Positions 1 through 64,000 of a stretch of DNA of 64,000 nt are shown here, piece by piece. The stretch is from positions 186,001 to 250,000 of the forward strand of contig JAMCYM010000002.1 of assembly GCA_023473665.1 (NCBI GenBank), in the 5' to 3' direction. The position numbers and the translations under genes are program-made. A model generated the notes under the pieces. It was not told the DNA's origin. It saw only the letters and a list, made by a program, of their open reading frames with translations, and ran no database searches. The stretch comes from Candidatus Marsarchaeota archaeon. Lineage in GTDB: Archaea > Micrarchaeota > Micrarchaeia > Micrarchaeales > Micrarchaeaceae. Each line of letters begins with the position of its first letter. The first letter of the stretch is position 1.

Positions 1-249
1 GGCTCTCTGTGATAAGCTCGGGGAATCGAAGTAGTATAAGACCGATGCGCTGCCCCTCGCGAACTCGAGGAGCGTGCCAGGGCTGCCTGTTACCGCATAC
101 TTGAGCACGCTCCCGCTGGAGACGCGCTGCAGCGAACCTATGCCCTCAAGCCGGTTCGCAAGCTCGCTCATGCCGACATTCAGCTTTGCGCCTATCGTTA
201 TCGCGGCCCAGAGCTGTTTCGTTCTCTTGCTATCTGTCGTTTGCACCAC
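1..249 (-). CDS. Unknown protein, N-terminal part only (runs off left edge)
   Basis: An open frame on the minus strand begins at a GTG (base 249 or 246), overlaps the end of the VirB4-like ATPase gene by about 17-20 bases, and stays open to the window edge. The visible ~80 residues begin with a basic, polar stretch (QTTDSKRTKQLW), followed by alternating hydrophobic and polar sequence with no obvious transmembrane helix or named motif. The overlap and shared strand make it the last visible gene of the DNA-transfer-like operon. I do not recognise the family. The GTG start is chosen because the frame has no ATG near the overlap. Confidence 0.55.
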   Translation of the reverse strand, partial: MVQTTDSKRTKQLWAAITIGAKLNVGMSELANRLEGIGSLQRVSSGSVLKYAVTGSPGTLLEFARGSASVLYYFDSPSLSQRA

Positions 250-1387
250 TCTCTATCAATGCGGACGCCGAGGCCTCGCATGCCAAGGCTATGCTCATGT
301 CATCGACGCCTGTCTCGCGCAGGAACCAGACAATCTCCGCCCTGCTGAAGCCGGCCTTTGCCATCGTGCCTGTCAGCTCCACGAGATGCAGGGTGCCCCT
401 GCTGCTGCTTATGGCTTCGCGCAGCCTCGCCTTGGCCGCAGCGCCAGCATCAAGCATTTTCAATAGGCCGTCAAGCCTCTGGTTCGATATGCCTATGCTC
501 ATGTTATCGCCTATTATCGAATACTCGCGGAGCTCGAAGCCGTCTACCCTATCGACTGTGAACTCTTCGGCGTGGCCGCCCATCGTCGCCATCGACATTA
601 TGCAGCTCCCTACACCAAGGCGCTCCAGTGCCTCGGTCCCGCTATTCAGCCCGGCTGCGCCTAGCTCAGCTGCGCTGCCGGAGCCGGTAAGCCTGAATAC
701 GAATCGGCATGCAGCATTTGCAAGTATCGATGCGTCCATATCGCCAGTAAGCTGCGTCGCGATCGCTACTGCGAAGCCGTATTTTCTGCCCTCCCTAAAG
801 AGCTGCGAAAGCTCGCCGACGCGACCTGCAAGCTTCCATGCCTCGTCGATGACTACCATTATGTCAGTCTTCCTGCCGAGTGCTGTGCCCACCATGGCCC
901 TCACCAGCTCATGCAACGCCTGCGCCGCGGCCGCCCTGCGTTCCGGCTCGCCTTTTATCCCTGCAAGGCAGACGTTCACCACGGCATGCCTGCAGTTCCT
1001 GGTCACCAAGCTGCGGAGCATTGCCTGCAATGGGCTTTTCCCTGTGGTTTGCACGCCGTCCGCTATCACTTTGCCCCCGAGCGCTTCGGTAAGCTCGGCG
1101 TACTCGCCGTTCCAGTCGATGAGCAGCACGGCATTGCGCTGCACAAGCGCGAATCTTGCAATAAGGCTCTTAAGCAAGTATGTCTTGCCGGTGCCGGTAG
1201 CGCCCACAATTGCGATGTGCGGGTTAACAAGCTCATCGAGGGAGAGGAAGACGGGCAGGCGATATATCCTTGTTCTACCTATGTACAGCTGCGTGCCGTA
1301 GCTTGCAGCATCTGGCACGGGCTCGGACATCGACGGCATAGTGAACAGCCCTGCGACCCTGGCAGTCGAAGTAATGCCGCCGTTCAT
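230..1387 (-). CDS. VirB4/HerA-type ATPase (C-terminal ATPase half of a split VirB4-like protein)
   Basis: This 385-residue P-loop ATPase has Walker A GATGTGKT at residues 62-69, a DWNGEY segment at 91-96 typical of the HerA/VirB4/FtsK group, Walker B VVIDE at 178-182, and a T-Q pair near 211-212 in the sensor position. Known relatives (VirB4, TraC, archaeal CedB) power DNA transfer across the membrane as hexamers at its cytoplasmic face. It starts only ~60 residues before the P-loop, so it lacks the usual VirB4 N-terminal domain. That domain appears to be the separate upstream gene, whose TGA overlaps this ATG (bases 1384-1387). The family call is secure; a role in DNA import rather than export is inferred from the operon. 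Confidence 0.82.
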   Translation of the reverse strand: MNGGITSTARVAGLFTMPSMSEPVPDAASYGTQLYIGRTRIYRLPVFLSLDELVNPHIAIVGATGTGKTYLLKSLIARFALVQRNAVLLIDWNGEYAELTEALGGKVIADGVQTTGKSPLQAMLRSLVTRNCRHAVVNVCLAGIKGEPERRAAAAQALHELVRAMVGTALGRKTDIMVVIDEAWKLAGRVGELSQLFREGRKYGFAVAIATQLTGDMDASILANAACRFVFRLTGSGSAAELGAAGLNSGTEALERLGVGSCIMSMATMGGHAEEFTVDRVDGFELREYSIIGDNMSIGISNQRLDGLLKMLDAGAAAKARLREAISSSRGTLHLVELTGTMAKAGFSRAEIVWFLRETGVDDMSIALACEASASALIESGANDR

Positions 1388-2133
1388 GAATCCACCACAG
1401 CATCAAACCTGAGCAGCCTGATCAGCTCATTGCCTGTCACCACGCTGCATTCCACTCCCAACGCGCCGAGCTCAGCGGCCAATGCCCTTATCTGGGCCCT
1501 GGCAGAGTCTTCGGCAGCGCGCTTGGTCGGCATCGCTGCGCTTGTCGCAACATATGCGCTGAGCCTGAGCGGCAGGCCTGCGCCTATTGCCTCGAGCTCA
1601 TGCTCTATCATGGATATCTCGTTCTTCAGCCTTCGCGTCTTGACGAGCCCCATGCCCGAGTTCCGCTCAGTGACCTTAGAAAGCTCTATCTCGCGCATGC
1701 GCCTCCGCGTCTCCATCTTTTCCACAAATCCCTTCGGGTCGAACTTCTCCACCTGCACAACGAACCTGAATGGCGCTCCTGTGCGCGCCACTATCGCCTC
1801 AAGCCTTTCGCGGCCCAGCTCCGCCTCAGGCGCTCCGATTACTTTTGCTGCGCCCGTCGCGCTATAGCCGCTATCTATGATTGCCGTGGCGGACTCCCTG
1901 TCGCCGGAAAGCTCGAACTCGCCCAGCAGCTGTATCATGTTGGTGCGCTTTATGACAAGGCTTTCGATGACAGGCCAAAGCTTGAGCACGAGCAGCGATG
2001 CCATCGCAGCGATCGATGCGCATGCGATGAGCGCTATGTCAAGCGTAATGGCCCCGAGAGCCAGTGCCGCGATGGTTCCTCCGACAAGAACGTATTCGAC
2101 TATGCTGCTGTAGCTGTCTTTCATGCTGCGCAC
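1384..2133 (-). CDS. VirB3-like membrane segment fused to a VirB4 N-terminal-like domain
   Basis: The 249-residue protein starts with a hydrophobic region (about residues 12-55, two likely membrane helices), followed by a soluble alpha/beta domain. The soluble part has a charged helical stretch (LKNEISMIEHELEAI, ~165-180), then an L-R-L-S-A-Y-V-A-T-S strand and a closing GNELIRLLRF segment. This order matches the N-terminal domain that precedes the ATPase in VirB4/TraC proteins, and two short helices at the start recall VirB3, often fused to VirB4. The start is GTG, directly abutting the stop of the upstream gene (TAGGTG). The end overlaps the ATPase gene by ATGA, implying coupled translation. 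Assignment is by pattern and context; an ATG at 2124 is an alternative start. Confidence 0.55.
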   Translation of the reverse strand: MRSMKDSYSSIVEYVLVGGTIAALALGAITLDIALIACASIAAMASLLVLKLWPVIESLVIKRTNMIQLLGEFELSGDRESATAIIDSGYSATGAAKVIGAPEAELGRERLEAIVARTGAPFRFVVQVEKFDPKGFVEKMETRRRMREIELSKVTERNSGMGLVKTRRLKNEISMIEHELEAIGAGLPLRLSAYVATSAAMPTKRAAEDSARAQIRALAAELGALGVECSVVTGNELIRLLRFDAVVDS

Positions 2134-3156
2134 CTAAAACATGTCAAACTTGCCGAACGAGACCTCGCTTCCAAGTATGCGCGCCAGCTCCCTGATGGAT
2201 ATGATTGTGAGCGCCACGCTCAGCACAGGGATGAAGAATACTTCTACTATCAGGGTTGCTATGGTGTCCACTATGTACTGCATCATGGCCTGAAGGCTCT
2301 TTATTGCGGCAGTGCCCTGTTTGAAAACAACTCCAATAAAGCCGCTAGCCGTCGAGTTAGATGTAGTTGCATTGAGCATGCCCGCCTCTAGGGCAGTAGC
2401 GCCTGAAAGCATCTCCGAAGCGGTGGTATTGCTCACCGTGCTGGAGAAGCCGGTCGCGATCTGTGCTGCGAAAAGGTATGTGAGCGGAAACACCGCGAAC
2501 AAGCCTATGGCAATGGCCATTACTGCGCCGCCCAGGCGGCGCGTGAAATAAAACGTCCTAAGCACTATGCCCACAGGCAACATGACCGGCACGGCTATCA
2601 CTGCTATGACGTCAAGCAACGCCGATTGCGCATATATGCCGGTCAGCGCAAGCGTGAGCGCCTCTATCACATAGCCGAGCTGAGCCAGCAACGGATGGAA
2701 AGCAGAACTCAATGATATCGATGCAACTCCGACCCCGAGAGTCAAAGACGAAACCAGGCCGAGGGCAGCATAAGCTACTGACAGCGGTACCAGCAAGAGC
2801 AGCGTGTCCTCCAGAAGCGAGGGATAGCTGGCGCCGTTGATTGCTATAGGCTTCAGCCCTGCCAGATAATCGCTTGCGAAGCATATCGCCATGTTCGCGC
2901 TTGTCAACGAATTGCATGAGATGCCTGGCGCCGCACCTCCCACAATTCCATTTATCACTCCGATAATGAGCCCGCCTGGCGCGAACGCGGCTACGAGCAC
3001 GCCTACTATTACGCCGTTTATCAGCGACTGCTGCAGCTCCGCCATGCCGAAATCCTTCAGCTTCCTGCTGTCCATGGCATAGCCGAGGCCGTAGACGATG
3101 CCTCCTACAGCTATCATTATGGCTATAACGCTTACAGCTATGCCGTATCCGAGCAT
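2134..3156 (-). CDS. Polytopic membrane protein, VirB6/CedA-like
   Basis: This 340-residue protein has about seven hydrophobic segments: at the N-terminus, around residues 45-75, 120-150, 155-180, 185-205, 210-235, and near the C-terminus after a Thr/Ser/Asn-rich loop (~240-265). A basic FYFTRRLGG motif lies between two mid-protein helices, and the last helix is followed by SIRELARILGSE. The layout resembles CedA, the archaeal DNA-import channel component, and bacterial VirB6, the inner-membrane channel of type IV secretion. It lies between the VirB2-like and VirB4-like genes with 10 bases or fewer on either side. The N-glycosylation-type sequons in the loop suggest that side faces outward. 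Function is inferred from topology and neighbours. Confidence 0.6.
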   Translation of the reverse strand: MLGYGIAVSVIAIMIAVGGIVYGLGYAMDSRKLKDFGMAELQQSLINGVIVGVLVAAFAPGGLIIGVINGIVGGAAPGISCNSLTSANMAICFASDYLAGLKPIAINGASYPSLLEDTLLLLVPLSVAYAALGLVSSLTLGVGVASISLSSAFHPLLAQLGYVIEALTLALTGIYAQSALLDVIAVIAVPVMLPVGIVLRTFYFTRRLGGAVMAIAIGLFAVFPLTYLFAAQIATGFSSTVSNTTASEMLSGATALEAGMLNATTSNSTASGFIGVVFKQGTAAIKSLQAMMQYIVDTIATLIVEVFFIPVLSVALTIISIRELARILGSEVSFGKFDMF

Positions 3157-3166
3157 GGCGCCACCG

Positions 3167-3559
3167 CTATACAGATGCGTTGGCAGTCGCGTTGCTCAGC
3201 AGGTGCGTAGATGCTGTCGCTAGCGATGTCGATGCCACGCTGAGCACGCCTACGACAATCGCGCCTATTATTATGTTTATCGCTGTGGTGTGGAAGTTGG
3301 CACGCTTGTCCGGGGGCAATAGCTGGCCTATCGCGTAGAATATGCCTGCCACCACAAAGAGCACGCCGCTCAATATGGGCCCTACCTGCGTCAGCACCTC
3401 CTTCACATAGCTCAGCTCGGATATGAGCGACGCATTGGCAACTGCGCCGTAAGCGTAGCCCGTAAAGAGCAGCGTGAACACCGCAAACGGTACCAGCACA
3501 TACTTTGCCACGCGCCCAGCGCCCGATGCAAAAGCCGCAACCCTGCCTATAAAGTCCAT
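3167..3559 (-). CDS. VirB2/CedA1-like small pilin
   Basis: The 130-residue product has the three hydrophobic stretches of a VirB2 pilin: a signal-like segment (KYVLVPFAVFTLLFTGYAYG, ~18-37), a first helix (~57-78), a short basic turn (PPDKRANFHTT), and a second helix (~91-110). VirB2-type pilins are cleaved after the first segment and fold as two helices joined by a short charged loop. I chose the ATG at 3559 (MDFIGRV): a longer frame to 3721 crosses the TATA region and encodes unlikely Tyr/Leu-rich sequence. It is first in the operon and 10 bases before the VirB6-like gene. Archaeal CedA1/TedC proteins are established homologues of bacterial conjugative pilins; membership here is inferred. 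Confidence 0.55.
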   Translation of the reverse strand: MDFIGRVAAFASGAGRVAKYVLVPFAVFTLLFTGYAYGAVANASLISELSYVKEVLTQVGPILSGVLFVVAGIFYAIGQLLPPDKRANFHTTAINIIIGAIVVGVLSVASTSLATASTHLLSNATANASV

Positions 3560-3799
3560 CGCATCATCTTTTACTCTAATATCTAATCTTATATATAGAT
3601 ATATATTTAAATATTTTGGGTAATAATATAAGAGGCAAGAGAAAACGTATGAATGGACTATTAGCTGCGTCTTCGATGTAAACATGGGCGGTGCTTGCAT
3701 CTGACTAGAAGAGTGTGCCAAATTTATGTAATATTATAACCAGAAATGTGGTTATACGTTTACATAAAATATAAATATGTTTACTTACATTATACATAC
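3560..3799. promoter_or_regulatory. Divergent promoter region between the transfer-like operon and AbiE pair 1
   Basis: This AT-rich spacer separates two divergent operons. For the plus-strand antitoxin gene, a TATA-like run (3768-3778) lies about 25 bases before the ATG at 3800, fitting a leaderless archaeal message. A perfect inverted repeat, ATAACC-(8)-GGTTAT at 3737-3756, sits just upstream and is a candidate operator for the AbiEi antitoxin. For the minus-strand operon, the TATA-like DNA is the run of A/T at about 3590-3612. Read by eye only. Confidence 0.55.
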
Positions 3800-4429
3800 A
3801 TGGCATATATCAAAATGCAGGACGTCATCGACGAGCTTGCGTTGCATGGCAAAAGAGTGTTTAACATAAACGACGTAACCCGGATAATCGGCAAGCCGAA
3901 GAACTACGTTTCGAAGCTACTGGCATCAAACAAAAGGATCGGGAGGATAGAAAGGGGCAAGTATTACATAAAAAATGGCGCTCCGGACTTGTACGAAATA
4001 GCTTCGCAGATAACGTTTCCTTCTTATGTTAGTGCGTTTGCGGCATTTCAGTTCTATTCGATTACTGAACAGTCAGTAATAAGATACACAGTTTTTACTA
4101 TAAAGCGTCACAAGCCTGTCAAGGTGCTAAACAGCACAATAGAGTTCATAACAATCGCAAAGGGCCGGTTTTTCGGCTACAAAAAGATAGGGAACATCTA
4201 CATCGCAACAGTTGAAAAGGCGATAATCGACTCACTCTACATACGCTCGCCCCCGCTTTCATACATCGAAGAGGCGTTTTCTGAAGCCATGCGTATGGGA
4301 TTGATCGACAAGAAGATGCTTATGGATTTTGCGCGCAAGATGTCATCAAAGACCATCATGCTGAGGGTGTTGAAGCTGCTTAAGACAAATCAAAAGGTCG
4401 GCGCAAAGCTTGGTGAGGTTGTAAGATGA
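3800..4429 (+). CDS. AbiEi-type antitoxin / transcriptional regulator
   Basis: The 209-residue protein has an N-terminal winged-helix region (about 5-60, with VFNINDVTRIIGKPKNYVSKLL as the likely recognition part) and a C-terminal domain containing FPSYVSAFAAFQFY and IATVEKAIIDSLY, both typical of AbiEi antitoxins. AbiEi represses its own operon and counteracts the nucleotidyltransferase toxin encoded next. The ATG at 3800 was chosen over a longer frame from 3746 because the upstream TATA element would place transcription start there. Its stop overlaps the toxin ATG (4426-4429). The type IV TA classification follows the published AbiE family. Confidence 0.8.
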   Translation: MAYIKMQDVIDELALHGKRVFNINDVTRIIGKPKNYVSKLLASNKRIGRIERGKYYIKNGAPDLYEIASQITFPSYVSAFAAFQFYSITEQSVIRYTVFTIKRHKPVKVLNSTIEFITIAKGRFFGYKKIGNIYIATVEKAIIDSLYIRSPPLSYIEEAFSEAMRMGLIDKKMLMDFARKMSSKTIMLRVLKLLKTNQKVGAKLGEVVR

Positions 4430-5217
4430 TAGACGAAGAAACCTTGGTAGGACTAAGCGGGCATCTTAGAGACGTACGGCAGCTAGAAAGAGATTACCTG
4501 CTCGTGCTTCTGCTCCATGAAATCTACTCTGTATTTACTAACGAGCTGATTTTCAAGGGAGGCACAGCATTGCGATACCTACACAACCTGAACAGGTTCT
4601 CTGAAGATATAGATTTCTCATATGCGTATACGTCTAGCGATGAGGCTAGGAAGCACCTCAATAGTGACATTAATGTCGCCCTGGACAGGCTTAATGATCA
4701 GTATGAAGTGGTCGAGCGAGAAAGCAGGGCGACCAAGGCCGCTGACAGGGTAGTCGGTATAAACTACGAAATACGCGTGCGCGGGCCCTTGAATAAGAGG
4801 TCCGGTAACCTTCAGAACATAAATATCGATTTGAGCTTGAGGAATGATGTACTCCACAAGCCAGAACCGAGCTACATAACTCCTATTTATCCAGACATAG
4901 CAACACTCTCATTGCCGGTAATGGAAATAAACGAGATGCTTGCAGAGAAGATATCAGCCGTTGCAAAAAGGGTCAAGATGAGGGACATATACGACATATA
5001 CTACCTCCTTGTGATAAAGAAGCTTAAATACAACGAAAAGTTGGTTGAAGAAAAAATGCGAAGGAGGGCAGAAACGTTCAAGAAAGAGGACTTGGCCAAA
5101 AATCTTAATACCGCTACCAGCAAGATGAAGTGGAAGTCCGAATTGGCGTACTTGGTAGACCCTCTGCCGGACAACCTGAAGGTGGTTTCAGAGCTGAAAA
5201 AGATAATTGGCCTATAG
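4426..5217 (+). CDS. AbiEii-type nucleotidyltransferase toxin
   Basis: This 263-residue protein carries the polymerase-beta-like nucleotidyltransferase signature: FKGGTALRYL at 43-52, followed by EDIDFS with the two catalytic aspartates at 61 and 63. The C-terminal segment MLAEKISAVAKRVKMRDIYDIYYL is typical of AbiEii/AbiGii toxins. Family members transfer nucleotides to essential RNA targets and arrest growth unless the antitoxin is present. ATGA overlap with the antitoxin gene suggests translational coupling. Length is near the family norm and all motif residues are present, so it looks intact. Confidence 0.85.
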   Translation: MIDEETLVGLSGHLRDVRQLERDYLLVLLLHEIYSVFTNELIFKGGTALRYLHNLNRFSEDIDFSYAYTSSDEARKHLNSDINVALDRLNDQYEVVERESRATKAADRVVGINYEIRVRGPLNKRSGNLQNINIDLSLRNDVLHKPEPSYITPIYPDIATLSLPVMEINEMLAEKISAVAKRVKMRDIYDIYYLLVIKKLKYNEKLVEEKMRRRAETFKKEDLAKNLNTATSKMKWKSELAYLVDPLPDNLKVVSELKKIIGL

Positions 5218-5489
5218 CTGCTGCTTGCAGCATAAGTGCTTTCAACAGCAAATTGGCTCATCTAAAGCGTTTTGTCAATCCAGCCGGAAAACCAACAATG
5301 TTTGTAGGGGGACAAAAGCGAACCCTAAGATAATGAAGATATATAAAAATGAATGTCGATGTAAGCAACATGGTATTTGCACTAGCATGCACGTTCAGGA
5401 TATGTCCTGGCGAGAAGCGAAAGGAAGAGATGGGCCTCCACCTCCCGCTTGCGCAGCAACTTTACAGAACTAATCAGGAGTGATTACAG
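5218..5489. other. Intergenic region with promoter of the first glycosyltransferase operon
   Basis: No convincing gene is seen in these 272 bases. A TATA-like element (agatatataaaa, around 5337-5347) probably drives the downstream glycosylation operon, leaving a leader of roughly 120 bases. A Shine-Dalgarno-like AGGAG at 5476-5480 precedes the TTG start at 5490 by nine bases. Confidence 0.5.
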
Positions 5490-6200
5490 TTGAAGGTACA
5501 CAATATGCTCAACGATGAAACCGTAAGCGTGATAATGCCCGTCTACAACGAAGGTGCGACTGTGCGCAGCGTTATAAAGCGCGTCCTTGGTCAGAAGGCG
5601 GTAGATGCACTGTACATAGTGTACGACAAGTCTACAGACAACACGTTAGCCGAGATACGCGCCGCAATGAAAGGCAGCGATGCGAAAGGCCGCGCCTTCC
5701 TAGTCATGAGCGACGCTAAGAGGGGCAAGGGGCGCGCCGTGAAGCAGGGAATGGCACGCATCCGCGACGGCATAGTGCTCATACAGGATGCCGACGAGGA
5801 GTACTACCCGGAAGACTATCCGAAGATGCTTGCGGCGCTGACCGACAGCAATCCTGTATTCGGAAGCCGCGAGTCAAACGCCGGCCACAAGTACTTCCTC
5901 GGATCGCTTGCTACTGTCGTGCACACGCTCGCGTTCAACCTGCTCTACGGGCAGTCGATAAAGGACATGAACGCAGCGTACAAGCTTTTCAAGGTGCATA
6001 TGCTGAAAGGCAAAAAGCTCAGCGAGGACGGCTGGCAGATAGACCAGGAGATAGCATGCACGCTCGCGAAGAACGGCTACCGCATACTCAGCGTGCCGAT
6101 ACGCTACAAGGGCAGGACTTTCGAGGAGGGCAAGAAGATAGGGCCGAAGGCCGCAATCATGAACCTGTTCTACATTGTCAAGGAGCGTTTCTCGCGGTAG
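5490..6200 (+). CDS. Family 2 glycosyltransferase (polyprenyl-phosphate sugar synthase-like)
   Basis: The 236-residue GT-A enzyme begins with VSVIMPVYNEG (12-22), the nucleotide-sugar binding start of GT2, and has a DADEEYYPEDY metal-binding segment and a C-terminal DMNAAYKLFK / DQEIACTLAKNGYRI pattern of dolichyl-phosphate mannose or glucose synthases. It lacks membrane helices. The likely role is moving a sugar from a nucleotide donor to a lipid or glycan on the cytoplasmic face. The start is TTG, supported by AGGAG nine bases upstream; an ATG at 5505 is the alternative. Substrate cannot be read from sequence. First of four consecutive glycosylation genes. Confidence 0.8.
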   Translation: MKVHNMLNDETVSVIMPVYNEGATVRSVIKRVLGQKAVDALYIVYDKSTDNTLAEIRAAMKGSDAKGRAFLVMSDAKRGKGRAVKQGMARIRDGIVLIQDADEEYYPEDYPKMLAALTDSNPVFGSRESNAGHKYFLGSLATVVHTLAFNLLYGQSIKDMNAAYKLFKVHMLKGKKLSEDGWQIDQEIACTLAKNGYRILSVPIRYKGRTFEEGKKIGPKAAIMNLFYIVKERFSR

Positions 6201-6251
6201 CACTGCATATATTTTAATGCTTGCTTGCTCATTCAACTAAGCGTGTTTCGC

Positions 6252-7145
6252 ATGCCCAGGCTGAGCATAATAGTCCCCACTAAGGACGAGCCCACGGCGC
6301 CAAGGCTGATAAGGAAGCTTAAGGCGCTGTTCCCCGGCAGCGAGATAATAATAGTGGACAAAAGCTCCCGGCGCAACCGCAGGGCGCTCGAAAGGACCGG
6401 AGCCATGATACTCAATCAGGAGAGCAACGGCTACGAGAACGCGCTCATGGAGGGCTTCAGGGCTGCGCACGGAGAAATCCTGGCCACCATAGATGCCGAT
6501 GGAACCTATTATGCCGAGGACCTCAAGAAGGTGATCAATGAGCTGTCAAAGGGCAATGCATCGTTCGTGGCCGGCAGCCGCACCGTTCGAGAGAAGGGCT
6601 CTATGACCGGCGCAATAAGGTTCGGCAACAGCTTCCTTACAGGGCTTTTCAATTTGCTGTACAGGCGCAGGATGCACGACGTGCTGAGCGGCTCGTTCGC
6701 CATGACGCGGCAGGCCTTCGATTCGATGCGCGACGAATCGCCTTACAGGGCAGGCACCATATTCTTCGAGATAGAGCTCGTCAGGCGCGGCTTCGCCATA
6801 GCCGACGTGCCGATAAAGTATGCAGTGCGCAGGGGCGCGCCGTCGCGCATAACCAGGGCAAAGCCCCTTTACGGCCTGACTATGGCGTACCACGCCGTCA
6901 GGTATGCCCGCGATTACAATCCGCTGGCGCTCTTCGGCAGCATAGGCATAGCTGCGATAGTGGTGGGCGTTGTAATAGGCGCGCTCGTGCTCGCCAACTA
7001 CTTCGCGACTGGCGCGCTCAGCGAGGTCGGCCGCGCGCTGCTAGCCTTCATGCTCGTGGTTGTGGGCTTCCTTTCCATAATAGCGGGGCTCATACTCGAC
7101 CTGCTCCTCGAGGTGGAGCGCAAGCTCTACCGGGAGCGAAAGTGA
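6252..7145 (+). CDS. Family 2 glycosyltransferase with two C-terminal membrane helices
   Basis: This ~297-residue GT2 starts MPRLSIIVPTKDEP and has the IDADGTYYAEDL acceptor/metal segment and the GTIFFEIELVRRG region of dolichyl-phosphate sugar synthases. Two hydrophobic helices near the C-terminus (about 220-245 and 260-285) resemble the membrane anchor of DPM1/GtrB-type enzymes, which make polyprenyl-linked sugars. I prefer ATG 6252 over an in-frame TTG at 6225 because a TATA-like run at 6205-6219 would start transcription near 6237. It follows the first GT2 by about 50 bases and precedes a GT4 gene. Confidence 0.78.
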   Translation: MPRLSIIVPTKDEPTAPRLIRKLKALFPGSEIIIVDKSSRRNRRALERTGAMILNQESNGYENALMEGFRAAHGEILATIDADGTYYAEDLKKVINELSKGNASFVAGSRTVREKGSMTGAIRFGNSFLTGLFNLLYRRRMHDVLSGSFAMTRQAFDSMRDESPYRAGTIFFEIELVRRGFAIADVPIKYAVRRGAPSRITRAKPLYGLTMAYHAVRYARDYNPLALFGSIGIAAIVVGVVIGALVLANYFATGALSEVGRALLAFMLVVVGFLSIIAGLILDLLLEVERKLYRERK

Positions 7146-7154
7146 GGCGCGCGC

Positions 7155-8297
7155 ATGAGAATCGGCTTCGTCTCTGATGTCGTGTATCCGTGGAACAAGG
7201 GCGGAGTCGAGGCGACCGAGGCGCTGGAGATGCGCTCCCTTGCGAAGCGCCATGAAGTGTATTGCTTCTCGATGCGATTCAAGGGCATGCGCAAGGAATT
7301 CGTGCGAGACAGAATTCATTATATCACAGTTGCTAACACGGCCAAGCGCGGAATATATACGGAAGGAGGCACGAGATCGATCAACGCGGCAAGGCTCTTT
7401 GCAGAGGCCCTGCCTGCAGCTTTAGACAGGCACAGGCTGGACGTGCTGCAGGCCAATGCCTTCCCATACCTGCACCTCAGGGCGTCGAAGCGCTACTGCT
7501 CGCGCATCAACTGCAAGCTTGTGCTTGACGTGGCAGAGGTATGGGACAGGAGGCGTTGGGTCGAGTACCTGGGTACGCTGCGCGGGAGCATGGCCCACTA
7601 TTACCTAAGGCTCGCGCAGGCGCTCAATGGCGCTGATGCATACATCGCAAACTCTTCTATCACCAAGGCCGGCCTCGAGAGGTTAGGCGTATCTTCCAGC
7701 AAAATACACGTTTTCTCGCCGGTGCTCAGTGGCAGCATCATGCGTTCCAGGCACTCTTCCAGGCGCAGCATGAACGTCATAGTGTCCGGCCGGCTCATAA
7801 AGGAAAAACGTTTCGACATGTGGATCGAAGCCGTCGCGAAGGCGCATGCGCTACGCGGCAGCATAACCGGCACGATAATGGGCGATGGCCCCGAACGCGA
7901 GGCTTTGGATGCACGCATAATGGGCTTGCATCTCGAGCGCTGCATGCGCGTGCTTCCATTCGCGAAGAGTAAGGCAGGGCTCTACAAGCGCATAGCAGGA
8001 TCCGGGCTGCTGCTGCAGACCTCGGGGCGAGAGGGACTCAGCGCCATAGTGCTGGAGAGCCTTGCGCTAGGCACGCCAGTGCTGCTGCCGAGCGACACCC
8101 CAATACCGGACGAGGTGAAAAGCATGTGCGTGCTCTCCAAGCCAGAAGACCTCCCCAACAGGATCGTCGAGATACTGGGCAGCAGTAACAGAAAAAAATA
8201 CCTTCCATCGCGCTCCGCGCTCAGGCAGTTCAGCTCCAGCGCCATACTTGGATTCTACAGCTCTCTATTCCAGAAGCTAGGACTGGAAAGGAAATGA
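7155..8297 (+). CDS. Family 4 glycosyltransferase (GT-B fold)
   Basis: The 380-residue protein opens with a GT4-style N-domain (FVSDVVYPWNKGGVE) whose double glycine loop binds the acceptor. It continues with a C-domain strand MNVIVSGRLIKEKRFDMWIEA and the donor-binding motif SGREGLSAIVLESLALGTPVLL with the characteristic E-x7-E spacing. These are hallmarks of retaining transferases using UDP- or GDP-sugars. The gene follows the GT2 gene by nine bases and is followed by a DUF2079 gene after four, so all are probably co-transcribed. The sugar transferred is unknown. Confidence 0.8.
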   Translation: MRIGFVSDVVYPWNKGGVEATEALEMRSLAKRHEVYCFSMRFKGMRKEFVRDRIHYITVANTAKRGIYTEGGTRSINAARLFAEALPAALDRHRLDVLQANAFPYLHLRASKRYCSRINCKLVLDVAEVWDRRRWVEYLGTLRGSMAHYYLRLAQALNGADAYIANSSITKAGLERLGVSSSKIHVFSPVLSGSIMRSRHSSRRSMNVIVSGRLIKEKRFDMWIEAVAKAHALRGSITGTIMGDGPEREALDARIMGLHLERCMRVLPFAKSKAGLYKRIAGSGLLLQTSGREGLSAIVLESLALGTPVLLPSDTPIPDEVKSMCVLSKPEDLPNRIVEILGSSNRKKYLPSRSALRQFSSSAILGFYSSLFQKLGLERK

Positions 8298-8301
8298 TAC
8301 A

Positions 8302-9870
8302 ATGGCAGCAGGCAAAGCGCAATCCGCAAGGCGCGCCGCGCGCGCCGCCCACGACTGGTATCTCTACGCCGCTTTGGCCATGGTGCTGGCCAGCGTTGCC
8401 TACTGGACTGCTTTCGCATTCAATGCCTACGGCACGTTCCATGAGTATTCGGACCTGGGCTCGTTGGCGCTCAGCATGTACTACGACATCCATTATCCCG
8501 GCATAGTGCACGGCCTGCAATACATGCTGTTCATGCAGCACATTTCGCCAGACATGCTGCTCCTCCTGCCATTTTTCTATGCCGACAGTTCTGCGCTGAC
8601 GCTGCTTGTCATACAGGCGGTCGTGGTGTCTTTCGCTGGCCTTGCGGCATTTGCTGTGGCGCGGCGCCTTATCAAGAGCCAAAAGGCCGCGCTCCTGCTC
8701 TGCGCCGCATTCCTGCTAAATCCCGGCCTGCACGGCTTAACAATGTTCGACGCCCACGTCGAGATGCTTCTGCCGCTGGCGTACATACTAGTGTTCTACT
8801 TCTACGTGCGCGCTATGCGCGCCTGGTTCTTTGCAGCGTCTGTGTTCCTTTTGGGCGTCATGGAAGAAGCTCCGTTCCTTGGCGCAAGCCTTGGCCTAGC
8901 TCTCCTCGTGTACGAGCTGCTCAACCGCAGCAACGCAGCGTCAAGGCGCACGCGCATCGGCATGGCCCTCGGCCTCATTGTGCTCTCAGTTGCTGCGTTC
9001 GCGTTCTATTCCATTGCAGCGGTTTCGTTGACAAGCCAGTATGCTTCGGGAGCTTATCCATTGCTGCCGCCCGGGCTTGCGCACTACCAAAGCCTTGCGT
9101 TCGTGCTGTCAGGCCTGCACTCGTTCGGCAGCCAAAGCTCAGTTTCCACGCTCTCGCTCATGGGCTCCGGCCTCGGCCCTTATGCCTATTATGCCATCAT
9201 AGTGCTGCTGCTCAGCATGGGCATATTGCTGATTTTCGCCCCGATAGAATCGGCCATACTGCTCTCGCCGTGGCTGGTTGAGACGTTCATCGCCGGCAAC
9301 TACCAGTTCGTATTCATGTTCAACTACTACTTCGCCTTTGCAATTGGCGGCATGGCAGTAGCTGCCATCATAGGGGCGAAAAACATCATGGAGCGCAAAG
9401 GCATGCTGGCCAGGGCGCTGGACAGGCATACTGCCGGGCATGCCCCAAGCGTTGTTGCAGTGGCATCGATTGCAGTTGTCGCGATGGTGCTGCTGCTCTC
9501 TCCCGCTTTCATCTATTCGAAGAACATCAACAGCTTCTCGCAGGACTTCCTGTTCCAGGCCAACGCGTCGCAGCAAAGGCTCTACTCGCAACTCTATTCG
9601 GTGATGGCGCTGGTGCCTGCAAATGCATCGCTCATGGCGCAATACTACATGATGCCCCACCTATTCGCCCGCAGGTACATCGAGACGACGTGCGCATCCA
9701 ATTACTACTTCAAGCCGCAGTACGTGCTTCTCGACTACAACCTCAACATAAGCCTCAACGTATTCAGGGAGTGCGGAACGACGCTCTCCGGCATTTACCT
9801 GAACAGCGCATCTGACTATTTGGTTGTGGCGCAGAACGGCACGGCGCTGCTGCTGGAGCGTGCGCGCTAG
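8302..9870 (+). CDS. DUF2079-family polytopic membrane protein (probable GT-C type)
   Basis: This 522-residue integral membrane protein has roughly ten hydrophobic segments. Its N-terminal region carries the DUF2079 pattern: EYSDLG with an acidic residue at 51 in the first outer loop, then MQHISPDMLLLLPFFY with H80. Such proteins are distantly related to GT-C mannosyltransferases that use lipid-linked sugars on the outer face of the membrane. The soluble C-terminal ~100 residues contain several N-x-S/T sequons, consistent with an external position. It is the last gene of the glycosylation operon; a role finishing a surface glycan is inferred. Confidence 0.7.
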   Translation: MAAGKAQSARRAARAAHDWYLYAALAMVLASVAYWTAFAFNAYGTFHEYSDLGSLALSMYYDIHYPGIVHGLQYMLFMQHISPDMLLLLPFFYADSSALTLLVIQAVVVSFAGLAAFAVARRLIKSQKAALLLCAAFLLNPGLHGLTMFDAHVEMLLPLAYILVFYFYVRAMRAWFFAASVFLLGVMEEAPFLGASLGLALLVYELLNRSNAASRRTRIGMALGLIVLSVAAFAFYSIAAVSLTSQYASGAYPLLPPGLAHYQSLAFVLSGLHSFGSQSSVSTLSLMGSGLGPYAYYAIIVLLLSMGILLIFAPIESAILLSPWLVETFIAGNYQFVFMFNYYFAFAIGGMAVAAIIGAKNIMERKGMLARALDRHTAGHAPSVVAVASIAVVAMVLLLSPAFIYSKNINSFSQDFLFQANASQQRLYSQLYSVMALVPANASLMAQYYMMPHLFARRYIETTCASNYYFKPQYVLLDYNLNISLNVFRECGTTLSGIYLNSASDYLVVAQNGTALLLERAR

Positions 9871-9942
9871 CCATCGACACGCATACGTTTAAATAGGTTT
9901 AATGCATCCTATAAATCGCAGGAAATTTCGAATGCAAGGGGT

Positions 9943-12054
9943 ATGAGATTGGGCGCGCCGCTGCCGAAAGGCATAGTGGGCAGGTACAGGGGTCAGTCTG
10001 CGCTAGAGTACCTAGTGACGTATGGATGGGCGCTGCTCCTCATTGCAATCGTGGCATCGTTTCTTTACTTATACGTGATCGCGCCGAGCGCCATCGTGCC
10101 ATCTCAATGCTCGTTTACGTCTGGCATGCAGTGCATCGACCTAGTGCTTGGCGCTAATGCTACAACGCATGCGTCCGCGCTGGCAATATACGCGACCAAC
10201 GCGCAGCCGTATCCTGTGGAGCACCCTGTGCTTTATGTGAAGATAAACGGCGTGAATACGACAGCAGTGCCCTGCAAGCCCGATTACGTACTTGCAGGAG
10301 GCTCCATGATCTGCGAGGTGCCCCTGTCGCAGAAGACATCGTTCAACCAGCTCGTGGCCGGCAACCTGTACATAAACGCGTCGTACTGCGGCCTGACGGG
10401 CGCCACGTCGCCTGCCTCGTGCAGCTCATCCCCAACAGAGATTTACTCGGGCAGCTTCAATGCGCATGTGCAGCCCTTGGTAGCTACTAACTCGACCATA
10501 ACGCTCACTGCTACTAACACTACCAATCCCGGCAACCCCGCCAACAACGCAAAGGACCCGCTCATGGCTACTGTCAAGCTGCTGGGCTATCCGCTCGCTG
10601 GAGCGACCGTTAACTTCACCGCCACGTTCCAGAACAACGGCACCAATGCGGTGCCGCCGTATTCGTTCGGCTCGCAGTACGCCACCACGGGCCCCAATGG
10701 CGTGGCAAATGATTATATTCAGGGCACGACGGTCGGCAGGGTCATCGTAGAGGCGATGTACGCCGGCATCGCGGCCAACCTGAGCATAAACTTCACGCGC
10801 ACTGCCGGGATCACGTTCAGCGTGCCCAGCGCTGCGCCGCTCATGTCCAGCAGCGCCGCCACCCTTGCAACGATAGACGGCATAAACTATGACTACGGGC
10901 AGCTCACAGGCATAGCATTCGATTGGGGCTGCGACTCATCACATCCTTATTCGTTCGAACAAGTGCCGTACAACAGCTCTGGCACGCGCCTGCTCTTCCA
11001 GAGCGCAAAGATAAACGGCATAGCGTACTCCACAGCATCGGGCTCCATGACAGTAAACTGCACGCGCGCTAATCAGACGGAGCTCGCGACATATGGTACG
11101 CAGTACGCGCTTACTATGGTTGCCTCTCCATCCAATGCGGGCACCACAGTCCCTGCTGCAGGTACCCACTGGTACAACTCTGGAGCGCCTGTCACGGTAG
11201 GCGAGAGCGCAGGCATGAATTACGTTTTCGATACATGGACAGGCAATGGCCTAGGCAGCTATTCCGGCGCAGAAGCAAGTCCATCGCTGACGGTCTACGC
11301 CCCAATTTCAGAAACGGCGCACTTCCGCCCGTTGCAAACCACCATCGTTTCGACATCCACCACTGTCTCAACCTCCACCACTAGCATACCCCCGCCGCCT
11401 CCAACAACTACTACAATAGGCCCAACTAGAATAATTATAGGCAGCTGCAATACCTACAATTTCTGTTTCATCGGCTCATGCTCGGGTGCAATTATACAGT
11501 GCCCAAGCTCATGCTCGACGCCCATATGCACCCAAGGCTATGATGGCTGCTCATCAAGCATGTTCGGTGCAGAGTGCGTTTCGTCCCCACCACCGCCTCC
11601 GCCACCACCCACAACAACCACCACCTCCACCACAACAACTTCAACAACTTCCACAACCTCCACTACATCTACAACTTCCACTACGTCAACCACAACTTCA
11701 ACTTCCTCTACTACTACAACAAAGACCACGACAACAAGCACTATCGCCACTGCCAGCTGCGGCTCGTGCCTGCTCCCAGGAGAGCAGTGCCCGTCGAATT
11801 GCCCTGCAACGCGGGATACATCGTGCCCTGGAGTCGGAGCTGAGTGCGCCCCGACCACCGTCACTACCACTTCATCTACTACTACTATCTCTACTACAAC
11901 CACAGTGCTTCCAGCCTGCACGGGGAACTGCGGTATATGCTCAGCTGGGATTCCGCCGATTGGCTGCTCCTACACATGCGACTACAACTGCGTCCGTTCT
12001 GGGTGGTTCAATTATTATAACGCGATCTGTGGAATGATATGCACAACCCCCTAA
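9943..12054 (+). CDS. Pilin-like surface adhesin with one InlB-like repeat, Thr-rich linkers and Cys-rich modules
   Basis: The 703-residue protein has a class III signal peptide: a short basic leader, the cut site GRYRG before Q-S-A-L-E-Y-L, then a hydrophobic helix (~26-50). Prepilin peptidase would remove the leader and the helix would anchor it in a pilus or membrane. After a conserved pilin-like head come an Ig-like segment (~175-265), a unit with WYNSGAPVTV ... YVFDTWTGNG resembling Listeria-Bacteroides (InlB B-type) repeats (~400-450), a proline and long Thr/Ser-rich linker (~455-640 with interruptions) and two cysteine-rich modules near the C-terminus. The head closely matches the giant protein at 43552. 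A TATA-like run lies near 9888. Confidence 0.75.
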   Translation: MRLGAPLPKGIVGRYRGQSALEYLVTYGWALLLIAIVASFLYLYVIAPSAIVPSQCSFTSGMQCIDLVLGANATTHASALAIYATNAQPYPVEHPVLYVKINGVNTTAVPCKPDYVLAGGSMICEVPLSQKTSFNQLVAGNLYINASYCGLTGATSPASCSSSPTEIYSGSFNAHVQPLVATNSTITLTATNTTNPGNPANNAKDPLMATVKLLGYPLAGATVNFTATFQNNGTNAVPPYSFGSQYATTGPNGVANDYIQGTTVGRVIVEAMYAGIAANLSINFTRTAGITFSVPSAAPLMSSSAATLATIDGINYDYGQLTGIAFDWGCDSSHPYSFEQVPYNSSGTRLLFQSAKINGIAYSTASGSMTVNCTRANQTELATYGTQYALTMVASPSNAGTTVPAAGTHWYNSGAPVTVGESAGMNYVFDTWTGNGLGSYSGAEASPSLTVYAPISETAHFRPLQTTIVSTSTTVSTSTTSIPPPPPTTTTIGPTRIIIGSCNTYNFCFIGSCSGAIIQCPSSCSTPICTQGYDGCSSSMFGAECVSSPPPPPPPPTTTTTSTTTTSTTSTTSTTSTTSTTSTTTSTSSTTTTKTTTTSTIATASCGSCLLPGEQCPSNCPATRDTSCPGVGAECAPTTVTTTSSTTTISTTTTVLPACTGNCGICSAGIPPIGCSYTCDYNCVRSGWFNYYNAICGMICTTP

Positions 12055-12107
12055 AAATAAACTTGCCTTGGCGCATGCGCAATCTAAAAATAGTCGCTAT
12101 TTCTCAG

Positions 12108-12356
12108 TTATACCCTCAGCAGTATCTCAGTCTTGCTTGCAAATTCTACTATCTCGTGCGCGGTTACAGTGCCGGTAGCAAGCAGCGCGACCGATACACC
12201 AACTATTGTTAAGCCAAGGACCGCGCCTCCTATATACTGCTGTATGTCTGGTGGAATTTTGTTCCACAGGCTGTCTATCCTCTCGATTATCCCCGGGCCC
12301 TTAGTTTGTGGTTCTGAGTTAGTGATAATCTTTGATGGCTGGTGATTTTTCTGCAT
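12108..12356 (-). CDS. Small single-helix membrane protein, unknown
   Basis: The 82-residue product has a polar N-terminus (~1-40) and one clear membrane helix (GGAVLGLTIVGVSVALLAT, ~43-61), followed by a short tail. It starts at ATG 12356, diverges from the next gene, and converges on the adhesin. No family is recognised. Coding is supported mainly by the clean start, the amphipathic layout and the lack of a better gene on the other strand. Confidence 0.5.
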   Translation of the reverse strand: MQKNHQPSKIITNSEPQTKGPGIIERIDSLWNKIPPDIQQYIGGAVLGLTIVGVSVALLATGTVTAHEIVEFASKTEILLRV

Positions 12357-12487
12357 GCAAACACAATAAACTTTCCTTACTGCCCATATATTTAAATGTT
12401 GCGATTCAATGCAATTATCAGAACAAAACGTACTTTTAAATAAATTAGTTTAGTCAGCTAAATGTTCTACAGTATTTTGATGATGAT

Positions 12488-13324
12488 ATGCCAAACACCT
12501 TAGGAGAGACGAGTGCCCTCCCAGACACCTCGCCTGATACTAAAAGCGTATCGCAACAAACGACAGTCGGAACACCTACTGCTTCAGGCATTGCACCATC
12601 TAATAGTGGTATTGGATTTCAGTCAAGCCCCAAAAACATGAAGAGTCATCGTCTGAAGATGATAGGTATTGCATCTCTTACCTCACTGATTCTTGTTGCA
12701 GTTGCCGTATTCCTGATATACGCACATCTCAGCAACCTTACAACCACTACAACCACACCAGTGGTTACTATTTCCCCCTCCCTATTGTTGAACCGTTCGA
12801 ATGCACTGTATGGCATACCTAATAGCAGCGCATTCATGACAAACAATACACCTACATTACACAATAATGTCACCGGCGCGTCATCTTACATGTTTTTGAC
12901 GTATTACTCAAGTGCAGTGGAACTGCTATATACGATGAAACCTGCGCCACCTCTGACATATAACCTAACGGTTCCCGCAGCATATTCAAGCGTCACATAT
13001 CCATTAAGCATAACAGTTACACTCTTCATATACAGCAATGCAAACTTGGCAACATACTGGTTTAACAACAGCTTTTACAACCCCCAGTTCGGAGGCCCAG
13101 CAGTAAAAGGGGCCTCATTTACCTCAAGCCATACGACTATCGAGGGCGCGCCAGCAGTTCTTGAATCGTACAAGCCTATCTTTGCGCACTTAGGGTATTA
13201 TGAAGTGACGTTCCACTATGGCGAGTACATCATCACAGTTTCAGCTTTAGGGATGAATAATACGTTCAACAGCACGTACCTAATCAACATCGCCAGGCAC
13301 ATGTACCAGCAAATCTCATCTTAA
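12488..13324 (+). CDS. Membrane-anchored extracellular protein, unknown
   Basis: This 278-residue protein has a Ser/Thr-rich polar N-terminus (~1-55), one membrane helix (IGIASLTSLILVAVAVFLIY, ~58-77), then a Thr/Asn/Ser-rich ectodomain with many N-x-S/T sequons, suggesting a glycosylated surface protein with its C-terminus outside. A TATA-like element near 12430-12441 precedes the ATG, leaving a leader of about 25 bases. The domain (including GAPAVLESYKP and YYEVTFHYGEYIITVSA) is not one I recognise. Confidence 0.6.
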   Translation: MPNTLGETSALPDTSPDTKSVSQQTTVGTPTASGIAPSNSGIGFQSSPKNMKSHRLKMIGIASLTSLILVAVAVFLIYAHLSNLTTTTTTPVVTISPSLLLNRSNALYGIPNSSAFMTNNTPTLHNNVTGASSYMFLTYYSSAVELLYTMKPAPPLTYNLTVPAAYSSVTYPLSITVTLFIYSNANLATYWFNNSFYNPQFGGPAVKGASFTSSHTTIEGAPAVLESYKPIFAHLGYYEVTFHYGEYIITVSALGMNNTFNSTYLINIARHMYQQISS

Positions 13325-13462
13325 CCACCTTCACCTCATAAAAACAAATTGTTAGTAAGCCGCATCTTAATTCAGCTAAAATATCTGCGAGCAGTGGCGC
13401 GGTGCGCGCCGCCAAATGCTTCGTATTATTAACTTTTGCTGGAAATATAACCCTGCAAGGGT

Positions 13463-14398
13463 GTGGCAATGGCAATCAAGGGGAAAAGCGTTATAGTCAC
13501 TGGCGGCGCAGGCTTTATCGGCAGCAACCTCGTGGACGCGCTCGCAAGGGACAACAAGGTCACCGTGCTGGACAACCTGCATACGGGCAGCGAGGACAAT
13601 CTGGCGCAGGCGAAAGCCACTGGCAACGTCGTGTTCGTCAAGGATGACGCCAAGAGCATCCAGAAGCAGGGCACTAATGCGGATTACGTCTTCCATCTGG
13701 GCATATATTCTGCATCTCCGATGTACCGCGACAACCCATCCCTTATGGCAGAGGTCGTGCAGGGCATGACGAGCGTGCTAGAATACGCGAAAGCAAATGG
13801 CTCGAAGGTCGTCTTCGCCTCAACTTCTTCAATATACAATGGAATAACTCCGCCGCACAAGGAAGATATCGTACCGAAGGTGACTGACTACTACACCGAG
13901 GCGAGGATAGCAGCGGAGCGCATATCCGAGCTCTACTCGAAGCTCAACGGCCTTGACGTTTCGGCAATGAGGTTCTTCTCGGTGTACGGCTACCACGAGA
14001 AAAACAAGGGCAAGTACGCGAATCTAGCATCGCAGTTCCTCTGGGCGATGAAGAGCAACGAACAGCCGGTAATCTATGGCGACGGCACGCAGAAAAGGGA
14101 CTTCGTCTTTGCCACAGACGTGGCAAACGCGCTCATGCTTGCTGCAGAGAAGAACCACGGCTTCAACGTGTACAACGTCGGCACCGGCAGGAACTACGAC
14201 CTAAACGCGCTCATCGGCAAGATAAACTCGCTGCTCGGCACGTCAATAGGGCCGAAATACATAGAAATGCCAGTCAAGAACTACGTGATGGAGACGCTGG
14301 CGAGCACCGAAAAGGCTGAGAAAAACATAGGTTTCAGGGCGGGCGTAAGCCTGGATGAGGGATTGAGCAGGATAGCGGAATATTACGGGCAAACCTAA
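13463..14398 (+). CDS. NAD-dependent sugar-nucleotide epimerase/dehydratase (extended SDR)
   Basis: The 311-residue protein has the N-terminal Rossmann motif VTGGAGFIGSNL, a FASTSSIYNG strand supplying the catalytic serine, and a late RDFVFATDVANAL substrate-side motif shared with UDP-glucose 4-epimerase-like enzymes. The usual Y-x-x-x-K pair reads Y-T-E-A-R, so lysine is replaced by arginine; related archaeal sequences with Y-x-E-A-R exist, so this need not mean loss of function. Start is GTG 13463 or ATG 13469, with AAGG just upstream. It lies alone between a surface protein and an AlbA-type regulator; its last third is partly duplicated at 16041. Confidence 0.78.
   Translation: MAMAIKGKSVIVTGGAGFIGSNLVDALARDNKVTVLDNLHTGSEDNLAQAKATGNVVFVKDDAKSIQKQGTNADYVFHLGIYSASPMYRDNPSLMAEVVQGMTSVLEYAKANGSKVVFASTSSIYNGITPPHKEDIVPKVTDYYTEARIAAERISELYSKLNGLDVSAMRFFSVYGYHEKNKGKYANLASQFLWAMKSNEQPVIYGDGTQKRDFVFATDVANALMLAAEKNHGFNVYNVGTGRNYDLNALIGKINSLLGTSIGPKYIEMPVKNYVMETLASTEKAEKNIGFRAGVSLDEGLSRIAEYYGQT
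14251..14298 (+). repeat. 48-base direct repeat, copy 1 (inside epimerase gene)
   Basis: Bases 14251-14298 are identical to 16041-16088. They encode the conserved segment PKYIEMPVKNYVMETL of the epimerase. Sequence diverges sharply on both sides, so the two copies frame the AlbA-domain gene. Confidence 0.9.
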
Positions 14399-14432
14399 AG
14401 GAGCGCTGATGCTGGTGCTTCCTTTCAGTGCA

Positions 14433-14482
14433 AATTTACTATAAGGTTACTATAAAACCATAAGTGTTTTATTTTATAGTAA
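14433..14482. repeat. ACTATAA-type short repeats downstream of the AlbA-domain gene
   Basis: AATTTACTATAA at 14433-14444 recurs exactly at 15940-15951 on the other side of the AlbA gene. Further copies of the core occur as GTTACTATAAAA near 14446 and inverted as TTTATAGTAATT near 14474. They could be operators for the encoded regulator or ends of an inserted segment. Confidence 0.55.
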
Positions 14483-15883
14483 TTAATCGGCCGGATATCC
14501 TTCGCCGTGACCATCCAAAACATAATATGCACCCCGAAATTTTCCTATCCGGCGTACTAAGCCATGGGTTATGAGTTCGTTTAGGTCCTTTGTAGCTGTC
14601 GGCTGTGAAACGCCGACGAGTTCAGCATAAGCTTTGAGTTTTAAGCTCTTGTTTGCCTTAAGAAAAGTCAGCGCCTCCTCCTGCCGTGCGTTTAAGGCAT
14701 TTGAACGCATCCTTGATTTGCCGCTAGATGCGTTGTATATTGTAACCCTAAAAGAATCACCAATGTTATGAAATTCCGGATCCGGAAGCCCTGCCTCTCG
14801 CATATAATTTATCATCTTGCGTACGCCAGTGCCAAGGCCCTCTCCATATCTAAGGTCGTGCAGGAACTGATATACAAGCGGGTTTCTATGCCTTGGGATC
14901 TTGTAAAAATTCAGAATGGTTTGCCCCTGAAGCAATCCACCGGGATTCGTAATCTGCAGCCTATCAGGATAGAGTTCTATAAGCACATCGTTTGAATCGA
15001 AGTAATCCCTATGGCCTATGGCATTGGTTATCATCTCTCTAATTACCTTATCTGGGTATTCAGGAATTTCTATCCTCTCAAGCCCTTTTGTTATAAACCG
15101 GGTACCTGCGATTTCTTTTACCATAATGAAAGCCTTTTCTATAAGGTTTGGAACCGTGCCGTTAATCCTTTTATCGGAAGCTATCGCCTCCAATTCTGGC
15201 TCTTTGCTCTTGTATTTTACAACCCGCGCTTCCAGATTGGGCACAAATTGCTGCGGATCTTTTGCAAAAAACATCGCCGCTATGTTCTTTAAGTAAAACT
15301 CGCCATTGTAATTTGCTGCGCGAAGGGCAAACAGCATCTTCCTAACGCCTTCAGTATTCAAATCATGCATTTCTTCGTCAGGGCTTCTAGACTGCACTAG
15401 CCTAGACAAGGCGCCAGTATCAATGTCGTTCATCTTCATCCTACTTTTCAGTTCCTCAAAGTTCAATAGTGTCCTATTCTTGAGGAACCCTATGAGCTCC
15501 CTGCCATAAAGTTCGAGGTTTGTGCTGCCTTGCCTCACAAAGCATTTGCGGTTGAAAAAGCATGGTTCCTCATTAAAAGGAATCTGTTCCACCTTAATCA
15601 CAATAAGCTTCTTGTCTTCATAAACCAGGGATTCCTGATTTACATGAGGTCTAGGACTGCATCTGTCAAGCAGCTCCCGGATTTTCATCGAAGCTGTATC
15701 TGCGTCGTCAATTCCCATCACCTGCTTCTGTGGATTAAGTCCAAGGACTATCGTGCCTCCGAAAGTGTTGGCGAAGGCAGATATTGTATTGCCTATTTTT
15801 TCTGACAGCCCCTGCTTTACTTCTATGGATGGGCCCTCCCATTCATCTATGATTTCTTTTATAAGTTCCTTTGTATAAACCAT
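14483..15883 (-). CDS. AlbA_2 (Schlafen-type) domain regulator with C-terminal winged helix
   Basis: The 466-residue protein has an N-terminal AlbA_2/Schlafen-like domain (SIEVKQG at 19-25, then AFANTFGGTIVLGL at 36-49). The middle region (REMITNAIGHRDY ... ELYPDRLQITNPGGLL) is usually annotated as RecG-like helicase-related, and a winged-helix tail (RQEEALTFLKANKSLKLKAY, then SQPTATKDLNELITHGLVRRIG) follows. Such proteins are widespread in prokaryotes, usually as transcription regulators in mobile or defence contexts. It is isolated, oriented against its neighbours and bracketed by direct repeats, suggesting an inserted cassette. No truncation is evident. Confidence 0.8.
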   Translation of the reverse strand: MVYTKELIKEIIDEWEGPSIEVKQGLSEKIGNTISAFANTFGGTIVLGLNPQKQVMGIDDADTASMKIRELLDRCSPRPHVNQESLVYEDKKLIVIKVEQIPFNEEPCFFNRKCFVRQGSTNLELYGRELIGFLKNRTLLNFEELKSRMKMNDIDTGALSRLVQSRSPDEEMHDLNTEGVRKMLFALRAANYNGEFYLKNIAAMFFAKDPQQFVPNLEARVVKYKSKEPELEAIASDKRINGTVPNLIEKAFIMVKEIAGTRFITKGLERIEIPEYPDKVIREMITNAIGHRDYFDSNDVLIELYPDRLQITNPGGLLQGQTILNFYKIPRHRNPLVYQFLHDLRYGEGLGTGVRKMINYMREAGLPDPEFHNIGDSFRVTIYNASSGKSRMRSNALNARQEEALTFLKANKSLKLKAYAELVGVSQPTATKDLNELITHGLVRRIGKFRGAYYVLDGHGEGYPAD

Positions 15884-16040
15884 CGAATCGCCATGCGCCT
15901 GGATGCACTATGCTTATAGGATGTTACCGAATTACTACTAATTTACTATAAAATAACTATAATGATTAGTTATTTATTGATTTGCTTTACGTTGTCTTTA
16001 AGTATATGAACCCCTAGAGAAATTGAGAAAACGACATAGA

Positions 16041-16182
16041 GCCGAAATACATAGAAATGCCAGTCAAGAACTACGTGATGGAGACGCTCGCAGATACAGG
16101 CAAGTCCAAGAAAGAGCTCGGCTACGAGGCGAAAATTGGCCTAGACGAGGGGCTGAGGCTGATGAGCGAGCATTATCTGTGA
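16041..16182 (+). pseudogene. 3' stub of a second epimerase gene
   Basis: These bases encode the last ~46 residues of an epimerase like the one at 13463, ending EHYL and a TGA at 16180-16182. The first 48 bases are identical to the intact gene; the remainder encodes a related but different tail (ADTGKSKKELGYEAK versus ASTEKAEKNIGFRAG). No start or Rossmann domain precedes it. This is best explained by a former tandem paralogue that lost its 5' part, or by partial duplication when the AlbA gene was inserted. Confidence 0.8.
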
Positions 16183-16544
16183 GCCAACACGGCTGGCCTG
16201 CCATGCTTCATGGCCTCGTCGACTATCTCTTGCGTTATGCTGTTGCCCGCGCGGTGCGCAAGCGCAAGAAGGTACTGAAGGTTGCCGACATGCTTGTCGC
16301 ATGCGCCCACTCTAATGAGTGCGGATCCGCCCAAATACCCATTGAAAAACAGCTTGCTGGGCATTGCCCCTCTCCCGAACATGCTGGCAATCCTGCCGGC
16401 AGACTCATCGGAGTCTACGAACGCAGTAATTGCGTTGTGCATGCCTTTATCGCCACCGCAGACGAAGCAGCCCGGCGTTTCGTCGATGGTGAACTTGCCG
16501 CTTGAGTGGAAGCGTTCCCCCTTGCTGACCGTTTTCTCGATCAT
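16173..16544 (-). CDS. Conserved-looking small protein, unknown
   Basis: A 123-residue frame starts at ATG 16544. It contains GCFVCGGDKGMHNAITAFVDS with a C-x-x-C pair, then GRIASMFGRGAMPSKLFFNGY and a helical C-terminus. The C-x-x-C could bind a metal, but a second pair is not obvious. It overlaps the end of the epimerase stub by ten bases on the opposite strand, so it probably arrived with the rearrangement. I do not recognise the family. Confidence 0.5.
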   Translation of the reverse strand: MIEKTVSKGERFHSSGKFTIDETPGCFVCGGDKGMHNAITAFVDSDESAGRIASMFGRGAMPSKLFFNGYLGGSALIRVGACDKHVGNLQYLLALAHRAGNSITQEIVDEAMKHGRPAVLAHR

Positions 16545-16585
16545 GAATCAACACCACTATGGTTTTGCTGTCCTTTTTTGCTGTT

Positions 16586-16912
16586 CTATTGAGTTGATTG
16601 GGTGCGCGGCTTGGCAGCGCTGTACTTGGCCGCCAGGCCCTGCTGCGCCTCTCTGCCATGGGTCGTGATTCTCAGGCCTTTCCCGTCCTCTGCAACGAGC
16701 GCAAACATGAACAGGTCTGATACGCGCTCGCGTACAAGCCTGTCCGTGATGCTGTTGTCGCCCAACCGCTTGCGCACCCCATCTGCGAGATCGGTGAATA
16801 CCCTGCTCCCATACCTTGTGCCTTCCGGCAGCCTCTCAATCTCGTCAAGGAGCGCACATATCACGCGCTCCCTGACTTCCAAGGGTTCGATGTTGATCTG
16901 CTTGTCTCTCAT
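16586..16912 (-). CDS. Small putative DNA-binding protein (winged-helix-like)
   Basis: From ATG 16912 the product is 108 residues: a helical N-terminal half (REVRERVICALLDEIERL, then SRVFTDLADGVRKRLGD) and a segment LFMFALVAEDGKGLRITTHGREAQQGL resembling the wing and last helix of a winged-helix fold. A longer frame from 16939 would add nine residues. It is the fourth of five minus-strand small genes (18717 down to 16173). A regulatory role is only inferred. Confidence 0.45.
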   Translation of the reverse strand: MRDKQINIEPLEVRERVICALLDEIERLPEGTRYGSRVFTDLADGVRKRLGDNSITDRLVRERVSDLFMFALVAEDGKGLRITTHGREAQQGLAAKYSAAKPRTQSTQ

Positions 16913-16963
16913 ACATGCACCATAAGTGCGCGCTGCCACGCGCGTTATTCAGCCGTATGGGCC

Positions 16964-17359
16964 TCAGCCGCTACTCTCTTCGCCCGCGCCCCAGACTATA
17001 ATGCTCCCTATGCTCATGAACGTGCCCGCGATGACTGTACCGAACGCATAAACCACGAGATGCGGATCGTTCGTCTTCAGCCCGGCCCATGCAAGCCCTG
17101 CCGCGGCTGCAAGCGGGGAGAACATCGCCGTGACCTGGTAAACGAATGTATGGCTGTTTTTCTTTACAATAGGCTGCCCGCCGTCCGGGCCATCGGCTTC
17201 AGGCCTGTGCCCCTCTCTGCGGAGCCAGGAGTGAATGCTGGCCATGGCTCTATGTGTTTCTTGGCCCCGGTCTCCGGCCTGCTTTATCGGCTCGCCCGCG
17301 CCCCTTAGGGGCACAGATACATTATACGGTGTGTAATCTATAGAGGGCATTAAATCCAC
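16964..17359 (-). CDS. Small two-helix membrane protein, unknown
   Basis: The 131-residue product has a charged, histidine-rich N-terminal half (~1-70) followed by two likely membrane helices (about 78-97 and 103-124), ending in a short acidic tail. It belongs to the minus-strand cluster with the HExxH protein upstream. No family is recognised; a topology with the N-terminus in the cytoplasm is a guess from the flanking charges. Confidence 0.5.
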   Translation of the reverse strand: MDLMPSIDYTPYNVSVPLRGAGEPIKQAGDRGQETHRAMASIHSWLRREGHRPEADGPDGGQPIVKKNSHTFVYQVTAMFSPLAAAAGLAWAGLKTNDPHLVVYAFGTVIAGTFMSIGSIIVWGAGEESSG

Positions 17360-17404
17360 ACATTAACGCTATTTTGCTCCCGAACAGTATGGCTTAGGAG
17401 ATAT

Positions 17405-18280
17405 TTATTCATTGCGCATCAATTCCGGCACGCCCATAAGGTACAGCTGAAAGTGCTCGAAACGCCCCTTTGCGCCCTCAGCTCCAAGGCTCAGCACGCG
17501 CGCTATGCTCTTGTCAGGGTCATCAAGGAAGTCGGCCAGCGCCCTGCCCAAGTCGAAGTTATCCATCTCGTATATAAGACCTGCGAACAGCGCAGCGAGC
17601 GCGCCGCGCGAAGAGACGGCCATGCCAGACCTCGTTATGCTCGGTATGGTTTCTGCCGTGTCTAGGTCCGCAGACAGCACGGTTGCCATGAGCCTCTCAT
17701 AAGCGTCGTTCATATCAACGCCATAGTCGGCCTTGAACTTCTGGAAGAGCGCGTCTGCGACCTTGCTGCCATCCTGCCCCTTTCCATGCCCTGAAGCATA
17801 TGCAGCATAGAACCCGAACAGGTACGCGCCAGCCTCGTTCATGGCGTTCCAGATTATGCTCCTCTTGTTGGCACCGTATTCTCCAAGAACGCCTTCGGGG
17901 CCCGCCCGGAGCAGGTACGACATATCAGAATCGTTCGTCATGTCACGGCGCTCCCTGAACTCGTGCTGCGCCTGGTGGAAAAGCTCGTGGCATGTCAGCT
18001 CCGTAGTTACGTTCTCGAGCCCGTAGTAGTGTATAGTGCCATCGTGAAGCTGCGCCGCGAGCCTGTCGTCGCGGTGCTGGTGTATCGCTATGTCAGGCAG
18101 TTCGCTGATCTGGTAGCCTGTGAGCCCATTCAGCAAGCTGCGGCCGTAAATCATCTGCTCGTTAGCATTATGGCGGTCAAGCTTAATCCTGTGAGGAAGC
18201 CCCTCGTTGGCTGCTATGCGCGCCACTGCTGCACTAGAACCATGCACGTTAGAATTGCCAAGCATCAAAGTGTCAACCAT
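17405..18280 (-). CDS. Putative zinc metallopeptidase-like protein (HExxH)
   Basis: The 291-residue protein contains CHELFHQAQHEF (about 119-130), an HExxH zinc motif, preceded by an edge-strand-like YYGLENVTTEL. About 50 residues later NEAGAYLFGFYAAY offers a glutamate in the position expected for the third zinc ligand of gluzincin-type peptidases. There is no signal peptide or membrane helix, so it would act in the cytoplasm unless exported another way. It sits between small unknown genes, with 124-base and 77-base gaps. Peptidase activity is plausible from the motif but the family is not identified. Confidence 0.55.
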   Translation of the reverse strand: MVDTLMLGNSNVHGSSAAVARIAANEGLPHRIKLDRHNANEQMIYGRSLLNGLTGYQISELPDIAIHQHRDDRLAAQLHDGTIHYYGLENVTTELTCHELFHQAQHEFRERRDMTNDSDMSYLLRAGPEGVLGEYGANKRSIIWNAMNEAGAYLFGFYAAYASGHGKGQDGSKVADALFQKFKADYGVDMNDAYERLMATVLSADLDTAETIPSITRSGMAVSSRGALAALFAGLIYEMDNFDLGRALADFLDDPDKSIARVLSLGAEGAKGRFEHFQLYLMGVPELMRNE

Positions 18281-18357
18281 GCAACCCCCTCGGTAAGGAT
18301 ATTGCGTCGCAGGAGATATTTATATGTTGCAATCGGCTCGTCAGGCGCCCATCGAGC

Positions 18358-18717
18358 TTATCGTCCCATTGGCATGAGCGTCCTGGGGTCCAGGTCTTCA
18401 TACTCTTCGTTACTAAGGGGGAAGAAAGAGAATGTACTATCTTTGTATACCACTTGGATTATGAAATGCCTTGATTGCCAGTTTTCATCGTCTCTATTAT
18501 CAATAAGAACGCTGCGCGATACCAGGTACCTCGGGCCGCCTGGCATATTCAGTTTTGCCACCTGCACGCGCTTGTCTGTGCTGTTGCCCTTGTCGCTTAG
18601 TATGCCATTCAGGTCTGATATGTTGCCTGTCACCCTGCCAGAGGGCGCTTTGTCTAACGTCTCAATCATCTTCTCGAGAGCTGTCTGCGCTGGGCGAGTA
18701 ATGGTCATTGGTACCAC
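18358..18717 (-). CDS. Small protein, unknown
   Basis: This 119-residue product has a helical N-terminus and a beta-rich C-terminal half (RVQVAKLNMPGGPRYLVSRSVLI, then SRHFIIQVVYKDSTFSFFPLS). It starts with ATG 18717 just downstream of an AT-rich stretch (agatatttatag) that could be its TATA box. It is upstream of and co-directional with the HExxH gene. Nothing in it identifies a function. Confidence 0.5.
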   Translation of the reverse strand: MVPMTITRPAQTALEKMIETLDKAPSGRVTGNISDLNGILSDKGNSTDKRVQVAKLNMPGGPRYLVSRSVLIDNRDDENWQSRHFIIQVVYKDSTFSFFPLSNEEYEDLDPRTLMPMGR

Positions 18718-18835
18718 GCTATTATGCTGCGGCTTTCCAGATATTTATAGCTTGGCGCGCCCAGTTTCGACGGTGCAGAGACGTACCTGCAGCATTCGCA
18801 TAAGTAATAAGGCCATAACCCGTGTAAATGCAGCG

Positions 18836-19576
18836 TCAGACGTTCCTGAAAGCGCTCAGCGCTGCAGTGCTGATGTCATTGAAATCGAGCGCCTCGAAGT
18901 TGGCAACGAGCTCCCTGAGCTCTCCCCAGAACGGCCTTAGGCCTTCAATTCTCTCCTTGAACGATGTGAACGAATACTTGACGCCTTTCAGGCTCGGGTC
19001 TTCGGCAAGCTTGCCTGCTATTGCGCCGAGGCTTATCCTGGTATGAAGCACAGCACACAGGTAGTGCAGATCGTAGAGGTCGCGCGCCTTCTGCCTAGAA
19101 TAAAGCGCGCGCACCTTCTCCGCAAGCAGCTCCTCTGGCTTCATCACGCTTACGCTTGATGCGCTGTACCCGTTCGACAGCTCCCTGTTCTCGAGCCCCA
19201 GCGCACATTTGCCTATGCTGTAATCTATGGTAACATTGATGTCCTGAAACTGCCCGTAGCCAAATGTCAGAATGTACCTCCTGAAGCTGCGCGTTTCATA
19301 TATATTGTCCTCCCATGCGTTCAGTATCTTGTAGCTGTACTCCTTCTCGAACGACTCCAGAACGTCGTCTATGACCGTATAACCTTCTATGTTCGGCGAC
19401 GAGAAATCTATGTCCTTGGAGAACCTGTCGCTGCCGTAGAAGAACGCAAGCGCTGTGCCCCCCTTGAATGCGAGATCGGCAGGCTTGCGTGCGTATATCT
19501 GTATGAGCAGGTCGCGCAGCACCGCAGTGTGGGCGCGCTGCTTTGCGCTGAACCAGCCTTTCATTATTGTTTCCAT
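18836..19576 (-). CDS. AbiEii-type nucleotidyltransferase toxin (pair 2)
   Basis: From ATG 19576 the protein has ~246 residues with the nucleotidyltransferase signature LAFKGGTALAFFYG followed by SKDIDFSSPN (catalytic D-x-D), and the later MKPEELLAEKVRALYSRQKARDLYDLHYL helix typical of AbiEii. A Shine-Dalgarno-like AAGGTG lies just upstream, which favours this start (or an in-frame GTG three codons earlier) over the longer frame from 19645. It follows the AbiEi gene by 13 bases. All expected motifs are present. Confidence 0.82.
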   Translation of the reverse strand: METIMKGWFSAKQRAHTAVLRDLLIQIYARKPADLAFKGGTALAFFYGSDRFSKDIDFSSPNIEGYTVIDDVLESFEKEYSYKILNAWEDNIYETRSFRRYILTFGYGQFQDINVTIDYSIGKCALGLENRELSNGYSASSVSVMKPEELLAEKVRALYSRQKARDLYDLHYLCAVLHTRISLGAIAGKLAEDPSLKGVKYSFTSFKERIEGLRPFWGELRELVANFEALDFNDISTAALSAFRNV

Positions 19577-19589
19577 AATGTCCACACCT

Positions 19590-20222
19590 TTACGTGTCCA
19601 TGCGCCTCGATACCACTTTTGCGCGCTCCTTCGGCGCTGCCGCATAATCGACGAGCGCCCTTATCCTCGCCATGAGCGTCTTATTGCCTGACATCTCGGC
19701 ATAGAGGTTCAGCTTTTCTACGTCTATCTTATTGGCGTTAAGGGCATATTCGAATTCCTCGCTATAGTACTGCCTGCCATGCAGGTACAGGTCATCTATG
19801 AAGATCTTCTCGGGCTCTGCGAACGCAGGGCCGTTCCACGTCCCGACAAAGCCGTAGATGAACTCCCTCTTTACCTTGACAAACTCTGCAGTATGCTCTG
19901 AGAGCCTCAGCGGCCTGTGGTACTTCATAGACACAACTTGCAGCTTGAACGCAAGCTGCGTAGTAAGCCTGTAGTGCTCCAGCGCAGCATAGCCCGTTAT
20001 GTAGGAATTTGGGATTATCCTAGATGCGATTGTATAGTCGTCTGTGCCCGGAAGGCAGTATTTGCCCCATTCGACCAGTTTTAGCGCACCGGCCATACGC
20101 AGCCTGCGAATGTAGAGTCTCGTGTATGCCGGGCTCTTCTGCAGTATGCTGCTTGCAGTTGCCACTGTCACGACCGGCAGGCCCAGCTCCTTAAGCCTGC
20201 TTGTGAAGCCCACGCTGTTCAT
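19590..20222 (-). CDS. AbiEi-type antitoxin / transcriptional regulator (pair 2)
   Basis: The 210-residue protein has an N-terminal winged-helix region (VVTVATASSILQKSPAYTRLYIRRL, ~17-41) and the AbiEi C-terminal domain (ASRIIPNSYITGYAALEHY, then EPEKIFIDDLYLHG). Such antitoxins bind inverted repeats upstream of their own operon. A TATA-like stateataaat run lies about 25 bases before the ATG, and a perfect 26-base inverted repeat follows just upstream at 20274-20299. It is distinct in sequence from the antitoxin at 3800, so the two pairs are separate acquisitions or old paralogues. Confidence 0.8.
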   Translation of the reverse strand: MNSVGFTSRLKELGLPVVTVATASSILQKSPAYTRLYIRRLRMAGALKLVEWGKYCLPGTDDYTIASRIIPNSYITGYAALEHYRLTTQLAFKLQVVSMKYHRPLRLSEHTAEFVKVKREFIYGFVGTWNGPAFAEPEKIFIDDLYLHGRQYYSEEFEYALNANKIDVEKLNLYAEMSGNKTLMARIRALVDYAAAPKERAKVVSRRMDT

Positions 20223-20273
20223 CGGCCATACATGCGAGGCATGGTTATTTATAAGTATCGCATATTTGTATTA

Positions 20274-20299
20274 CATATAATATCAAATGATATTATATG
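20274..20299. promoter_or_regulatory. Perfect inverted repeat upstream of AbiEi 2 (candidate operator)
   Basis: CATATAATATCA and its exact complement are separated by AA. The repeat lies about 50 bases before the antitoxin start, next to its TATA element. A partial copy (GATATCAAATGATG) recurs near 20342. An operator for autoregulation is the simplest reading. Confidence 0.6.
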
Positions 20300-20362
20300 C
20301 TATCTTATATTACGCACTGTTGCATTACTTGGCTCACACATGATATCAAATGATGGAATATA

Positions 20363-20413
20363 CCCTGCAACCGCAGGGGAAGCTCCTGACCTTTAGTTAG
20401 GAGGGGATGTCAC
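20363..20413 (+). mobile_element. IS605/TnpB-type right-end remnant (omegaRNA-3'-end-like hairpins)
   Basis: Two adjacent hairpins are seen: CCCTGC-AACC-GCAGGG at 20363-20378, and CTCCTGAC-CTTTA-GTTAGGAG (one G-T pair) at 20383-20403, followed by GGGATGTCAC. A stem of this kind with a TTTA loop, preceded by GAAG and followed by GATGTCAC, is characteristic of the right end of IS200/IS605-family elements that encode TnpB, where it forms the 3' end of the guide RNA scaffold. No tnpB gene is nearby, so this is an orphan end. Confidence 0.6.
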
Positions 20414-20520
20414 GCTGCCTGCAAGCTCATCAATAGGCTTGTTTTGCTGCAATTGTTGGGCAAAATTTTCCAAAAGAAATTCATAAATATCAGAACGCAC
20501 CAAGCCAGAATGGAGGTTCT

Positions 20521-20736
20521 GTGGCTTCTCGCAACGCGTTCAAGCTAGAGCTGGACAAGGAGCGCTTCCTGAACAATGTCTACCACGACTACAGCCTGGT
20601 GGGGAAGCTCTCTGACGTCCACACCATCATATCCATGAAGGACCTGGCCGACCTTTCAAGGGGCATGAGTTCGAGGTCGCTGGTGCACAGGCAGCGGCGT
20701 TTCGTTTTTCAAGGTGTCAAGGAACTCTATAATTGA
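20521..20736 (+). CDS. Small protein, first gene of the SWIM operon, unknown
   Basis: A 71-residue frame starts at GTG 20521 behind a GGAGG-like sequence (tggaggttct). It is strongly basic, with FKLELDKERFLNNVYHDYSL and a C-terminal SRSLVHRQRRFVFQGVKELY. It precedes the SWIM-finger gene by 14 bases and is probably co-transcribed. No family is recognised. Confidence 0.5.
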   Translation: MASRNAFKLELDKERFLNNVYHDYSLVGKLSDVHTIISMKDLADLSRGMSSRSLVHRQRRFVFQGVKELYN

Positions 20737-20750
20737 ATTGAAGTGATGCG

Positions 20751-21197
20751 ATGGAAAAGAGCGCTGGTGTTGCATTGAAGGATGTTACCAAGGCGCAGGC
20801 GGACCTGCGCGCAGAGGCGCTGGCCCGCACATCCAACACCAGCAACCTTAAAAGGTTCTTCACGAAGAGCGAGGTGCTCAGCTTCAACGTAGGATACTGG
20901 GTCAATGATAAGCAAAGGCATAACCACATCGCGGTGCTCAACGTCGCGCTAGACGGTTCTGTGCTTATGCTGAAAGGCTTTGTGGAGAGCGAAAGCAGGC
21001 GCGGCTTCTACCATTACGTGATAGCGCCCGTGCATCCGGTAAGCATTCAGAAACTGGCTGGCAAGGGCAAGTGCGATTGCGAGAGCGCGCAGTACAACAA
21101 GATGCCGTGCAAGCACGTCATCAGGCTCAGGAACATATACATAAGGCACAAGTCGGAATTTGACGCCATCTTCGGCGTCCCGCAACTCAGGAGGTAA
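20751..21197 (+). CDS. SWIM zinc-finger protein
   Basis: The 148-residue protein ends with a SWIM motif, CDCESAQYNKMPCKHVIRL (C-x-C, then C-x-H). SWIM fingers bind nucleic acid or protein and occur in archaeal and bacterial DNA-processing proteins and transposases. The first 90 residues contain KRFFTKSEVLSFNVGYWVND and repeated beta strands but no enzyme motif. It lies in a three-gene unit with a small basic protein and a small helix-turn-helix-like protein. A role in an accessory element is inferred. Confidence 0.7.
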   Translation: MEKSAGVALKDVTKAQADLRAEALARTSNTSNLKRFFTKSEVLSFNVGYWVNDKQRHNHIAVLNVALDGSVLMLKGFVESESRRGFYHYVIAPVHPVSIQKLAGKGKCDCESAQYNKMPCKHVIRLRNIYIRHKSEFDAIFGVPQLRR

Positions 21198-21209
21198 GAG
21201 CGCCACTAT

Positions 21210-21401
21210 GTGGTGTCGGAAGAGAGGAAGGAGCGCGCGGCCAAAGCGATTCGCGAGGAAGAGAGCATAAAGGCGTCAGCCTATATGAAGCTCAACAACG
21301 TTCCGTACTATGTTGCCATGATGGACCTGAACAGTATGATGGCGGCTGGAATTATCGTCAGGCAAAGCGGAGGGAGGGGCTCGTCATACAAGCGCTTGTA
21401 G
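21210..21401 (+). CDS. Small helix-turn-helix-like protein
   Basis: The 63-residue frame begins at GTG 21210, 12 bases after the SWIM gene, with GGAGG ahead of it at the end of that gene. The sequence AKAIREEESIKASAYMKL, then YYVAMMDLNSMMAAGIIVRQ, resembles a minimal winged helix. It closes the SWIM operon. Assignment is tentative. Confidence 0.45.
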   Translation: MVSEERKERAAKAIREEESIKASAYMKLNNVPYYVAMMDLNSMMAAGIIVRQSGGRGSSYKRL

Positions 21402-21504
21402 GCACAGCCAGACAGAAGCCCTTATACTTTTTTGTCAGCCTGCCTTTTATAAGTTTTAATAAAAAATGAAACATTTAAATATATTGCTGATAAATAACTG
21501 AAAT

Positions 21505-22104
21505 ATGAAGCTTTACGAGGTGCTCTATCGCGAGATCGCTGCCGACTTTCTTGCAGGCACCGATAGGTTCACCCAGAAAGAGCTCTCAGAAAGGTTGCAC
21601 ATTTCTATCGGCAACGTGAACCGCGCTCTCTCAAAACTTGAAGAGATAAATGCAGTTGCAGTAGGGCGCAGGTCATTCAGGGTTACCGCGCTGGACAGGC
21701 TGCTGCTGTACTGGGCTACGCACAGAAAGCTGTACAATGATGTGATATACAAGGCCCTGTCTGAGCTGAGCGTTGCAGACACCGAGGCCAGCCTGCCTAA
21801 TGGCATAGCCTTTACGGCATATACTGCCTACAAGAAAACATACGGCAATGTGCCTGCCGATTACAGCGAGGTCTTCGTATATGTTACCGAAGCTGCCGGA
21901 GAGGCCATACGGCAAAGGTTCCCCAAGCAGGGTACAGCCCCAAACCTGTTCGTCCTAAGGGCCGATGCCGTGCTGTCCAAGAGAATCGCTTCCGGCAAAG
22001 CAAGAGTGGTGCCGGTGCCCAATATCTTCGCGGATCTTTGGAACATAAAGACATGGTATGCGAAGGAGTTCACAGACGCGCTCTCGAAAAGGCTTTTCGG
22101 ATGA
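21505..22104 (+). CDS. Winged-helix antitoxin-like regulator (pair 3)
   Basis: The 199-residue protein begins with a clear winged helix (FTQKELSERLHISIGNVNRAL at ~22-42, then NAVAVGRRSFRV). Its C-terminal half (AFTAYTAYKKTYGNVPADYSEVFVYV) resembles the target-binding part of AbiEi-like antitoxins. A TATA-like catttaaatatat run at about 21469-21482 places transcription start at the ATG. The nucleotidyltransferase gene follows after four bases. The pairing suggests autoregulated toxin-antitoxin function. Confidence 0.65.
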   Translation: MKLYEVLYREIAADFLAGTDRFTQKELSERLHISIGNVNRALSKLEEINAVAVGRRSFRVTALDRLLLYWATHRKLYNDVIYKALSELSVADTEASLPNGIAFTAYTAYKKTYGNVPADYSEVFVYVTEAAGEAIRQRFPKQGTAPNLFVLRADAVLSKRIASGKARVVPVPNIFADLWNIKTWYAKEFTDALSKRLFG

Positions 22105-22108
22105 TAGC

Positions 22109-22735
22109 ATGGAGTTCTGGAACGACGAGCTGACGGACCTAAGCTGGAAGAAACTGATAGGATTGCGGAAAGAGCTGGAGTTCGTGCTGATAGGCGGATG
22201 GGCGGTCTACCTCTACACAAAGCTGCATAAGTCAAAAGATATCGACATAATAGTGGATTATCCAGAGCTGAGGAAGCTGCAGGCAGACTACACGCTCAGC
22301 AAAAATGACCGGCTCAAAAGGTATGAGGTGAAGCTCGGGGAAGGATTCGACATAGACGTATACGTGCCTGGCTATTCAAGACTCGCCCTGCCTATCAGGG
22401 ACATCATTGGCGCGACTGTATCGCGTGAAGGGTTTACCGTGCCAAAGGCTGAAGTGCTCATTCTGCTCAAGCTAGGCGCATACACGGCAAGGAAGAACAG
22501 CATAAAGGGCAGCAAAGACGCGATAGACATTATTGGCTTGCTGTTTTGTCCTGACATGGACCTGCACCGGCTCAAGGAGCTGGCAGTCAGGCATGGCTTA
22601 TACGGCTATCTAAGAGAGCTGCTCGGCGCCCTTGACGGTTTCGATCCGTCGCTTGTAAAATATCTTGGCCTTAATGCGAACAGCTTCTCCAAGCTGAAGA
22701 GAAAATACAGACAGCAACTGCTTGCAATACTGTAG
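22109..22735 (+). CDS. Nucleotidyltransferase toxin-like protein (pair 3)
   Basis: From ATG 22109 the product has ~208 residues with VLIGGWAVYLYTKLHKSKDID (GG-W plus the first catalytic aspartate of D-x-D), and a later KAEVLILLKLGAYTARKNSIKGSKDAIDII segment as in AbiEii/AbiGii and related minimal nucleotidyltransferases. A longer frame from 22058 overlaps the regulator and is less likely. It is shorter than the AbiEii proteins at 4426 and 18836 and has GGWA rather than GGTA, so it is a separate subfamily. Confidence 0.7.
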   Translation: MEFWNDELTDLSWKKLIGLRKELEFVLIGGWAVYLYTKLHKSKDIDIIVDYPELRKLQADYTLSKNDRLKRYEVKLGEGFDIDVYVPGYSRLALPIRDIIGATVSREGFTVPKAEVLILLKLGAYTARKNSIKGSKDAIDIIGLLFCPDMDLHRLKELAVRHGLYGYLRELLGALDGFDPSLVKYLGLNANSFSKLKRKYRQQLLAIL

Positions 22736-22812
22736 CGCCGACGCTTAAGCCGCTTCTTTTAACATGGCTTTGCCACCCCTCATGGCCAATATGCATGCAG
22801 GAAAAGCCAGGC

Positions 22813-24093
22813 TTATGCTGTGTCGTGCTTTGCCAGGCTCCTCATCCCGGTCTCGAAGCCCTTGAGGTACCATGCGATGCTCATCGCGAGGCCTATCAGG
22901 AATACGAGCATTACTATGGCTGCCTCTGCATTGAACGAGAGCGTGTAGAATGATAGCACGCCGAATATCAGGGCCGCGACTATCCATACCACCGCCCTGA
23001 CATAGGAGATGTAAGTGCCGCGCATCTTTGTCGGGAACATCTCGGGCTCGAGCATGGCCCTTGTGCCCCACGTCGTCTCGACGAATATGAAGAGTATGCC
23101 AGTCAGGAAGACGAGAAGCAGGCCTGACGTGGATCCCGTAAGCGCAACGTACGCCCATAGGACCGCCCAGAAGAGCACGAGCAGGCCGTATGACCACAGC
23201 GCAGCGTTCTTCCTCGAGAACCTGTGCACGTTCAGGCCGAAGAGTATGCCCACCACGACCATAGTGAGACCGCCCATCACAGGTATTGCAGAAGCAAGCT
23301 TGCTGGCGAAGTAGAAGAAGCCGACGCCGTACGTTATGTAGAGGAAAGCTACGTTCTGCACTATGCCTAGTATTATGATGACAGAGAACCTCAGGCCCAT
23401 GCCCGTATTTGGCCTGATGTGCTCGGCCTCGCCGTCTATTGCTTTCCAGGTCTGCCTTACGTTGCCGCCCTTGGTAAGCGCCTTCCACGGCCTTGACTCG
23501 CCGACGGTGAAGTAGCCGATCACGAGCGCCGCGAGCGGCGCGAGGAAGAGCAAAGCAACAGCAGTCTCGATCTGTAGCGAGCTTAAGTTCAGGAAGAGCG
23601 GTATGAAAAGGAGCGCCACGCCGAGGTTGCCGAAGTTCTGGACTATCACCTCAGTGTTCCCGCGCCACTTCGCAGGTATGCTCTCCGCTATTATCGAAAG
23701 TATTGGCGTCTCGAGCCCTATCGCTGCCATGCCTATGAGCACGAACGATACGATAAGCGCAGGTATGTTGGTGGGGCCCGCGATGTAAATTAATATGCCC
23801 AGCACTATCAGGAGCGACGCTATGAGGAATGACTTCCTCCTGCCTATCCTGTCGGCAAGGTAGCCTGCGAGCAGCGCGCCTATGCCACCTGCAACGTACG
23901 GGAGGCTGAACGCGACATAAACAAGGTTCTTCGGGAAGATCTGGCCTATCGCAGATACGGGGCCGTAGCTCTCAGCCACGCCATACACGAGCATGCCCAT
24001 GGCAAGCGCTATCACCGCGCCCCAAGGAAAGCGATTAGCGCCAGAGCTGGCGCCAGGCTTGGATTTCTCCCCCACACCTATCCGCTTACTCAC
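22813..24093 (-). CDS. Major facilitator superfamily transporter (sugar-porter-like)
   Basis: The 426-residue protein has about twelve hydrophobic helices. The MFS motif A, GYLADRIGRRKSF, lies between helices 2 and 3, with a central charged loop at ~200-225. The region after helix 5 (ESIPAKWRGNTEV) and its second-half counterpart (EPEMFPTKMRGTYIS) match the PESPR-like sites of sugar porters. It would move a small solute across the cytoplasmic membrane; substrate is unknown. It is divergent from the heptose operon that follows, with about 210 bases between starts. Confidence 0.82.
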   Translation of the reverse strand: MSKRIGVGEKSKPGASSGANRFPWGAVIALAMGMLVYGVAESYGPVSAIGQIFPKNLVYVAFSLPYVAGGIGALLAGYLADRIGRRKSFLIASLLIVLGILIYIAGPTNIPALIVSFVLIGMAAIGLETPILSIIAESIPAKWRGNTEVIVQNFGNLGVALLFIPLFLNLSSLQIETAVALLFLAPLAALVIGYFTVGESRPWKALTKGGNVRQTWKAIDGEAEHIRPNTGMGLRFSVIIILGIVQNVAFLYITYGVGFFYFASKLASAIPVMGGLTMVVVGILFGLNVHRFSRKNAALWSYGLLVLFWAVLWAYVALTGSTSGLLLVFLTGILFIFVETTWGTRAMLEPEMFPTKMRGTYISYVRAVVWIVAALIFGVLSFYTLSFNAEAAIVMLVFLIGLAMSIAWYLKGFETGMRSLAKHDTA

Positions 24094-24305
24094 TCAAAAT
24101 AAAAGTATTTAATGCTTGCGAAGTCAGCACAGCGTTCATGAGCGCGCGGATCGCATCGAATTTTCGCAGGCAATCCACGCAGACGGTCATGCGTTGTAGA
24201 TATCCATTATTGCATTGGCGACAAATGTGCTGCGGATGGTGCCCAGCCAAATCAGATGCATATTTATACAGCGCGTGCAAATTGCTACAATCAAACCCCA
24301 GGGGT

Positions 24306-25589
24306 ATGCGATTGAACAGAACGCTCAGGCCAGCATTGTTCCTCGACAGGGACGGCACTCTGAACAAGGATTGCCCGTACTGCCGGAACGCCGGCCAGAT
24401 AAGGATTTACAAGGACGTGCCAGGTGCCCTGGCGCTGCTCTCGAGGCGCTTCTACATAATAGTCCTCACCAACCAGTCGGGAATAGCACGAGGCTACTAC
24501 ACCAGGAAAGACGTTGCAGGCATGCATGCCAAGATCAGGCGGGAAGTGGAGAAGGCAGGCGGGCGCATAGACGCCTTCTACTACTGCCCGCACATGCCTG
24601 AAGACAACTGCAACTGCAGGAAACCAAGGACCGGCCTGATGGAGCAGGCGCTCAAGGACTTCCCGATAGACCTGAAGAACTCTTTCGTGGTCGGGAACAG
24701 CAAGGCAGACATAGGGCTTGCGCGCGCGATGCGCGTGCGCAGCATACAGGTAAGGGACAGGGACGATGCGAAGCCCGATTTCTACGCGAGGGATTTCAAA
24801 GACGTAGTAAAGATAGCGATGAGCGGCAGCGTGCCGGAAGTCGCGCTAATACTCGCGGGCGGCAAGGGCACCAGGCTCAGGCCTATAACCTACAGGATGC
24901 CGAAGCCGCTCGTCAGGGTCAACGGCAAGCCTGTGATAGCGCACATAATCGACGAACTGGCAGGGAACGGCGTGCGCCGCATCTATGTCTCTGTCGGCTA
25001 CAAGGCAAATATGATAGTATCGTACCTGAAGCGCTACAAGACGAATGCCACGATTAGGTACGTGCGCGAGGATCCGAGCAAGCCGTTGGGCACTGGCGGG
25101 GCCATAAGGCTTGCCCTGGGGCAGATAAGGAAGAGCTATGAGGGCGACCTGCTGATGACATACGGAGACGATTTGTTCACCCTGGATTTGGCAGGCATGT
25201 ACGCGATGCACAGGGCGAAGAAAGCCGAACTCACGATACTCGTCAGGAAGGCGGCCAACGCCAGCGAAATAAGGAATTCCGGAGTTGTGGCGCTGGTAGG
25301 CAGCAGGATCACCGGCTTCGTTGAGAAGCCGGAACCTAAGGACGCGCCAAGCAAACTTATAAGTATTGGAAAACTAATACTCGATACGGGCATACACGGC
25401 AAGCTGCCAAGGAAGAAAGCGTTCTCGTTCGAGCGGGACTTCCTCCAAAGGCACACGAAGGATGTCAGGATGTACGCATTCGTCTCGGAGGGCATGTGGT
25501 ACCCGATAGACAATCCCGAAAGGCTCGACAGGGCGAAAATGGCATGGAAAGGCAGGCGGCAATTGGGAGCGGGCAACCATGAGCAGTAA
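24306..25589 (+). CDS. Bifunctional heptose-bisphosphate phosphatase / heptose-1-phosphate guanylyltransferase-like fusion
   Basis: This 427-residue fusion has a HAD domain first: FLDRDGTLNKD (13-23) and a CPHMPEDNCNCRKP zinc loop (~94-107) characteristic of GmhB, which dephosphorylates D-glycero-D-manno-heptose 1,7-bisphosphate. From ~175 it is a sugar-1-phosphate nucleotidyltransferase (LILAGGKGTRLRPI, then PKPLVRVNGKPVIAH), the HddC type, making GDP-heptose. ATG 24306 was chosen because a TATA-like gcatatttata run lies ~45 bases upstream and the longer frame has no homology-like sequence. With HddA and GmhA nearby it completes the pathway. Confidence 0.8.
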   Translation: MRLNRTLRPALFLDRDGTLNKDCPYCRNAGQIRIYKDVPGALALLSRRFYIIVLTNQSGIARGYYTRKDVAGMHAKIRREVEKAGGRIDAFYYCPHMPEDNCNCRKPRTGLMEQALKDFPIDLKNSFVVGNSKADIGLARAMRVRSIQVRDRDDAKPDFYARDFKDVVKIAMSGSVPEVALILAGGKGTRLRPITYRMPKPLVRVNGKPVIAHIIDELAGNGVRRIYVSVGYKANMIVSYLKRYKTNATIRYVREDPSKPLGTGGAIRLALGQIRKSYEGDLLMTYGDDLFTLDLAGMYAMHRAKKAELTILVRKAANASEIRNSGVVALVGSRITGFVEKPEPKDAPSKLISIGKLILDTGIHGKLPRKKAFSFERDFLQRHTKDVRMYAFVSEGMWYPIDNPERLDRAKMAWKGRRQLGAGNHEQ

Positions 25590-26061
25590 TACATGAAGGC
25601 TTCTTGCTGTCAACACCTATAGCCAAACCCGCCATGTCATTGGGCCTGCCTGCGCTCTTTCAATCGGTTGGATACGCAGAACTCCCAGAAAGGCTTTTAT
25701 ATTTAATTGGGCACATAGTAATTGACGGGTAAAACCCAAAAGCCAGTGCACCTTGAGATGCACGTTTTAGTGCTTTTGGGTACTGTCATCTTCTTGTTTC
25801 CAGACATGTGATGAGTGCTGGTCTATCTTCAGCAGGTCTATGAACTCTGGGTTCCCATGCTCGAATTTCTGGAAGCATACTTGAAAATGGGCATCACAAC
25901 ACTGTCTCTTCTGGCATCGTGCAAGTTTTTGCGTGAAAGTATTTACACCATCGTTTTAGTGCGCCCTCTCCAGGTATTCGCCAATCTCCTTCTCGTCCAT
26001 GGGCATGCCCAGGTAACATAGCTACGACAAGGCATAAAAAGCTGAATTATGAAGTAGATGC
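25590..26061. other. 472-base gap inside the heptose cluster
   Basis: No convincing gene fills this gap. A TATA-like cttttatatttaatt run at about 25693-25706 precedes a strong two-part hairpin (25734-25781). CGTTTTAGTGC occurs twice, at 25763-25773 and 25952-25962. On the minus strand, around 25960-26025, a short open stretch ending DEKEIGEYLERAH could be a decayed gene end. Downstream a cataaaaagct element near 26034 may serve the kinase gene. Confidence 0.5.
25734..25781 (+). ncRNA. Candidate structured RNA / leader element
   Basis: A ten-base-pair outer stem (ACCCAAAAGC with GCTTTTGGGT) encloses a five-pair inner stem (GTGCA with TGCAC, 8-base loop) and an asymmetric internal loop (2 versus 8 bases). 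A TATA-like element lies ~30 bases upstream. GGG at 25727-25729 could instead pair with the CCC of the outer stem, giving two exclusive folds. A box-C-like GTGATGA follows near 25807, but no matching box D is found at the right distance. It may be an independent small RNA or a leader for the kinase gene. Confidence 0.4.
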
Positions 26062-27060
26062 ATGCCTGCCCTAAAGAACAGGATGATAATGACAAGGACG
26101 CCGTTGCGCATAACATTCACCGGTGGGGGCACTGACATAGGCGCCTACTACAGGCTCAACGGCCCCGGCGCAGTGGTCAACGCAGCGATAAACAAGTACA
26201 TCTACATAATAGTGAACAAGAAGTTCGACAACGAGATAAGGGTCAGCTACTCGAAGACTGAGATAGTGCCGCACGTCGAAGACATACAGCATCCCTCAAT
26301 CAGGGAGGCCCTTAGGCTTCTTGGCATAGACGGCGGCATAGAGATAGTCAGCATATCAGACATACCGTCCGGCGGCACCGGCCTTGGATCAAGCAGCTCG
26401 TTCCTGGTAGGGCTGCTCAATGCATTGCACGCGTGGAATGGGGAACTGGTCCCTCCAAGGCAGCTTGCCGAGGAAGCGGTGCACATAGCAAGGGACGTGC
26501 TCAAGGAACCGGGAGGCAAGCAGGACGAGTACATAGCGGCATATGGCGGCCTGCAGTTCATGGAGTTCAACAAGGATGAGAGCGTGGCCGTCAGGCCCGT
26601 AGTCATGACGGAAGAGGCCAGGACGAGCCTTAGGAGCCACCTGCAGATGCTCTATACCGGCAAGCAGAGGAACTCTGGCGTTATACTCAAAAAGCAGTCC
26701 GACAGCGCCAAGCCGAACCTGAAGAGCTACGACGCTATGCGCGACCTTGCCTACAGGCTGTACGAGAACCTCACGAAGGGCAACTGGCAGGACACGGGCA
26801 GGCTCCTGCATGAGAACTGGATGCTAAAGAAGAAGCTTGAGGGCAGCATATCCGACAAGACGATAGACGGATGGTACGACAGGGCAAGAAAGGCAGGCGC
26901 CCTGGGCGGCAAGATAATAGGCGCAGGCGGCGGCGGCTTTTTGCTTCTGTTCACGCCCCCAAGCAAGCAGGAGGCCGTCAGGAAGGCGCTCCCCGGACTT
27001 ACAGTACAGGAGTTCGAGCTGGAGCCACAGGGAAGCAGCATAATATACGTTGGCGATTGA
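26062..27060 (+). CDS. hddA: D-glycero-D-manno-heptose 7-phosphate kinase-like GHMP kinase
   Basis: The 332-residue GHMP-family kinase starts near RTPLRITFTGGGTDIGAYY (12-30), which is characteristic of HddA and related heptose/fucose kinases. It has the ATP-binding motif PSGGTGLGSSSSFLVGLL (~111-128) and a C-terminal GGKIIGAGGGGFLLLF motif. HddA phosphorylates heptose 7-phosphate at C1 to the alpha-1,7-bisphosphate, the substrate of the GmhB domain encoded upstream. The gene is followed directly by GmhA. L-fucose kinase-like activity is a weaker alternative, disfavoured by the gene set. Confidence 0.8.
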   Translation: MPALKNRMIMTRTPLRITFTGGGTDIGAYYRLNGPGAVVNAAINKYIYIIVNKKFDNEIRVSYSKTEIVPHVEDIQHPSIREALRLLGIDGGIEIVSISDIPSGGTGLGSSSSFLVGLLNALHAWNGELVPPRQLAEEAVHIARDVLKEPGGKQDEYIAAYGGLQFMEFNKDESVAVRPVVMTEEARTSLRSHLQMLYTGKQRNSGVILKKQSDSAKPNLKSYDAMRDLAYRLYENLTKGNWQDTGRLLHENWMLKKKLEGSISDKTIDGWYDRARKAGALGGKIIGAGGGGFLLLFTPPSKQEAVRKALPGLTVQEFELEPQGSSIIYVGD

Positions 27061-27070
27061 TGGTAATTGC

Positions 27071-27667
27071 ATGGACGAAAAAAAATTCGTGGCTGATCTA
27101 GAGGATTACATCGAGAGGAGCGTTGAGGTCGCTAAGGAGTTCAAGAAGCTCAGCCCAAAGCTCAAGGACATTGCCATGGCAATAGAGAACGCGGCAGAGC
27201 AGGGCGCCAGCGTCTACATAATGGGCAACGGCGGCAGCGCTGCTACAGCGTCGCACATGGTAGCTGACCTGAACAAGACCGCGATACGCGAGGGCAAGAA
27301 GAGGTTCAGGGCCATATGCCTAAACGACAACGTGCCTGTCATGATGGCCTGGGCGAACGACGATTCCTATGACTCCATATTCGTGGAGCAGCTCAAGAAC
27401 TTCCTGGCCAAGGGCGACATACTGATAGGCATAAGCGGCAGCGGCAACTCCCCGAACGTCGTGAAGGCGATAGAGTACGCGAACGGCATGGGCAACACCA
27501 CGATAGGCATAACCGGCATGATAAACGAGGCCGGCGGGAAGCTAGGCAAGATGGCCAAGATAGCGCTCATAGTGCCTGACAACCTGATGTACAGGCTGGA
27601 GGACTTCCACCTGATGGTCAACCACGCGTTGGTCTATGCCTTCAAGCACAACGATGAGAGACAATGA
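27071..27667 (+). CDS. gmhA: Sedoheptulose 7-phosphate isomerase (SIS domain)
   Basis: From ATG 27071 the product has 198 residues, with MGNGGSAATASHMVADL (~49-65), the signature of GmhA, and a second SIS phosphate-binding stretch LIGISGSGNSPNVVKAI. GmhA converts sedoheptulose 7-phosphate to D-glycero-D-manno-heptose 7-phosphate, the first step of heptose nucleotide synthesis. The ATG is ten bases after the kinase stop; a TTG at 27050 inside the kinase gene is less likely. It is followed by an epimerase gene after four bases, so the unit is an operon. Confidence 0.85.
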   Translation: MDEKKFVADLEDYIERSVEVAKEFKKLSPKLKDIAMAIENAAEQGASVYIMGNGGSAATASHMVADLNKTAIREGKKRFRAICLNDNVPVMMAWANDDSYDSIFVEQLKNFLAKGDILIGISGSGNSPNVVKAIEYANGMGNTTIGITGMINEAGGKLGKMAKIALIVPDNLMYRLEDFHLMVNHALVYAFKHNDERQ

Positions 27668-27671
27668 TTGC

Positions 27672-28562
27672 ATGGTAGAGCGTCTCTTCATAACTGGCAT
27701 CGCAGGCTTCATCGGCAGGAACCTCGCGAAGGAGGCGTTGGCCCAGGGCTTCAGTGTGAAGGGCATGGACATAGCAGACATGAAAGAGCAGCTCAACGTG
27801 GAGTTCGTTAAGGCTGACATCCGCGACACGGCGAAGGTGGAAGCCGCGATGAAAGGCGCAGACTACGTGGTGCATTTGGCAGCCGTAACTTCGAACGTCG
27901 AGTTCGAGAAGGGGCTCAAGGAGTGCTACGACACGAACATTACGGGCTTCATGAACGTGATAGAGGCGGCAAGAAGGAACAACGTCAAGAAGTTCCTGTA
28001 TGCGTCCAGCGCGGCGGTCTACACGGACAAGAGCGGTTTCTCGGAAGACTCTGTGATAAGCATGCAGGAGCAGAAGAGCCATTACGCGAAGTCGAAGCTC
28101 ATGAACGAGATGATCGCCAAATCTTACGCAGATGCCTATGGGATGGAAACGATAGGCATGCGCCTCTTCAACGTCTATGGCCCCGGCGAGAACGAGAAAG
28201 GCGACTATGCCAGCATAATAAGCAGGTTCATGAAGGACAGCAGAGAGGGCAGGCCTCTGCTGGTATACGGCGACGGCAACCAGGCAAGGGATTTCGTCTA
28301 CGTGGAAGATGCTGCCAAGATAATCCTGGAGCTGCTGGGAAAGGCGCAGCCTGGAGTGTACAACGTCGGCACCGGCAAGGCCGTATCGTACACGGATATA
28401 GCGAAAAGGATAAATGCCGATGCATTGAGATATGTGCGAAATCCGCTCTCAAGCTACCAGTACTTGACCAGGTCGGACAGCGCAAAGCTAAGGGCCGCGA
28501 TAGGGGATTACAGGTTTACGGACGCCGTCGAATGGATTGCGGGCTCCAATAAACCAGGGTGA
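27672..28562 (+). CDS. NAD-dependent sugar-nucleotide epimerase/reductase (extended SDR)
   Basis: The 296-residue protein has the Rossmann motif FITGIAGFIGRNL, a YASSAAVYTD strand with the catalytic serine region, and YAKSK as the Y-x-x-x-K pair. A late QARDFVYVEDAAKII segment is typical of the dTDP/UDP/GDP-sugar epimerase group. ATG 27672 was chosen; an ATG at 27654 would overlap the GmhA gene. Placement after GmhA suggests it modifies the GDP-heptose made by this cluster, for example by epimerisation or reduction, but the actual reaction is unknown. Confidence 0.78.
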   Translation: MVERLFITGIAGFIGRNLAKEALAQGFSVKGMDIADMKEQLNVEFVKADIRDTAKVEAAMKGADYVVHLAAVTSNVEFEKGLKECYDTNITGFMNVIEAARRNNVKKFLYASSAAVYTDKSGFSEDSVISMQEQKSHYAKSKLMNEMIAKSYADAYGMETIGMRLFNVYGPGENEKGDYASIISRFMKDSREGRPLLVYGDGNQARDFVYVEDAAKIILELLGKAQPGVYNVGTGKAVSYTDIAKRINADALRYVRNPLSSYQYLTRSDSAKLRAAIGDYRFTDAVEWIAGSNKPG

Positions 28563-28569
28563 TGATGCC

Positions 28570-29523
28570 ATGCCTAAAATAGATGGGAAAACAGTTCTGG
28601 TGACAGGAGGAGCGGGCTTCATAGGCAGCAATTTCGTGGAACGCATGCTGGGCAGGGCAGGAAGGGTAATCGTATACGACAACCTGAGCTCCGGCAGGTG
28701 CGACTTGATAAAGGGTTTCATAAAAAACAGGAAGTTCAGGTTCGTGAAGGGCGACGTCCTGGATTACAAGACCCTCAGCAGGGTGATGAAGGAGGAGAAG
28801 CCTGAAGTGGTAGTTCACTTCGCCGCGAATCCAGACATACAGCGCGGCACAAAAGAGACTGATCTTGACATACAGCAGGGACCAGTCGCGACCCACAATC
28901 TTCTGGAAGCCGCCAGGCAGAATGGCGTTAAGTCGATCCTGTATTCGTCCACCAGTGCAATCTATGGTATGGCCAATGTAAAGCCGACCCCCGAGAACTA
29001 CGGTCCCCTGAAGCCTATATCGCTCTATGCGGCATCGAAGCTCGCATGCGAAGGCCTGATAACCGCATATGGCAGTCTCTACGGAATAAACTACTACATA
29101 TACAGGTTTGCCAACATCGTGGGCAGGAACCAGACACACGGCGTGATTGTAGACCTTATACATAAACTAGAAAAGAACCCCAAAAGCCTTGAGGTGCTGG
29201 GAAACGGGAAACAGCGCAAGGCTTACATGGATGTAGTGGACTGCGTTGATGCCATGGTCTTCGCATATGAAAATGCGAAACCAAACCAGATAATCAATCT
29301 TGCCACAAGCGGCCAGACCAGCGTTGCAGAGATAGCCAGACAGGTAATAGCGAGGGTCTCTCCTGAAGCAAGGATAAGATACACGGGCACAAGGCAGGGA
29401 TGGCCTGGAGATGTCACGAACACGCACCTGGACAACACGAGGATGCTGAAATTAGGCATTAAAATGAAGTATAATACGTCTGACGAGGTCGTTAGGCATG
29501 CAGTCGAGAAGTTAACAACTTAA
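28570..29523 (+). CDS. NAD-dependent sugar-nucleotide epimerase (UDP-glucose 4-epimerase-like)
   Basis: The 317-residue extended SDR has VTGGAGFIGSNFVERM at its start, a YSSTSAIYG strand and YAASK as catalytic Y-x-x-x-K, then RFANIVGRNQTHGVI and RKAYMDVVDCVDAM. The latter two suggest a UDP-hexose or UDP-uronate 4-epimerase-like enzyme. Start is ATG 28570, seven bases after the previous stop. It ends the heptose/epimerase operon; immediately after it base composition drops into the AT-rich glycan island. Confidence 0.78.
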   Translation: MPKIDGKTVLVTGGAGFIGSNFVERMLGRAGRVIVYDNLSSGRCDLIKGFIKNRKFRFVKGDVLDYKTLSRVMKEEKPEVVVHFAANPDIQRGTKETDLDIQQGPVATHNLLEAARQNGVKSILYSSTSAIYGMANVKPTPENYGPLKPISLYAASKLACEGLITAYGSLYGINYYIYRFANIVGRNQTHGVIVDLIHKLEKNPKSLEVLGNGKQRKAYMDVVDCVDAMVFAYENAKPNQIINLATSGQTSVAEIARQVIARVSPEARIRYTGTRQGWPGDVTNTHLDNTRMLKLGIKMKYNTSDEVVRHAVEKLTT

Positions 29524-29601
29524 AAGTGCCTATATATTCAGATTATAAACCTACGCTTTGCACCTTAAGTGGCTTTAAGTGCAGATTTAGATATAGGTCT
29601 T

Positions 29602-30573
29602 TTACCTAAACAAATACCAGCTCACATCACTTCTAAATTGCATGGGCACCTTTTCGGTATTGGTAAACTTCTGCATCTGGATTACAATTCTACTAGAGTT
29701 GCTATTGGCAGATACATTCCATTCTATTCCAAAGAGAAAGTTTTTTGCACCAAAGAAGTTACGTCTATATACATAATTTAATGCAGCTTGTGTGGATTCA
29801 TTCAACGCAAATGTTGAGATAAATAAGTCTGCACTTATGTCTGCATAGTCAAGCATTCCAAGTGCAATTATATTTATTTTGCCTTTCTTTGTCCCATTCT
29901 TCTTAGTGACAAGATTCACATAGTTTCTTCCCCAAATTGCTGAGAGATAGCAGTATTGAAGAGCAGCATTGGAAGGGATATCTATCAATGTATAAGTACA
30001 GGTTGAGTTAATACGTCTGAATATGGTGGCAGCTTCTCCAAAACCACCGCCCCAGTCAACTACACTGTGGAAATCATCGAGGTTCTTGCCATATTCAGTA
30101 TAACGTACAAAGTGAAAAAGATTTTGTATCCTATAAAATGAAGTCTGGTATCTGTGGCTAATTATAAATGGACTACCAACAAAATCTTCTTTAAGCAACT
30201 GTTTGAGAGCTGTATCAGACATTCTATGCGCCATATACCTAAGCATCGCATGTGTACTACCTATATATGGAACACCAAGCATTCCACAATACCACCAACC
30301 CCAATCGACATCTCTATACCGCATGAAGTCTGAAGTAAGTGCCTTCTTCTGCTGTTCTCTATCATGGTGCTGCCAGAACGGAGTTAGAAAGTTTTCGTAT
30401 TTGCCGAGATCGCCTATCTCACTGACTATGTTGCTATATTCCTTGCAGAGATAAGAAAATCTGTCTAACTTTTCTTTGTTATCGCGTCTGAGCTTAGCTT
30501 CTGAAGGTAATGAATATATGTTTAGGAAAGTATCTTTGGCTGCTTCGAACATCTCATTAATTAAACTTGTCAT
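29602..30573 (-). CDS. Putative sugar O-methyltransferase
   Basis: From ATG 30573 (MTSLINEMFEAAKD) the product has 323 residues. The segment FHSVVDWGGGFGEAATIFRR (~190-209) is a SAM-binding glycine loop in the form seen in the 'putative sugar O-methyltransferase' group (NanM-like), followed by YTLIDIPSNAALQYCYL, also typical. It would methylate a sugar hydroxyl on a surface glycan. A longer frame from 30615 adds a hydrophobic stretch that overlaps probable promoter DNA. It is the first gene of the AT-rich island. Confidence 0.72.
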   Translation of the reverse strand: MTSLINEMFEAAKDTFLNIYSLPSEAKLRRDNKEKLDRFSYLCKEYSNIVSEIGDLGKYENFLTPFWQHHDREQQKKALTSDFMRYRDVDWGWWYCGMLGVPYIGSTHAMLRYMAHRMSDTALKQLLKEDFVGSPFIISHRYQTSFYRIQNLFHFVRYTEYGKNLDDFHSVVDWGGGFGEAATIFRRINSTCTYTLIDIPSNAALQYCYLSAIWGRNYVNLVTKKNGTKKGKINIIALGMLDYADISADLFISTFALNESTQAALNYVYRRNFFGAKNFLFGIEWNVSANSNSSRIVIQMQKFTNTEKVPMQFRSDVSWYLFR

Positions 30574-30780
30574 AATAAAGAAAGCGAAGAAAAGATTTAA
30601 AAATGCAATTTGCACTCTTATTGTGTAAGTTGCATTTCTATAGTTTGCACTTTAAAAATGTAAAACCATAGTTAACATATCTATATTGCAGAGTATCCGC
30701 AAAATATCAATTGCATTGATTGATCACTGATGGGAAAATATAAAACTTATGTTTCAGCTACCAGTAAACCGGGGAATTCA

Positions 30781-31947
30781 ATGGGTACCAAAATGAAAGT
30801 AAGCCTAATTACACCTATTGATATAAAATACAGTTACCAGGCAACAGAAAAATCGATTTATGAGTATTCAAGATTTCTTTTTCATGAAGGCATCAACGTA
30901 ACTCTATTGATACCCAAAACGACAATAAATAGCCGTGCTATACGTGTCGATTTTAAAACTCTACGAAATTACTATAAAAGGCTTCCAAAAAAAATCATAA
31001 TGAATGTTTTGAAAAACTTACCTATGAGATGCCCTCCAGACTTCTACACTAGCCTACCAAAAGAGGGTATTATATACTTTCCAAGAGGTTTATACGAAAA
31101 CCTACCAAACATATTAACCAAGCCGGAAGGCCAAAAATATATAATAGCTTGCTACTCTATGTCTGTTAGAGATGGACATATAACTAATCATAAAATTATA
31201 GAAAGTGTAATAAACTTCTTCTTAACTAATTGTTTTCTAAGAAAAGAGGAGATGCGGAATAATTTATTTTTTAGAGTACTTAACACGAGGCAGAAAAATT
31301 ATTTGGAGAGAATTGGTGTTCCTTCAGATAAAATATTTAATATACCCGAATTTGTTGATACTAAAAAATATTGTATTGCAACTTCTTATGGGAAAAAACT
31401 AAATGTAGTACATATTGGAGGCGAGGCGAAAAATGCCCAAGTCATAATTGACACAATAAAAGAACTAATAGATAAAAGACAGATTACTAAATTTAAGTTT
31501 TTCTTTATAGGTAAACACCAGCCAAAAGAATTGTTTGAGTATGCAGAGAAAACCGATAGCGTAGTTTATCTAGGTGCTCTTTCAGACACTAAAAAGATAA
31601 AGATTTTATCGATGTCAGATGTTCAGGTAGTTCCAAATCCTGACGAAAATTTTGCTGTATCTATGATAGAGGGCTTGTCGAGCGGGCTTCGTTTAGTGGT
31701 AAGTAATCAAAACCCAATCGTTAAAAATTTAATAAAGGAGGGAGCGCTAGCGTATACCTGTTCAAACAATCCTTCTGCCTATGCTAAAGTTCTCTTAGGA
31801 TTAGCAAGGATGAAAAGAACAGAGCCCTATAAGTTTCAAAAGTTAAAGATGACAAATAGAGCAATAGCGATTAAGGAGTTTGAACAAACAAAAGTCTTCA
31901 ACCAGATTAAGGATATGTTTATACGTGTGGCAAGTGCAATAGACTGA
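30781..31947 (+). CDS. Family 4 glycosyltransferase
   Basis: About 388 residues, with start at MGTKMKVSLITPIDIKYSY. The C-domain carries LNVVHIGGEAKNAQVIIDTI and VQVVPNPDENFAVSMIEGLSSGLRLVV, the GT4 donor-binding motif. It is a clear paralogue of the gene at 37421: both have ITPxDIxYSYxATE, KPxGQKYIIA and DGHI. The paralogue's start suggests initiation at 30781 or 30793 rather than 30730. Codon use is AT-rich like the rest of the island. Acceptor and sugar are unknown. Confidence 0.78.
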   Translation: MGTKMKVSLITPIDIKYSYQATEKSIYEYSRFLFHEGINVTLLIPKTTINSRAIRVDFKTLRNYYKRLPKKIIMNVLKNLPMRCPPDFYTSLPKEGIIYFPRGLYENLPNILTKPEGQKYIIACYSMSVRDGHITNHKIIESVINFFLTNCFLRKEEMRNNLFFRVLNTRQKNYLERIGVPSDKIFNIPEFVDTKKYCIATSYGKKLNVVHIGGEAKNAQVIIDTIKELIDKRQITKFKFFFIGKHQPKELFEYAEKTDSVVYLGALSDTKKIKILSMSDVQVVPNPDENFAVSMIEGLSSGLRLVVSNQNPIVKNLIKEGALAYTCSNNPSAYAKVLLGLARMKRTEPYKFQKLKMTNRAIAIKEFEQTKVFNQIKDMFIRVASAID

Positions 31948-31990
31948 TTACTCATACAAATTTATATCTAAGTATACAATTATAAAAAAC

Positions 31991-32764
31991 ATGTTGCCAT
32001 CAGTAATTAAAAATAGGATTTCGGAGGATAACATGTTTCGTGATCCATCAACTAAGAAGCGGTTCAAGACACTTTATAAAATGAGTCCCTATCTCTATGA
32101 CTCAACACACACTATAATAGAGCGAACTAAGAACGTTCTTTTCCAACTCAAAAACATATACTTAATCAAGTCGCCTAGAATATACGCTGACCCGGAGATT
32201 GTTGCTGAATATGATAAAGTATATACTAAGTTGGAGCAGAACACCAAAAAGTTAGCTGGGAAACTAAGCTGTCCTGTAGAATGGGCGATTAGCAAACCAG
32301 CAGGTTTAGTAATTTATGCAATAATTCGTAAGACAATGCCAAAAACCGTACTAGAGACCGGTGTAGCGAATGGCGCTTCAACGTACATTATACTTTCTGC
32401 GCTAAACAAGAACAAGAAAGGCCATCTAGTTTCTACAGAAATTAGAAAAGATGTAGGTCAGCTGCTAATTGGAATATCAAAGCGCAGGTGGCGACTTATG
32501 GTAGGCAATCCTAAGACAGTATTCAGAGACACACTAAAAAGATTAGGGAAAGTTGATATATTCCTCCACGACAGCGATCATTCTTACAAAACTATGATGT
32601 ATGAGTACACTACTGTTTTTGACAAGCTATCGCGAAATGGTTTAATACTAAGTGACGATGTGAATGGCAATGCAGCGTTTATGCAATTTTCACAACATTT
32701 TAAAACAAAACCAGTTTTAATTCGGTCAAGAGAGAGGGTTTTTGGTGTATTATATGCGAGTTGA
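31991..32764 (+). CDS. Class I SAM-dependent methyltransferase (Methyltransf_24-like)
   Basis: The 257-residue protein has VLETGVANGASTYIILSAL (~117-135), the SAM-binding glycine motif in the form of the Methyltransf_24 / cephalosporin-hydroxylase-like group. It continues with HLVSTEI and VDIFLHDSDHSYKTMMYEY, which holds the family's metal-binding D-x-x-H. Many members sit in polysaccharide clusters and methylate sugars. It follows the GT4 gene by ~40 bases behind its own TATA-like aatttatat run. Confidence 0.72.
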   Translation: MLPSVIKNRISEDNMFRDPSTKKRFKTLYKMSPYLYDSTHTIIERTKNVLFQLKNIYLIKSPRIYADPEIVAEYDKVYTKLEQNTKKLAGKLSCPVEWAISKPAGLVIYAIIRKTMPKTVLETGVANGASTYIILSALNKNKKGHLVSTEIRKDVGQLLIGISKRRWRLMVGNPKTVFRDTLKRLGKVDIFLHDSDHSYKTMMYEYTTVFDKLSRNGLILSDDVNGNAAFMQFSQHFKTKPVLIRSRERVFGVLYAS

Positions 32765-32801
32765 CAAGTCAAATCGGTTTGTGATACAATTAGCAGCAAA
32801 A

Positions 32802-33920
32802 TTACTCTATGTTGTATCCTAACTCTAAAAGCATATCTTTTATCACTACATCGGCCCGTATCCTTTCCACCCATTCGCGTTCAAGTTTACTAGCTCTATC
32901 GCGTTCTTTCGGACTTGACATAAACTTATCAAGAGCCAAAGTCAGCGCACGTTCATCACCTATAGGAATCACTATGCCACGACCAGTAACAAGTTCACTA
33001 CCACTCGTAGCTGTAGTAACTATTGGTAGACCCATGGCCATTGCCTCTCCCCTCACTATACCTGGGTTTTCTTTAGAGGAGCATAAACAAAAAATCGATG
33101 CATTTAAATATTCTTTTCTAATCTCTTTTTCGGTTATGAAATTCAAGAAAGTAATCTTGTCTGATAGGCCGTATTTCTTTACTAGATTTTTTAAATCATT
33201 GAAGTAAGACCTATCTTCTATCGAGCCAACAAATCTCAATCTCCAAGTACGATGTTTTTTATACAATTTATTAAAACTGCGAATTAGCATATCTTGGGCT
33301 TTGAACCTTGTGATTCGTGCTACACACAAAACTGTATTAGTTCTGTGCGCTTTATCTTTCTTTGTTAAGAAAAATGTATCTGGTACACCTACTCTTATAA
33401 TCTTTAATTTCTTCTTAACGAATGGGACAAACTTCACAGTTATTTCATAATTATGTTGCGTCTCAGACATAAGAAGGTCAGAAATAAAATATTTTATTGC
33501 AAAAGAAAGTTTAGTTAAAAGTTTAGAATGCGGGAAATCTCTGAAATCGTATTGTTCAATTCCAACATTAAATACTATCCTAAGCCTTGGATGTCTAAGT
33601 TTTATCAGTGCCGCAGTTATTGTATCTGTGAAAAATATCATGATATTTGGGTTTTCTTTTTTTATATGCTTGTTAAGCTGTATTGCATAATCAATTTGCC
33701 TGATTAAATTAGTTGTGCTATCTTTTTTGTACCTTACCAAACGTATTATTTTTGGCAAGTCCTTGGTATTAAGTAGCTTGTTACCTGGTGCAAAAATTAA
33801 TGTGTCGACCCTCAATCTACGGAGTGTTAATGGTATCTCTAATGGGTTCCTATTAACGTGAAATTCGTCTAATACATCTGGTATAAGAATGCCTATTTTT
33901 AAACCGTTCATTATTTTCAC
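32802..33920 (-). CDS. Family 4 glycosyltransferase
   Basis: The 372-residue protein has a GT4 C-domain: NTVLCVARITRFKAQDMLIRSF, RLRFVGSIEDRSYF, and the donor-site stretch FCLCSSKENPGIVRGEAMAMGLPIV, which contains the E-x7-E pattern. The N-domain (KIGILIPDVLDEFHVNRNP) is the usual Rossmann-like half. It faces the methyltransferase gene tail to tail and starts about 20 bases before the left end of the IS200-type element. Substrate is not predictable. Confidence 0.78.
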   Translation of the reverse strand: MKIMNGLKIGILIPDVLDEFHVNRNPLEIPLTLRRLRVDTLIFAPGNKLLNTKDLPKIIRLVRYKKDSTTNLIRQIDYAIQLNKHIKKENPNIMIFFTDTITAALIKLRHPRLRIVFNVGIEQYDFRDFPHSKLLTKLSFAIKYFISDLLMSETQHNYEITVKFVPFVKKKLKIIRVGVPDTFFLTKKDKAHRTNTVLCVARITRFKAQDMLIRSFNKLYKKHRTWRLRFVGSIEDRSYFNDLKNLVKKYGLSDKITFLNFITEKEIRKEYLNASIFCLCSSKENPGIVRGEAMAMGLPIVTTATSGSELVTGRGIVIPIGDERALTLALDKFMSSPKERDRASKLEREWVERIRADVVIKDMLLELGYNIE

Positions 33921-33998
33921 ATAGTAAATATCCTAAAGAATTCTACCGACTTCGTCGGTAGTTGAAATACTTATCTACTTTTTTGTATATTTTCTATT

Positions 33999-34044
33999 GG
34001 CGGCAGCGCGGCCGCGGCATTACGCGACCCAATATTCTGCCGCC
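33999..34044 (+). promoter_or_regulatory. Structured leader before TnpA copy 1
   Basis: GGCGGCAG at 33999-34006 pairs perfectly with CTGCCGCC at 34037-34044, ending 11 bases before the TnpA ATG. The second TnpA copy has an equivalent stem (TGGCAG/CTGCCA) at the same place. IS200 is known to limit transposase synthesis with a 5' stem-loop, so a similar role is plausible. Confidence 0.55.
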
Positions 34045-34055
34045 GACGTGTAAAC

Positions 34056-34511
34056 ATGGATAGTGTGAACTATAAAAATAAAAATGTTGGTGAAAGAGAG
34101 TGGCAGTACAACTGGCAGCACGTTGTATTCGTAACGAACAAAAGTAGAAAGAATTTCAAAAAAGAATACAATCGCAACGTCGCCAGATTCGCGATTGAAG
34201 AGGCGGCGCGCGCCTACAGTATAGGAATAAAGGAATTTTCGTTCGGCGACGACTATGCGCATGTTCACATGGAAATAAGTGTGCCCAATACTCTTTCCAT
34301 GTCACAGGTCGTGCAGATACTGAAGTCGCATTCCGCCTCAGTAATATTTCAGAAGATCCCGAATTTCATGAAATTGTATCCAAGAGGCAGCTTCTGGTGC
34401 GGCCAGTACAGCAACCACAGCGTCGAACCGACAGACGAATCCACGATTAAGAATTACATCAGAAGGCAGGACGTGTCAAACGTCGACAACCAAAGGCGAC
34501 TTTTCAATTGA
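34056..34511 (+). CDS. tnpA: IS200/IS605-family HUH transposase TnpA
   Basis: This 151-residue Y1 transposase has the HUH motif HVHME with histidines at 69 and 71, the YNWQHVVFVT strand near the start, FWCGQYSN in the middle, and the catalytic tyrosine in NYIRRQD (~134). TnpA cuts and rejoins single-stranded DNA at hairpin ends. All catalytic residues are present and length fits the family, so it may be active. It is embedded between a glycosyltransferase and an FkbM methyltransferase gene, both in the opposite orientation. Confidence 0.88.
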   Translation: MDSVNYKNKNVGEREWQYNWQHVVFVTNKSRKNFKKEYNRNVARFAIEEAARAYSIGIKEFSFGDDYAHVHMEISVPNTLSMSQVVQILKSHSASVIFQKIPNFMKLYPRGSFWCGQYSNHSVEPTDESTIKNYIRRQDVSNVDNQRRLFN

Positions 34512-34565
34512 TACGTTCGGGGATACCGCCGACTTTATCGGCGGAGAGGACCCGAACGTAAAGGT

Positions 34566-35369
34566 TTATAAGGGCGAAGCCCTTATGTCACAAAATTTCT
34601 TTCCATAAAAGTTTCCACCATCTACATATCCTTTTATTTTTTTAATGGTAAAACCAGCATCTTCAAGCTGTCTTATGGCTTCACTATGGCGTCCTCCCTT
34701 TTCATTAGTAGCTTCAAGAACAACAAGTCTTGCACTTTTGAAGGTTTCTATACCCCCTCTAATAGCGTAAGCTTCATGACCCTCTATATCCATCTTAATA
34801 ACAGTGGGCTTAACTCTATTCTTAAAGTAATCATCAATACGTATTGCATTTATTTTCTCTGTGCCAAGCCTACTTATAGTATTGGCGCCTCTATTGCTAT
34901 ATTCAACGGCCATACGTAATATTGTATTTTTATCGGATACTGCTTTCTGTTCTGAAACTATAGTTGAAGCCTTGATTGTCCCCTTAGAAATATTTAGTTT
35001 AATATTCTTAATAAGTAATTTGTAGTTGTAGTTATCCGGTTCAAAAGCATAGACTTTCTTGCATAAGATTGCGAACAATAGCGTATAGTAACCTATATTC
35101 GCGCCAAGATCCAGAACAATATCGTTTGTTTTAAGACTTTCTTTAAAGAACTTTGTTTCTTCAGTTTCATAAGTACCGTTTATAAGCCCTAGGCTATCAA
35201 CATCATCTGTATACATCCAATAACTATTATTTATTAGGAAAGGAGAACTTATTTTTCTTCGTTTGTGGCTAGCAACCAGTATGTTTCTAATGAATCTGCC
35301 GACCAATTTCTTACCTTCCCAATTAGGTAATTTATGACTGATCTCAGAAAGCAGTTTATCAATGCTCAT
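34566..35369 (-). CDS. FkbM-family methyltransferase
   Basis: The 267-residue protein has VLDLGANIGYYTLLFAILCKKVYAFEP split as the SAM-binding motif (IVLDLGANIGYYTLL) and acidic strand end (VYAFEP), then VIKMDIEGHEAYAIRGG, the hallmark of FkbM methyltransferases. These O-methylate sugars or antibiotic/glycan hydroxyls. It lies between the two TnpA copies with only ~20 and ~40 bases to their end hairpins, suggesting it was trapped by, or moved with, these elements. Confidence 0.8.
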   Translation of the reverse strand: MSIDKLLSEISHKLPNWEGKKLVGRFIRNILVASHKRRKISSPFLINNSYWMYTDDVDSLGLINGTYETEETKFFKESLKTNDIVLDLGANIGYYTLLFAILCKKVYAFEPDNYNYKLLIKNIKLNISKGTIKASTIVSEQKAVSDKNTILRMAVEYSNRGANTISRLGTEKINAIRIDDYFKNRVKPTVIKMDIEGHEAYAIRGGIETFKSARLVVLEATNEKGGRHSEAIRQLEDAGFTIKKIKGYVDGGNFYGKKFCDIRASPL

Positions 35370-35407
35370 TTTCTAAACCCATCTTATCCTTTAAGGCAAG
35401 AATACCC

Positions 35408-35522
35408 CGACCTTTAGGTCGTGGATGAATTGCACATTTCGATACAATAAATACTATTTCTTTTCATGCGATATCGCGTTAATGGCAGGGTCGCAGACAC
35501 AACCTGCGACGCAATTCTGCCA
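35408..35522 (+). mobile_element. Left end and leader structure of IS200-type copy 2
   Basis: The hairpin CGACC-TTTA-GGTCG lies at 35408-35421. A nested stem follows: TGGCAG (35483-35488) with CTGCCA (35517-35522), and inside it GTCGCAG (35490-35496) with CTGCGAC (35504-35510). The layout matches copy 1, where the outer stem reads GGCGGCAG/CTGCCGCC, so paired bases changed together. Confidence 0.6.
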
Positions 35523-35535
35523 GAGACGTGATTAC

Positions 35536-35991
35536 ACGAATAGAGGAACGAATGCAACAAATAAAAACCAAACGGCCAATGACGTTGGCCATCGGTATAA
35601 CTGGCAGCACATTGTTTTTGTGACAAAATACAGGTACAAAATGTTCGGAAAACGGAAGACTATAGACGCAATACGTCGTGCATTTTACGAAGTTGCGAAG
35701 AGATACAACATGACCATAAAGGAATTGGCATTCGGGGAAGACTTTGCGCATGCACCTCTGGAAGTCAGCATCCCAAATACGATGTCGATTGCATACGCGG
35801 TGCAACTGCTGAAAGGATATTCATCGTATACCGTTTTCAAAGAGATCCCGTGTCACAGATTGCGATATCCACAGGGGCACTTCTGGAGTGCAGGATACAG
35901 CAACGGGAGTGTCGGTCCTCGCGACGAACAAACCGTTCAGAACTACATCCGCAGGCAGGACATTTCTGGACAACTGCATCTTGTCGTTTAA
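35536..35991 (+). pseudogene. Decayed IS200-type TnpA, copy 2
   Basis: The ~151-codon frame aligns throughout with copy 1 (YNWQHIVFVTKYRYK, FGEDFAHAPLEVS, NYIRRQD). The HUH motif is HAP instead of HVH, removing one metal ligand. The codon at the position of the copy 1 ATG is ACG (35536-35538). The frame itself is open. An upstream ATG at 35482 lies inside the leader stem and would add unrelated residues. The gene is therefore probably inactive, although the tyrosine remains. Confidence 0.75.
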
Positions 35992-36207
35992 TCACGCAGA
36001 CACTGCAGCTTTTAAGTCGCAGAGGAGGGTCATCTTCATAATTTACAACATTCATGTTGTTCATGTCTCTATTGCCTAATAGCCGTCTTAGAGATGAATT
36101 CAAAAATTCGTGATAATAATCTGTGCCTATTTAATCTCATGCGTAAACGCATATAGGTTTCACAGACCTGTGCTAATAAAGCTTTTTCTTACAAGAACAA
36201 AATAATC

Positions 36208-37416
36208 CTACTGTTCACCAACTTGATTATGTTTATCTGTCTGCAATTGCTTAAACCAAGTTTTATATAACGCAGATTGTTGCTTCCAAGTATATTTCCC
36301 TACTACTCTTATGTTCTGTTTACACGGGTAGCGGATACTATTTAATCTTCTTATCGCCTTTACATAGTCATAAGGGTTATGACTTTTGATTATGAAACCT
36401 TGTTCTCCATTTTTAATTATCTCGTTTGTACCAACCATATCAGAAACTATAACGGGCAAACCAGCAGCCATTGCCTCAAATGGGACAAAAGCAAATCCTT
36501 CGTGTCTGCTTGGGAAAAGTAGAAAATCTGCAGCCTGATAATACTTGATTTTCATATGCTCTGAAATTTTACCCAAAAAATTAACATTGCTACATTTATT
36601 GTCCTCAATTTTATACTCTTTCATGAATTTTATTGCTTCTTCCTTTGTTATACCTATTACACTAAACTTAATATCCTTTAATGCATTAGCGACTTCAAGT
36701 AGGATGTCAAGTCCTTTCCTATATGGATCCAATCCTACCCAAATGCCATGCTTCATTCCATTTGTAATATGTAGCTCTCCCCTTAGCCTATGCCTTTCTA
36801 ACCTATTTAACGGTTTGAATTCATCGATTGCAACACCAGGGTAAATAACACGTATTTTACGTTTATCTATACCAAAATATTTTTTAAGTTCCATAGCTGC
36901 AAGCTTTGATACTGCTACCGAATAGTCCGCCCGTCTAAACGAATAGCGTTCTATAAGGCCCGCCAATAGTTTGCCCAAAATACGCATGTGTATAGATTTC
37001 TTTGGTGTATACTCTATAAGGCCATAATGTGTTCCGTGGGCTCTCTCTATAAATATCGCATTTTTTTTGGCAAACAAGTCAACTAGTAGTCCTGCACCAT
37101 ATGTACTAGGGCCTTCCTCTATTATTATATCTGCTTTATTTTTCTTAACTTCAGATAGCACTCTTAATGGATATAGTAGAACCCTTAAGATCTCGTTTTT
37201 CGGAACTTTAAGCGCTATAAGTGTACCAAAGTCGGTCTGCTCTGTTTTGTCTTGTAAAAATGTATAACATATATTAGTTATACTAAAACCGTTAGATTCA
37301 AGTTCCTTATTCAGATTACGCACGAAACTCCCGACACCTCCAGGTTCTAGTGGATTTGTGCCTGTTATATCAAGTAATCTTATCTTTTGATTTTCTTCAA
37401 CAAGTTCTTTACTCAC
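36208..37416 (-). CDS. Family 4 glycosyltransferase
   Basis: The 402-residue protein has GT4 features: an N-domain glycine loop (NPLEPGGVGSFVRNLNKEL), a KIRVIYPGVAIDEFKPL linker, and the donor motif FPSRHEGFAFVPFEAMAAGLPVIVSD containing E-x7-E. It is the last of three minus-strand glycosyltransferase genes (39573 to 36208), separated from the next by four bases, and probably co-transcribed. A role in building the island's surface glycan is inferred. Confidence 0.8.
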   Translation of the reverse strand: MSKELVEENQKIRLLDITGTNPLEPGGVGSFVRNLNKELESNGFSITNICYTFLQDKTEQTDFGTLIALKVPKNEILRVLLYPLRVLSEVKKNKADIIIEEGPSTYGAGLLVDLFAKKNAIFIERAHGTHYGLIEYTPKKSIHMRILGKLLAGLIERYSFRRADYSVAVSKLAAMELKKYFGIDKRKIRVIYPGVAIDEFKPLNRLERHRLRGELHITNGMKHGIWVGLDPYRKGLDILLEVANALKDIKFSVIGITKEEAIKFMKEYKIEDNKCSNVNFLGKISEHMKIKYYQAADFLLFPSRHEGFAFVPFEAMAAGLPVIVSDMVGTNEIIKNGEQGFIIKSHNPYDYVKAIRRLNSIRYPCKQNIRVVGKYTWKQQSALYKTWFKQLQTDKHNQVGEQ

Positions 37417-37420
37417 ATTA

Positions 37421-38566
37421 TCACTTTGTTCGCTTCATTGACACCTCCATAAACATACGCATTATTTTTGGAAGTGTCACAGTTTTGTCGAAATTCAATG
37501 CGACGTTTCTATTCACTTTTGTTTCTTTATCAAGGCTACCTACCTTTTTCTTTTCAACTAAGTTAATCAATGCATTAACATATTCTTCAATGGTTCTTAC
37601 TAGATCAATTTTGGCTCCCAAACTCAGCATATCTACAGCGGCAGGGTTAGTCCCATTGGCAATTATATGCAAACCGCTAGCAAGACCTTCAAGCATAGTT
37701 CTAGAAAACGTTTCTATGGCCGGAACTATTAATACATCTGAACTGCTAAGAAGTTTTACCTTTGTTCCATCATTAACAGCGCCCAACACATGCACATTTG
37801 TGTTGCTCTCAGATGACTTGATAACACTTTCAGGCATTTCTTCGCCAACAAAGTAGAAATCGAATTCAGCCAGCAAATTTCTTTGTTTTAGTTTAGATAT
37901 AACTTCTGTAACAACATTTGCATCTTTTTGTTTGCCGCCTATATGTATTACCGACAATTTATTTGAATTATTATGTCGCAACCTAAATACCTTTACATCG
38001 ATAAAAGTTGGTATATAAATTATATTTTCTTTCCTTATTCCAAGTGTCAATAAGTATCTTTTCTCTTCGTTGTTTATTACATGATGATAAATGTTCTCCC
38101 TCCTATCCTTAGATAAGAAAATAAATTTGACGAAATTATTTAGGATAGCTTCTAAAATTGCATGATTTTTAATTATGTGACCGTCCTTCAGATGCATGCT
38201 GTGCGCAGCAATTATATATTTCTGACCTTTCGGTTTAGTTATGATGTTGTATAAGTGGTCATAAATACTGTATGCGAAATATATGGTTGTATTTATCGGC
38301 AGATTGTTGTACATATAAATGTTAAAGTTAAATGGAAACCTCACTACTTTTCCCGCTATTTCTTTCTTTGGAATCTTTTTATAAAGGGCTTTGATTTTTT
38401 CATAGTCTTTCCTTTCTTGTAAAGTCATTACGTTGGAATATTTTGGCACTAGAATTCGCGCATCAATTCCGGCGTCGATCATATATTTTGCATATTCGTA
38501 TATCTGCACCTCTGTAGCTCTGTAGCTGTACCTTATGTCAACAGGCGTTATCAGATAGACCTTCAT
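37421..38566 (-). CDS. Family 4 glycosyltransferase
   Basis: The 381-residue protein is a paralogue of the gene at 30781 (YLITPVDIRYSYRATEVQ, KPKGQKYIIAAHSMHLKDGHI). Its C-domain motif VLIVPAIETFSRTMLEGLASGLHIIA is GT4-like with E-x7-E. Its ATG overlaps the stop of the upstream GT2 gene (38563-38566), indicating translational coupling. The two paralogues stand on opposite strands about 6 kb apart, on either side of the IS200 copies. Confidence 0.8.
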   Translation of the reverse strand: MKVYLITPVDIRYSYRATEVQIYEYAKYMIDAGIDARILVPKYSNVMTLQERKDYEKIKALYKKIPKKEIAGKVVRFPFNFNIYMYNNLPINTTIYFAYSIYDHLYNIITKPKGQKYIIAAHSMHLKDGHIIKNHAILEAILNNFVKFIFLSKDRRENIYHHVINNEEKRYLLTLGIRKENIIYIPTFIDVKVFRLRHNNSNKLSVIHIGGKQKDANVVTEVISKLKQRNLLAEFDFYFVGEEMPESVIKSSESNTNVHVLGAVNDGTKVKLLSSSDVLIVPAIETFSRTMLEGLASGLHIIANGTNPAAVDMLSLGAKIDLVRTIEEYVNALINLVEKKKVGSLDKETKVNRNVALNFDKTVTLPKIMRMFMEVSMKRTK

Positions 38567-39573
38567 TTTGCCACTCTGTCAAGTGCCTTAAGCAGTGCTT
38601 TTCTTACTCTGTTAGGTCTCCATTGTTCAACTATAGCCCTCTCAGCCAGATTGTATCCTATCCTGTACCCGATAGAAGCCGATGGTGAAATGACCATTGA
38701 CATCAGCATATCTATGTTTACTCTTCGTTTTAGTGTACCAAGATCAATCTTGTAATCCGTAAACCTATCTATATAATACGAGAATAGGACACTTTCTGCT
38801 GTGAGAGTTGGTGATACGTTCTTCACAGAGAGGCTTCTTGAGTTGGATTCCTGCCACGGATGATATACCAATGCTCCGTCAAACCAAACTGTTGTATATC
38901 CTCTTTTGATAGCTTCCAGAGACGCCGCCTGTTCGTTGCCTATTGCTCTTTTTGTATACCCGGGCAACTTAAAACCATGGAGCGCATCCTTCTTCCAACT
39001 CATATTGACACCATGTTGCTTCAGCGTATTTATCATGTTATATCTCTTCCCTGTATCGACGAGCATTCCAGATTTGCCCGGATACATTCCATACTCTTTG
39101 AAATTTTCGCCTATAGGCCTGTCGATTATCGTATGTTTGTTCATTCTCCACATTTGACGATGCAGCATATCTGTCATCCATGATACACTTGCATCTTTTG
39201 CTCTGTCGTCCACAAGGCCTGTAGCTACACCTACTTCAGGATGCTTGTTGTGAAGCTCTACATGATTTTTAACAAAATTTCTTGACACCTGGGCGTCATC
39301 ATCTGTATTTATTATTATATCTCCGTCAGCTTTTGCATACGCTATGTTTATAACATCTGCAGCCATCCCTTTTGTTTGTGCTACCAACTCTATGTTCAAT
39401 GATCTGTACTCTTTTATTCTATCTATAACAGATTTTTTTGCCCTGTCTAATTTATAAATCACTAAAATGTTAAAATTTTTATACGACTGCTGCTTAAGAC
39501 TACTTAATAAGCTAAATATACAGTTTCTATCCCCATAAGTCGGCAGGGTTATTGTCACATCCATGAAAGCCAA
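38563..39573 (-). CDS. Family 2 glycosyltransferase
   Basis: The 336-residue GT-A protein begins VTITLPTYGDRNCIFSLLSSL and has IINTDDDAQVSRNFVKNH (metal-binding D-D-D/A), a YPGKSGMLVD acceptor loop and GNEQAASLEAIKRGYTTVWFDGALVYHPW, a GT2 closing motif. No membrane helices are evident. It is the first gene of the three-gene minus-strand operon. The donor cannot be assigned. Confidence 0.8.
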   Translation of the reverse strand: MAFMDVTITLPTYGDRNCIFSLLSSLKQQSYKNFNILVIYKLDRAKKSVIDRIKEYRSLNIELVAQTKGMAADVINIAYAKADGDIIINTDDDAQVSRNFVKNHVELHNKHPEVGVATGLVDDRAKDASVSWMTDMLHRQMWRMNKHTIIDRPIGENFKEYGMYPGKSGMLVDTGKRYNMINTLKQHGVNMSWKKDALHGFKLPGYTKRAIGNEQAASLEAIKRGYTTVWFDGALVYHPWQESNSRSLSVKNVSPTLTAESVLFSYYIDRFTDYKIDLGTLKRRVNIDMLMSMVISPSASIGYRIGYNLAERAIVEQWRPNRVRKALLKALDRVAK

Positions 39574-39757
39574 CTCAAAGATTTTCTGCTAAATGTGCTA
39601 TTCAATTCGATAATTGATTTGACACGGTCAGGTTCTTATACTTTTCTTCTATATCTATTGGAAGCAGATATACGTCTGTTGCTGATAGCATTGTATGATA
39701 ACTAAACGAAAATTTAGGATGCACATCTAGACGTAGACCGGACCTTTAGCTGATTAT

Positions 39758-42016
39758 ATGGATTGGATGACTAAAAAGAAATTATATTATTTGGTTGCAG
39801 CATTTATCGTGTTTATTTTCATATATGGTTTATATGTCCATTTTGGGTATCTGCTTGACGGAGACAGGGCCTTAAGTAATTCGAATCTGTTGGAACAAGA
39901 CTATCTATCACTTTTTACATGGTCAGCTTTCAATTATTCTGGGCTTATAAATATTACCGGTTCGATTCCGGATATTTTAATTCTTTTGTTGTTTTTGATA
40001 CCATATAAGCTTAGCATTATCTTTGGGACTATCGTAGGCTATGCCTTCTATGCATTCGTAGGCTTAGCGGGGATGTTTTATCTGGTATACGAACTGACTG
40101 GCGGGTATTCACACCGTATTAGATATTTCAGTTCTGTTGTTGCTTCTGTTATATTCTCTTTTCCAATATATTTACCTTTTGGAGCCGTCGCCTTCTTACC
40201 TTGGGTGTTTCTCTTTACAAAACGGCTTTTTTACGATAAAAACAGCAAAACGGCATTAAATAAACTCAACCTGTTCGGCTTAGTTATTTCTATAGTATTT
40301 TTCATTTCAGTTGGTGGCGATTCAGATATAATACTTGACTCTATAATTTTAGCTTTTTTAGGTGTTTTAACCTTGTTTTTTGTAGGCAAAGGAGAGCACA
40401 TCCGTACTCTAAAATATATTCTTTTGATTACTCTGCTTTCTATAGCTATTAGTGCACCATGGTTGATTGCATCTTACATATTTACAAACCATGTGGCACA
40501 CGGCTTCTTTAGCAGTTCTAAGGGCCTTTTGGGTATATTTGGTCTGAATTCGATAGAATCATTACTAGCATTTGGACCTGGTGAATCTTCTGTGTCAATA
40601 CCAAATATTTATACGGAATTGATATTGCTGACCATTCTTTTAATATCATTATCATCTTTTGCCTATATCAAGAAAGGTAACAAAAATCGTGGTATGATTT
40701 TGTCTATTCTGATAATGTATATTTTCATGGTTGGTCTTGCTACTACAATATTGGTGCCGTTTGGCGCCGTGTTTTCCAGCATATCTTCTATATTTCCTTA
40801 TTTACTAACATTGCGGTATGTTTATACCGCGACGCACTACGTTTTTATTTTCCTTGTAGCTACACTTTTTGGACTTGGTATAGCATATATAATGCACAGG
40901 TCAAACAAAAAGAAGGTCCTTCTTATCACTTTCTTTACATTGCTTTCAGTTGTAATAATCAGCTATTTGTATATTCTTGATTACATTCCAATCGCTATGT
41001 CTTCAGTACCATCTAGCATACCCCAAGATGTAAACATACCACAACATGTGTTCCAGATAGCGAATTACATAAACCTACAACATGGTCTTTTTACCATTGC
41101 TACAATACCAGTAGATTCGTCGTGGCAATTGACAACATGGTATGCAGGAGTTAGCGTTTATTCTTCATTGATAAACAAACCAGTCTATACTGGTGGCTAC
41201 TCTTTCTACAGTGAAATTTTTTTCCCAGTCACTGAAAATGAATATTTTGATGCTGCAGAAACGATCCAAAAAGACAACATGACAGGCATTAAAATATCGA
41301 ACCTGCTTGGTGTGTTCGGTATACACTATCTGATTGTGCAGGGCGACGCCCTGAACTATAGTGTATGTGATGGTTGCTACGTGCCTCCGTTCAATAAGAC
41401 GCAAATGAGGAATAACCTAAATGGAGCTGAGAATATCAGCCTTGTAGGCGAATACGGTAATTCGAGCCTATATGTAAACAACAACTATGACCCATTGGTC
41501 TACGCTGCCGGCATCGAGAACCTTGATACCGCCTCTTACTCTAAAATTTCTAGTGCAATAGAAAATGAAACATTTGATATACAAACCGAGGCGATTTATT
41601 CAACCTCTGAATACGGCCTATTCAATAGTACGGGCAAGATGAATGTCACCCCAATAGTTGGATTCTCGCAGCCTGAAATACAATTCTCCCAAGATACGCC
41701 AACCCATGTGACTGTTCATGTGCTGAACGCTACCACTCCATTCTATCTAGTCTTCCGCGAGACTTACGATCCGTATTGGCATGCCTATTATTCAAACGGC
41801 CCAGCTCTGCCGCAGAACGACCACATCTCTGTCAACGGCTTTGCCAACGCATGGTACATGAACAAGACCGGAAACTACACTGTCACCCTGTACTACACTC
41901 CGCAGACCATCGCATGGATCTCGTGGGCTGTGAGCTTCGCTGCCCTCGGTGTCACATGCTACATAGGCTTCCTAGGATACAGACAGTACAAACAGCAGAG
42001 GGGGCGCAGCCGGTAG
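39758..42016 (+). CDS. Large polytopic membrane protein, GT-C / YfhO-like
   Basis: The 752-residue protein has a membrane helix at 9-29, at least ten more hydrophobic segments to ~410, then a soluble, sequon-rich domain (~425-715) and one last helix (~720-742). The early outer loop (GYLLDGDRALSNSNLLEQDYLS) carries acidic residues as in GT-C transferases and YfhO-type proteins that act with lipid-linked sugars outside the membrane. A role in transferring or decorating a glycan is inferred. Its 3' end regains the higher GC composition of the flanking chromosome. Confidence 0.62.
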   Translation: MDWMTKKKLYYLVAAFIVFIFIYGLYVHFGYLLDGDRALSNSNLLEQDYLSLFTWSAFNYSGLINITGSIPDILILLLFLIPYKLSIIFGTIVGYAFYAFVGLAGMFYLVYELTGGYSHRIRYFSSVVASVIFSFPIYLPFGAVAFLPWVFLFTKRLFYDKNSKTALNKLNLFGLVISIVFFISVGGDSDIILDSIILAFLGVLTLFFVGKGEHIRTLKYILLITLLSIAISAPWLIASYIFTNHVAHGFFSSSKGLLGIFGLNSIESLLAFGPGESSVSIPNIYTELILLTILLISLSSFAYIKKGNKNRGMILSILIMYIFMVGLATTILVPFGAVFSSISSIFPYLLTLRYVYTATHYVFIFLVATLFGLGIAYIMHRSNKKKVLLITFFTLLSVVIISYLYILDYIPIAMSSVPSSIPQDVNIPQHVFQIANYINLQHGLFTIATIPVDSSWQLTTWYAGVSVYSSLINKPVYTGGYSFYSEIFFPVTENEYFDAAETIQKDNMTGIKISNLLGVFGIHYLIVQGDALNYSVCDGCYVPPFNKTQMRNNLNGAENISLVGEYGNSSLYVNNNYDPLVYAAGIENLDTASYSKISSAIENETFDIQTEAIYSTSEYGLFNSTGKMNVTPIVGFSQPEIQFSQDTPTHVTVHVLNATTPFYLVFRETYDPYWHAYYSNGPALPQNDHISVNGFANAWYMNKTGNYTVTLYYTPQTIAWISWAVSFAALGVTCYIGFLGYRQYKQQRGRSR

Positions 42017-42058
42017 TCACTTGTTCGTCGTAGTGCCGTTGAACCATACTATCAGCAG

Positions 42059-43081
42059 CTAATTCTTGTAGTTGCTGCTCAGGTAGCGCATGCTGCTGAC
42101 CACATCGGATGTCTTGTTTATTACCATCGTGGCTCCAGGGACCGGCACCCTCACCGTGACGTACTTCTGCAGCAATCCGAAATAATTTATGTTGTACGTC
42201 ACCCGTATCGTGCTCAGGTTCTCGAAGAACAGCACCATGTACGCGCAGCTGTGGCTCGGGATTGCGATGCTGGCAGCTGCGGTGCTGTTGTCTGTCTCAA
42301 TTGTGTACTTCGCATGCGCCCTGTATATGCCCGGCTGCCTGGGCACCGGCCAGCCTGCCGTTGCTGCGAACGCGCCCTGCATGGAGCTTTCGTTGCCGAA
42401 CAGGAAGGCATACGCCATGCCGTTGGTCCTGCGCACAGATACCACTGCCGTGGCATTGGTGCCGTTCGCGCAGAGCGGTATCGTGTAGTTGTACGGCCAT
42501 GGGTCAGCTATCACCGTGAAAGACGATGCGTTTATCGCGGTGCCGTAGTACTGCACCGCCCTTGTGGCATTCGTGTAATCAGTTAGCTGCACAGTCAGCG
42601 AGGAGGGCCATATCGGCGCTACAAGGAGCGCCACAGCTATTATTATCGCGGCGTATCCTGCCGCCCTGCCTGACATGAACTTCGATATGTTCCTGGCTGC
42701 CGCCTTGAGGTGCCTAGAGAGGCCGTTGCTCTCAGCTGCCATCGCTATGAAAATGCCCAGGACCGCGCTTATCAGTAGGTAGTAGCCGACTATGGCGAGG
42801 TTGATCCAGACGAACTGCAGCATCAGCGCATCCATCGAGTAGAATATTGAGCTTACCGCTATGAAGACTATGGCCATCATGATTACCGGGCCGGTGTGCC
42901 TGCCGTACATGCCGAGCAATATGCCTAGCGCAACGAATGGCAGGAAGGAATAGAGTATGAACGGGGCGCTGTCCAGCTCCACGAACTCGATTATGAACAG
43001 CGCTGCCAGAACGGCATAGAGCGCATATGCCAGGGTGCGCACCGCCCTGCCGCCAAGCAATTCATTACGCCTCTTCGGCAT
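42059..43081 (-). CDS. Membrane protein with extracellular domain, unknown
   Basis: From ATG 43081 (MPKRRNELLGG) the product has 340 residues: five hydrophobic helices in the first ~165 residues, then an extracellular-looking beta-rich domain (~170-335) with several N-x-S/T sequons and two widely spaced cysteines. The longer frame from 43372 would add ~97 residues with no membrane or domain character and is rejected. It converges on the GT-C-like gene. Family not recognised; an S-layer or glycan-related role is only suggested by position. Confidence 0.6.
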   Translation of the reverse strand: MPKRRNELLGGRAVRTLAYALYAVLAALFIIEFVELDSAPFILYSFLPFVALGILLGMYGRHTGPVIMMAIVFIAVSSIFYSMDALMLQFVWINLAIVGYYLLISAVLGIFIAMAAESNGLSRHLKAAARNISKFMSGRAAGYAAIIIAVALLVAPIWPSSLTVQLTDYTNATRAVQYYGTAINASSFTVIADPWPYNYTIPLCANGTNATAVVSVRRTNGMAYAFLFGNESSMQGAFAATAGWPVPRQPGIYRAHAKYTIETDNSTAAASIAIPSHSCAYMVLFFENLSTIRVTYNINYFGLLQKYVTVRVPVPGATMVINKTSDVVSSMRYLSSNYKN

Positions 43082-43551
43082 TCCATCACGCAGATTTGAT
43101 TCTCTGCAAAGGCATTGAAGGCTCTTATACCTTGCCATGCCCTGCCAGGCAGCGGCCTGCAACCAGCATAGTCGAGGAAACGGCCGGCATGTGGAAAACG
43201 AAGGAAACGGGCGCTGAGTACGCAAGGAAGATAAGAAGGGAAAGCGAGGCAAGGAAATGAGACGCGCCTGGCAGCGCAGGAAATTGGCAAGCCGAACGGC
43301 TTGAAAATCCAGAAAGGTTTGGTAAGCCGAAAAGCCATAGGAAGGCAGGTGGAAAGATGAAGACCAAGGCAACGCAGGTCCAGGCTCTCATGCGAGCGCA
43401 TAGGCAAGGGAATGGCCTGGTTGCGCGCCGCGCTATGCCAAAACCATGCATGCCAATGCCCTCGCAACGACATAAAAGCTATTAAATATCTTTCTTATCA
43501 ATAGAGAAGCGTGCCGGTGGAGTAAGGCTAAACTACTAGGGTGCAGATTCT
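43082..43551. other. 470-base gap upstream of the giant adhesin
   Basis: No secure gene is seen. Three short, very basic plus-strand frames are possible: 43189-43260 (MWKTKETGAEYARK...), 43257-43304, which overlaps the first by ATGA, and 43357-43485 (MKTKATQVQALMRAHRQG...) behind a GGTGG. None resembles a known family. An A/T run near 43470-43490 (taaaagctattaaatatc) is the likely TATA box of the adhesin gene. Confidence 0.4.
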
Positions 43552-46500
43552 TTGCCTAAAAGCGTGCCGCCAAAACCGCGCAGTCGCGCGCAGAGCGCAG
43601 TAGAGTATCTTGTGACGTACGGCTGGGCCATGCTGCTCATCGGCGTCGTCATCTCGCTTCTTTACCTTTATCTGATAGTGCCTGGCGTAGTGGCATCGAA
43701 CTCGTGCAGCTTCCTGTCCGGAGCATACTGCGTGGACCTTGTCCTCGGCTCCAACGTCACAACCCATTCATCGGTCATGGCTCTATTCATAACGAACACG
43801 CAGCCGTACCCGATAAAGGACCCGTCGCTCTATACGAGCATAAACGGCGTCAACAGCACTGTATCGGAATGCAAGCCGGATTACGTGCTTGCAGGCGGCT
43901 CAATGATTTGCAGCCTGCCAATCACCCAGACAACGACCCTCGGGCAGTTCCTGTCCGGTGACTTATACCTTAACGCAACTTATTGCGGGCTCTCATCAAC
44001 TCCAGGCACGTGCGTGCAGGCGCCAAACGAGACCTACAAGGGCAGCTTCGGCACGCATGCACAGCCCCTTGTCTCGACGTCATCTTCAATAACGCTTACT
44101 GCTGTGAACACAACCCATCCTGGCAATCCAGCCGATGGCGCGGAGGATCCCCTCACGGCTACTGTCAAGCTGCTCGGCTATCCGCTGTCCGGCGCCACTG
44201 TGAACTTCACAGCTGCATTCCAGAGCAACGGCACCAATGCCGTGCCGCCGTATTCGCTTGAATCGCAGTATGCCACAACAGGCCCCAACGGCGTTGCGAG
44301 CGACTACATAGCGGGCACTACAGTAGGCAACGTCATCGTTACCGCATACTATGCGGGGCTCACCTCGAACGCGCTCATAACCTTCGTGCCCGTAACCAAG
44401 GTGACGTTCTCAGTCTCTACGGCTTCGGCGCTATCCGGCAGCGCCGCAACCCTTGCAACGATAGACGGCACCAACTACGATTACAACCAGCTTACTTCCA
44501 CCACATTCGACTGGGGCTGCGGCACTACGCATACCTATTCTTTCGTTAGCACTCCCTCAATCAGCACCGGCACGCGCCTGTCCTTCCAGCACGACGTGAT
44601 AAATGGAGTTACATACTCGTCTTCATCAGGCACCATTACAGTAAACTGCGCGCTCTACAACCAGACGCAAACTGCGGTATACCAGACGCAGTACGAGTAC
44701 ATACCGTCGATAAACCCATCCAGCGGCGGCACAGTGTCACCGACACAGGGATGGTATGCGGTCGATTCTGGTTTCAGGTTGAGCGAAACGGCCGCAGCTA
44801 ACTACACATTCAAGAACTGGACAGGCACCGGCGTAGGCAGCTACACTGGCACGCTGCCGAGCCCTGCAGTGCTGATGGGCGGCCCTGTGACTGAGACCGC
44901 GAACTACTACGCTCCTGTTACGATCACGCTTGCGAATCCTTCGCTCAGCGGCACCTCCAACACGATAGTGACGGTAGACGGCGTTGCGTACAATGCGACG
45001 CAGCTGCCTGCCGCTATAACAGCAAGCTACGGCTCTATAATAACGTACAGCTACAGCTCTACCATCGCTGGCTCAACCGGCACCCAGTATGTCAATCCTA
45101 CAGTGAGCGGCTGCGGCGTAAGTTCCGCGAGCGGCTCATTCTCCGCTACGGGCTCGTGCACCCTCAGCGCCTCGTACACTACACAATACTACCTGACGAT
45201 GGCGGCCTCACCGAGCTCCGACGGCACAGTCTCGCCCTCCAGCGCATGGTACAACTCAGGCTCGCCTGTTACAATAAGCGAGACTCCCAACTCTAACTAC
45301 ATATTCCAGAGCTGGTCAGGCAGCGGCACCGGCAGCTACTCCGGCACGACGGCCAGCACCGGCATAACTATGAGCGCGCCGATAACCGAGACTGCGGACT
45401 ACGAGGCGCCGCTCACCATGACATTCGCCTCATCGTCGCTGACCGGCTCGACGGCCAACGTGGTCGAGGTCAACAACGTATATTACACAGCCTCGCAGCT
45501 CCCGGCCAGCATCTCGGTGGCCCCCGGCTCCACTGTCACATACTCATACGCATCGACCTTGTCTGGCGGCACGGGCACGCAGTACATCACGCCAACAGTG
45601 AGCGGCTGCGGCCAGACGAGCGCATCTGGCAGCTTCACTGCCAGCTCGGCCTGCACCGTCACTGGCTCGTACACCACGCAGTACCAGCTCACGATGGCTG
45701 GAGTGAGCCCATCAGGCGCTGGCACTGTCACGCCTGCGGCAGGCACCTACTGGTACAATTCCGGCTCTGCGGTGACCATAAGCGAGACGCCCTCCGGCAG
45801 CTACACGTTCAATGACTGGACGGGAAGCGGCACGGGCAGCTACACGGGCACCTCGGCGAGCACGAGCATAACGATGAGCGCCCCGATCACAGAAACGGCG
45901 AACTACTACACCTCGGTGACGGTCACCTTCACATCGTCGTCCATGACCGGCACCTCAGGCACTGTGGTGACGGTCGACGGCACGGCCTACACAGCCTCGC
46001 AGCTCCCGGCCAGCATACCGGTGACATACGGTTCTACAGTGACATACTCATACACGTCGCCTGTTTCTGGCGCATCGGGCACGCAGTACGCATACTCGTC
46101 GCTGAGCGGCTGCGGCCAGACGGCGCAGAGCGGCAGCTTCTCAGCAACGTCGGCCTGCACCGTCACTGGCTCGTACACTACCCAATATTATCTCACCATG
46201 GCGGTGAGTCCTTCTGGAGGCGGAACCGCCTCTCCATCCAGCGGCTGGTACAACTCCGGCTCTGCGGTGACGATAAGCGAGACTCCCGCCACGAACTACG
46301 TCTTCAAGAACTGGACGGGCTCAGGGACAGGGTCGTACTCCGGCACGACGGCCAGCACAGGCATAACCATGAGCGCGCCAGTCACCGAGACGGCCAACTA
46401 TTACGCGCCCGTGGTAATCACGTTCACATCGTCGGCGATGAGCGGCACCTCGGCGAATGTGGTGACGGTCGACGGCACGAACTACGCATACTCGAGCCTC

Positions 46501-49221
46501 CCTGAGGCCCTGACAGTGCCCTACGGCTCCACTGTCACATACTCATACACTTCGCCTGTTTCTGGCGCGTCAGGCACCCAGTATGTATATTCGTCGCTCA
46601 GCGGCTGCTCCCAGACGGCGCAAAGCGGCAGCTTCACCGCAACATCGACATGCACGATAACCGCATCATACCTTACTCAGTACTACCTCACGATGGCCGT
46701 GAGCCCGTCAGGCGGCGGCACAGTGACGCCCTCCAGCGGCTGGTACAACAGCGGCGCGAGCGTGGGCATAAGCGAAAGCCCATCGACGAACTACGTCTTC
46801 GACACCTGGACATGCACAGGCACGGGCTGCTACTCCAGCACCGGCACGAGCACGACCATAACGATGAACAACCCCATCACAGAAACGGCAACCTACTACG
46901 CGCCCGTCACGATAACGTTCACTTCCTCTGCAATGTCCGGAACCTCCGGCACAGTGGTCACGGTCGACGGCACTGGAGTGGCATACTCCAGCTTCCCATA
47001 CTCGATAACCGTGCCGTACAGTTCATCGGTGGCATACTCATACTCATCGCCCATAGCAGGCGCGTCAGGCACGCAATACGTTTATTCGTCGGTGAGCGGC
47101 TGCGGCCAGTCTGCGCAGTCCAACAGCTTCAGCGCGACATCAGCATGCACGGTGACCGCCTCGTACACTACCCAATACTATCTCACCATGGCTGTAAGTC
47201 CCTCAGGCGGCGGCACCGTCACACCAGCGAGCGCCTGGTACAACAGCGGCTCTGCTGTCACGATAAGCGAAACGCCTGCGACGAACTACGTCTTCGAAGA
47301 CTGGGCAGGCAGCGGCACCGGCAGCTACTCCGGCACAACGGCCAGCACAGGCATAACCATGAGCGCACCTATAACGGAGACGGCGACCTACTATCCGCCA
47401 CCCACGCTAACGTTCACCTCGTCCAGCATGTCAGGCACCTCGGCAACGGTCGTCACGGTCGATGGTACTAACATCGCCTATTCAAGCTTCCCGTACTCGA
47501 TAATCGTGCCCTACGGCAGCACGGTCACATACGCGTATTCGTCGCCCATTGCGGGCGCATCGGGAACGCAGTATGCCTATTCTTCGCTCAGCGGCTGCAG
47601 CCAAACCGCGCAGTCAGGCAGCTTCAGCGCGACATCTACCTGCACGGTGACAGCATCATATACCACCCAGTACTACCTTACGATGGCGGGCGTCAGCCCC
47701 TCCGGAGCAGGCAGTGTCTCTCCTGCAAGCGCATGGTACAACAGCGGCTCCGGAGTCACCATAAGCGAAAGTCCTGCGACGAACTATGTTTTCAAGAACT
47801 GGACAGGCTCGGGAACAGGATCGTATTCGGGCACCACCGCCAGCACCTCGATAACCATGAGCGCCCCGATCACCGAGACGGCCAACTACTATGCGCCGGT
47901 GACGATAACGTTCGCTTCGTCCAGTATGTCAGGAACATCCGCTACGGTGGTCACGGCAGACAGCACCAACTATGCCTATTCACAGCTCCCAGTAAGCATC
48001 ACAGTGTCGTACGGCAGCACGGTCACATACTCTTATGCGTCTTCTGTGGCAGGCGGCAGCGGCACACAGTATGCCTATTCGTCGCTGAGCGGCTGCGGCC
48101 AGACGGCGCAGTCGGGCAGCTTCAGTGCGACGTCCACCTGCACGGTCACTGGCTCGTACACCACCCAGTACTACCTCACGATGGCGGTCAGCCCCTCAGG
48201 CAGTGGCTCAGTCTCTCCAGGCAGCGGCTGGTATAACAGCGGCTCAGGTGTTGGAATAACGGCATCTCCAAGCAGCGGTTACTCCTTCAATGACTGGACA
48301 GGCAGCGGCACCGGCAGCTATTCCGGCACCACATCCAGCACCAGCATAACTATGGGTGCGCCAATCACAGAAACCGCATACTACCTCACGTGCACCGGTA
48401 CAAATTCCACTACAATAACGAGCTACTGGTCAGTTACAGCGCCAGCTTCTGCTACTGTATCTTACACAATGTATGGAGGAGGAAGCGGCGGCAGCTCCTC
48501 CACCGACGCAGGCAGTTCAGGAAGCGAAAGCACTGGCTCTTTCAATATCGCTGCAGGGCAAACTTTAACAGTTTATGTCGGAGGTGGCGGAGGCGGTAGC
48601 AGTGGCGGAGGCGGTGGCGGAGGCGGAAGCGGCTATTATGGTGGGGGTGGTGGAGGCTATGGCCAAGGCGCTGGTGGTGGAAGCTCTGCAATACTTGTTG
48701 CAGGAAGTGTTACAGCATGTGCTAATGGGGGCCCAGGTTATCCTACTTGCATTGGAGGAGCCAAAACCTGTACTTCCCCTGGCGGCGGTACATGCAGCAG
48801 CGGTGGAACTGGAGGAACTGTCGAGTTTTTTAATACGCGTACTGGTGCAATAACTTACAGTAATGGGTATACAGGGGGCTTTAATTCCGGTGGCAACGGA
48901 GTAGATACTTATAGTCCGGGAGTTGGTGGTTATGGAGGGTCAGGTGGCACAGGGGGAAATGGAGAGCCTGCCACTTCCGGCGACAGTGCCGCTGGAGGGG
49001 GAGGGGGCTACGGTGGAGGCGGTGGAGGTAGCAGTAATAGCGCCAACGCTGCTGGCGGAAGCGGCGGGAGCAACGGTGGCAATGGAGTGGAACCTGCGCT
49101 ATCTGGCTATCCGGGCGGAGTCGGCACAGGTGGCGACACCGGGGAATACGGTTCACCGTGGGTTGGTGGTAATGGTGGTAGCGTATCGCTCAACTGGACA
49201 GGTTCTTCATGCCCTGTATGA
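43552..49221 (+). CDS. Giant pilin-anchored adhesin with ~8 InlB-like repeats and glycine-rich tail
   Basis: The 1889-residue protein starts at TTG 43552 with a class III signal peptide (PRSRA before Q-S-A-V-E-Y-L, then a hydrophobic helix ~22-46). The head (~47-200) matches the pilin-like protein at 9943, then comes an Ig-like segment (~190-285). From ~380 to ~1610, about eight repeats carry WYNSGSxVTISE, a W-x-G-SGTGSYSGT turn, TETANYY and YGSTVTYSY motifs of Listeria-Bacteroides-type repeats. The last ~270 residues are a Gly/Ser-rich tail with scattered cysteines. After prepilin processing the helix would hold a long stalk on the cell surface, with the tail as tip. The tail has an alternative at 53813-55141. 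Confidence 0.8.
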   Translation: MPKSVPPKPRSRAQSAVEYLVTYGWAMLLIGVVISLLYLYLIVPGVVASNSCSFLSGAYCVDLVLGSNVTTHSSVMALFITNTQPYPIKDPSLYTSINGVNSTVSECKPDYVLAGGSMICSLPITQTTTLGQFLSGDLYLNATYCGLSSTPGTCVQAPNETYKGSFGTHAQPLVSTSSSITLTAVNTTHPGNPADGAEDPLTATVKLLGYPLSGATVNFTAAFQSNGTNAVPPYSLESQYATTGPNGVASDYIAGTTVGNVIVTAYYAGLTSNALITFVPVTKVTFSVSTASALSGSAATLATIDGTNYDYNQLTSTTFDWGCGTTHTYSFVSTPSISTGTRLSFQHDVINGVTYSSSSGTITVNCALYNQTQTAVYQTQYEYIPSINPSSGGTVSPTQGWYAVDSGFRLSETAAANYTFKNWTGTGVGSYTGTLPSPAVLMGGPVTETANYYAPVTITLANPSLSGTSNTIVTVDGVAYNATQLPAAITASYGSIITYSYSSTIAGSTGTQYVNPTVSGCGVSSASGSFSATGSCTLSASYTTQYYLTMAASPSSDGTVSPSSAWYNSGSPVTISETPNSNYIFQSWSGSGTGSYSGTTASTGITMSAPITETADYEAPLTMTFASSSLTGSTANVVEVNNVYYTASQLPASISVAPGSTVTYSYASTLSGGTGTQYITPTVSGCGQTSASGSFTASSACTVTGSYTTQYQLTMAGVSPSGAGTVTPAAGTYWYNSGSAVTISETPSGSYTFNDWTGSGTGSYTGTSASTSITMSAPITETANYYTSVTVTFTSSSMTGTSGTVVTVDGTAYTASQLPASIPVTYGSTVTYSYTSPVSGASGTQYAYSSLSGCGQTAQSGSFSATSACTVTGSYTTQYYLTMAVSPSGGGTASPSSGWYNSGSAVTISETPATNYVFKNWTGSGTGSYSGTTASTGITMSAPVTETANYYAPVVITFTSSAMSGTSANVVTVDGTNYAYSSLPEALTVPYGSTVTYSYTSPVSGASGTQYVYSSLSGCSQTAQSGSFTATSTCTITASYLTQYYLTMAVSPSGGGTVTPSSGWYNSGASVGISESPSTNYVFDTWTCTGTGCYSSTGTSTTITMNNPITETATYYAPVTITFTSSAMSGTSGTVVTVDGTGVAYSSFPYSITVPYSSSVAYSYSSPIAGASGTQYVYSSVSGCGQSAQSNSFSATSACTVTASYTTQYYLTMAVSPSGGGTVTPASAWYNSGSAVTISETPATNYVFEDWAGSGTGSYSGTTASTGITMSAPITETATYYPPPTLTFTSSSMSGTSATVVTVDGTNIAYSSFPYSIIVPYGSTVTYAYSSPIAGASGTQYAYSSLSGCSQTAQSGSFSATSTCTVTASYTTQYYLTMAGVSPSGAGSVSPASAWYNSGSGVTISESPATNYVFKNWTGSGTGSYSGTTASTSITMSAPITETANYYAPVTITFASSSMSGTSATVVTADSTNYAYSQLPVSITVSYGSTVTYSYASSVAGGSGTQYAYSSLSGCGQTAQSGSFSATSTCTVTGSYTTQYYLTMAVSPSGSGSVSPGSGWYNSGSGVGITASPSSGYSFNDWTGSGTGSYSGTTSSTSITMGAPITETAYYLTCTGTNSTTITSYWSVTAPASATVSYTMYGGGSGGSSSTDAGSSGSESTGSFNIAAGQTLTVYVGGGGGGSSGGGGGGGGSGYYGGGGGGYGQGAGGGSSAILVAGSVTACANGGPGYPTCIGGAKTCTSPGGGTCSSGGTGGTVEFFNTRTGAITYSNGYTGGFNSGGNGVDTYSPGVGGYGGSGGTGGNGEPATSGDSAAGGGGGYGGGGGGSSNSANAAGGSGGSNGGNGVEPALSGYPGGVGTGGDTGEYGSPWVGGNGGSVSLNWTGSSCPV
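44690..48380 (+). repeat. Tandem ~490-500-base repeats inside the adhesin gene
   Basis: Unit starts (the TQY-x-LTMA segment or its first, degenerate form) fall at about 44695, 45184, 45679, 46170, 46677, 47168, 47669 and 48164, giving eight units. Similarity is high at both protein and DNA level, so slippage or unequal recombination could change copy number. Confidence 0.85.
47985..48074 (+). repeat. 90-base identity block, expressed copy
   Basis: Bases 47985-48074 are identical to the complement of 55047-55136 in the silent cassette. Weaker similarity continues for about 300 more bases, then the tails differ entirely. The two copies are inverted and the reading frame is the same in both. 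Confidence 0.9.
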
Positions 49222-49318
49222 ATGTATCTACTTACACGTATTGCTGCATATTGATAAGCACAGTCGTGTCGAGGCCATAAAAACGCCTTGCAAGAGCTCT
49301 GATTGCGATAGTGGTACT

Positions 49319-49420
49319 ATGGCAAGGAGCGCGATGAGCAAGAAAACCAACCCCGGCTTGCTTGTGTTTGAATTCATGAGCCTGTTCTGGGCTGATTCTA
49401 TTTCTATAAATCGATGTTAG
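49319..49420 (+). pseudogene. Truncated copy A of the four-helix protein gene
   Basis: The first ~13 codons and the ~50 bases before them closely match the intact gene at 52954 (MARSAMSKKTNPG). The frame then departs and stops after 33 codons. Truncation lies just before the hairpin that precedes the first ATPase gene. Confidence 0.75.
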
Positions 49421-49445
49421 ATAATTATCAAAAATGATAAGTATC
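49420..49445 (+). repeat. Conserved hairpin before ATPase 1
   Basis: GATAATTATCA, loop AAAA, then TGATAAGTATC form an 11-position stem with one mismatch. The equivalent before ATPase 2 (51363-51388) has the same shape, and the fourth pair is A-T here and G-C there. About 90 further bases downstream are also shared between the two loci. Confidence 0.7.
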
Positions 49446-49580
49446 GGTGCAAGAAAGCCAGGTAGAGGCCTGTGCGGATCACAGATATTATGCCTATCAG
49501 CATTATTCTCTGGAAAATAATATCTTGTCGGCAGTGGGGGAATCCGCAAAGGCAGGTAGAAAGAACTGCCTTAACCAAAG

Positions 49581-49629
49581 CCTTATATATTTATCTTTAT
49601 TAATACATAATAAAGATTTATTAATAAAG
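49581..49629 (+). promoter_or_regulatory. Promoter with two palindromes before ATPase 1
   Basis: A TATA-like ccttatatatttat run is followed by TCTTTATTA-(5)-TAATAAAGA (49594-49616) and the palindrome TTTATTAATAAA (49617-49628), ending at the ATG. Both could bind a dimeric repressor. Confidence 0.55.
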
Positions 49630-51108
49630 ATGATAGGGATGGAGGGCGGAACAAGCTTTGTCGATCGCACCATGGAACTTGCCGCGCTTGGTGATGCCTA
49701 TTCAAGGAAGTCGTCCTTGGTGGTGATATACGGCCGGCGAAGGCTCGGCAAGACCTCGCTCGTTAAGCGGTTCATGGAGGGCAGGCGCGGAGTGTACTTC
49801 CTGTTCACCAAAGAACCGGAGCATGACCAGCTCTACAGGCTAGCGAGGGCAGTAGGCAAGGCGATTGGGAGCAGAAGGCTGGAAGACTTCGGAGCGTCGA
49901 GCTTCGAGGACCTGTTCGCAGAAATAGGCGAATCCTGCAAGAGCGAAAAGCTGGTGCTGGCGCTCGATGAATTCCCATACCTAGCAAGCCAGGATCCTAC
50001 TATACCGTCAATCTTCCAGAAGATATGGGACGAGTACCTGAAAGGCTCGAATGTTATGCTTGTGCTGACAGGCTCGAGCGTGGGCATGATGCGCAGCGAG
50101 GTGCTTAGCTATTCCGCGCCGCTGTACGGCAGGGCCACAGCCATACTTCACCTTAAGCAGATGGGCTTCAAGGACGTGAGCGCGCTGATGCCGGCAGGCA
50201 TGGGTTTCGAGGACAGGCTTATGCTGTACTTCATGTTCGGCGGCGTGCCGGCATATTATGCTGCGCTCTACCAAGGAGGCAAGGCGAAGAGCTATACGAT
50301 AGAAAGGGCTATGGAAGCGGTTCTGGCCGAAGGCGCCATATTCGCAGAAGAGCCGTCCGTCATGCTTTCGGAAGAGGTTACGAACGATGCAAGGTATCTC
50401 ATAATACTGTCGCTGCTTGCAGAGGGCGTCAACAAGCCGAGCGAGATCGCATCAAGGCTGAATATAGCGCAGAGCAACCTCCAGAAGTATCTTACCGTGC
50501 TGGAAGGCATAGGCGTAGTAGAGAGGGAATTTCCTGTGACAGAAGCTAGGAAGAGCAGGTCGAAACGCGGCATCTACGCCATAAGCGACAATTTTACGTT
50601 CTTCTATTTTTACGTACTTAGGAAGATAACGGCAGATTTACGTGCACAGCCAGCTCAGGCCGCAATTGAGGCAATCAACTTGCTCGGGCGCGCAGCTCCT
50701 AAAAGATTCGAGCTGCTTGTGCGCGAGGTGGTGTGGTCGCTCTCCGGCAGCGGCAGCCTTCCATTCACCGCCTTCAGCGTAGGAAGATGGTGGGGGCGCA
50801 ACCATAGCAAACCAAAAGGGAAGGACGAGGAGGAGATAGACATAATGGCGCTGAACCCCGAAACCAGGGATATGCTGGTTGGCGAGGCCGAATGGCGGAA
50901 CAGAAAGATGGACATTTCCGATTACATGTCATTGAAAGAGAAAGCCAAAGCAGTAGAATGGAATGATGGCGACAGGAGCGTTTATTACGCGCTCTTCTCA
51001 AAGGCAGGCTTCACAGAAGGCATGGAAAAGATGGCGAAAGAAGAGGGCGTGATGCTCTTCGACCTCGATGCTATTGAGCGCGCGCTTGCTGGCAAGAGCA
51101 CTGCATGA
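49630..51108 (+). CDS. Archaeal ATPase_2-type ATPase with DUF234-like nuclease-fold C-terminus
   Basis: The 492-residue protein has Walker A GRRRLGKT (35-42), Walker B LVLALDEFPYL, an arginine-rich sensor region (LTGSSVGMM, then SAPLYGRATAIL) and a winged helix (KPSEIASRLNIAQSNLQKYL). Its C-terminal part contains DEEEIDIMAL ... VGEAEWRNRKM, the D/E-x-K-like core of DUF234. These STAND-related ATPases are expanded in archaea; their function is poorly known, often linked to mobile DNA or regulation. ATG 49630 was chosen over a frame from 49447 because palindromes and TATA lie between. A stem-loop overlaps its stop. Confidence 0.8.
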   Translation: MIGMEGGTSFVDRTMELAALGDAYSRKSSLVVIYGRRRLGKTSLVKRFMEGRRGVYFLFTKEPEHDQLYRLARAVGKAIGSRRLEDFGASSFEDLFAEIGESCKSEKLVLALDEFPYLASQDPTIPSIFQKIWDEYLKGSNVMLVLTGSSVGMMRSEVLSYSAPLYGRATAILHLKQMGFKDVSALMPAGMGFEDRLMLYFMFGGVPAYYAALYQGGKAKSYTIERAMEAVLAEGAIFAEEPSVMLSEEVTNDARYLIILSLLAEGVNKPSEIASRLNIAQSNLQKYLTVLEGIGVVEREFPVTEARKSRSKRGIYAISDNFTFFYFYVLRKITADLRAQPAQAAIEAINLLGRAAPKRFELLVREVVWSLSGSGSLPFTAFSVGRWWGRNHSKPKGKDEEEIDIMALNPETRDMLVGEAEWRNRKMDISDYMSLKEKAKAVEWNDGDRSVYYALFSKAGFTEGMEKMAKEEGVMLFDLDAIERALAGKSTA

Positions 51109-51129
51109 TTATCCTGCCGTTGGATAATC
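51107..51129. terminator. Hairpin at the end of ATPase 1
   Basis: GATTATCC, a 7-base loop and GGATAATC form a perfect eight-pair stem starting inside the TGA stop codon. There is no T-run after it, so it may stabilise or process the transcript rather than terminate it. Confidence 0.45.
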
Positions 51130-51259
51130 CTATGGATGGATAAATTGCAGCACGGAAGCATCTCCGCCTTGGCTAAGTGCTCATGGGGCTTTCCGATCCG
51201 GTGAGAATGCAGCAAGCCTTAAAAACCTTGCCAGAGTGCTATATGCGAAGAGTGATGGG

Positions 51260-51352
51260 ATGGCAAGGAGCGCGATGAGCAGAAAAACCAACCCCAGCGT
51301 GCTTGTACTGAACTTGTGGGCGCCTGTCCTGAAGCTGTTTCGCATCCATTAG
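51260..51352 (+). pseudogene. Truncated copy B of the four-helix protein gene
   Basis: The frame reads MARSAMSRKTNPSV then diverges and ends after 30 codons. Upstream, 'gccttaaaaaccttgccagag' is closely related to the region before the intact gene at 52954, indicating that promoter and start were copied together. The next ATPase module begins right after. Confidence 0.72.
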
Positions 51353-51362
51353 ATTAACGCTA

Positions 51363-51388
51363 GATGCTTATCAAAAATGATAGGCATC
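51363..51388 (+). repeat. Conserved hairpin before ATPase 2
   Basis: GATGCTTATCA, loop AAAA, TGATAGGCATC: 11 pairs with one T-G. It corresponds to the hairpin at 49420-49445, with a base-pair-preserving difference. Confidence 0.7.
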
Positions 51389-51580
51389 GATACACGGGAA
51401 AGTCAGGTAGGGGTCGGCACAGGAAAGCCTTAAACATTATGCCTGTCAGCATTATCCTCCGAAAAATAATATTTCGTGGGCAGCGGATGGATAGAGCGAA
51501 ATTTTACAACAATGCTATCCATCTATTGGTGTCATGTGAGTACGAAAGATTTAAATATTCGTACTGTTGAAGTACCTATT

Positions 51581-52837
51581 ATGGAGATAGGCAGCGCGCT
51601 CACCGACCTTAACGACTGGTGGCTCGACGGCAGTATCAGCGACAGCCTGGCCAAAAGCTACAGGAGGCACGCGTTCGCAGAATTCAGGCGGCTTTTCGAT
51701 GCATACCGGGAGGTTTTGGTCATCACAGGGCTCAGGAGGGTGGGCAAGACCACCATCATCTACCAGCAGATATCCGACCTGCTGAAGGAGCACGCGCCCC
51801 GTGAAATACTGTACTTCACGTTCGACTACGGGGCCGTGCCAATAACGGACATACTCGATGCCTACAGGAAGCTCACTGACGTGGATTGGAAGCACCAGAA
51901 ATTCTTCCTCTTCCTAGACGAGGTCCAGAAGCTCGCCGGATGGAGCTCGCAGGTGAAGATGCTCTACGATTCTTTCCCCAACATAAAGATCGTGGTTTCC
52001 GGGTCAGCCTCCCTCGAGCTGGAAAAGGGGGCTGCCGACAACCTTGCGGGCCGCCATTTCCTGGTGGGCATCAAGCCACTCTCGCTGATCGAGTTCTATG
52101 AGCTGAAGCATGAGAGGCACATCGAGAGGCCGGCCCTGTTCAGGGACGAGCTGGACGCAGAAGTGGACGCGTATATAACGAAGCCATTTCCCGAAACGGT
52201 AAAATGGAGGAGCTATAGGGATGTGGCCGCATACGTGCGCGAAAATGTCGTTTCCAAGATAGTGAGGTCCGACCTGCCCGATTCGTTCAAGGGCGTGAAT
52301 TTCTTCCTGCTGGAGAAGATGCTGGATGTTTTTTACTCCAATCCGGGCATGCTGCTCAGCGTGGACGAGAACGTGAAGGCATTCGGCGTGAGCAAGACCA
52401 CTTTCGAAAACCACCTCTTCTTCCTCGATTTTGCGAAGCTCATAAGGATCGTAGGCAACTTCAGGGGTTCGACGGTGGCCGCGTCGAGGAAAGGAAAGAA
52501 GGTATATCCGTATGATATTTCGCTCGCATTGGCGTTCAACCCTGACATAGGCGCGGGCAGCATACTGGAGACCAAGGTGGCCTCTGTTCTGGCTGCAAAG
52601 GCATACTGGCGGCATGCCGACGCAGAGGTCGATTTCGTAGTTTCAGACAGGCACAGGAAAGTAGGCGTAGAGGTCAAAGCGTCAAAAAATTTCAGCAAAT
52701 CTGATCTCTCCGGGCTGCACAGGCTGTCTGATAGGTTCGGGATGCGAGAGGTGTTGATTTACCGGGGGAATACTGGAAGAAGCGGCAGGGTCCGCCTTAT
52801 AAATTTTACCGATTTTCTGATTAAGGAAGGGCTGTGA
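51581..52837 (+). CDS. AAA_14 / DUF4143-type ATPase
   Basis: From ATG 51581 the 418-residue protein has Walker A GLRRVGKT (50-57), Walker B FFLFLDEVQKL, a sensor-like VVSGSASLELEKG and a second half typical of DUF4143 (SKTTFENHLFFLDFAKLI, then DAEVDFVVSDRHRKVGVEVKAS with a D-x-n-E-x-K nuclease-like core). It is a different family from ATPase 1, although both are preceded by the same ~200-base module. A TATA-like agatttaaatatt run (~51547-51559) lies ~25 bases ahead, so the message is probably leaderless; the frame from 51476 is rejected for that reason. Confidence 0.8.
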   Translation: MEIGSALTDLNDWWLDGSISDSLAKSYRRHAFAEFRRLFDAYREVLVITGLRRVGKTTIIYQQISDLLKEHAPREILYFTFDYGAVPITDILDAYRKLTDVDWKHQKFFLFLDEVQKLAGWSSQVKMLYDSFPNIKIVVSGSASLELEKGAADNLAGRHFLVGIKPLSLIEFYELKHERHIERPALFRDELDAEVDAYITKPFPETVKWRSYRDVAAYVRENVVSKIVRSDLPDSFKGVNFFLLEKMLDVFYSNPGMLLSVDENVKAFGVSKTTFENHLFFLDFAKLIRIVGNFRGSTVAASRKGKKVYPYDISLALAFNPDIGAGSILETKVASVLAAKAYWRHADAEVDFVVSDRHRKVGVEVKASKNFSKSDLSGLHRLSDRFGMREVLIYRGNTGRSGRVRLINFTDFLIKEGL

Positions 52838-52853
52838 GTGCAGGTGCCTGTCT

Positions 52854-52867
52854 GCAATCATGATTGC
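52854..52867. repeat. 14-base palindrome after ATPase 2
   Basis: GCAATCATGATTGC is a perfect palindrome about 20 bases after the ATPase 2 stop. It could be a protein-binding site or part of a transcript end. Confidence 0.4.
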
Positions 52868-52953
52868 GTTACCCAAAGCCGCCACAAGGCATGCGTGCGT
52901 CACAGGGCAAGCCTTAAAAGCCTTGCCAGAGCTCTGATTGCGATAGTGGTATT

Positions 52954-53343
52954 ATGGCAAGGAGCGCAATGAGCAAGAAAACAAACCCCGGCGTGTTCGC
53001 GCTGGAGCTCGTGGGAAGCCTGTTCTTCCTGTTCCTGGTTTACCTGATGGGCATGAACAGCATGCCGGTGAGCGTGGTGTTCAGCGGCACGGGCTCGTTC
53101 TGGCTGCCGGTGTTCGCTGGCGTCTCGATACTCGCCGCGATAGCGCTGTTCGTCTTCAGCTTCACCTACCTGGGAGAGCCGAAGATAATGGCGGGCGAGC
53201 GCACCAAGAACATGGGCCTGCAGCTGGCGATGGTGCTTGGCGTGACGTACTTCGCACTGACGATAGGCACGCCGTACTTCTTCGTCTCCCTGATAGGCTT
53301 CATACTGGCCCTGATAGGCGGAATACTGGGCTACAGGCTCTGA
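52954..53343 (+). CDS. Four-helix integral membrane protein, intact copy
   Basis: The 129-residue protein has a short basic start (MARSAMSKKTNPG) and four hydrophobic segments (about 14-34, 46-70, 85-102, 105-127) with a single hydrophilic loop (GEPKIMAGERTKN) in the middle. It is the complete version of a gene whose 5' ends are repeated at 49319 and 51260. A cttaaaagccttg element near 52915 may be the promoter. Function unknown. The repeated 5' ends suggest ATPase modules were inserted into copies of it. Confidence 0.7.
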   Translation: MARSAMSKKTNPGVFALELVGSLFFLFLVYLMGMNSMPVSVVFSGTGSFWLPVFAGVSILAAIALFVFSFTYLGEPKIMAGERTKNMGLQLAMVLGVTYFALTIGTPYFFVSLIGFILALIGGILGYRL

Positions 53344-53472
53344 AGTCAAGGCACTGGCCCTGCCTCCGGCAGGGCATTCTCTTTTTGGTTATTGGAGACC
53401 CCGATCTGTGCCAGGACTTGCCGCACTATGCTAAACGTTTTATATCTTAGCTGTCATATATTGGCGAGAAAC

Positions 53473-53694
53473 ATGAAGATGGAGATATACGGGTTTAAGG
53501 CCGATGTCCACAGGGACGGGAAGTGGTTCGTGGGCACGATCGACGAACTCCACGTCCAGGATCAGGCCAGGAGCTTGAGGGAGCTCGAGAGCGAGCTCAA
53601 GGATGCGGTAGACACCGCAGTCGAATTCCTTACTGAAAAGAGTATCGTCAAGACAAAATCGCCGGTGCTGAGAAGCCTGATCGCCAGGAACTAG
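53473..53694 (+). CDS. HicB-like antitoxin
   Basis: The 73-residue protein starts at ATG 53473 (MKMEIYGFKADVHRDG) and has the HicB partial-RNase-H-like pattern: a strand pair with DGKWFVGTIDELHVQDQA, then SLRELESELKDAVDTAVEFL. HicB antitoxins block the small RNA-binding toxin HicA. The frame from 53392 adds unrelated residues and is rejected. A HicA-like frame follows but is broken, so this antitoxin may be an orphan. Confidence 0.68.
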   Translation: MKMEIYGFKADVHRDGKWFVGTIDELHVQDQARSLRELESELKDAVDTAVEFLTEKSIVKTKSPVLRSLIARN

Positions 53695-53711
53695 GTGAGC
53701 ACATAGGCGCA

Positions 53712-53816
53712 CTGAGGCCTGTAAAACCGTTCAGGCTGCTTAAAGTGCTGCAGGAAGATTACGGGTTCTCGGCCAGGCAAAACTCTGATGATTTTATGCT
53801 CTTTTGGTTGGGTTAG
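53712..53816 (+). pseudogene. Truncated HicA-like toxin gene
   Basis: Codons from CTG 53712 read LRPVKPFRLLKVLQEDYGFSARQ, very like the first strand-helix-strand of HicA. Where HicA has K/R-G-S-H with the catalytic histidine, the frame continues NSDDFMLFWLG and stops at 53814. No ATG or GTG start is seen in frame. The break lies at the edge of the inverted adhesin cassette, whose own stop codon overlaps this one on the other strand. Confidence 0.6.
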
Positions 53817-55141
53817 GTGCAATGATAGCTATTCGACAAAGACGTATTTTGGTATGTTAATACCTGGCCTGAACCGCCTGAACCGCCTGCTTGTCCTATC
53901 GTGGAGGCTCCCCCTAAAGAGACATTATTTTGCGGTCCTCCACTACCGCCCGAATATGTGTAGATGCCTGGAGTATACCCTCCATTTCCGTAAACTATTA
54001 ATATACTCCCCCCGCCACCGCCGCCGCCACTAGCACCATCTGATGTGCCCTTGTCTGTAATAGTTTTACTATAAACATGTGTGCCATACTCTGCTTGCCC
54101 GATTTGTCCGCTTGCTCCTGCGGTGTTGATCGAACCAGTTATGCTAACGGTAAATCCTTGTATATATACGCCATAACCAGCAGCACCACCCGTGCCTCCA
54201 TCTCCTTCGCCAGTAACGCAGCCTGAGAATAAACAACTGCCTGCGCCGCCGCCTCCAGAGCCGCCATTTAAGTAGCCTGTCGGATTTGCTTCCACAGAAC
54301 CTACGAGAGATGAACTCAGCACAGGGGCCGGGGGTGTAGAACCGTTATTTCCGACCTGACCTGCCGCTGAGGTAAGACCCCCACTAACGCTCGTATTGCA
54401 TCCGTTAGCTCCGCCATATGTATTGCTACCGCCGCCACTGCCACCAGAGCCTCCATACGAGCTAGTAAACATATTACACCATGATGTCGTTGTGTTATAA
54501 CCGCCGGTGGGGTTAGTGTAAGCACCTGTGCTCAGGCTTTGCGTACCTGAATTAACTGCACCGTTAATATTGACATTCAGGAGGGCTTTAAGACCATAGC
54601 CGATGGTCGTTAGTGTGACACCGCTATCTACTGTTATATTGCAGGCCACAATATCGCCAGTTAAGGTTGTTCCCGAATTGTATATTACCACTGCGCTCGA
54701 ATTATCTAAGGAGGTAGGATTATATACTGGAGTTATATACCCTGCAGTTTCTGTGATCGGGGCGCTCATCGTTATGCTCGTGCTCGTTGATGTGCCGGAA
54801 TACGAGCCGGATCCCGAACCTGACCAGCTCTGGAATATATAACCGCTGCCAGGAGATTCGCTTATCCCGACTCCGGAGCCGCTGTTGTACCAGCCGCTGC
54901 CTGGAGAGACTGAGCCAGTTCCCGACGGACTTACTGCCATCGTTAGGTAGTACTGGGTGGTGTACGAGGCTGTGACAGTACATGACGACGAGGCAGTGAA
55001 GCTGCCTGACTGCGCACTCTGGCTGCAGCCGCTCAGCGACGAATATGCATACTGTGTGCCGCTGCCGCCTGCCACAGAAGACGCATAAGAGTATGTGACC
55101 GTGCTGCCGTACGACACTGTGATGCTTACTGGGAGCAGCAA
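53813..55141 (-). pseudogene. Silent adhesin-tail cassette (no start, no signal peptide)
   Basis: The 442-codon frame begins abruptly with LPVSITVSYGSTVTYSY, a near-identical copy of the last repeat of the adhesin at 43552, followed by one repeat-like unit and then a distinct Gly/Ser/Asn-rich tail ending SYHCT. The frame extends only nine codons further before a TAA (55168), with no plausible promoter, start or leader. It is therefore not a gene on its own but an in-frame alternative 3' end. Cysteines in the tail (CNTSVSGG, SCLFSGC) suggest a folded, exported domain. Inversion or gene conversion with 47985-48074 would fuse it to the stalk. Confidence 0.75.
55047..55136 (-). repeat. 90-base identity block, silent copy
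   Basis: This is the inverted partner of 47985-48074. Identity begins abruptly at 55136, four bases from a candidate recombinase core site. Confidence 0.9.
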
Positions 55142-55167
55142 ACAAGGTTTTCGAAGGAAGTTTGTTT
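55140..55167. other. Candidate tyrosine-recombinase core site
   Basis: AAACAAGGTT, an 8-base spacer TTCGAAGG, and AAGTTTGTTT (complement AAACAAACTT) give ten-base arms matching at 8 of 10 positions. Two imperfect inverted arms around a 6-8-base spacer is the usual layout of Xer/integrase core sites. It lies between the silent cassette and the recombinase gene. No second copy was found by eye inside the adhesin gene. Confidence 0.4.
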
Positions 55168-55242
55168 AGTTCTCATAAAATATCTTTTACAAAAAAACAA
55201 TCGCTTTAGCGGCTGGATGAATCTACACAATTATTAAGAACC

Positions 55243-55276
55243 TACAATATTGTAATGGTGTATAAATTTTTATATG
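55243..55276 (+). promoter_or_regulatory. Recombinase promoter with palindrome
   Basis: The perfect palindrome TACAATATTGTA (55243-55254) lies just upstream of a TATA-like gtataaatttttatat run (about 55258-55275). The start at 55314 follows by about 40 bases. The palindrome could be an operator. Confidence 0.5.
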
Positions 55277-55313
55277 CAGGTAAAAGGGTTTATAGGTTCA
55301 GGATAGTGATTGG

Positions 55314-56540
55314 ATGAGATATCCAGAGAATACTATGAGAGAAGTGGAAGCGCAGTTAGAGAGGATAAGTCACATCAAATGGGTGAGCGGCGGCAACATG
55401 GAACTGGCCCGAAAGTACGCTGACAGACTACTGGCGCTGGACAGGAACCCCAGGACCATCAGCAAGCACATCTATTACCTGAGGCGCATCCTGGAGCTCT
55501 CTCCCGCATTCGACTTTTCCAGGGCGAAGCGCGAGGACTTCGAGAAGCTTCTGCTCAGAATCAAGAGGCTCGGAGTTTCGGCCGCCGCCGAGTATGATTA
55601 CAAGAAGGTCTTGAAGTCGTTCATGAAGCAGGAGTTCGGCGACGGGGTTATGCAACCGGCCGCAGTGCAATGGATCAAGCTTTCGACCAAGGATTTCGGG
55701 AGGATAACGCCCTCCGATGTGCTGCGACCCGAAGAGGTTTTGCTGCTGATAGAGGCCGCAGGCAACAGCCGTGATCGGGCCCTCATCTCGCTCGGCTTCG
55801 AGGCGGGGCTGAGGAGCGGCGAGGTCGTTAACATGAGGGTAAGGGACGTCGACCTGGTATCGCAGCAGGCCTGGGTCACGGTCTCGGGCAAGACGGGCAT
55901 GCGGCGCATCCCAATCTTCGGCTCTGCGTTATATATAGCGCGCTACCTGGACGACTGCAGGCCCAGACTGAAACCTGACGACTGGCTCTGGCAGCGGCTG
56001 GTGCATGATCGTCGCGCGGGCCGCCTGGAAGCACCGGGCATGAACGCGATGCTGAAAAAGGTTGCCAGGGAGGCCGGCCTCGCCAAGCCCAAGGGCATCT
56101 GGTGGCATTTGTTGCGCCATTCCTCGGCAACCTACAACGCGAACAGGCTCAACGAGGAGCAGCTGCGGAATTTCTACGGCTGGGCCAAGGGCAGCCAGAC
56201 GCCATCGCTGACGTACGTGCACATGGCCGCAGAAGACGTCGCCAACGCGCTACGCAAGGCGAATGGGCTGAAGGCACATGAAGCATGGGAGAGATCTTTG
56301 CCTGTTAAGGAATGTCCCCGCTGCATGTTCGTGAACACAACTGATGCAAGGTTCTGCTCCAGATGCGGATCGGCGCTTGACGTAAATGCGGCTTTTCGGC
56401 AAGGGAAAGACGAAACTACTCTCGAGCGGCTTTTTGTCGAGTGGATGAAGAATCATGAAGATGTTAGAAACTGTGATACCAAACTGCCATATGAAAAAAG
56501 GCGGACGCGCATTGCCGGCAATGACAGTCTTCGATTATAG
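55314..56540 (+). CDS. Tyrosine recombinase/integrase with C-terminal zinc ribbon
   Basis: The 408-residue protein has a SAM-like N-terminal core-binding domain (~20-125) and a catalytic domain with R167 (GLRSGE), K193, H265-x-x-R268 (HLLRHS), W290 and the nucleophile Y301 (LTYVHM). All expected residues are present. A zinc ribbon follows (C334, C337, C348, C351). This architecture is common among archaeal XerC/D-like recombinases, which act on chromosomes or mobile elements. Its position beside the silent adhesin cassette suggests it may rearrange that cassette, or that it is the integrase of an element including it. Confidence 0.85.
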   Translation: MRYPENTMREVEAQLERISHIKWVSGGNMELARKYADRLLALDRNPRTISKHIYYLRRILELSPAFDFSRAKREDFEKLLLRIKRLGVSAAAEYDYKKVLKSFMKQEFGDGVMQPAAVQWIKLSTKDFGRITPSDVLRPEEVLLLIEAAGNSRDRALISLGFEAGLRSGEVVNMRVRDVDLVSQQAWVTVSGKTGMRRIPIFGSALYIARYLDDCRPRLKPDDWLWQRLVHDRRAGRLEAPGMNAMLKKVAREAGLAKPKGIWWHLLRHSSATYNANRLNEEQLRNFYGWAKGSQTPSLTYVHMAAEDVANALRKANGLKAHEAWERSLPVKECPRCMFVNTTDARFCSRCGSALDVNAAFRQGKDETTLERLFVEWMKNHEDVRNCDTKLPYEKRRTRIAGNDSLRL

Positions 56541-56594
56541 GATGATATTTAGACGAGCCCCTAGAGATTAAGATGAAGTGGCTCTATCATCCTA

Positions 56595-57035
56595 TCAGAT
56601 AGGCTTGCCCCTCCCAACGTAGCGCGCGTTCAGCTCGCTATAAGTGACAATTGCTGCCTTGGCGCGCAGCGATGTGGCGCCGAGCGTCTCAGCCAGCGGC
56701 GCGCTGTCGGGCGCGGCTGCAGAGGCGAATGCCGATGCCTCAAGCTCGTTGCGTATTGCCTTGTAGAGCACAAGTCGGTCCTCGCGGTAATGGCTCGATC
56801 TGAAAGGCGCGCTCTCGCAATCGAGTTCGAGCTCCTCCACTATCTTGTCCAGCATCTCGCGCTGCTTTGCGGTCTTCCGCAGCATTGTCGTGATATCAGC
56901 CCTCTCGGCTGTGCTTGGCCTCTGAGCAAATCTCTGTTCGGACATCGTATCAGCATCGCTTGCGCATGCCACGCATTTAAAGACGAAGCCATATTCGTCA
57001 GAAGTCGAATTATTGAGAACCTGTAAGTCCCGCAT
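56595..57035 (-). CDS. Small protein, unknown
   Basis: From ATG 57035 the product has ~146 residues, mostly helical and rich in Ala, Glu and Arg (for example TTMLRKTAKQREMLDKIVEEL). It has one C-x-x-C pair (KCVACASD) near the N-terminus. A TATA-like tatatatat run at 57066-57076 is ~30 bases upstream; an in-frame TTG at 57065 overlaps it and is less likely. No family recognised. Confidence 0.5.
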   Translation of the reverse strand: MRDLQVLNNSTSDEYGFVFKCVACASDADTMSEQRFAQRPSTAERADITTMLRKTAKQREMLDKIVEELELDCESAPFRSSHYREDRLVLYKAIRNELEASAFASAAAPDSAPLAETLGATSLRAKAAIVTYSELNARYVGRGKPI

Positions 57036-57137
57036 CGCCCGAATGACTTCAGTGTATTTTAGCAAAGTATATATATGTTTACTCGAATAAAAGAAATCAG
57101 ATGATAGGTCAGGGCGCCGCTCGATGGATAAGAATAT

Positions 57138-57161
57138 ATATTATATAGACTTATATAATAT
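57138..57161. promoter_or_regulatory. Perfect inverted repeat at the start of the RelE-like pair
   Basis: ATATTATATA, spacer GACT, TATATAATAT: ten-base perfect arms ending one base before the ATG at 57163 and overlapping the TATA region. It is a likely autoregulatory operator. Confidence 0.6.
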
Positions 57162-57162
57162 C

Positions 57163-57423
57163 ATGGCCGGTAGACTACTGCACTACCCCAGACTCGACAC
57201 GGTGCTCATGGTGGAAGAGGCGATAAAAAGGGCCAGGGAGTACCCGTCGAAGAGGCAGCTCTGGCTGTCGCTGAGGAAACGTGTGATGTATCAGACATTC
57301 AATGTCATAGTAGCCTACCTCGAGGACTCGGGAAAGATAGTCCAGAAGGATGGAAAGATAATCTGGGTGTGGGGGCCTGGTCTGGTGAAGAAATACCGCA
57401 GCAGCGGTTTTGTGTTGAAATAA
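57163..57423 (+). CDS. Winged-helix-like antitoxin candidate
   Basis: From ATG 57163 (MAGRLLHYP) the product has 86 residues: a helical start (RLDTVLMVEEAIKRA), a possible recognition helix (PSKRQLWLSLRKRVMYQTFNVIVAYL) and a two-strand wing (GKIVQKDGKIIWVWG). The TATA and inverted repeat just upstream support this start over 57124. It overlaps or abuts a RelE-like gene, so an antitoxin role is inferred. Confidence 0.6.
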   Translation: MAGRLLHYPRLDTVLMVEEAIKRAREYPSKRQLWLSLRKRVMYQTFNVIVAYLEDSGKIVQKDGKIIWVWGPGLVKKYRSSGFVLK

Positions 57424-57752
57424 GCGCAAGCAGGAGCGTCAGGGTGGTCTTTGCGGACAAGAAGGTGCAGAGGGCCTACTATAAACTGCGGAAAGAGAAT
57501 CCGCTTCTTTACAAATTTCTGGAGAGGGCAACCGATGACATTAAGGCGGATCCGGTCTGCGGCATAGCAATACCGAAACGCCTCATACCTAAGGTGTACA
57601 GGCAGCGATACGGGATAAACAACCTCTGGAAATACAATCTGCCGGATGCCTGGAGGCTTGTCCATTCCTTAGTTGGCGATGAAATAGAAATAATCGCCAT
57701 ATTACTCGAGTTGTTTCCCCACAAAGAGTACGAGCGGCGCTTCAGATATTAG
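57369..57752 (+). CDS. RelE-like toxin candidate
   Basis: The core VVFADKKVQRAYYKL, then LYKFLERATDDIKADPVCGIAIPK, KVYRQRYGINNLWKYNLPDAWRLVHSL and EIEIIAILLELFPHKEYERRF follow the RelE/ParE toxin fold closely, including the conserved R/K-rich middle and the closing H-K-x-Y. Start is uncertain: GTG 57369 overlaps the antitoxin gene by 55 bases, while GTG 57444 would give a compact 102-residue protein typical of the family. RelE-type toxins cleave mRNA in the ribosome or otherwise block growth. Confidence 0.65.
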   Translation: MGAWSGEEIPQQRFCVEISASRSVRVVFADKKVQRAYYKLRKENPLLYKFLERATDDIKADPVCGIAIPKRLIPKVYRQRYGINNLWKYNLPDAWRLVHSLVGDEIEIIAILLELFPHKEYERRFRY

Positions 57753-58326
57753 GCCGCGTATGGTTCTTTTGTGCCTGTTCCGATTCCTTGCCCTGGTATA
57801 GCATGGCCTTGAGCTTTGATAATGCCTTGTTATCCTGATATCCAAACCCCAACGCCCCGGTCCATGTACTGACGAACTCTATCGGCGTCCTCACGAACAT
57901 CATGCCGAACGGGTCTTCAGAGAGATGCAGCTCAAAGCCGTGGTTGGAAGCCTTCCAGATGCCAATAGCGCGTATCGCATTGAATCTCGATGTCACTATG
58001 TGGAGTTGCGCATCGGCAGGCATGCGCATCGCTCTCATTATACGCTCGCTGTTGCGGAAGTTGTCTATCGTGCTGTTGGCACTGAAGTCGAGGTGCAGTC
58101 TGTAGCTGCCAGGCGCGGCTCCGCGTTCTAGCCCAGCGATGATCTTATGGGAGATGTGGGTCGTCTCGGTCTTTGTGCCAGTTACTATGACATTGACGTC
58201 CATGCCTGGCCGCAGGAGTTGCTTTGCAACTTCTACCGCCTTGTCGGCGCGCCTCTCGGAAATGGCCTTCCGCTGGTCGCCCAGAACTATGATTACGTGC
58301 GTTTCCTGCTTCTGCATTTGCGCCAC
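57742..58326 (-). CDS. DUF218 (YdcF/ElyC-like) protein
   Basis: The 194-residue protein has THVIIVLGDQRKAISERRADKAV near the start, VNVIVTGTKTETT, then DFSANSTIDNFRNSERIM (the family's s/a-x-N-T-x-x-N element) and LHIVTSRFNAIRAIGIW. This order matches DUF218, Rossmann-like proteins some of which act in envelope metabolism. It lacks the N-terminal membrane helices seen in ElyC, so it is probably cytoplasmic. The substrate is unknown. It precedes the right edge of a three-gene minus-strand set. Confidence 0.65.
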   Translation of the reverse strand: MAQMQKQETHVIIVLGDQRKAISERRADKAVEVAKQLLRPGMDVNVIVTGTKTETTHISHKIIAGLERGAAPGSYRLHLDFSANSTIDNFRNSERIMRAMRMPADAQLHIVTSRFNAIRAIGIWKASNHGFELHLSEDPFGMMFVRTPIEFVSTWTGALGFGYQDNKALSKLKAMLYQGKESEQAQKNHTRPNI

Positions 58327-58339
58327 ATCATGGTGTAAA

Positions 58340-58867
58340 TTAATCGGTAAGCAGCCGTATCCTCCTGCTCAGGCCATAGCTAACCGTAAATTCGTCAGAA
58401 ATGTCAGCGCTGCCGAGGTGGGACGAATGCCTGACATCGGCCTCGAGATACGCGGCCTTGCCTGCAGCCATCAGGGTATTGTAATCATCAAGGAGGCTGT
58501 CGGCCACCGAGCTCGGAAGTTCAATTACGTAGATGGTCCTGTATTCAATAGCATTATCGCTTCTTCGCAGCATCGCTAATATATTGAGGTCGTACGTGTT
58601 ATAAGCCCATTCGTTCTCGGACTTTGTTAGGCCGTTCGGGGCTATCTGCACGCATACTGCAAGGGTGCTGTTCGGCTTTATTGAGTCGAACTCCTCTTTC
58701 GTTGTAAGCCTGTCTCCGGCCGTGCGCCTTGGTACACTTGATGTACCATCGGTACCTTCAGCATCATGTGCAGAAGCGGTCTCTGTCAGCGGCCCGTAAT
58801 ACTCAAGATAGTCGTGAATCGAGCTGATGTGATGCTTGTCATTTGGCTTAGCGGCCGTGTTTCCCAT
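58340..58867 (-). CDS. Protein of unknown function
   Basis: From ATG 58867 (MGNTAAKPND) the product is ~175 residues. The first ~70 are polar and low in hydrophobics; the rest has alternating strands and helices (STLAVCVQIAPNG, YDLNILAMLRRSD, YRTIYVIELPSSVADSLLDDYNTL). The frame from 59065 overlaps the next gene and is rejected. TATA-like atttaaat lies ~30 bases upstream. No family recognised. Confidence 0.5.
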   Translation of the reverse strand: MGNTAAKPNDKHHISSIHDYLEYYGPLTETASAHDAEGTDGTSSVPRRTAGDRLTTKEEFDSIKPNSTLAVCVQIAPNGLTKSENEWAYNTYDLNILAMLRRSDNAIEYRTIYVIELPSSVADSLLDDYNTLMAAGKAAYLEADVRHSSHLGSADISDEFTVSYGLSRRIRLLTD

Positions 58868-58892
58868 GATTATATTGCACCTTTCCAGATAT

Positions 58893-59618
58893 TTAAATTG
58901 TGTTTTTTGTTGTATTGCGCAGCATGGTGCGGGAGCGCTCCCATAGCCTGCTGGGCTCTGTCCTGAGCAGCATGTGCATTGTGTTGTATATGCTGAACCT
59001 CTGCGAGGCGTAGAGCTCGCCGACGAAGACGTCGTGCGCCATTTCGGGCCCGCGGCTCTCCACAAGCCCCCACGATTTCATGTCCCCGCATGCGACGTAG
59101 CCTAGCACCTCTGCCACGCGTTCCGAACCTGGTCTGATGCCCATGCGGTCCAGGACGGCCTTGCCGCGCTGAATGGCCGGAAGGCCCCTCAGCTCGTAGT
59201 AAAGCGCGAAGAGCCGGGGCGCACTCCTTCTTATGGCTTCGAGCAGCGGGCCCTTCGCATAGAAAGTGGCGCCTTTCGCCTCTTCTGCTGCGTGCCAGAG
59301 CTCGAGGTTATGCCTTGCTATGCCTTCGGCTATGTGGAAGTCGTCGATGCATAAAGGGTCTATGCGCAGCTCGCCCGTGGCATTATCATATGCGCTGGCA
59401 TTTATGACGAACGGGCCGCGCCTGTAGGCCATGTCATGCACTATGCGCAGCTTCGGCATCCTCGCCTCGATGCCTGATGCGCGCCCAAAGTGCGATAGGG
59501 CGTCTGCAGCTATAGCATGCGCGCGCTCGTTAGCGTTGTCATAGATGGCGCGCTCTGCCGTGCCCTCATAGCCGGCGTTGGGCACGTACGCAGCCCTCCT
59601 GTGGAAAAGGCGCAGCAT
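58893..59618 (-). CDS. Protein of unknown function with HxxExxH segment
   Basis: The 241-residue protein has helices and a segment EGIARHNLELWHAAEEA in which two histidines flank a glutamate (H-x-x-E-x-x-H). It lies downstream of a strand-rich stretch (GPFVINASAYDNATGELRIDP), and a later ERVAEVLGYVACGD offers another glutamate. The layout recalls the HExxH protein at 17405, but the canonical motif is absent, so metal binding is speculative. It is first in the small minus-strand set 59618-57742. Confidence 0.5.
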   Translation of the reverse strand: MLRLFHRRAAYVPNAGYEGTAERAIYDNANERAHAIAADALSHFGRASGIEARMPKLRIVHDMAYRRGPFVINASAYDNATGELRIDPLCIDDFHIAEGIARHNLELWHAAEEAKGATFYAKGPLLEAIRRSAPRLFALYYELRGLPAIQRGKAVLDRMGIRPGSERVAEVLGYVACGDMKSWGLVESRGPEMAHDVFVGELYASQRFSIYNTMHMLLRTEPSRLWERSRTMLRNTTKNTI

Positions 59619-59726
59619 GCTTCCGCTCTCAATGCTTCATATTGCTATTTATAGCTTGCTGGGTGCCAAGCTTGAATGCATCCATGGGAATGCTACCAGG
59701 AATAAGGCTGTGTATAACGTTTCTAC

Positions 59727-60938
59727 CTATAGATCTGAGGCATCCATGATCTCAAGCATATCAGAATGAACGTTCTTCTTGTCCTGGACGAACAGTATTC
59801 TGCGTTTGGCATTTATCCTGCCAAGGCTTTCCTCCGCTCTCCTTACATCTTCCCCGCTGACTTTACCGCCCCATTTGACCTCCAAAACCACTTGCACGGA
59901 GTTGAACCTTACCAGCACGCCATCAACATCATAATCCTTCGCTTCAAATACATATTCCTGAAGGCCAAGTTTGTCCGCAATATGTTCACGAATATTGTCT
60001 TCGACGATGTGTGGAAGAAGTTCTGTGATGATCCGGTTGGCCTCAATGCTTTTTATTCGTCTTTGCGAAATCCCATATTTCTCATCTGCATAGAAGAACA
60101 GCTTCATTAGCGGGGAAGGTATCTTGTACGCAAATTTGTTTTTCTCATATACTTTAATGCGCCTTAGCAGCCCTATTTTTACCATCGTACTGAGATAGGA
60201 CTGGACAAAGCTGGGATCGTCTTTCGCCACAAGTTTTTTGGAAAACAGGCTGCTTGATATCTCGCCAGATGTGGTTTTACCGTCTGCCACGGCTCTGATG
60301 ATACCCTCGAACACTGCTGTTGTTCCTTTATCCTCCTCGATTAGTATCTCTCCGAACAGGGCCGGCACGGCCTCTGCCGAGCCTAGTAAAACGTCACCCA
60401 TGATTTCCCCGGCGTTCTTATTCTTATCGTAAAACGCCACAGCTAGCGGTTCCCTAAGCATTATGGCTGTTTCCACAAGCTCTTTATTATCAAGCTTCTC
60501 CTTTGAGAGCGCCTCAAGGCTTTCTCCAAGAGAAATTATCGGTATCTGCACTTCGTTGAAAAGGCCCATTATTGGGGATCTTATTGATAGCAGTTGCTTC
60601 GCAAGAAAAAGCGTCGAAGTTACCAGTATCAGCTTGCCGCCCGCGCCTATAGACTGCAGCACGTCCAAGAACGAACCGCCAAGCCTATGGAATTCGTCGA
60701 TTACTATCGTTTGCCCATTCTTTGCTCCGAATCTTAGCCTGTCAACGAGCACCTCGTATGGCACCTGCACTCCGTCCTCATCAGATATTATAGTCCTGTC
60801 CCTGTTTACGAAATAGTATGAGTCGTATTTCACGAAGTTTTGCACGAGAAACGTTTTTCCAGTCTTCCGCCTACCATAAACCAGCACCCACTTTTTGGTT
60901 TCTAGGCGCCTAACCTCTTCCGGCCTTTGTATAATCAT
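59727..60938 (-). CDS. Archaeal ATPase_2-type ATPase with DUF234-like C-terminus
   Basis: The 403-residue protein has Walker A GRRKTGKT (22-29), Walker B TIVIDEFHRL, sensor LVTSTLFLAKQL, a winged helix (SGEISSSLFSKKLVAKDDPSFV), and a C-terminal nuclease-like core YDVDGVLV ... VVLEVKWGG. It belongs to the same broad family as ATPase 1, but the hairpin module of the other two loci is not found upstream. A palindromic TATA region (60944-60961) lies immediately ahead, consistent with a leaderless autoregulated gene. Confidence 0.8.
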   Translation of the reverse strand: MIIQRPEEVRRLETKKWVLVYGRRKTGKTFLVQNFVKYDSYYFVNRDRTIISDEDGVQVPYEVLVDRLRFGAKNGQTIVIDEFHRLGGSFLDVLQSIGAGGKLILVTSTLFLAKQLLSIRSPIMGLFNEVQIPIISLGESLEALSKEKLDNKELVETAIMLREPLAVAFYDKNKNAGEIMGDVLLGSAEAVPALFGEILIEEDKGTTAVFEGIIRAVADGKTTSGEISSSLFSKKLVAKDDPSFVQSYLSTMVKIGLLRRIKVYEKNKFAYKIPSPLMKLFFYADEKYGISQRRIKSIEANRIITELLPHIVEDNIREHIADKLGLQEYVFEAKDYDVDGVLVRFNSVQVVLEVKWGGKVSGEDVRRAEESLGRINAKRRILFVQDKKNVHSDMLEIMDASDL

Positions 60939-60943
60939 AATTT

Positions 60944-60961
60944 GTATATTTTAAAATATAC
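60944..60961. promoter_or_regulatory. 18-base palindrome at the ATPase 3 promoter
   Basis: GTATATTTTAAAATATAC is a perfect palindrome six bases before the ATG and overlaps the expected promoter. It could be the binding site of a dimeric repressor, possibly the ATPase's own winged helix. Confidence 0.5.
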
Positions 60962-61051
60962 ATATAAAAAGCTTTCTGTATGGACCTGCCTGGGATAGAG
61001 ATATAGTTCATTGCGGTTGTTAGGTCTGTGCGCTTCCAAATTGCGCCAAGC

Positions 61052-61390
61052 TCAGTCAGGCAGCTTCTCTATTATCTCGCTCATCTCGGCGTAGTGCTTC
61101 TTTATTATCGGCCCTGCCTTTGGCCCGAGCATCTTCTCGGTGTTGAGCCTGCACAGTTCCATCGCTTTCCGAAGCCCATCCTTGCTAGGGTTGTTCACAT
61201 CGACGTCGCACTTCCTGAAGGCGTCGCCAACGAATATCCTGACGCGCGCCTTGAGCTCGCGCTCCGGCACATTCTGCCCGAGCGCCTCGTTTATCTCTTT
61301 GTTTGCAGTCTCGAAGCAGTTTATGAGGCGCTCAACTGCATATTTATTGCCTTTCTCATCCATCACGTATCGCCTGCCTTGTGCTACCAA
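61052..61390 (-). CDS. Small helical protein, unknown
   Basis: The 112-residue product starts at TTG 61390 (or ATG 61363). A TATA-like agatatttaaagc run lies about 20 bases upstream of the TTG. It is almost entirely helical and charged (YAVERLINCFETANKEINEAL, KHYAEMSEIIEKLPD). It is divergent from the next gene with a shared AT-rich promoter region. No family recognised. Confidence 0.55.
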   Translation of the reverse strand: MVAQGRRYVMDEKGNKYAVERLINCFETANKEINEALGQNVPERELKARVRIFVGDAFRKCDVDVNNPSKDGLRKAMELCRLNTEKMLGPKAGPIIKKHYAEMSEIIEKLPD

Positions 61391-61496
61391 ATGCCTTGAG
61401 AAAAAAGATATTTAAAGCAGGCGCGCGCAGGATTTGACTTCTGCGCCTCTTCCGCGCAGGTTTTTAAATGCAGGCTGCGCAATAGCCACGATTCCA

Positions 61497-61736
61497 ATGA
61501 TAAGCGCTATAATAGCAGTGCTCAACGAGCAGGAATTGCTCGTCATACCTAATACCGATGTGCCGGCGGAACAGCTCGTGGGCCGCAAGGCGCGCTACGT
61601 GGACAAGGAGGAAAAGGTCTGGCCAGGCAAGGTCGACCACGTTGCGGATTCGATGCTCTGCGTCAAGCTCGACAAATGGCCGAGCGGCCTAGGCCAGGGA
61701 CAGATAATCGAGATATACGAAGAAGGTGACGAATAG
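61497..61736 (+). CDS. Small beta-rich protein, unknown
   Basis: From ATG 61497 the product is 79 residues. It has alternating short strands (LVIPNTDVPAEQLVGRKARYVD, then SMLCVKLDKWP, IIEIYEEGDE), resembling a small barrel or SH3-like fold. A TATA-like gtttttaaatg run is ~30 bases upstream. The longer frame from 61434 covers that promoter and is rejected. A translation- or RNA-related role would be a guess. Confidence 0.5.
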   Translation: MISAIIAVLNEQELLVIPNTDVPAEQLVGRKARYVDKEEKVWPGKVDHVADSMLCVKLDKWPSGLGQGQIIEIYEEGDE

Positions 61737-61759
61737 GCTGCAGGCCCTGGGGCACCGGA

Positions 61760-62413
61760 TCATTCGTATATGCCGCCGTTGCCGCCATCACGCTGGGCCG
61801 CATTCTCTTTGCGTATTAGCAGTTCGTCCTGCATGCTGATGTTTTTCTCGTCAGCTCCGCCGATTCCTGTAGCGTGCATGTCGCCGCTTTCGATCTTGTA
61901 CGGGCCGAGGGCCCGCTGAGTAAGGTTGTGCGGATGGGTGCGGAGTAAAATATTTACCGACGCAGCATCCAAAGAAAACTGGATTCTGTAGGTTTCCTCT
62001 ATCAAATGCCCCGGCAGGCTGTCAACTATGGAAAGGTTGTACACATCACTGTGTGAAGGGTCCCTTGACAGGGTCTCTATGACAATGCGGTCGGGCATGT
62101 TGAGCACCACCGAAACGCCATCAATGACGTACGCCTCGTCGACTGACCAATCTATTATCTTGTAGGTAGGCTTGCTGCCGCTCGCCGGATTTATATGGAG
62201 CGGGTTTGGCGGATGAGCGAGCAGGCGCGCAGATTCGGGCCACAGCCGGACCGCATCGCTGCACGAATGGCCGGGAATAAGCAGATCTGGCATGAGCCCG
62301 TCTTCCGTGCCCAGTTTCATGATATCGCTGGCAAGGAGCACGGCCTCTCGCGCGCGCTTCTCTGGCTCAGGCACGACATAGACTACCCTGCGACTCCACG
62401 TTCTGAACGGCAT
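61760..62413 (-). CDS. Protein of unknown function
   Basis: From ATG 62413 (MPFRTWSRR) the product is 217 residues of mixed alpha/beta sequence (AYVIDGVSVVLNMPDRIVIETL, EETYRIQFSLDAASVNILL) with a polar, glycine-rich tail. There are no membrane segments or named motifs. A start at 62437 is also possible. Converges with the small gene at 61497. Confidence 0.5.
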   Translation of the reverse strand: MPFRTWSRRVVYVVPEPEKRAREAVLLASDIMKLGTEDGLMPDLLIPGHSCSDAVRLWPESARLLAHPPNPLHINPASGSKPTYKIIDWSVDEAYVIDGVSVVLNMPDRIVIETLSRDPSHSDVYNLSIVDSLPGHLIEETYRIQFSLDAASVNILLRTHPHNLTQRALGPYKIESGDMHATGIGGADEKNISMQDELLIRKENAAQRDGGNGGIYE

Positions 62414-62590
62414 GTAATCGCTCAGTGCTGGCCGCACCTGCCGGAGATGGGCGCTTCAAGGTATTTATTGGTTCCGTGCAAAAGAATGCTGTGGAGTGCC
62501 AGATGCGCATGTATGTGCATCGGCATCCCAATATGGCAACCTATCCCTTTGGCAGGAGAGGGCGCCAAGCATCGTGCTAATAGCGATACT

Positions 62591-64000
62591 ATGACAAACA
62601 AGCTGTACCTGATCGGGATAGACTCCGCGCCGCTCTGGATGGTACGGAACAATATAAGGGAGCGCAGGCTCAGGGGCTTCGAGAGCCTCTTAGGCAATGG
62701 CGTGCTCATGGACCTGGAGTCGACCATGCCGCCCATGACCGGCCCGTCATGGCCGAGCATATACACAGGCTTCAAGCCGGGCGAGCACGGCGTGCCCGAA
62801 TTCCAGCGAATGGAGCGCAACTACAGCAAGAGCGTGGTCTTCTACGATCCGTCGATAAGGCCGCCGTTCTGGGACATGATGGCAGAGCACGGCCTGCGCA
62901 GCCTCGTGGTCACGCCGGCCATGCTGGTCAAGCCTTCGGCCGAGAAGAATGTCGACATGATAACCGGATTTCCGTTGCCGGCGAAGTTCAGCTCCCCATG
63001 GGTGAGGGGCATCGCCATGCGGCACTCCTACAAAGGCGAGCCCGACGAGATAGAGATGAAGATGAAGCGCGGCGAGTATACGCTCGCCCAGGGCGCACAC
63101 GATTACCTTAAGGGCATAGAGAAGAGGGTAGCGGTCAGCAAGGAGCTCATGGCCAAGAAAGATTACGATATGTCGTTTATCTGCTTCACGGAACAGGACA
63201 GGATGCAGCATTTCGCCCTCGGCAGGCCCGAATGGAAGGAATACGTGATGCCGCTATACGAAGCAATATCGGATTTCATGCTGTGGGTGGAGGCGCGAGC
63301 AGAGCGGGAGCGCGCTACTGTCATGGTGGTGTCGGATCACGGCGGCCAGCCCATAAGAGAGAAGCTGCTCATGAACGGCTGGCTCATAGGCAAAGGCTAC
63401 GCGCACCTCCAGGGCGCCATTGAGAAAGAGCTCGAGAGCGCGAGCGCGGCCGGCAGCCTAAGGTACAACATACGCGAGAGAGTGCTCAAGAGCGTGCAGC
63501 GCGGCGGCTCCAGGAAGGTGCTGTACGACAGGCTGCCACCTGCGCTGAAGGGCGTGGCAAAGTCGACGATATCAAGGCTTCTGCCTGGGGTAGGGCAGGG
63601 GGACTACGTACGCATACACGACTTCGACCTGGACATGGGCAGGACCAGGGCGTTCGCGAGCATAGCGAACTGCCCAGTAGCTACCATCTACATAAACGAC
63701 GGCAGGTTCGACCACGGCATAGTGAGTGCCAAGGAGAAGCCCGCGCTGAAAAGGAGGATAATGCGGGAGCTCCTCGGAATCAAGGGCAAGGACGGCAAGC
63801 CGATCATAATAAAAACGTACGACGCTGACAGGTACTACGAGGGCACAAAGCTCTTCATAGCCCCTGACATATTCGCAGAGGCGAGGGAAGGCTACCTGCT
63901 GGACTCGTTCGGCTACCTGAAGAGCGGAGGGCTATTCATGGCGCCAGAGGCCGCCAAGAGCGGCGACCACCTCAGGAACGGCATATTCGGGGTCCTGAGC
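62591..64000 (+). CDS. Type I phosphodiesterase / nucleotide pyrophosphatase-like protein, partial (runs off right edge)
   Basis: The frame is open for all 470 codons to the edge. It has the alkaline-phosphatase-superfamily layout: YLIGIDSAP with the first metal-binding aspartate (~11), MTGPSWPSIYTGFKPGEHGV with the Thr/Ser nucleophile region, FICFTEQDRMQHF (D and H ligands), and MVVSDHGGQP (D-H ligands). Archaeal relatives hydrolyse phosphodiester or pyrophosphate bonds of nucleotides, nucleotide sugars or glycerophospholipids. There is no signal peptide at the start. The right-hand domain is incomplete here. Confidence 0.8.
   Translation, partial: MTNKLYLIGIDSAPLWMVRNNIRERRLRGFESLLGNGVLMDLESTMPPMTGPSWPSIYTGFKPGEHGVPEFQRMERNYSKSVVFYDPSIRPPFWDMMAEHGLRSLVVTPAMLVKPSAEKNVDMITGFPLPAKFSSPWVRGIAMRHSYKGEPDEIEMKMKRGEYTLAQGAHDYLKGIEKRVAVSKELMAKKDYDMSFICFTEQDRMQHFALGRPEWKEYVMPLYEAISDFMLWVEARAERERATVMVVSDHGGQPIREKLLMNGWLIGKGYAHLQGAIEKELESASAAGSLRYNIRERVLKSVQRGGSRKVLYDRLPPALKGVAKSTISRLLPGVGQGDYVRIHDFDLDMGRTRAFASIANCPVATIYINDGRFDHGIVSAKEKPALKRRIMRELLGIKGKDGKPIIIKTYDADRYYEGTKLFIAPDIFAEAREGYLLDSFGYLKSGGLFMAPEAAKSGDHLRNGIFGVLS

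Follow-up and report, generated by a model that had tools for sequence, protein, structure and literature searches.

A silent, inverted tip cassette next to a giant pilin-like adhesin gene of a micrarchaeal genome, in a lineage of probably constant stalks and variable tips

Bacteria and some archaeal viruses are well known to switch the tips of their surface fibres. In the R64-type shufflon, the recombinase Rci switches the C-termini of PilV, and rci is located just outside the invertible segment. In systems of the pilS/pilE type, gene conversion draws on silent copies of a surface protein gene that are partial and lack a promoter. For cellular archaea, we know of no described tip switching in a pilus-like surface protein, and a literature search for such a case found none. 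A first-pass annotation of the DNA studied here had likewise known of no described archaeal pilin system built in this way. As a statement on archaeal precedents this passes over viruses: in phiH1, phiCh1 and ChaoS9 an invertible module has been described in which a tail-fibre gene is paired with an inverted partner that lacks a start, and switching of this module has been reported within the group (PMC6210493, PMC6471424). Int-pTN3 of Thermococcus nautili needs no fixed site and causes inversions between identical segments as small as 104 bp (PMC5495485; PMC8371274), and homologous recombination in Thermococcus kodakarensis is reported for 500 bp or more (PMC5495485). Here we analyze a 64,000-nt stretch (the window) of an archaeal genome of 0.78 Mb in three contigs, in which an adhesin gene is accompanied by an inverted fragment of a second one. 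All comparisons are based on assembled genomes, most of them MAGs.

The adhesin gene and its inverted silent cassette

The giant adhesin gene, labelled expressed, occupies 43552–49221 on the plus strand. Open reading frame, domain and signal calls identified an N-terminal class III signal segment (QSAVEYL, agreeing with QSAxEYL) with a hydrophobic helix, a stalk of divergent InlB B-type repeats (PF18998, eight stretches) and a Gly-rich C-terminal tip, tail A (48388–49221, plus strand). These features are those of a class III signal peptide pilin-like adhesin, and homologues of the N-terminus are present in 59 of 60 relatives. The window holds a second adhesin paralogue at 9943–12054, with an N-terminal part 64% identical to that of the main adhesin, one B-repeat and a Thr/Ser/Pro-rich C-terminus; the exact blocks common to the two genes are all 22 nt or shorter.

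The silent cassette lies about 6.4 kb past the expressed adhesin on the opposite strand (53813–55141, minus strand). It is an open frame of 442 codons with no internal stop and no signal peptide. Only a TTG, at the extreme edge of the homology, could serve as a start, so the earlier description of a cassette with neither start nor signal peptide is essentially right. The cassette consists of a stalk-repeat part, the right arm (54743–55136, minus strand), and a silent alternative Gly-rich tip, tail B (53813–54730, minus strand). The left arm is part of the last stalk repeat of the expressed gene (47985–48378, plus strand). The two inverted arms are 84% identical across 394 nt and in frame with each other, and their identity is unevenly distributed. 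The 90 nt at the outer edge are exact (47985–48074 against 55047–55136), and the remaining 304 nt, about 80% identical, carry all 62 mismatches; the first-pass annotation had reported just this pattern, with some 300 bases of weaker similarity beyond an identical in-frame block. The chance of a clean 90-nt run at the arm edge is P = 2e-8. Exact runs reach at most 33 nt among other pairs of stalk repeats and 34 nt between the cassette and the other repeats, and in the region of the block the other stalk repeats are 55–74% identical.

The block shows no change at 26 synonymous sites, next to an adjoining dS of 0.61. Because selection at the protein level cannot yield such a contrast, we take it from the sequences that the two arm copies exchanged DNA recently or that the DNA of the block is itself constrained. 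In the rest of the arm, dN/dS is 0.22, within the range of the live stalk repeats (0.09–0.28), and 38 of the 62 mismatches fall at third codon positions; the cassette has thus been coding for most of its history. When the two copies are joined in silico via the block, the frame stays open for 1918 codons and ends in tail B. A diversity-generating retroelement was considered and rejected: the genome has no match to PF00078 (reverse transcriptase), and the mismatches are mostly at third positions and without A-bias. An assembly artefact is unlikely, as tail B consists of unique sequence and has homologues elsewhere. Relatives of the cassette were not found in viral contigs, nor was a second assembly of the same species found among the genome contigs.

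Tails A and B have no similarity to each other, as the first-pass annotation had noted for the unrelated Gly-rich end of the cassette. In relatives, homologues of tail A (52–62% identical) and of tail B (36–46% identical) both make up the C-termini of other, full-length pilin-like proteins. Neither tail has a match in Pfam or PHROG. The AlphaFold model of tail B scored well (pLDDT 80.5, pTM 0.82), and a structure search with it returned no fold match of note. The low-confidence model of tail A (pLDDT 55.5) gave the ligand-binding glycine-rich domain of ALK/LTK as its best PDB matches, all weak (best E 1.7e-3), and glycine-rich phage fibre domains as its best, also weak, matches in a viral library. 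Both tails are outliers in GC3 (0.39 for A and 0.40 for B) against a stalk at 0.72, which resembles the genome, and a neighboring recombinase gene also at 0.72; the same step is present in a congener and in a further relative, G003. Since the GC3 of the tails is far below that of the stalk, the composition suggests that tips were imported onto a resident stalk. Elsewhere in the window, at 29600–42020, a run of genes has a GC3 of 0.29–0.41 against a window median of 0.64; at least some are glycosyltransferase-like, and the run looks like an imported island that ends just before the adhesin.

The recombinase gene and the rearranged neighborhood

A tyrosine recombinase gene adjoins the cassette, as had been noted before. 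It encodes 408 residues with a C-terminal zinc ribbon (55314–56540, plus strand; PF00589, E 1.5e-15), starts 172 nt beyond the cassette edge, just outside the putative invertible segment, and retains the R, K, HxxR and Y motifs; PF00589 matches no other gene of the 0.78-Mb genome. Its best matches are XerA proteins and integrases, and it is 32–33% identical to integrases of archaeal pleomorphic viruses (ThalV2, Geoglobus virus); NCBIfam models of fim-type invertases matched weakly, far under cut-off. Identity as the housekeeping XerA was rejected, the protein scoring far under the XerA cut-off and having homologues in just 14 of the 60 relatives. At the related loci, 15 of 19 recombinase genes follow a same-strand tRNA gene on its 3′ side at a distance of roughly 20–120 nt (three of these 15 starts being inferred from the match), and an inverted adhesin cassette accompanies none of the 19. 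At these loci (L078–L096), many of them near contig ends, the recombinase homologues come directly after tRNA genes on the 3′ side, and a second att copy is mostly not visible; the stretches examined showed no att duplicates at the tRNA genes except for a 27-nt repeat at one locus. The window has no tRNA gene, no tRNA fragment was found upstream of the recombinase, and the borders of the inserted segment carry no direct-repeat att sites of at least 12 nt.

By family and neighborhood, the comparison places the recombinase among the tRNA-site integrases, whose sequence family and catalytic motifs it has without an adjacent tRNA attachment site. It is the integrase of a mobile element, and probably a bystander or a helper in the building of the locus. 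A takeover as invertase is possible, because the tRNA is absent here and the cassette stands in its place.

The segment between the arms carries several unrelated genes, all on the plus strand: an ATPase_2/DUF234 gene (49447–51108) and an AAA_14/DUF4143 ATPase gene (51476–52837), both assigned by domain match, a 129-aa membrane protein (52954–53343) with a syntenic copy 91% identical in the congener, and a HicB-like antitoxin (53476–53694). Repeat comparison showed that the 5′ end of the 129-aa gene is present three times in the window (49281–49451 on the plus strand, 51222–51394 and 52916–53013) and once in the congener. The two truncated copies each precede one of the ATPase genes and come with a palindromic TTATCAAAAATGATAA-like element, upstream of the gene end in the case of 49281–49451. 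The pattern looks as if insertion or duplication had recurred at a single spot.

The congener (G001, whose syntenic contig belongs to a Candidatus Micrarchaeota MAG) shows a different arrangement. Its syntenic adhesin is 83% identical at the N-terminus and ends in propeller-like repeats, a third kind of tail. The adhesin is followed first by a decayed HicB-like fragment in tail-to-tail orientation to it, then by a 209-nt stalk scrap that includes an 85-nt exact copy of stalk repeat, and then by the orthologue of the 129-aa gene; at L138:7530–7856 the HicB-like fragment is frameshifted and fused to the scrap with its exact block. Relative to this contig, 53385–56594 of the window is an insertion. 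The tail-to-tail partner of HicB is the adhesin in the congener and the silent cassette in the window, so that tip and HicB seem to move as a pair, which is on the expressed side in the former and on the silent side in the latter. This fits inversion or transposition of a tip–HicB unit. One simple inversion does not interconvert the two loci, because the orientation of the 129-aa gene is unchanged. The comparison with relatives proposed earlier yielded other arrangements only, in the congener as in the remaining genomes.

Tip exchange in relatives and its candidate agents

In five relatives, paralogous adhesins are near-identical in their 5′ parts and unrelated in their C-termini: G003 (L182/L183), G011 (L199/L200), G030 (L184), G032 (L193/L194) and G034 (L201/L202). 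In the pairs measured, the first 330 residues are 91–98% identical, and the G030 genes are about 100% identical over 1.2 kb of DNA. Exact DNA blocks between the paralogues extend over 110 nt in G003, where the closest pair is inverted, 827 nt in G011, 1280 nt in G030, 545 nt in G032 and 135 nt in G034. None of the five genomes has a match to the window recombinase, and replacement of tips and homogenization of stalks thus do not need the recombinase. The common 5′ halves could in part be recent duplications with replaced tails. Judged from these genomes, the swapping of tips onto near-identical stalks is a real and common process in the lineage, which probably has a constant-stalk/variable-tip system throughout. 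Among the loci examined, the present genome and the congener alone had start-less fragments that lie outside intact genes.

The interpretation we favor, at roughly even confidence, is that of a silent tip cassette which, as a member of such a constant-stalk/variable-tip family, trades DNA with the live gene through general recombination. The cassette would represent the 3′ end, without a start, of another pilin-like adhesin, placed in inverted orientation at a distance of 6.4 kb from the expressed gene, and tail B would serve, now or until very recently, as a spare tip for the expressed stalk. DNA would pass between the copies through the stalk-repeat sequence that they have in common. General recombination is the likeliest agent, since constant stalks with swapped tips occur in the lineage where the recombinase is missing; it would act, presumably through a RadA-type enzyme, by gene conversion with an occasional crossover that inverts the 7-kb segment and swaps tails A and B. 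Conversion or inversion may be ongoing today, and the tails may bind something. Two facts count against this interpretation: an identity of 90 nt is short against the 500 bp or more of T. kodakarensis (PMC5495485), and an inverted fragment like the cassette was found in one of the 85 family genomes searched.

The cassette may also be inert, a truncated second copy of the adhesin that fell silent recently, was left behind when a hotspot rearranged and has no function at present; the identical 90 nt would then record one last conversion or the founding event itself. The debris nearby speaks for such a history, namely the three 5′-end gene copies and the decayed HicB with a stalk scrap at the syntenic place in the congener, as does the insertion of 53385–56594. 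A remnant would hardly be expected to keep 442 codons free of stops and frameshifts at a dN/dS like that of live repeats, or to have taken part in an exchange recent enough to leave 90 nt without a mismatch, and we consider this possible but on the unlikely side.

A dedicated site-specific switch, in which the recombinase inverts 47985–55136 via a site in the 90-nt block and so alternates tails A and B, is a still more doubtful proposal. The genome's one tyrosine recombinase, with its catalytic motifs in place, lies 172 nt from the cassette and outside the segment as rci does, no tRNA is left beside this integrase copy, and the identical block stands exactly at the edge of the homology. In phiH1, too, the start-less partner begins at its outer edge with an exact block, of 44 nt, beyond which the similarity is 70–80% (PMC6210493). 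Against a switch, the homologues of the enzyme reside mostly just 3′ of tRNA genes (15 of 19) and never beside inverted adhesin cassettes, the invertase models matched it only far under cut-off, and no dyad-symmetric core site was found inside the block. Moreover, site-specific exchange alone would not hold 90 nt identical, and similar identical blocks occur where this recombinase is missing. The most far-reaching form of the proposal, a reversible chromosomal tip switch in a cellular archaeon, in which a co-opted mobile-element integrase would invert 7 kb and alternate two unrelated tips on a giant stalk amid lineage-wide tip swapping, we likewise regard as unlikely. Of the shufflon-like tip switch put forward by the first-pass annotation, the recent exchange, the fit of the frames, the coding constraint and the swapping of tips in the lineage hold up; a dedicated invertase and a defined site find no support, the neighbor belonging to a tRNA-site integrase family and identical blocks being found in recombinase-free relatives as well. 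It is very improbable that the recombinase inverts between the blocks by recombining identical segments of about 100 bp as Int-pTN3 does: the 104-bp limit of that enzyme, of the same superfamily, is near the 90 nt here (PMC5495485; PMC8371274), but this ability is known for Int-pTN3, has no support from the recombinase's own family, and is not called for by relatives that show the same kind of exchange without a recombinase.

The relatives hint at a broader pattern of constant, near-identical stalk halves with unrelated tips that are compositionally foreign in some genomes. This pattern makes the diversification of surface contacts directly testable in existing long-read metagenomes. The host archaea are tiny and probably partner-dependent, and surface contacts are what the tips would diversify.

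Comparison with known switching systems

In the R64-type shufflon, as in the window, a pilin-like constant N-terminal part is combined with swappable tips in an inverted silent cassette, in frame with the expressed gene, and the recombinase lies outside. The window differs in having one cassette and not several, in the short conserved repeat site, which was not found here, and in its enzyme, which by its matches is of an integrase rather than the Rci type; inversion, moreover, is only putative in the window. With pilS/pilE-type systems, the locus has in common a promoterless partial copy that contains a block identical to the expressed copy, while its silent copy is inverted and has a wholly different tail. 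The tRNA-targeting archaeal integrases, those of pleomorphic viruses included, are of the same sequence family as the window recombinase, which differs from them in that an adhesin fragment stands where the tRNA would adjoin.

The Int1 modules of phiH1, phiCh1 and ChaoS9 match the window in having an active repeat-containing fibre gene and a tyrosine recombinase adjoining a start-less inverted partner with shared repeats, and in phiH1 the agreement extends to the exact outer-edge block (44 nt) and the 70–80% similarity beyond it (PMC6210493). These modules differ in that the protein is a viral tail fibre, that the recombinase is inside the segment, and that switching is reported there and conjectured here. 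The viral recombinase and that of the window, which lies outside its segment, are weakly similar (32% over 62 aa, a 26-bit local similarity), and the invertible segment is 3.5 kb in the viruses against 7.1 kb in the window, the latter carrying unrelated genes. With the enzyme and the site as candidates only, the anatomy of the window is, by analogy, like that of a working switch, because phiH1-type modules and Int-pTN3 offer matching precedents.
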